Positions 1-15,181 of a stretch of 15,181 nt of DNA are shown here, in pieces (within the stretch, counting starts at the first letter, position 1; every line of letters begins with the position of its first letter). Source of the stretch: a bacterium (lineage in GTDB: Bacteria > Patescibacteriota > Minisyncoccia > Phycocordibacterales > UBA6065); contig JAUSGU010000044.1 in the NCBI GenBank assembly GCA_030648825.1, forward strand, positions 1 to 15,181. The letters run 5' to 3'. Below the pieces are notes generated by a model. That model was not told the origin of the DNA. It saw only the letters and a program-made list of their open reading frames with translations, and searched no databases. The position numbers and the translations under genes are program-made.

Positions 1-130
1 TGAGCCTATATTGTTTGGCACGGGACTTTCTCTCTTTAAAGATAGTTTTGAAACAAAACTGGAATTAAAAGAATCTCGCCTTATAGGCGATGGAGCTGTA
101 TTATTAGAATATGCGGTAATCAAGAGATAA
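1..130 (+). CDS. RibD C-terminal / dihydrofolate reductase-like protein, 3' end only
   Basis: Reading in the frame that ends with TAA at 128-130 gives about 42 residues that begin E-P-I-L-F-G-T-G-L-S-L-F and end LLEYAVIKR. The PILFGTG..LF segment followed by a short strand pair and a final LxYxV strand is typical of the C-terminal end of the RibD_C/bacterial DHFR-like reductase fold, which uses NADPH to reduce a pyrimidine or a folate. The 5' part lies outside the window, so which substrate it uses cannot be told. In reduced genomes this family is often proposed to serve as dihydrofolate reductase; that would fit the nucleotide gene 44 nt downstream on the same strand and folD nearby (inference). 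Confidence 0.7.
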   Translation, partial: EPILFGTGLSLFKDSFETKLELKESRLIGDGAVLLEYAVIKR

Positions 131-174
131 CGAGATCCGAACGAAACCAAACAAAAAAACAAAAAAAATTCATT

Positions 175-822
175 ATGATTCTCACAAAAACCAAAATCGC
201 CGAGAGGATAAAAACCGGCTCACTCCGGTTTTCTCCCGAACTCGATTCATTTCAGTTGCGTCCTCATGCCGTTGACCTGCGCCTCGGCTATACTTTTCTC
301 ATTCCAAAATCATGGCATCTCACTCCTCGCGGACGCGAGGCTCTGTCCATAGATCATTTTGACAAAAAACGTCCGGAATATTTTGATGTGATAGAACTGG
401 AACAGGGTCAGTATTTTGAACTTTTGCCGGGAGAATATGTCATTGTTTCCACTCTGGAAAAGATGACTATGCCTCGCGATGTCATGGCGGTACTCTATCC
501 TCGTTCATCCGTAAATCGCAGGGGATTATCCGTAGATCTCACAGGCATCGTTGATTGTGGATATGAAGGCCAACTCGCCGTACCTGTGAGAAACAATACA
601 GGACACCAGATAATAAAACTCTATCCTGGCGAGAGATTCTGTCAGGTCGTTTTTGAAGAAACGGGAGAAGAAATTATTGATACAACAAATAGATATAGCA
701 AAAAAGATATAGTTCACGGCTCTATACGTTCAAATCCCGGTCTCGGAGGCAAGGATGAAGAAGAAATTGAACTCATTCAAAAAGGCGATATTCGAGGATT
801 GAAAGCGAAGTTCAAAATCTAA
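175..822 (+). CDS. dcd: dCTP deaminase / dUTPase superfamily protein
   Basis: A 215-residue protein of the trimeric dCTP deaminase-dUTPase fold, which makes dUMP precursors for thymidylate or removes dUTP. Residues 30-38 (PHAVDLRLG) match the N-terminal dCTP deaminase motif, and 109-117 hold PRSSVNRRG, with R110, S111, S112 and R115 at the positions used by the E. coli enzyme. The next block, GIVDCGYEGQL (124-134), resembles dUTPase motif III, with D127 as candidate catalytic Asp. The deaminase catalytic Glu (E138 in E. coli, in LEFYN) aligns with P137 in VPVRN, so deamination is doubtful. GLGG near 189-192 may stand for the Gly-rich dUTPase tail. The start ATG is the first in frame and has only A-rich sequence before it. 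It probably shares a transcript with the reductase upstream. Family membership is secure; activity is not. Confidence 0.85.
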   Translation: MILTKTKIAERIKTGSLRFSPELDSFQLRPHAVDLRLGYTFLIPKSWHLTPRGREALSIDHFDKKRPEYFDVIELEQGQYFELLPGEYVIVSTLEKMTMPRDVMAVLYPRSSVNRRGLSVDLTGIVDCGYEGQLAVPVRNNTGHQIIKLYPGERFCQVVFEETGEEIIDTTNRYSKKDIVHGSIRSNPGLGGKDEEEIELIQKGDIRGLKAKFKI

Positions 823-935
823 GAATAAAAAGTTGCAAACATGGTCTGAGTAGCGGAGGGACGGGGTTGCCCTTAGGCAAGGGTCCCGTCCCGAGCAACG
901 CAAGACCATGTTTGCAACTTTTTCTTTTTATTCTT
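821..935. terminator. Bidirectional terminator with long nested hairpin
   Basis: Positions 827-847 pair without a mismatch with 903-923 (21 bp); the A-rich left flank and T-rich right flank give both strands a U-tract, so it can end both the dcd transcript (+) and the rplK transcript (-). Inside is a second stem, 858-865 with 885-892 (GGGACGGG/CCCGTCCC), capped by a third, 867-871 with 876-880. The stem begins on the dcd stop codon. It lies between convergent genes, as expected for a shared terminator, but the enclosed structured insert is much larger than a normal terminator loop. Confidence 0.85.
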
Positions 936-949
936 TTATTTCACCTCCA

Positions 950-1026
950 CTCCTTACAGGAGCAGTACACCTTTTGGACGGAGTACCGTCTCAAAAGGTC
1001 CGTGGAAGTGCTACCGCACTTCCACG
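950..1026 (-). other. Three successive hairpins downstream of rplK
   Basis: Reading along the minus strand after rplK: a perfect 11-bp stem (1001-1011 with 1016-1026, 4-nt loop) that includes the rplK stop codon; a 12-bp stem with one bulged base (970-981 with 986-998, loop AGTA); and a short 5-bp stem (950-954 with 958-962). None has its own T-tract, so they are not standard terminators; the terminator proper is the next hairpin (821-935). They could stabilise the 3' end of the mRNA or act on translation termination, but no function is shown. Confidence 0.6.
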
Positions 1027-1433
1027 CCCATATTCCGCGCTGTGCCTTCTATCATTCTCATGGCGGCGTTTATGTCCGTGGTATTGAGATCCGCCATTTT
1101 CTTTTCGGCAATAGCTTTGATTTGAATTTTTGTCACTGTGCCAATTTTTACGGAATTCGGCTTGCCTGACCCTAATTCTTTACCGAGAGCTTTGAGGAGC
1201 ATTTTTGAAGCCGGCTCTGTCTTGTAAATGAGTTTATAGCTACGATCATCGTAAACTTCAACAATTGTGGGCACAATTTCACCAGCGCGAGTTTTGGTCT
1301 CGTCATTAAAACGCTTTACGAATTCGCCTATATTTATACCCGCGCTACCCAGAGCAGGGCCTAGCGCTTGCCCCGGAACAGCTTTACCGCCCGGAATCTG
1401 AAGCTTTAGCATTTTTGTAATTTTCTTTGCCAT
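1011..1433 (-). CDS. rplK: 50S ribosomal protein L11
   Basis: A full-length 140-residue uL11, part of the GTPase-associated centre on 23S rRNA, where it binds with L10/L12 and translation factors. The N-terminal domain shows KLQIPGGKAVPGQALGPALG and then SAGINIGEFVKRFN; the rRNA-binding C-terminal domain ends with DINAAMRMIEGTARNMGVEV, as in the family. It is the third gene of secE-nusG-rplK, 27 nt after nusG. No Shine-Dalgarno sequence precedes the ATG; a TATAAT occurs in the gap about 20 nt upstream and could be an internal promoter. rplA, which normally follows rplK, is absent: the next gene is convergent. The stop codon lies in a perfect 11-bp hairpin. Confidence 0.97.
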   Translation of the reverse strand: MAKKITKMLKLQIPGGKAVPGQALGPALGSAGINIGEFVKRFNDETKTRAGEIVPTIVEVYDDRSYKLIYKTEPASKMLLKALGKELGSGKPNSVKIGTVTKIQIKAIAEKKMADLNTTDINAAMRMIEGTARNMGVEVR

Positions 1434-1460
1434 ATAGTTTTAAGTAACGATTAGATTATA

Positions 1461-2006
1461 TTAAATTTTCTTTACTTGCAAGAAATCCAGCTCTACGGGA
1501 GTTTCACGACCGAACATGGATACCAGCACTTTCACCTTGCCACGATCAAAATCAACTTCCGATACTTTGCCTTCCAGATCTTTGAATGGGCCATCGGAAA
1601 TTTTCACCGCGTCATCCAGAGCCAAATCAATAGTGTGTTTGACTGTCGTTGAATCCATACGACCCATCAAAACATCAATTTCTTTTTGGAGCATAGGTAC
1701 CGGATGGACACCTGAACCAACAAAACCAGTCACGCGAGGAGTATTCCTCACCACAAACCACGAATCATCCGTCACAATCATATCCACCAGAATATACCCC
1801 GGATATATTTTTTCCTCTTCTTCCACGCGTTTGCCGGCTTTTACTTTGATTTTCTTTTCCGTCGGCACGAGCACACTGAAAATTTTGTCCTGCATGTTTA
1901 GAGAATCTATGCGTTGACGCAAGTTTCTGGCGACAGCATTTTCATATCCGGCATATGTGTGTATGACATACCAATGACGTTCTCCGCTTGTCTGTTGTTT
2001 TGACAT
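1461..2006 (-). CDS. nusG: Transcription termination/antitermination protein NusG
   Basis: A 181-residue NusG. It binds the RNA polymerase clamp, suppresses pausing and couples polymerase to ribosome or Rho. The NGN domain begins WYVIHTYAGYENAVARNL (residues 12-29) and contains the family's YPGYILVDM segment; the C-terminal KOW domain includes DGPFKDLEGKVSEVDFDRGK followed by the closing strand ELDFLQVKKI. Length is normal. It lies 32 nt after secE and 27 nt before rplK on one probable transcript, the classic bacterial order. The 32-nt leader is A/T-rich and carries no Shine-Dalgarno sequence. Confidence 0.97.
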   Translation of the reverse strand: MSKQQTSGERHWYVIHTYAGYENAVARNLRQRIDSLNMQDKIFSVLVPTEKKIKVKAGKRVEEEEKIYPGYILVDMIVTDDSWFVVRNTPRVTGFVGSGVHPVPMLQKEIDVLMGRMDSTTVKHTIDLALDDAVKISDGPFKDLEGKVSEVDFDRGKVKVLVSMFGRETPVELDFLQVKKI

Positions 2007-2038
2007 AGTTTTATTCTTTTAGTTTTATTTTTTTAAAA

Positions 2039-2221
2039 TTATTGCAAAATGAGTTTCTCTATACCGAGACCAAAGACATAATCAGCCAAAGCCAAAATGA
2101 GAGCGGTGGCGACCGAAATGCCTATGACGAGCAAAGTGTAATTCACGGCCTGCTTTCTCGTCGGCCAATTTACATGCTTCATTTCTCCGCGTGTGTCTCT
2201 GATATAGTCTGTTAATTTCAT
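2039..2221 (-). CDS. secE: Preprotein translocase subunit SecE
   Basis: The single-TM SecE clamp of the SecYEG channel. From the ATG at 2221 it is 60 residues: KLTDYIRDTRGEMKHVNWPT is the conserved amphipathic helix with the xxWPT motif, followed by one TM segment (VNYTLLVIGISVATALILAL) and a short tail. The frame stays open upstream to an ATG at 2245 and a TTG at 2254, giving up to 11 extra residues; I chose 2221 because the family normally begins just before the amphipathic helix. The upstream stretch contains a small hairpin (GCGTAT / ATACGC). It is first in secE-nusG-rplK, directly after the terminator at 2267-2294; a TATTAA beside that terminator's T-tract is the best -10 candidate. Confidence 0.93.
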   Translation of the reverse strand: MKLTDYIRDTRGEMKHVNWPTRKQAVNYTLLVIGISVATALILALADYVFGLGIEKLILQ

Positions 2222-2266
2222 ATTTTGTGTTTTTGCGTATTTCATATACGCCAAATTTTTCTTAAT

Positions 2267-2294
2267 AAAAACCGCCCCGAGGGGCTAGGTTTTT
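2267..2294 (-). terminator. Rho-independent terminator of folD/SIMPL transcript
   Basis: GCCCC (2274-2278) pairs with GGGGC (2281-2285) over a 2-nt loop, and AAAAACC (2267-2273) pairs with GGTTTTT (2288-2294) across a 2-nt bulge. On the minus strand it ends in TTTTTATT. It lies 36 nt beyond the stop of the SIMPL gene and separates that unit from secE. Confidence 0.85.
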
Positions 2295-2329
2295 ATATGA
2301 TACTACATAACTTTGAATAATGCAATTTT

Positions 2330-3112
2330 TTATTTGATCTCATACGTAATCGTCACGTTTGAGACAATTTTGTTTTCACCTGCCGGAATATCTGGAACTG
2401 GCGCCGATTCTCCACCACCCATACCCATAGACGCGCTTTTGGCATAATAGATAGGACCGGGATAGCCCTGATTGTCGGAAAAACTGATTATGTCGCCGAG
2501 ACGGACGCCGAGAGATTTTGCCAGAGCTTTAGCTTGATTGCGTGCGTCTTGTATAGCTTTGTCGCGCGCTTCACGAACTAATGCATCCTGTTTGTCTTGG
2601 GTGAATGTAAGTCCAGAAACATCTGTCGCGCCGAACTCACCGATGCCCGACAGGAGCTTGCCTGCGTCTGTGAGCTTGCGAACTTTTACTTCAATGGTTT
2701 GTGAAACGACATACGCCACCAGCACTTGCTTGCCACCACCGTAATAAGGCGTGCTTGCGGATATCGCGCGATATTCATAGCGAGGATATATGTTGTATGA
2801 AGTGGTTTTTACGTCCTTTTCGGAAACTCCACTCGTCTTTACATATTCCAAAATGACATTCATTTTTTCTGTGGCACTCTTCTGTGCTACTTCTACAGTC
2901 TGGGCCTCTTCGGTCACACCAAAAGAAAATGTGGCGATATCCGGCGTGGCCAAAATTTCACCCTTGCCCGAGACGCTGATGACATTTGTCACGGGAGTCG
3001 TCTTGCCTATGTATGACATTGCTTTGAATTCCGCCAGAGTTTTTGCGGCGACAAAAATAACCAGCACAACCCCCAAAATAACTCCTACTTTTCTCAGATT
3101 TGTATTTTCCAT
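2330..3112 (-). CDS. SIMPL (DUF541) domain protein, membrane-anchored
   Basis: A 260-residue protein with one N-terminal TM anchor (about residues 8-26) and an extracytoplasmic SIMPL/DUF541 domain filling the rest. Diagnostic stretches are VISVSGKGEILATPDIATFSF, a helix with AQKSATEKMNVI, VSEKDVKTTSYNIYPRYEY, and the later ARDKAIQDARNQAKALAKSL helix before a Gly/Ser-rich loop and a final strand (NVTITYEIK). The family's biochemical role is poorly defined; members are secreted or periplasmic and have been tied to stress responses and oligomeric ring assembly. It starts 24 nt after folD and is followed by a terminator, so the two genes probably share the folD promoter. The leader is pure A/T with no Shine-Dalgarno sequence. 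Confidence 0.9.
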   Translation of the reverse strand: MENTNLRKVGVILGVVLVIFVAAKTLAEFKAMSYIGKTTPVTNVISVSGKGEILATPDIATFSFGVTEEAQTVEVAQKSATEKMNVILEYVKTSGVSEKDVKTTSYNIYPRYEYRAISASTPYYGGGKQVLVAYVVSQTIEVKVRKLTDAGKLLSGIGEFGATDVSGLTFTQDKQDALVREARDKAIQDARNQAKALAKSLGVRLGDIISFSDNQGYPGPIYYAKSASMGMGGGESAPVPDIPAGENKIVSNVTITYEIK

Positions 3113-3136
3113 ATTTTTTATTTTATTATTTTTAGC

Positions 3137-4000
3137 TTATTTTAATTTTAAGGATGCAGAGATCAGATTATCAAATAAAGAAAGAACTGTCATGGGACCG
3201 ACACCGCCCGGTACCGGTGTAATAGCCGAAACAACAGCGAAAATATTACCGAAATCCACATCCCCCACCAATTTTCGCTTCGGAATTTCTTCTTCCAACT
3301 TTTCACCATACACGCTATTTATACCTACATCTATGACTATGGCCCCATCACGCACATATGAACGATCTATAAATTCCGGCTTGCCCACAGCCACTATGAC
3401 AATATCCGATTGTTTTGTGATTTCTCTGGTATTTGCAGTTTTTGAATGACAAACAGTAACATTTGCGCCCTCCATTTCAAGCATTCTGGCTATAGGACCA
3501 CCGACCAAACGAGAACGTCCCAAAACCGCTATTTTTTTGCCACTTACGGAAATTTTATAGAAATCTAAGAGAAGCATTACCCCACGAGCCGTGGCGGGAA
3601 CAAATCGTGGCTTGCCTTCTGCCAAAAGTTTGACATTTTCATCCGTGAGACCGTCCACATCTCGTTTCGGATCTATGAGATTCACCAGTTTGAGAAAATC
3701 CAAATGTGCAGGCACAGGCGATTGAATAATAATTCCTGAAACTTCAGATTTTGAATTTTCTCCTAGAATGATGCGCGCGATTTCATCAAAAGTTGCTTCC
3801 GCCGGCAAATGGATATGAGAAACACTCACGCCGATTGATAGACCGAAATTTTTCTTTTGTTCAATGTATATCGCAGACTCTCTATTATCGCCAATTTGAA
3901 TTATTGACAGAGTCGGCACAAAAGAAAGTTTTTTCACCCTCTCTATGAGAGTTTTTTTATAGAAATCACGCGCTATTTTGCCGTCCAGAATTTGAGGCAT
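3137..4000 (-). CDS. folD: Bifunctional methylenetetrahydrofolate dehydrogenase/cyclohydrolase FolD
   Basis: A cytosolic C1-folate enzyme of 287 residues that interconverts methylene-, methenyl- and formyl-tetrahydrofolate with NADP. The active-site Tyr and Lys are in YIEQKK (Y45, K49). Folate-site residues are in QSPVPAHL (93-100) and DVDGLT (114-119). The Rossmann loop GRSRLVGGPIA is at 161-171, then VGKPEF (205-210), and the C-terminal signature PVPGGVGPMT is at 262-271. All expected motifs are present. The start is fixed by the conserved N-terminus and by an extended -10 whose hexamer ends exactly 6 nt before the ATG. It begins 15 nt after the gene ending at 4016 and is followed by the SIMPL gene. 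With the reductase at the left edge it suggests a retained folate/thymidylate branch. Confidence 0.96.
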   Translation of the reverse strand: MPQILDGKIARDFYKKTLIERVKKLSFVPTLSIIQIGDNRESAIYIEQKKNFGLSIGVSVSHIHLPAEATFDEIARIILGENSKSEVSGIIIQSPVPAHLDFLKLVNLIDPKRDVDGLTDENVKLLAEGKPRFVPATARGVMLLLDFYKISVSGKKIAVLGRSRLVGGPIARMLEMEGANVTVCHSKTANTREITKQSDIVIVAVGKPEFIDRSYVRDGAIVIDVGINSVYGEKLEEEIPKRKLVGDVDFGNIFAVVSAITPVPGGVGPMTVLSLFDNLISASLKLK

Positions 4001-4006
4001 GGAGAA

Positions 4007-4015
4007 ACTATATCA
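4007..4015 (-). promoter_or_regulatory. Extended -10 promoter of folD, predicted leaderless
   Basis: Minus strand reads TGA TATAGT, then 6 nt (TTCTCC), then the folD ATG. Transcription 7 nt after the hexamer would start at the A of ATG. The TGA abuts the TAA stop of the preceding gene (4016-4018). Confidence 0.65.
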
Positions 4016-4570
4016 TTAAACTGCTCTTGCAATAGAAGCGATGACAAATATGCCTATGGTATTGAACGTGTATGAAATGAGGGCGAAACGCATAGGCGAT
4101 ATTTTGGAGAGTCCCATCAGAGTGAGACCGAGCTCGTCGGGAAATGGCGAGGCGATGATCAGAGCTCCGAGAAAAGCCATAGACCATCGCACGAACCTGA
4201 ATTCAAAGAGATGTTTTATACGTTTTGATTTTGCTTTTGAAAAGAGATATGAAACATCTTCCGATATGTGGCCTTTGATAAAATTGAATATGATGAAATC
4301 GCCTACGAGAGCACCTAATCCACCGACCAGAGCCAGAACGTATGGCGGATATATATGGGCAAGTTTAGCTATGAAAACTATCGCTGGTGCTGTAGTAAAA
4401 GCGGAAGTAAAAAACAATCCAACCACAAAAGAATTGAGAATATAAAAACCATCCAATGAAAATATAAAACGATCTATGAATGGACTTTCTGCCAGAGCCC
4501 AAGCGACTAATACACTAATGACAACAATTATCCCATCACGGAATAGTCTCCGTCTCTTCCTTTTTTCCAT
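4016..4570 (-). CDS. Polytopic membrane protein, possibly VTT/DedA-like
   Basis: A 184-residue integral membrane protein. A basic N-terminus (KRKRRRLF) is followed by about five hydrophobic segments: near 12-28, 42-68, 76-96, 130-145 and 160-180. Between them lie ALVGGLGALVGDFIIF and ASPFPDELGLTLMGLSKI. These recall the Gly-Asp and Pro-Gly re-entrant features of the VTT/SNARE-associated (DedA) family, whose members flip lipids, but the match is loose and the DedA signatures seen in the gene at 11813-12409 are missing. I would call it a conserved membrane protein of unknown function. It has its own promoter 6 nt upstream, and its stop touches the folD promoter. The start is supported by that promoter and by the positive-inside N-terminus. 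Confidence 0.75.
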   Translation of the reverse strand: MEKRKRRRLFRDGIIVVISVLVAWALAESPFIDRFIFSLDGFYILNSFVVGLFFTSAFTTAPAIVFIAKLAHIYPPYVLALVGGLGALVGDFIIFNFIKGHISEDVSYLFSKAKSKRIKHLFEFRFVRWSMAFLGALIIASPFPDELGLTLMGLSKISPMRFALISYTFNTIGIFVIASIARAV

Positions 4571-4576
4571 GAGAGT

Positions 4577-4585
4577 ATTGTAACA
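4577..4585 (-). promoter_or_regulatory. Extended -10 promoter of the 4570 gene, predicted leaderless
   Basis: Minus strand reads TGT TACAAT, then ACTCTC, then ATG at 4570. The hexamer-to-ATG distance is exactly 6 nt. There is no -35-like sequence at 17 nt (that region is the arm of the hairpin 4589-4707), so recognition would rest on the extended -10. Confidence 0.65.
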
Positions 4586-4588
4586 AAT

Positions 4589-4707
4589 AAAAAGTGCGGA
4601 AGGGATGTTCGAGTGGAGACGCCTGAGACCTGACGAGGCCGAAGCCGAGAAAGTTTTCTAGCAAGAAAACTTTCGTGCTCCACGAGAACATCCCTTCCGC
4701 ACTTTTT
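4589..4707 (-). terminator. Long nested-hairpin terminator after the 5348-4713 gene
   Basis: Positions 4589-4610 pair perfectly with 4686-4707 (22 bp). The helix continues through a GA/GA internal mismatch, which can form sheared tandem G-A pairs, into GTGGAG/CTCCAC (4613-4618 with 4678-4683). An inner perfect 11-bp hairpin is formed by 4649-4659 and 4664-4674 (loop AGCA). It begins 6 nt past the stop of the secreted-protein gene on the minus strand and has A-tract and T-tract flanks, so it works in either direction. The enclosed GAG-rich stretch (about 4619-4648) is extra to a normal terminator. Confidence 0.85.
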
Positions 4708-4712
4708 TATAT

Positions 4713-5348
4713 TTACAAATTAATCTCCTTTGCCGAATTGAACACACCACCATCCACAACTAGAATTTTCGTGCGCGGAACTGTGGGAAACGCCGCGAGA
4801 GGCTCGCCCTTGTCATGATCCATATAAGAAACGGAAACAATCAAACCGCCAGAAACTTCATCGGCGCGCAGGCCGGTAATTTTCACTCTATCGCCTACGA
4901 GAGAATAGGATTTGTCGGTGAGATTGCCGTCCCTATCTTCAAACAGAACAACATAATTAAATGTTCCAGAACCACCCGAATTGACGGATAGACTAGTCAC
5001 AACATATTTCGTGTCGCCTACGACTTTCTCCACCGCCACATCACCGAGAACAATCATGCCTTTCACATTTTCAGACGTGAATTGTGCCATGCCTTTTACG
5101 AGAGCCGTACGATCGCCACTCTCGCCTGCCGAAACGGATACGCTTCCCAAACGAGCGAGCAGAGTCGCATCTGTCGTGTCTTTATCGGTAACGGCGAAGT
5201 CATCGCGGTTTACTCCGTCTTCTTCCGTAGATACAGGAGAACCATCGGTATCGGCCGGCGCGGGGGCATTTTTAGCGCCCCAAGCCATATAACCTATGAC
5301 GACGAGAACAATAATAATTATAATGACGATAATTCCTTTTTTATTCAT
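4713..5348 (-). CDS. Secreted/membrane-anchored protein of unknown function
   Basis: A 211-residue protein with an N-terminal TM anchor (about residues 4-23; a long run of I/V) and no lipobox Cys, then an acidic Thr/Asp-rich linker (about 30-60) and an extracytoplasmic domain. I do not recognise the first part of the domain. The end, VSYMDHDKGEPLAAFPTVPRT (about 174-194), resembles a GEP-x-A-x-P-[ST]-V tail found near the C-terminus of other bacterial envelope proteins with undefined roles (inference from memory). It is a single-gene unit: a promoter at 5384-5392 gives a roughly 30-nt leader without Shine-Dalgarno sequence, and the big hairpin at 4589-4707 ends it. Confidence 0.75.
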   Translation of the reverse strand: MNKKGIIVIIIIIVLVVIGYMAWGAKNAPAPADTDGSPVSTEEDGVNRDDFAVTDKDTTDATLLARLGSVSVSAGESGDRTALVKGMAQFTSENVKGMIVLGDVAVEKVVGDTKYVVTSLSVNSGGSGTFNYVVLFEDRDGNLTDKSYSLVGDRVKITGLRADEVSGGLIVSVSYMDHDKGEPLAAFPTVPRTKILVVDGGVFNSAKEINL

Positions 5349-5383
5349 AAATATGAGATTAATTAAATTTTAGCTACATGAGG

Positions 5384-5392
5384 ACTATATCA
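5384..5392 (-). promoter_or_regulatory. Extended -10 promoter of the 5348 gene
   Basis: Minus strand reads TGA TATAGT, the same nonamer as at folD. Here the predicted start site lies about 30 nt before the ATG at 5348, so this transcript would carry a short A/T-rich leader. It contains no purine-rich ribosome binding site. Confidence 0.5.
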
Positions 5393-5413
5393 TAACGCTT
5401 TTTTTTATCAATA

Positions 5414-6496
5414 CTATTTGATGACAATGACAATTTCCTCTCCTCCGGTAGAAGAAACAACATTAAACGACAATCTACCTATGATTTGTCCGCGAGGCGT
5501 GCGCACATCCACTCGCCAACGACCCGGAAACACATCCTCTCTGATTGAATATGTCCTAAAACCGCCTTCCCTGCCACCGCTTATGCGCAGAGGAATCGGA
5601 TTAAAGGCTATCCAACCCTCTCTCGCCTGATCATAATATTGCCAAACATGAACAATGTCGGTTTCCAGTTTTGTCGGCGCAAAAATGAGAGATAGAGCGT
5701 AGAGTGGTTCGCCGTAAATCACATGGATAGTCGGCCTCGGGGAAAATATATTGAACCATTTTTGTTTTTCGCCGGAAACAGAATATACACCGTCATTAAT
5801 TTTTACGATAGAACGATAAATACCCGCATCTTTGAGAGCCAGAGGTATGGGCGGAATCAGATTGGTGAAATAGAGAATATTTATAATTCCAAACAGTCCG
5901 AAAAGCGCCGAGATAATGATGGGGGCGCTTTGCTTGGTTCTATCCGGCGCGAACCAAGAGAGAATGTATATAAAGAGACCCGTTATGATGAGACTAGCTA
6001 TGCCGGAAAGCAGGAATATGGCATCCCCCATAGAACCCAAAATGACCGGTAAGAAAAATATGAGATAAGAGAAGAGGGCGGTGAAAAAAACGGCAACCTG
6101 AAAACCGAGACGAATATAATTTTTTCGCAAAATTTCGTTACCGGCGATATAAGCGATAATCATGAGCAAAAATGGCCAGGAACCGACGAGTGTTCCACTC
6201 TTTGAATAAAAGAGAAACGAGGCACTGAACAGACCACCGAGACAGAACTGCATGGCGAATATGAGAATAAAACGAAGCGTTTCCGAGCGTTCGGATTCGC
6301 TACGTCTATGCTCGTGGACATTGAGCAAGAGAATTGACAGCGCCGATATTACGAGATAAGTAATCAAAATAGCGTTACTCAAAAAAACATCAATCCTGCG
6401 TAACGTGAGATTATCAAATATAAAACCCATGACGACTGTTACGGGTGATATCCACCTCTCGTATTTTTTGAAAAATAATTGTATATGTGAAACCAT
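5414..6496 (-). CDS. Multi-TM protein with C-terminal DUF2914 domain
   Basis: A 360-residue protein from the ATG at 6496. The N-terminal two thirds hold about six or seven TM helices (roughly residues 34-54, 70-90, 100-118, 124-145, 150-175, 185-205). The last 90 residues match DUF2914: HVWQYYDQAREGWIAF, a strand pair, then GGFRTYSIREDVFPGRWRVD and GQIIGRLSFNVV. This all-beta domain of unknown role usually follows membrane helices or transcription-regulator-like parts and is likely outside the membrane here. The frame is open to an ATG at 6523, but TATAAT ends 6 nt before the ATG at 6496, which would leave the upstream ATG untranscribed, so 6496 is preferred. It is followed by 65 A/T-rich nt and the next promoter. 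Confidence 0.85.
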   Translation of the reverse strand: MVSHIQLFFKKYERWISPVTVVMGFIFDNLTLRRIDVFLSNAILITYLVISALSILLLNVHEHRRSESERSETLRFILIFAMQFCLGGLFSASFLFYSKSGTLVGSWPFLLMIIAYIAGNEILRKNYIRLGFQVAVFFTALFSYLIFFLPVILGSMGDAIFLLSGIASLIITGLFIYILSWFAPDRTKQSAPIIISALFGLFGIINILYFTNLIPPIPLALKDAGIYRSIVKINDGVYSVSGEKQKWFNIFSPRPTIHVIYGEPLYALSLIFAPTKLETDIVHVWQYYDQAREGWIAFNPIPLRISGGREGGFRTYSIREDVFPGRWRVDVRTPRGQIIGRLSFNVVSSTGGEEIVIVIK

Positions 6497-6502
6497 GTCT
6501 AC

Positions 6503-6508
6503 ATTATA
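6503..6508 (-). promoter_or_regulatory. -10 TATAAT of the DUF2914 gene, predicted leaderless
   Basis: A perfect TATAAT on the minus strand, then GTAGAC, then ATG at 6496: the 6-nt spacing again. No TGn and no good -35 are seen. It decides the start of the DUF2914 gene. Confidence 0.6.
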
Positions 6509-6557
6509 TAATGACGCTATCATCTACATCCCTGTATTCTACCCTATACACCACACA

Positions 6558-6566
6558 TGATATTAT
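6558..6566 (+). promoter_or_regulatory. Extended -10 promoter of the FkbM-type gene, predicted leaderless
   Basis: TGA TATTAT, then TAGTAC, then ATG at 6573 (6-nt spacing). It is divergent from the DUF2914 promoter within a 76-nt intergenic region, and no -35 is apparent. Confidence 0.65.
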
Positions 6567-6572
6567 TAGTAC

Positions 6573-7373
6573 ATGAAACTCGCCACCCTGATAAAGGAAA
6601 AGTTGAAAACTATTCTATTTAAGAGAAACTTGCAGATTATTTCTATAACAAATAAGTCCTCTCTTGAGACGTTTTTTACCAGTATCAAACCAGTTTCAAC
6701 AAATTACCGCCTCATCAGGATCGGTGGTGAATCGGACGGCGGGTATTTAATTCCAGACGATTTAGAGGGCATTAAAATCTGCTTTTCGCCCGGGGTCTCT
6801 ACGGTTACCGATTTTGAGTCTGATATGGCCAAGAGAGGTATGACATGCTTTCTCGCCGATTATTCCGTTCCAGCACCGCCGTCACATAACCAGTCTTTTC
6901 ACTTTGAAAAAAAGTATCTCGGCCAGGCGAATAATTCAGTGTATACGACACTTGAAAAGTGGGTAGAACGAAACGCACCCCAGCAAAAAGATTTTATCTT
7001 ACAGATGGATATTGAGGGCAGTGAATATGGCGTGATTCTTGATACCGATGCCGAGATTCTTCGAAAATTCAGAATTCTGGTCGTTGAATTTCATAAAATA
7101 GACAATTTGACCAGCCGACTTGGTTTTGAGCTTATTAACCTCACCTTTGAAAAATTACTGAGAGATTTTGTTGTTGTTCACATTCATCCTAACAACTACT
7201 CTAAACCCATTCAGTATTTAGGATACCTCATACCACCCGTAATGGAGTTCACATTTTTGAGAAAAGACAGGATTCTCCACAGCCATCCGACTATGCATTT
7301 TCCTCATCCACTGGACAGAAAAAATATAGCCGAAAAAGACGACGTGCCACTGCCGACGTGCTGGTACAGTTAA
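6573..7373 (+). CDS. FkbM family SAM-dependent methyltransferase
   Basis: A 266-residue protein of the FkbM methyltransferase family, which O-methylates sugars, polyketides and other small molecules, often in surface-polysaccharide loci. Visible blocks: IGGESDGGYLIPDDL (about 50-64); FSPGVSTVTDFE (71-82), where the SAM-binding loop is expected; a CFLADYSVPAPP strand-loop; and QMDIEGSEYGVI (144-155), the conserved D-x-E-G-x-E signature, with VEFHKID later. The substrate cannot be told. No glycosyltransferase neighbours are in the window, so it stands alone, with its own leaderless-type promoter, facing the tRNA-His gene. The start is supported by the promoter 6 nt upstream. Confidence 0.88.
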   Translation: MKLATLIKEKLKTILFKRNLQIISITNKSSLETFFTSIKPVSTNYRLIRIGGESDGGYLIPDDLEGIKICFSPGVSTVTDFESDMAKRGMTCFLADYSVPAPPSHNQSFHFEKKYLGQANNSVYTTLEKWVERNAPQQKDFILQMDIEGSEYGVILDTDAEILRKFRILVVEFHKIDNLTSRLGFELINLTFEKLLRDFVVVHIHPNNYSKPIQYLGYLIPPVMEFTFLRKDRILHSHPTMHFPHPLDRKNIAEKDDVPLPTCWYS

Positions 7374-7383
7374 TTTTTCATTG

Positions 7384-7456
7384 GGTGGCTAGAGAGAATC
7401 GAACTCTCATTTTTGGTTCCACAAACCAAAGTCCTGACCATTGAACGATAGCCACC
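7384..7456 (-). tRNA. tRNA-His(GTG)
   Basis: The cloverleaf reads on the minus strand with an 8-bp acceptor (GGTGGCTA/TAGCCACC), i.e. the extra G-1:C73 pair that marks tRNA-His. D arm GTTC/GGAC with GG in the loop; anticodon stem TTGGT/ACCAA, loop TTGTGGA, so the anticodon is GTG; T arm GAGAG/CTCTC with loop TTCGATT. CCA is not encoded. It starts 1 nt after the stop of the HNH gene 7964-7458, so it is probably processed from that transcript or from one that reads through. A TATAAT abutting its 5' end is too close to serve it. Confidence 0.95.
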
Positions 7457-7457
7457 A

Positions 7458-7964
7458 TTATACTTTCTGTTTTTGGAATAGACCCAAAAACTTTTGCTTC
7501 TCTACCTTATCACGATGAACCAGATGATGACAATTATGACACAACCAAGCAAGATTGTTTAGGATGTTATTTCTATGATTTCCATCAACATGATGCACAG
7601 CCAAAACTTTTGTATTTCTGGTTTTACATAAAACACATATGTGTTTAGAATTACTATTTTTCAGTAATTTCCTGTACGTCGAATAACCACCTATCCATCT
7701 CCCATGCCGAAAACCAGAAAATTCTTTATTTCTCCATTTTGTCTGACAAGATTTGCTACAAAAATATTTTGTACTTTTCGAGCTACTCAAGTTTTTAGGT
7801 GTACGATATATGTTTCTTCCGCAAGTAAAACATTTGACACATTTTCCAGTTTTCTGACTTATTCCCTTGCATTCAATCGAACAAAATATTCCCCAATTAT
7901 TTTTGAGATGGGCGGGTCTGGCGTAAAAAAGGTTGCTACAAATTTTACATTTAACGTATGGCAT
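7458..7964 (-). CDS. HNH endonuclease with N-terminal zinc ribbons (paralogue 2)
   Basis: A 168-residue protein from the ATG at 7964 (a TTG one codon earlier is possible). Two CxxC...CxxxC zinc-ribbon-like units come first (about residues 6-33 and 44-72), then a His/Gly/Trp-rich link (RHGRWIGG), then an HNH nuclease: CVLC, LAVHHVDGNHRNN, NLAWLCHNCHHLVH, with the expected His-His, Asn and His plus a CxxC...CxxC zinc site. HNH nucleases of this type are found as homing or mobile enzymes and in phages. It is colinear in every domain with the gene just upstream and overlaps it by 14 nt in another frame, so the two are probably translationally coupled. Base composition is clearly more A/T-rich than in neighbouring genes, which suggests transfer. 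The target is unknown. Confidence 0.85.
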   Translation of the reverse strand: MPYVKCKICSNLFYARPAHLKNNWGIFCSIECKGISQKTGKCVKCFTCGRNIYRTPKNLSSSKSTKYFCSKSCQTKWRNKEFSGFRHGRWIGGYSTYRKLLKNSNSKHICVLCKTRNTKVLAVHHVDGNHRNNILNNLAWLCHNCHHLVHRDKVEKQKFLGLFQKQKV

Positions 7965-8442
7965 CAAATTTATATTTTATTTTCAAATAATTGTGAACAA
8001 GAAAATGGCAGTTATAACAAAGCCACGTCAGATTTTCTGGATTATTATTTTTACGATTTTGATCTATATGATGAACAACAAGAATTCGTTTATCATTTTT
8101 TAGACACAATGTGCAACGATAAGGAAGTTTTTGTCTTTTTAGTATGTTTTTATATGCGTATTGACCACCCTTCCAATTACCATGTCCTTGTCCAATCGTC
8201 AGTCCGCAAAGCCATTGAAGACTACAGGCACGATTACAAAACAATTTGCCACTTTTGGAATTTTTTATAGCTTTAAGTGACTTATAGACTTTTTTCTTGC
8301 ATATATGACAAGAAATCAATTTTCCATTTCTTTTTCCTAAGCCTCTGCATTTTATAGAACAATAAATACCCGAACCTTTTTTCAACCATGATGGTTTCGT
8401 ATAAAACTCATTGCGACATATTTTACATTTCACTATAGACAC
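7951..8442 (-). CDS. HNH endonuclease with N-terminal zinc ribbons (paralogue 1)
   Basis: A 163-residue protein with the same plan as the gene that follows it: IVKCKICRNEFY...GIYCSIKCRG and SCHICKKKVYK...LFCNRACSLQW as two zinc-ribbon-like units, then GHGNWKGG, then an HNH core CTLC, ILVVHHIDQNRKNN, NLTWLCYNCHFLVH. All catalytic and zinc-binding residues appear intact. No ATG is available in frame near the N-terminus; I use GTG at 8442, and GTG three codons later is an alternative. Upstream is strongly A/T-rich with several TATAAT-like hexamers, one about 30 nt before the start. It is the first of the overlapping pair, lies between tRNA-Leu and tRNA-His, and is A/T-rich like its partner. Confidence 0.83.
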   Translation of the reverse strand: MSIVKCKICRNEFYTKPSWLKKGSGIYCSIKCRGLGKRNGKLISCHICKKKVYKSLKAIKNSKSGKLFCNRACSLQWLCGLTIGQGHGNWKGGQYAYKNILKRQKLPYRCTLCLKNDKRILVVHHIDQNRKNNNPENLTWLCYNCHFLVHNYLKIKYKFDAIR

Positions 8443-8556
8443 CTATATATTTTACTAAAAATTATATAGATATGTAAACATGGCGTTTTCTGAAATAACA
8501 GTGAAAACCCCTATATTACCGAACTACGATTATTATAATAATCTACTTAAAATCTG

Positions 8557-8638
8557 TGCTCGGGAGAGGACTTGCACCTCCACGCCTTACGGCACACGCA
8601 CCTCAAGCGTGCTTGGCTACTAATTACAACACCCGAGC
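8557..8638 (-). tRNA. tRNA-Leu(GAG), atypical elbow
   Basis: Class II cloverleaf on the minus strand: acceptor GCTCGGG/CCCGAGC with discriminator A; anticodon stem CACGC/GCGTG with loop TTGAGGT, so the anticodon is GAG; a long variable arm closed by GCC/GGC; T stem GGAGG/CCTCT. Two conserved places differ: the T loop is TGCAAGT (G at position 55 instead of U/pseudouridine), and the D loop (TAATTAGTAGC) has AG where the invariant G18 G19 is expected, over a 3-bp D stem TTG/CAA. CCA is not encoded. It has its own -35/-10 promoter. Confidence 0.88.
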
Positions 8639-8656
8639 ATATAAACCAGCGTGGCC

Positions 8657-8685
8657 ATCATAGCCGAAAACAGAGCTGTTTTCAA
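8657..8685 (-). promoter_or_regulatory. Promoter of tRNA-Leu with palindrome in the spacer
   Basis: Minus strand: TTGAAA (8685-8680), 17-nt spacer, TATGAT (8662-8657), with start site expected about 12 nt before the tRNA. A perfect 18-nt palindrome, GAAAACAG AG CTGTTTTC (8666-8683), covers most of the spacer and part of the -35. It has no T-tract after it, so it is a poor terminator for rplS and a possible operator. Confidence 0.6.
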
Positions 8686-8710
8686 CTTTCCGAATGATTT
8701 CACCGACTCT

Positions 8711-9139
8711 CTATTTCACAACTTCTTCTTTTTTGTCCAGAGTTTTTGACACTCGCGGAGCGACATCTGTCCTCTCGGGTTTTTCGGCTCGTATTTTTTT
8801 CATCTGGCGACGAATTTCTTTTGTCGCTTTTTCGCGGATAAAATAAAGTTTTGAACGACGAACTTTTGATCTGCGGACAATTTCAATTTCATCTATGACC
8901 GGCGAATAGAGAGGAAAAATTCTCTCCACACCCACACCGTCTATCACTTTACGAACGGTAAAAGTAGCACCGGCTTCATCACCGTGTTTTCTCGCCAAAA
9001 TCAGACCTTCAAATGCCTGTAGACGGGTTTTGTCGCCTTCTTTGATTTTCTGCCAAACGCGGACAGTGTCGCCGGAACGGAGTCCGAGACTTTTTCTGGA
9101 TTTCATATCAATCGGAGAAGTGATTACTGTGCTTTCCAT
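8711..9139 (-). CDS. rplS: 50S ribosomal protein L19
   Basis: bL19 sits at the interface of the ribosomal subunits. This one has 142 residues against a usual 115 or so. The core is clear: [59 protein letters not shown] and [19 protein letters not shown]. Extra length is an 8-10 residue N-terminal lead and a charged C-terminal tail of about 30 residues ([20 protein letters not shown]). The ATG at 9139 is supported by a TTGCAT-17-TAAATT promoter that would leave a 5' UTR of about 3 nt; there is no Shine-Dalgarno sequence. It is a single gene, divergent from the tRNA-Val/Arg pair; trmD and rimM are not beside it here. Confidence 0.96.
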
Positions 9140-9148
9140 AGGGAATTC

Positions 9149-9177
9149 AATTTAACATGACACTTGAAGAGATGCAA
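9149..9177 (-). promoter_or_regulatory. rplS promoter
   Basis: Minus strand: TTGCAT (9177-9172), 17 nt, TAAATT (9154-9149), preceded by TGT (extended -10). The predicted start is about 3 nt before the rplS ATG. It overlaps the divergent tRNA promoter. Confidence 0.6.
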
Positions 9178-9192
9178 GAAATAGGCTATAAA
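9164..9192 (+). promoter_or_regulatory. Promoter of the tRNA-Val/tRNA-Arg unit
   Basis: TTGAAG (9164-9169), 17-nt spacer, TATAAA (9187-9192). The predicted start near 9199 gives a leader of about 60 nt before tRNA-Val that contains the partial tRNA copy. Its -35 lies inside the spacer of the rplS promoter. Confidence 0.6.
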
Positions 9193-9213
9193 TATGGAGC
9201 AATTTGAAATTTT

Positions 9214-9271
9214 GTATGCGCCCTTAGCTGTCTTGGTAGGTATACAGCCGAGAACGTATGCGCCCTTAGCT
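9214..9271 (+). repeat. Direct repeat: partial copy of tRNA-Val 5' part upstream of the gene
   Basis: A 16-nt sequence at 9214-9229 recurs exactly at 9256-9271, where it forms the first 12 nt of tRNA-Val plus 4 nt of flank. After three mismatches the match resumes for TTGGTAG, the D loop. The upstream copy therefore equals the acceptor 5' strand and D arm of tRNA-Val, with a modified D-like stem GCTGT/ACAGC (9227-9231 with 9244-9248), and then stops. Confidence 0.85.
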
Positions 9272-9332
9272 CAGTTGGTAGAGCAGCTCATTTACACTGA
9301 GAAGGTCGGGGGTTCAAGTCCCTCAGGGCGCA
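9260..9332 (+). tRNA. tRNA-Val(TAC)
   Basis: Complete cloverleaf: acceptor GCGCCCT/AGGGCGC, discriminator A; D arm GCTC/GAGC with GG in the loop; anticodon loop TTTACAC, so anticodon TAC; T arm GGGGG/CCCTC with loop TTCAAGT. The anticodon stem has a G27-A43 mismatch at its top. CCA is not encoded. Confidence 0.96.
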
Positions 9333-9356
9333 CAGGAGAGATGCGGCAGGCACTTT

Positions 9357-9429
9357 CCCCTCGTAGTTCAATGGATCAGAACTGCGGACTTCTAAGCCGT
9401 CGATGTTGGTTCGATTCCAACCGAGGGGA
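9357..9429 (+). tRNA. tRNA-Arg(TCT)
   Basis: Cloverleaf with acceptor CCCCTCG/CGAGGGG, discriminator A; D arm GTTC/GAAC; anticodon loop CTTCTAA, so anticodon TCT; T arm GTTGG/CCAAC with loop TTCGATT. The base pair closing the anticodon loop is A31-G39, a mismatch. It lies 24 nt after tRNA-Val, likely on the same transcript. CCA is not encoded, and no terminator is seen in the 14 nt before the convergent gene. Confidence 0.93.
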
Positions 9430-9443
9430 CAATAAATCGTAAT

Positions 9444-9746
9444 TTAAAGCGATGGGTCGAAAAGAACGGTTTGAGAGAGATTCTCTGAGTCAAGTTCTCT
9501 GTCGTTTAGTTTTTGTATTACTTGGCTTATATCTTCCTTGTCCAAGGTTTCGATCATACTCGGAATGTTTGTACCTTCCCCGTCACGTATAGACACTCTA
9601 TTGTAGAAAAATAAATCAATCAAAACCGCCGTACAAACGAGAAGAACAAAACATAGAAGAATGAAATACCAATCTAGACGAGGACTGTTCCCCAAACCTC
9701 TCATCATTTCGCCGAATTTATGAAATTTTGTGATTATTGTTTTCAT
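9444..9746 (-). CDS. Small single-TM protein of the pilMNO cluster
   Basis: A 100-residue protein with a basic N-terminus, one TM helix (about residues 28-48, WYFILLCFVLLVCTAVLIDL) and an acidic tail (about 50-100, including TLDKEDISQVIQKLNDRELD). I do not recognise a family. It is last in the pil cluster, with its ATG overlapping the pilO stop by ATGA, so coupling with pilO is likely. By position it corresponds to pilP of Gram-negative pilus operons, but it has no lipobox and no PilP-like beta domain, so the name is not transferred. It may be an inner-membrane partner of PilN/PilO (inference). Confidence 0.75.
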   Translation of the reverse strand: MKTIITKFHKFGEMMRGLGNSPRLDWYFILLCFVLLVCTAVLIDLFFYNRVSIRDGEGTNIPSMIETLDKEDISQVIQKLNDRELDSENLSQTVLFDPSL

Positions 9747-10294
9747 TTTGTGTATTGAGATATATCAATGACAATGTTCCAAACGGAATTTGGAGGAACT
9801 TTTGAGTCAATTGAGCTGTCTGGCATCTTAGACAAACTGATATGGTCTATATTCATCGCATACGGCATCATATCCAGAGCGTTGATGAAAGAAATCGCTT
9901 CTTGCCATGAACCTGACGCGTTTATTCTCACATGCAAAACGCGAAAGACAGAATTTTTAATCACGGGATCCAGATTGATGCCAGTCAATTCGGCTTTTAT
10001 TCCTATATCTCGCGTCTGTCTCTCCAGAAATTCTATAAAACCTGGTACATCGTCCTCTCCGATAAATCTGTTTTCAATTGCGCCAATATCGCCCTCGGTT
10101 CCGCGTAAAACGTTACGAATAGAAGATAAATACGAATCACGATTCGCGGCAGATTTTATTTCATCCGATATGCGAACAATTTCAGATCTGTATGAGTAAC
10201 TCTCTATAATGATAAAAACCCATACGACAGAGAGAACTGTTATGACTAGTCCGATAATTATTAATAACGTCTGTTTAAGTCCGTTTATTTTCAT
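9743..10294 (-). CDS. pilO: PilO-like type IV pilus assembly protein
   Basis: About 183 residues: one N-terminal TM helix (about 8-30), a coiled-coil stretch (SYRSEIVRISDEIKSAANRD), then a ferredoxin-like fold with PGFIEFLERQTRDIGIKAELTGIN and SGSWQEAISFINALDMMPYAMNID, the PilO pattern of a helix followed by a ...F...L...P strand. PilO pairs with PilN to link cytoplasmic PilM to the pilus machine. The start is the ATG at 10294, 2 nt after the pilN stop; a TTG at 10300 overlapping that stop (TTGA) is the alternative. Family assignment rests on fold pattern plus gene order, since PilO diverges quickly. Confidence 0.82.
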   Translation of the reverse strand: MKINGLKQTLLIIIGLVITVLSVVWVFIIIESYSYRSEIVRISDEIKSAANRDSYLSSIRNVLRGTEGDIGAIENRFIGEDDVPGFIEFLERQTRDIGIKAELTGINLDPVIKNSVFRVLHVRINASGSWQEAISFINALDMMPYAMNIDHISLSKMPDSSIDSKVPPNSVWNIVIDISQYTK

Positions 10295-10296
10295 AA

Positions 10297-10833
10297 TCAA
10301 AATTTAGAATGTAAGGAAATGGTAAAAGGAATGTCCTGACTTTTGGCCAGACTGGAAACCGGCAGATCAACCGCCGAAAACGACGATACGATAGCCAGTT
10401 TTTTCGAAAAATCCACCAGCATTTCGCGAGATACGGCCTTGCCGGAGATAATTACGGTCCATCCGTCATTTTTTCTCTCCATAGAAAGAGAAGAGATAGA
10501 TATGCCACTTCCCCTCTCTGAAACAATTTTTTCTATGACAGAAATCGTCGGCTGTTCTCCACTTTTTTGTTCTACGATTGCCGTCAGTTTATTGAGTTTT
10601 TTGACCCGTGTTTCAATTTCCGCCAATCCGTTATCCGTTATTTTTTTGGATACGGCCTCTCGACTCGACAGTATCGCATTTTTTTCGACACGGAGATTTA
10701 TAAACGTAGGCAGGGAAAGACCGATTAAAATCAAAACAAAAAATAAAACGAAGAAGAGACCAAAAACAGAGAGTCTACGGTGATATTCGCCGGCAATTTT
10801 TTTTCTGTATTCCCCTTTTAGAAAAGTAAACAT
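10297..10833 (-). CDS. pilN: PilN-like type IV pilus assembly protein
   Basis: A 178-residue bitopic protein: short basic cytoplasmic N-terminus (FLKGEYRKKIAGEYHRRL, which would contact PilM), one TM helix (about 23-45), a coiled-coil region (about 48-90) and a periplasmic/extracellular alpha-beta domain with ISISSLSMERKNDGWTVIIS and SREMLVDFSKKLA. This is the PilN layout. It is separated from the pilM stop by 1 nt and followed by pilO. The canonical PilN N-terminal INLLP motif is absent. It depends on the pilM promoter; no Shine-Dalgarno sequence is present. Confidence 0.8.
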   Translation of the reverse strand: MFTFLKGEYRKKIAGEYHRRLSVFGLFFVLFFVLILIGLSLPTFINLRVEKNAILSSREAVSKKITDNGLAEIETRVKKLNKLTAIVEQKSGEQPTISVIEKIVSERGSGISISSLSMERKNDGWTVIISGKAVSREMLVDFSKKLAIVSSFSAVDLPVSSLAKSQDIPFTISLHSKF

Positions 10834-10834
10834 A

Positions 10835-11800
10835 TTATATGAGTGATCCTATGCACGGCCCGTAATTGAGCGAATCTCTCTGCGATAATTTCGGCACATT
10901 TTCTTCGGGAGAGAGCACATTTGTCCAGACCGACCCTACGGAAACCGGTATTTTGAAACAAATGGAAATATATCTGACAAAACCCGGTATGAGAGAATCG
11001 CTTCCCACGAGCATGATGCGGGAAATTGAGATATTGTTTTTTATTTTCTTCTCCTGAGTCTTCCAGAAAACCAACACTTTTTCTATTTCATCACGAATGG
11101 TTGAAAAAGTTTTATTTATGTCTTTTGATCTTATATCTATGGAGGAACTAAAAACAGCTATGCCGTTCTCCACTATAAAAATGACTGAATGATTTTCCAT
11201 TATCGTCAGTACCAAGAATATACCGATCGTATCAGGATAAAAGAGAGCTCGGGAGAGAGAGCGCGACTCAGTTTCAAAAGAAATCGGCGAGAGACCGCCG
11301 GACACCAATAGATCGGTATAAGCCGAAATTATTTTTTCCGAAACGACAGATACGGCAACCGTGGTTTCTCCGCGCACTATATCAATAGAAACAACATCGT
11401 ATTCAAAAATTGCTTCAATTGGAGGAATCGGCACATTTTCTTCCAAAATTGACTCTACGGCCTGACGGATTTCATTTGTTTCAATCGTCGGTACCGTCGT
11501 CCGAAATATATAAGCGTCACCTTCATGAATTATGCCATGCACATAATAGTATTTTTGCGTTTTGGTAAAAGCGAATAAAACAGAAACAGCTTCTGTTTTT
11601 TGGTTCTGGTTCATATTCTGTAGGCGAATATCGGGAAAAGGCATCATACCGAAATTTTTCGGCTGCATTTTGCCAGATTTCCGCTTCAATTCAAAGAAAG
11701 AAAGCCTACCGTCAGATATGGAAACGGAAACATTGGCGAGCAAAAGCGATTCTGGGACGGGAAAAGCTCTGGCCAGAAATTTTTTCACCGGAGAATTCAC
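10835..11800 (-). CDS. pilM: PilM-like actin-fold type IV pilus assembly protein
   Basis: A 321-residue cytoplasmic protein of the PilM/FtsA-like actin fold, which forms the inner ring of the pilus machine bound to the PilN tail. The order is right: an N-terminal SISDGRLSFFEL strand-turn (27-38), ESILEENVPIPPIEAIFEYDVV (as in PilM: helix, P, then strand), FETESRSLSRALF, and the late IMLVGSDSLIPGFVRYISICF helix before the usual C-terminal block. The nucleotide-binding DIG-type motifs look degenerate: the first Asp is S27, and the second phosphate loop reads VLTIMENHS. The start is GTG at 11800, fixed by TATACT exactly 6 nt upstream. It is first in pilM-pilN-pilO-small TM gene, right after the DedA gene. 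Confidence 0.83.
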   Translation of the reverse strand: MNSPVKKFLARAFPVPESLLLANVSVSISDGRLSFFELKRKSGKMQPKNFGMMPFPDIRLQNMNQNQKTEAVSVLFAFTKTQKYYYVHGIIHEGDAYIFRTTVPTIETNEIRQAVESILEENVPIPPIEAIFEYDVVSIDIVRGETTVAVSVVSEKIISAYTDLLVSGGLSPISFETESRSLSRALFYPDTIGIFLVLTIMENHSVIFIVENGIAVFSSSIDIRSKDINKTFSTIRDEIEKVLVFWKTQEKKIKNNISISRIMLVGSDSLIPGFVRYISICFKIPVSVGSVWTNVLSPEENVPKLSQRDSLNYGPCIGSLI

Positions 11801-11806
11801 ACATAC

Positions 11807-11812
11807 AGTATA
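11807..11812 (-). promoter_or_regulatory. -10 TATACT of the pil cluster, predicted leaderless
   Basis: Minus strand: the DedA stop TAG, then immediately TATACT, then GTATGT, then the pilM GTG. The 6-nt spacing supports the GTG start. No TGn and no convincing -35 at 17 nt. Confidence 0.55.
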
Positions 11813-12409
11813 CTACACCCTCCTCTGCTTCATCCATTCAAAAACGATCGGCAAAATTGAAATAAAAATTATGATAACAACAATGATGTGGAGATATCGA
11901 CTCATACCAGGAAACGCCGAACCGAGAAAATATCCGGACAAAGTGAGGAGAAGCGTCCAAAGCATACCGCCTATTATGTTATATGTGATAAATGTCCTGT
12001 AACGCATGCCACCTATACCGGCAACAATCGGCGCGAAAGTGCGAACAATAGGCACAAAACGAGCCAGAATTATGGTTTTTACGCCATATTTTTCGTAAAA
12101 CAAACGAGCCCGCTCGGCATGTTTTTTATGAAAAAAGAAAGAATCATCGCGAGAAAATAGAGCGGGACCGACACGTTTGCCGAATGTGTAGCCCACGCTA
12201 TCACCGAGTATAGCTGCTATGGCGACACCTATGATGAGCCAAGATATGTTCAAGTATCCTTGGGACGCAAAAAGTCCCGCCGTAAAAAGAAGCGAATCAC
12301 CTGGCAGAAAAAAACCAAAGAAAAGACCCGACTCGGCAAAAACTATGGCAAAAACACCTACGAGGCCGAGAGCACTGATGAGAAATTGCGGTTCTAGGTA
12401 TTGGAACAT
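11813..12409 (-). CDS. DedA family membrane protein
   Basis: A 198-residue DedA/VTT (SNARE-associated) integral membrane protein; members act as lipid (e.g. undecaprenyl-phosphate or phospholipid) flippases dependent on proton motive force. Features: FAESGLFFGFFLPGDSLLFTAG (about 25-46) with the E and PGD signature; ILGDSVGYTFGKRVG (about 68-82); FYEKYGVKTIILARFVPIVRTFAPIVAGIGGM (about 104-135), with the conserved R-x-x-P...R...P...AG-x-x-x-M pattern; and a C-terminal TM helix and basic tail. Length and motifs are normal. It has its own -10 6 nt upstream of the ATG, and its stop adjoins the pilM promoter. Confidence 0.93.
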   Translation of the reverse strand: MFQYLEPQFLISALGLVGVFAIVFAESGLFFGFFLPGDSLLFTAGLFASQGYLNISWLIIGVAIAAILGDSVGYTFGKRVGPALFSRDDSFFFHKKHAERARLFYEKYGVKTIILARFVPIVRTFAPIVAGIGGMRYRTFITYNIIGGMLWTLLLTLSGYFLGSAFPGMSRYLHIIVVIIIFISILPIVFEWMKQRRV

Positions 12410-12415
12410 TGTTTG

Positions 12416-12421
12416 AGTGTA
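12416..12421 (-). promoter_or_regulatory. -10 TACACT of the DedA gene, predicted leaderless
   Basis: Minus strand: TACACT, then CAAACA, then ATG at 12409. The hexamer is weaker (4 of 6 consensus bases) but has the 6-nt spacing. The rest of the 70-nt gap to the upstream gene shows no clear terminator. Confidence 0.4.
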
Positions 12422-12479
12422 ATGTGTTTAGTTTAGCGCGTCTTTATCATCTTCGCCCGTCCATCCATCTATTTGCCAA

Positions 12480-12848
12480 TTATCTTGCCTTTGTGCCTTC
12501 CGGAATATCTGGATTTGGTTCAAGAAGAGAAAATTTGCCATCCGCAGTAGAGAGAGCAAAGAGCATGCCATTTGATTCCAGACCTCGGATCGTGCGTGGT
12601 TCCAGATTTGTCACAAACATGCATTTCCGACCTACTAGAATCTGTGGATCCGGAAAATAGAGAGAAATCCCTGAAATAATTTGCCTGACATCGCTCTTTG
12701 TTTGCGTCATATTTGCAATATCCACGATACTAACCATGCCAAAATCCACAGATAGTTTCAAAAGCTTGTCGGTATCGACAATTTTTTCCGCAGAGAGAAT
12801 TTTCCCCACTTTTATCTCTATTTTCGCAAATTCTTCGTATGTAATCAT
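12480..12848 (-). CDS. Stand-alone tRNA-binding (MetRS beta / EMAP II-type) protein
   Basis: A 122-residue OB-fold protein equal to the C-terminal domain of bacterial MetG (methionyl-tRNA synthetase beta). Diagnostic parts: ITYEEFAKIEIKVGKILSAEKI, DTDKLLKLSVDFG, VRQIISGISLYFPDPQILVGRKC, VTNLEPRTIRGLESNGMLFALS and PEGTKAR. It binds the tRNA outer corner and is normally fused to, or dimerises with, a catalytic synthetase; no catalytic domain is present here. An insert of about 10 residues (IVDIANMTQTK) lies between the first two strand blocks compared with the usual form. It begins 9 nt after ruvX, in the same transcript, without Shine-Dalgarno sequence. It may support MetRS encoded elsewhere, or another tRNA process (inference). 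Confidence 0.88.
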   Translation of the reverse strand: MITYEEFAKIEIKVGKILSAEKIVDTDKLLKLSVDFGMVSIVDIANMTQTKSDVRQIISGISLYFPDPQILVGRKCMFVTNLEPRTIRGLESNGMLFALSTADGKFSLLEPNPDIPEGTKAR

Positions 12849-12857
12849 TGTATTTTT

Positions 12858-13259
12858 CTATTTTTTCAAATTATTTTTATTTTTCGTTCTGTCTATATAA
12901 CTTTGGAGAATTATAGAGGCGGCAGAAGCATCTGTCATGTTCGTCTTGCTCTGAAAGTGTGAAGCTTGATGCGACGACAAGATTTCGGTTTCATATATTA
13001 CTTCCATGCCGAGATCTCTCTCAAGCTCATTTTTAAAAGCTTTTATGTGCGACATAATCGGATTGTCGTTCATTTTATAATCTTTTGACTCGCCTATAAT
13101 GATTTTTTTTATGTCGTGTCCGTTCACCAGATTTTTTATCTCACCGAACAAAAAGTTATCGTTCGGTAAAACCGCTTTCGGAAAAGCCATCATACCTTTA
13201 TCATCCGAAATGGCAATCCCGACCCTCTTTTTTCCATAGTCAATTCCTAAAAGTCGCAT
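12858..13259 (-). CDS. ruvX: Putative Holliday junction resolvase RuvX/YqgF
   Basis: A 133-residue RNase H-fold protein of the YqgF/RuvX family, involved in pre-16S rRNA 5' maturation and proposed as a Holliday junction nuclease. The N-terminal GIDYGKKRVGIAISD (5-19) holds catalytic D7; IIIGES (53-58) follows; ETEILSSHQA (90-99) takes the place of the usual DERLTT..A, keeping the Glu (E92) but not the Asp-Arg; DASAASIILQSYID (110-123) gives the last Asp, D110. The start ATG is 4 nt beyond the ABC exporter stop, with TAATAT 6 nt before the ATG as a weak -10. Probably co-transcribed with the exporter and the tRNA-binding gene. Confidence 0.92.
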   Translation of the reverse strand: MRLLGIDYGKKRVGIAISDDKGMMAFPKAVLPNDNFLFGEIKNLVNGHDIKKIIIGESKDYKMNDNPIMSHIKAFKNELERDLGMEVIYETEILSSHQASHFQSKTNMTDASAASIILQSYIDRTKNKNNLKK

Positions 13260-13263
13260 ATAT

Positions 13264-15039
13264 TTATATTATGAACCCGCCGGCCTGCAGATTCCAGAGT
13301 TTTTTATAGAGGCCACCTTCAGTTTTTACCAGATCGTCATGAGTCCCCTCTTCTCGAATTATACCCTCTTCTATGACGACAATACGATCCATTTTGCGGA
13401 TGGTAGAGAGCCTATGGGCAATGACAACAGTCGTCCTGTCACGCATGAGTGTGTCTAGAGCGTCTTGGATGAGCGCTTCCGAATGTGAATCCAGACTGGA
13501 TGTCGCTTCGTCCAAAATGAGAATCGGCGCGTCTTTCAATATCGCCCGCGCGATTGCTACTCTCTGACGCTCACCTCCGGAAAGTTTGATGCCTCGCTCT
13601 CCGACGAATGTTTCGTATTTAAGTGGTAAATTTTCTATAAACTCATCGCAATGAGCGAGTTTGGCTACACGCATTACTTCTTCATCACTTGCCGTGCGTT
13701 TACCGTAACGAATGTTGTCCATGAGAGAACGGTGAAAGAGCACCGGGTCCTGAGGCACTAGACTGATATTTTCACGTAGACTTTCTTGCGTTACCTCTCC
13801 TATATTTACACCATCAATCAAAATGCTACCGGACGAAGTGTCATAAAGCCTCAAAATAAGGCGTACTATAGTGGTTTTTCCAGCACCACTCGGACCTATG
13901 AGAGCCATTTTCTCACCCGATTTTATAGTCAAATTTATGTCGCGCAGAACGGCTTTATTTTTATTGAAACTGAAGCCGACATTTTTAAATTCCACTTCTC
14001 CACGTACCACTCGTATCGGCTTCGCGCCAGACACGTCTTTTATTTCATGAGGCATATTCAATATATCCACCATTTCCTGCGAATCAGCCATGCTCTCATA
14101 AATATTTCTGATAATTCTGCTCAAACCCCAGAGTTGGTGAGCTAGACCTATGACATAAACTTGAAAGAGTACAAACGTACCTATAGTAACAACACCCTGT
14201 TCCCAAAAACGAACAGCGTAATAAAAAACAGCGAATTCAACGATAAATATGAGCAGAACCTGAACCGAGTCCACGATAGAACTCAAATCCCAGGTGAGAC
14301 GCTGTTTGCGAGCCTGATCATCTGTCACCGATTTGAAACCGAGAACTTCAAACATATACCCTGTGAACAAACTGACGGTATTGTGATTTGTAATACTGTC
14401 TGACAGAAAACCGGTCGTCCTGGAATCGGCGGCCGCCGAGGCAATATCGTATTTGACTTTCCATCTGGAAAATAACCAATTAAATAAGCTAAAAAATATA
14501 ACCCACACAAGTATAATTAGAGAGATAAATCTAGCTTGAATCCAAGTTACTATGATTGCTCCCAGAGCAGTCACAACGAGAGGAATAACTTGATAATAGA
14601 GAGTATCCGACAAGCGTTCAAAAGCGCGACTGAATCGGTTTATTTTCTGCACCAGACTGCCTGTGAAATTACTGGAGAAAAAATTGTAAGAATGGAGCAT
14701 CACATAATCAAAAGTATTCTGTTTGAGCTTGGCCATCACTTTTGATTGCATAGCGCTGGCCATAAATGTAGCACCACGAAAGAGAACCCAAATTACCCCA
14801 TGAATGACGACTATGATATACAGAATATGTATGAGTGATTCAGTTGCGGACACTTTATCGGAAAAGTTTTCCAGTACATCAAAAAATTTTTTGTAATACA
14901 GAGGCACGATGATATTAAAAAAACTTCCCAAAATATAGAAAACGGTACACATCCAAAACAAAAGTTTATACGGGCGAACACCCTGCCACAGAGCCTTGAA
15001 AATCAAGGCTGATTTGATTTTTGTTTGAGATTTTTTCAT
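13264..15039 (-). CDS. ABC exporter, fused permease and ATPase
   Basis: A 591-residue half-transporter of the MsbA/multidrug-export type that works as a dimer in the cytoplasmic membrane. Six TM helices fill about residues 25-320. The ATPase has Walker A GPSGAGKTT (382-390), a Q-loop in SLVPQDPVLF, signature LSGGERQRVAIARA (486-499), Walker B ILILDE (506-511) and an H-loop His in VIAHRLST (H542). The substrate is not predictable; lipids, peptides or drugs are possible. I start at the ATG at 15039 (MKKSQTKIKSAL), because the open frame upstream (to a GTG at 15159) adds 40 residues that overlap a hairpin and do not look like exporter sequence. A TTTAAT 10 nt before this ATG would give a leader of about 4 nt. 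Confidence 0.93.
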   Translation of the reverse strand: MKKSQTKIKSALIFKALWQGVRPYKLLFWMCTVFYILGSFFNIIVPLYYKKFFDVLENFSDKVSATESLIHILYIIVVIHGVIWVLFRGATFMASAMQSKVMAKLKQNTFDYVMLHSYNFFSSNFTGSLVQKINRFSRAFERLSDTLYYQVIPLVVTALGAIIVTWIQARFISLIILVWVIFFSLFNWLFSRWKVKYDIASAAADSRTTGFLSDSITNHNTVSLFTGYMFEVLGFKSVTDDQARKQRLTWDLSSIVDSVQVLLIFIVEFAVFYYAVRFWEQGVVTIGTFVLFQVYVIGLAHQLWGLSRIIRNIYESMADSQEMVDILNMPHEIKDVSGAKPIRVVRGEVEFKNVGFSFNKNKAVLRDINLTIKSGEKMALIGPSGAGKTTIVRLILRLYDTSSGSILIDGVNIGEVTQESLRENISLVPQDPVLFHRSLMDNIRYGKRTASDEEVMRVAKLAHCDEFIENLPLKYETFVGERGIKLSGGERQRVAIARAILKDAPILILDEATSSLDSHSEALIQDALDTLMRDRTTVVIAHRLSTIRKMDRIVVIEEGIIREEGTHDDLVKTEGGLYKKLWNLQAGGFII

Positions 15040-15181
15040 TGCGGTGTGTATTAAACAAAGTTCGAATGTATTTTGCTGATAATCCTGATGCCGACTAATC
15101 GCACGCTCCGCGTGCGTGGTGGCTCTAAACTGCCTCGTACGCTCGTATCGTTCCGCCACTGCCTCGCTTCTCTCGGCAACA
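15040..15181 (-). other. Gene-free upstream region of the ABC exporter with hairpin
   Basis: No gene is seen. A perfect 7-bp hairpin (15100-15106 with 15110-15116, loop TCC) lies here, and the segment to the right edge is rich in GAG/CGAG-type words on the minus strand, like the inserts in the hairpins at 821-935 and 4589-4707. ACTGCCTCG occurs twice as a direct repeat. It may be the right part of another nested terminator whose other arm is outside the window. Confidence 0.4.

Follow-up and report, generated by a model that had tools for sequence, protein, structure and literature searches.

Leaderless genes of Actinobacteria and archaea are initiated at a 5'-terminal AUG or GUG, as is also proposed here, and Actinobacteria retain both the anti-Shine-Dalgarno sequence (anti-SD) and genes led by a Shine-Dalgarno (SD) sequence. 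For Deinococcus-Thermus, the available portion of PMC12340547 describes TANNNT motifs just before open reading frames (ORFs), which were experimentally identified as promoter -10 elements yielding leaderless mRNA. The genome studied here likewise carries TANNNT directly before ORFs; Deinococcus differs in that it possesses a ribosome-binding-site motif (PMC12340547, same portion) and shows an SD peak in our control, whereas the present genome has no SD peak and the 16S rRNA of its relatives no anti-SD. Since that study scanned the bacterial domain (Fig S7), the motif in the present phylum may already be contained there. Genomes lacking CCUCC in the 16S rRNA were tabulated in 2024, including one Campbellbacteria, one Wolfebacteria, two SR1 and one Peribacter (PMC10783764, Table 4). 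These SD-scarce bacteria share the 16S state described below, but no promoter analysis was found in the available part of that paper, whereas here a loss in all 15 readable genomes of an order and in further class members is found beside a -10 element abutting the start codon; the words Patescibacteria, Paceibacteria and CPR are absent from its main text as available. Flavobacterium johnsoniae, according to the accessible part of PMC6847099, uses an SD-less, Kozak-like initiation with A at -3; the anti-SD is retained in its ribosomes, and leaders exceed 10 nt in 87% of its predicted transcripts. A at -3 before leadered starts and the lack of SD are common to both cases, while the retained anti-SD sets F. 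johnsoniae apart. Promoters of the leaderless -10 type have been described before, and so, independently, has sporadic loss of the anti-SD; the literature searched yielded no case in which both are combined throughout an order.

The stretch analysed here (the window) comprises 15,181 nucleotides of a Patescibacteriota genome, whose order we take to be the one named Paceibacteria/Parcubacteria. In the initial annotation, six genes had been assigned a -10 hexamer separated from the start codon by exactly 6 nt, and all six were found with this spacing. They belong to folD (extended -10 TGATATAGT, TGA-TATAGT, 4007..4015, minus strand; hexamer 6 nt before ATG 4000), the membrane gene at 4016-4570 with a VTT_dom match below cut-off (TGTTACAAT, TGT-TACAAT, 4577..4585, minus strand), the DUF2914 gene (PF11141; TATAAT, 6503..6508, minus strand), where the spacing depends on a start at ATG 6496 and not at ATG 6523 of the longer ORF, the FkbM methyltransferase gene (PF05050; TGATATTAT, TGA-TATTAT, 6558..6566, plus strand; start ATG 6573), a pilM-like gene (TATACT, 11807..11812, minus strand; start GTG 11800) and dedA (VTT_dom; TACACT, 12416..12421, minus strand; start ATG 12409). 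As had been claimed, an extended TGn is present at three sites (folD, the 4570 gene and FkbM) and a good -35 element at none, the best match to TTGACA at 15-19 bp spacing comprising 2-3 of 6 letters. The reported lack of SD sequences in the window holds as well, with no AGGA, GGAG or GAGG beginning within 16 nt upstream of the 22 listed starts.

TANNNT at -12 was found at four further window starts. These are the genes at 9743-10294 (TAAATT, 10301..10306, minus strand; start 10294) and 12858-13259 (TAATAT, 13266..13271, minus strand; start 13259), an HNH gene (PF13392; TAAAAT, 8449..8454, minus strand, 6 nt before GTG 8442) with a -35-like TTTACA at 18 bp, and an HNH-like gene (TAAAAT, 7974..7979, minus strand, 6 nt before TTG 7967), whose start is uncertain, ATG 7964 being possible, and for which Pfam gives at most a sub-threshold TRASH match. 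Thus, 10 of the 21 window genes listed carry the motif at -12, counted on hand-chosen and in part ambiguous starts. With a motif-blind caller it occurs at 6 of 18 window starts (P ~6e-6 against the rest-of-genome background), and four of these sites are shared with the original six, because for FkbM and pilM the caller chose starts deeper within the gene. The gene rplS (PF01245) had been set against the six as a gene with a -35 box. Its extended -10 (TGTTAAATT, TGT-TAAATT, 9149..9157, minus strand; TTGCAT -35 at 9172-9177, 17 bp upstream) is located at -15. The leader would accordingly be about 3 nt long, so that rplS would be near-leaderless and offers no contrast. Nor is the element restricted to first-in-operon genes, for which it had been called the standard: it also precedes 29 of 152 starts lying 0-30 nt after a co-directional gene, and folD and pilM themselves follow such a gene at 15 and 12 nt, respectively.

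In a position-specific motif search across 277 kb of the own genome, the -10 motif peaked at -12 and SD-like sites formed no peak, as predicted. Hereby, TANNNT occurs at -12 in 41 of 237 motif-blind starts, compared to 6.5 per control offset, and in 18 of 76 unambiguous starts, compared to 1.7. Four of six other genomes of the order show the same peak (G009, 18/96 vs 2.6; G122, 14/87 vs 3.1; G012, 13/79 vs 1.8; and G004, with 57% GC, 19/111 vs 1.6). In 120 named loci sharing the 16S tail of the group, a sample in which the A-TTC-A tail pattern was imposed by the search itself, 105 of 632 starts have the motif at -12, compared to 16.9 per control offset; records with this tail bear titles such as Nomura-, Kaiser-, Zambryski-, Taylor- and Adlerbacteria. 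With peaks in both the own genome and the named loci, the positional peak whose absence had been named as counter-evidence is therefore present genome-wide, and the -10-at-start observation is confirmed as real. E. coli has the motif at -12 in 0 of 80 starts next to a clear SD peak, and D. radiodurans MP1 in 5 of 77 (vs 0.43) in addition to an SD peak. TGn precedes 48 of 105 of the -12 sites in five genomes, compared to 49 of 546 control sites, and a second comparison gave 56/105 vs 62/540; judged from the sequences, this enrichment is a promoter mark. No -35 signal was detected in 105 pooled -12 sites. Among orthologs, all eight folD genes of the family (own included) retain a -10 hexamer, positioned between -12 and -14, and seven of them carry TGn; outside the family the element thins. 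The own pilM and the three same-genus orthologs read have an in-frame GTG start 6-7 nt downstream of TATAAT or TATACT. We rejected dedA as a second conserved case, since most orthologs do not preserve the position of its element.

A stronger fact than any visible in the window itself concerns the anti-SD (CCTCC), which is missing from the 16S rRNA of all 15 readable genomes of the order and present in 27 of 28 phylum members read outside the class; its loss comprises these 15 genomes plus further class members. The 16S gene of the own genome (G000) is not in the assembly, and its tail state was deduced from all four same-genus genomes read. Since the docking sequence is missing in the relatives' 16S rRNA, protein synthesis in the order seems to start without classic SD pairing. 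SD-like sites at -14 to -7 are not enriched before starts, amounting to 0.71 of background in the own genome and 0.41 to 1.22 in six other genomes of the order. Elsewhere, 2.4 times background is reached in G145, which belongs to the class and lacks CCTCC, and a small excess (25 at -11 vs 6.3) persists in the named loci, with SD-like starts in 31 of the 115 loci scored. Leaderless promoters and anti-SD loss are not in one-to-one step: without the anti-SD, the order genomes G016 and G010 show a weak signal (4/79 vs 1.8) and no peak at -12 (2/87 vs 2.3), respectively, and two anti-SD-bearing genomes show one (G049, 12/89, and 10/33 among unambiguous starts; G093, 11/72, but 1/19 among unambiguous starts), as does G024 (12/96), whose 16S tail is outside the tails read. 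A single origin of the loss was rejected, as the best 16S tree needs six changes, two of them forced by starred branches; this tree was built by a quick method, has one long branch and holds 67 of 69 rows, two being left out because their anchor was not found. We likewise discarded a hairpin conserved where the 16S rRNA ends (TTCAA..TTGAA in many 3' tails), its folds being unstable (mean -1.5 kcal/mol, 139 tails).

We assign a probability of about 0.84 to an explanation in which leaderless -10 promoters and an altered 16S tail are combined with two routes of non-SD initiation. The sequence itself shows the motif, where it sits, that folD and pilM conserve it, that the own genome has no SD peak and that the 16S tail of the relatives is changed; the +1 position and leaderless translation we infer. 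The hexamers would be sigma-70-type -10 elements, often extended by TGn, from which transcription would begin on the start codon or within about 3 nt, giving leaderless mRNAs, while the 16S 3' tail of the order, presumably also that of the own genome, no longer bears the anti-SD. On the first route, a 5'-terminal AUG or GUG would be read directly, in an estimated fifth to third of the genes in five of the seven order genomes sampled. Other genes would use leaders rich in A and poor in G, with A favored at -3 and -6. In 129 operon-internal starts that lack a -10, the frequency of A is 0.53 at -3, 0.56 at -6 and 0.48 at -12, and these starts probably carry such leaders. Of the original interpretation, the -10 peak at -12 and the lacking SD peak of the own genome stand, whereas the first-in-operon limit, the rplS contrast and a universal genome-wide mode do not, leaderless-type starts being estimated at 20-31% in those five genomes and 7-10% in the other two.

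It is rather unlikely that the promoters are real but most mRNAs are leadered, arising farther upstream, with leaderless mRNAs as a minor by-product. Read-through transcripts are to be expected, since many motif genes closely follow a co-directional gene (the 29 of 152 given above), yet the element stays tight to the start codon in the folD and pilM orthologs, and the FkbM and DUF2914 genes are divergent with 76 bp between their starts. If TANNNT at -12 were instead a translation signal rich in A and U, of the Kozak or S1-binding type, the A enrichment at -12, -6 and -3 of operon-internal starts without the motif would be accounted for, and S1-repeat proteins are indeed encoded in all 24 genomes searched (24 of 72). 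However, the motif requires T-A-n-n-n-T in register with a strong TGn two bases upstream; moreover, the ratio of motif to background over all starts is greatest in the genome with 57% GC, and hexamer and TGn slide together by 1-2 nt among folD orthologs as a promoter would, which renders this reading very unlikely.

The changed 16S tail could also represent a rewritten anti-SD pairing with a new SD. Much of the order retains a loose A-TTC-A pattern in the tail. Before starts of the own genome, the complements AAATA, AATAA, ATAAT and TAATC of the genus tail are enriched 2.6, 2.5, 3.8 and 5.4 times, TAATC also 2.7 times in G004. The first three, however, consist of A and T only and are indistinguishable from -10 elements and A-richness, while the other complements TTGAA, TGAAA and GAAAT are not enriched (1.3, 1.2 and 0.7 times, own genome). 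TAATC lies within TATAATC at only 2 of 14 sites, which is in favor of a separate signal, but these sites are few for 236 starts and spread from -20 to -9, five being at -13; we retain a rewritten pairing as a highly improbable rival. Chance or an artefact of start choice receives next to no weight: TANNNT is common in AT-rich DNA and some starts were chosen by eye, yet the peak emerges from both the motif-blind caller and the unambiguous starts, and E. coli shows none.

Beyond the leaderless promoters with two initiation routes, a wider reading appears somewhat better than an even bet, namely that a whole order of small-genome bacteria and several further lineages of its class gave up SD pairing, with the anti-SD gone, the SD erased from mRNAs, Era missing, and starts set by promoter-placed 5'-terminal codons and by leaders bearing A at -3/-6. 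If so, RNA polymerase would decide the start codon for a large share of genes, and a large lineage would lack both the SD:anti-SD pairing taken as the bacterial default and an anti-SD considered nearly universal, making it a natural test of the minimal needs of start selection and of the loss of an essential rRNA element. Gene starts in such genomes might then be better called by a -10-at-start than by an SD model.

Era reads GAUCA and the anti-SD, and its early loss may have left the 16S tail free to drift. Of the 72 genomes, two gave one-piece full-length Era matches, and these two carry the anti-SD; 13 others pass the cut-off solely by summing hits in one frame, presumably the pattern of two-G-domain proteins (Der), and a weaker match is present in all 72, as related GTPases give. 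Era is missing both with and without the anti-SD; we thus rejected its loss as the driver of anti-SD loss, for which it can be at most a precondition. Loss of Era in most CPR has already been published (PMC10582724 and PMC12641178, as far as accessible). Of the 41 genomes with the anti-SD, 32 gave a match to the ribosomal protein bS21, compared to 4 of the 25 lacking it, with the own genome counted among the latter and six altered-tail genomes (2/6) set aside. This association may follow the tree, with two independent pairs on starred branches and six on all, and we therefore claim no link. The own genome encodes IF3.

The initial annotation described six genes between positions 3998 and 12421 (folD, the membrane gene at 4570, the DUF2914 and FkbM genes, the GTG-started pilM, and dedA) whose start codon is separated from a -10 hexamer by exactly 6 nt. 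It saw no convincing Shine-Dalgarno sequence at any gene of the window, and on these grounds considered that the genome as a whole might use leaderless translation. All six hexamers were confirmed letter for letter. Beyond these, the hexamer (TANNNT at -12) likewise precedes the starts at 10294 and 13259 and those of the HNH-like genes at 8442 and 7967. For rplS, TGT-TAAATT lies at -15 with TTGCAT 17 bp away, and hence the predicted rplS transcription start also falls within ~3 nt of the ATG. A motif-blind gene caller yields TANNNT at -12 in 6 of 18 window starts, where about half a gene is expected from the background of the remaining genome (P ~6e-6). Two of the six annotated genes are missing from this count because the caller set the FkbM start further in and the pilM start at the next GTG. 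Pfam confirms FolD, DUF2914, FkbM, L19 and DedA (VTT domain) and gives no more than a VTT_dom match below the cut-off for the 4570 gene; for pilM, whose name comes from the initial annotation, a Pfam search at E 0.01 returned no match.

The genome-wide analysis covered 277 kb of the genome of origin (548,629 bases, 83 contigs), made up of the window and 40 contigs, of which one was truncated at 20 kb. Here, the anticipated position-specific peak upstream of predicted starts is present genome-wide, with TANNNT at -12 in 41/237 called starts against 6.5 per control offset (35/220 against 6.0 without the window; 44/236 against 6.5 for longest-ATG starts; 18/76 against 1.7 for starts without a near alternative). 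The absence of a Shine-Dalgarno (SD) peak also held, AGGA, GGAG or GAGG at -14 to -7 occurring at 0.71 of background. With the same script, the motif stands at -12 in 0/80 starts of Escherichia coli, whose SD sites peak with 17 at -11, and in 5/77 starts of Deinococcus radiodurans MP1 against 0.43, again beside an SD peak.

A search of the genome's own assembly for 16S rRNA gave no match. In all four same-genus genomes read (G001, G002, G004, G006) the 16S 3' tail after helix 45 is GGATTATTTCAAG, and the anti-SD motif CCTCC is absent in 15/15 readable genomes of the order (G011 was unreadable, and six more relatives gave no 3' end). Within the class, where 60 of 74 genomes searched matched, the best 30 of these 60 comprise 14 loci with and 16 without CCTCC, two of the latter belonging to the order. 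In the phylum outside the class (59 genomes searched, 47 matched), 27 of 28 members with loci carry CCTCC, the sole exception being G063, which has ACCGCC. On a 16S tree built without the tail, the anti-SD state needs 6 changes. Judged by eye, five altered class tails, e.g. ACAACTCC, CACTTCTT and TTCTCC, seem intermediate in the decay of the anti-SD; they stem from loci L265 (G104), L275 (G130), L276 (G113), L277 (G124) and L285 (G139), with the sequences CACTTCTT, ACAACTCC, TTTTCTCC, ATTCTCC and ATATCC. The order's tail pattern occurs in at least 120 loci of GTDB species genomes, and the matches listed include Candidatus Nomurabacteria, Kaiserbacteria, Zambryskibacteria, Taylorbacteria, Adlerbacteria, Yonathbacteria and Harrisonbacteria; G004 matches a Taylorbacteria record in 43/45 sampled 40-mers. 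This named set has TANNNT at -12 in 105/632 starts against 16.9 per offset (maximum 27). The larger finding is thus a lineage that appears to have dropped SD pairing on both sides.

The -12 peak was then compared across 17 samples (sites/starts, background; SD ratio). Among genomes of the order, all grouped as lacking the anti-SD, the genome of origin is accompanied by G009 (18/96, 2.6; 1.22), G122 (14/87, 3.1; 0.41), G004 (19/111, 1.6; 0.45), G012 (13/79, 1.8; 1.18), G016 (4/79, 1.8; 0.55) and G010 (2/87, 2.3; 1.17). The class is represented by G145 without CCTCC (7/84, 3.1; 2.37), G139 with an altered tail (2/75, 1.8; 0.47), and the CCTCC-bearing G119 (0/95, 1.5; 1.19), G118 (5/75, 2.9; 1.46) and G093 (11/72, 2.0; 1.55). 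Other phylum members are G034 (3/94, 0.9; 3.44), G024, whose tail was not read (12/96, 3.8; 1.64), G041 (6/62, 1.7; 2.92), G076 (6/79, 2.7; 7.85) and G049, outside the class and with an intact anti-SD (12/89, 2.0; 2.29). The peak is strongest within the order, yet also occurs outside it. Since G049 combines an intact anti-SD with a strong peak (10/33 of its unambiguous starts), leaderless promoters extend past the order. Clear SD use is found in anti-SD-bearing genomes, G145 excepted, which (loci L311-L315) has a 16S without CCTCC, yet SD-like sites at 2.4 times background before starts.

An altered tail could also mean that anti-SD pairing was rewritten to fit a new SD, which we consider very improbable. 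Enrichment is indeed seen for TAATC, a pentamer complementary to the genus tail, and -10 elements explain it only partly; it makes the rewritten pairing marginally more probable and, together with G145, lowers the odds of our main explanation, the loss of SD pairing alongside leaderless starts, by 0.01-0.02. In the named set an SD-like excess persists (25 at -11 against 6.3), stemming from 47 starts at -13 to -10. Scoring with a somewhat changed motif and range of positions gives 24/115 loci with one SD-like start and seven with two, six of the seven also holding a -10 start. Of eight proteins behind SD-like starts, seven are without a Pfam match and one is a NUDIX protein. Loci L144, L168, L172, L177, L207, L230 and L242 have a 16S without anti-SD, yet a few genes with SD-like sites (e.g. 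AGGAG near -11), and some SD-like-start genes of those contigs encode secretion-signal-like N-termini. Such genes are possibly acquired, or their contigs chimeric.

That the hexamer is a promoter element is suggested by the unselected positions of 105 pooled sites from five order genomes (the genome of origin, G009, G122, G004 and G012), with T at -15 (0.61), G at -14 (0.50) and A at -9 (0.73); their -35 region shows no notable signal. The extended TGn stands upstream of TANNNT in 48/105 sites at -12 against 49/546 at control offsets, and in 56/105 against 62/540 in the named set. A pyrimidine at -1 is found at 0.81 with the motif against 0.69 in starts without it, a mild excess and thus weak evidence for an initiator. 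Upstream of folD, TATAGT, TAAAGT or TATATT occurs at -12 to -14 in 8/8 genomes of the window's family (its own, six same-genus, one same-family), seven with TGn; elsewhere in the order the element is present in some and absent in others. For pilM, compared by eye with three same-genus orthologs (G001, G003 and G004; G006 was left out), TATACT/TATAAT precedes an in-frame GTG by 6, 7, 6 and 7 nt in the genome of origin, G001, G003 and G004, respectively. For dedA, the element is not kept in most orthologs compared.

In the five order genomes TANNNT at -12 occurs at 23/144 divergent, 3/36 overlapping and 4/24 contig-edge starts, and for co-directional gaps of 0-30, 31-100 and >100 nt at 29/152, 22/103 and 24/151. 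The peak is independent of the neighbouring gene's arrangement, and the proposed standard for first-in-operon genes is not the rule, as within-cluster starts (gaps of 0-30 nt) carry the element; many genes within clusters have a predicted abutting promoter of their own. Motif-bearing starts are ATG in 103/105 cases against 431/485 without the motif (20 edge starts left out), although miscalled starts may inflate non-ATG codons in the latter. When a matrix built from the named set is applied to other genomes, the excess over -15 to -10 is 23% in the genome of origin, 29% in G009, 21% in G122, 20% in G004 and 31% in G012; these and the following values are rough and rather low because miscalled starts dilute the signal. 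Corresponding values are 10% (G016) and 7% (G010) in the order; 12% (G145), 14% (G139), 7% (G119), 6% (G118) and 3% (G093) in the class; 18% (G034), 25% (G024), 5% (G041), 1% (G076) and 17% (G049) in other phylum members; and -12% and 8% in the E. coli and D. radiodurans MP1 controls. Overall, what the initial annotation observed holds, and its interpretation fits in kind, but the suggested whole-genome leaderless mode reaches too far, leaderless-type starts being estimated at 20-31% in five order genomes and 7-10% in two. In the five genomes, 129 operon-internal starts without a -10 have A 0.48 at -12, 0.56 at -6 and 0.53 at -3, with G at 0.06 to 0.16 across -8 to -1; 257 other starts without a -10 show the same, weaker trend (A 0.43 at -6, 0.39 at -3). 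These starts resemble the A(-3) context reported for Flavobacterium (PMC6847099).

Anti-SD loss and the -12 peak show no one-to-one correspondence across the 17 samples; leaderless promoters may therefore predate, or be separate from, anti-SD loss. Either case would be in keeping with a scenario in which leaderless and A-rich starts rendered the anti-SD dispensable. The combination of anti-SD loss with -10 elements abutting start codons is undescribed in titles and abstract beginnings of literature on leaderless or SD initiation in Patescibacteria, CPR, Saccharibacteria and Parcubacteria, a scope outside which preprints and most subscription papers fall. CCUCC loss and SD scarcity had been reported for a few CPR genomes by Estrada et al. 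2024 (PMC10783764), and PMC12340547 proves the same motif's promoter role in Deinococcus and includes a scan of the bacterial domain. One paper on these groups names YchF in leaderless translation; in others examined, the word leaderless is confined to reference lists.

Regarding cofactors, IF3 is present in 69/72 genomes including that of origin (missing in G002, G042 and G068), S1-repeat proteins in 24/24 genomes searched, and a one-piece full-length Era match in 2/72, both anti-SD-bearing. bS21 is rarer in genomes without anti-SD, an association that may merely follow the tree.

Within the window, two tandem similar-looking HNH/zinc-finger-like genes (7458-8442) are flanked by tRNA-His and tRNA-Leu, each with TAAAAT at -12 of a non-ATG start; the pair is perhaps mobile. 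By eye, a long, terminator-like inverted repeat (GTGCGGAAGGGATG..CATCCCTTCCGCAC) lies at 4590-4706, between the 4570 gene and the gene at 4713-5348, and a partial copy of a tRNA-Val gene start (GCGCCCTTAGCT..TTGGTAG) at 9218-9333, directly upstream of tRNA-Val, is perhaps a truncated tRNA copy.
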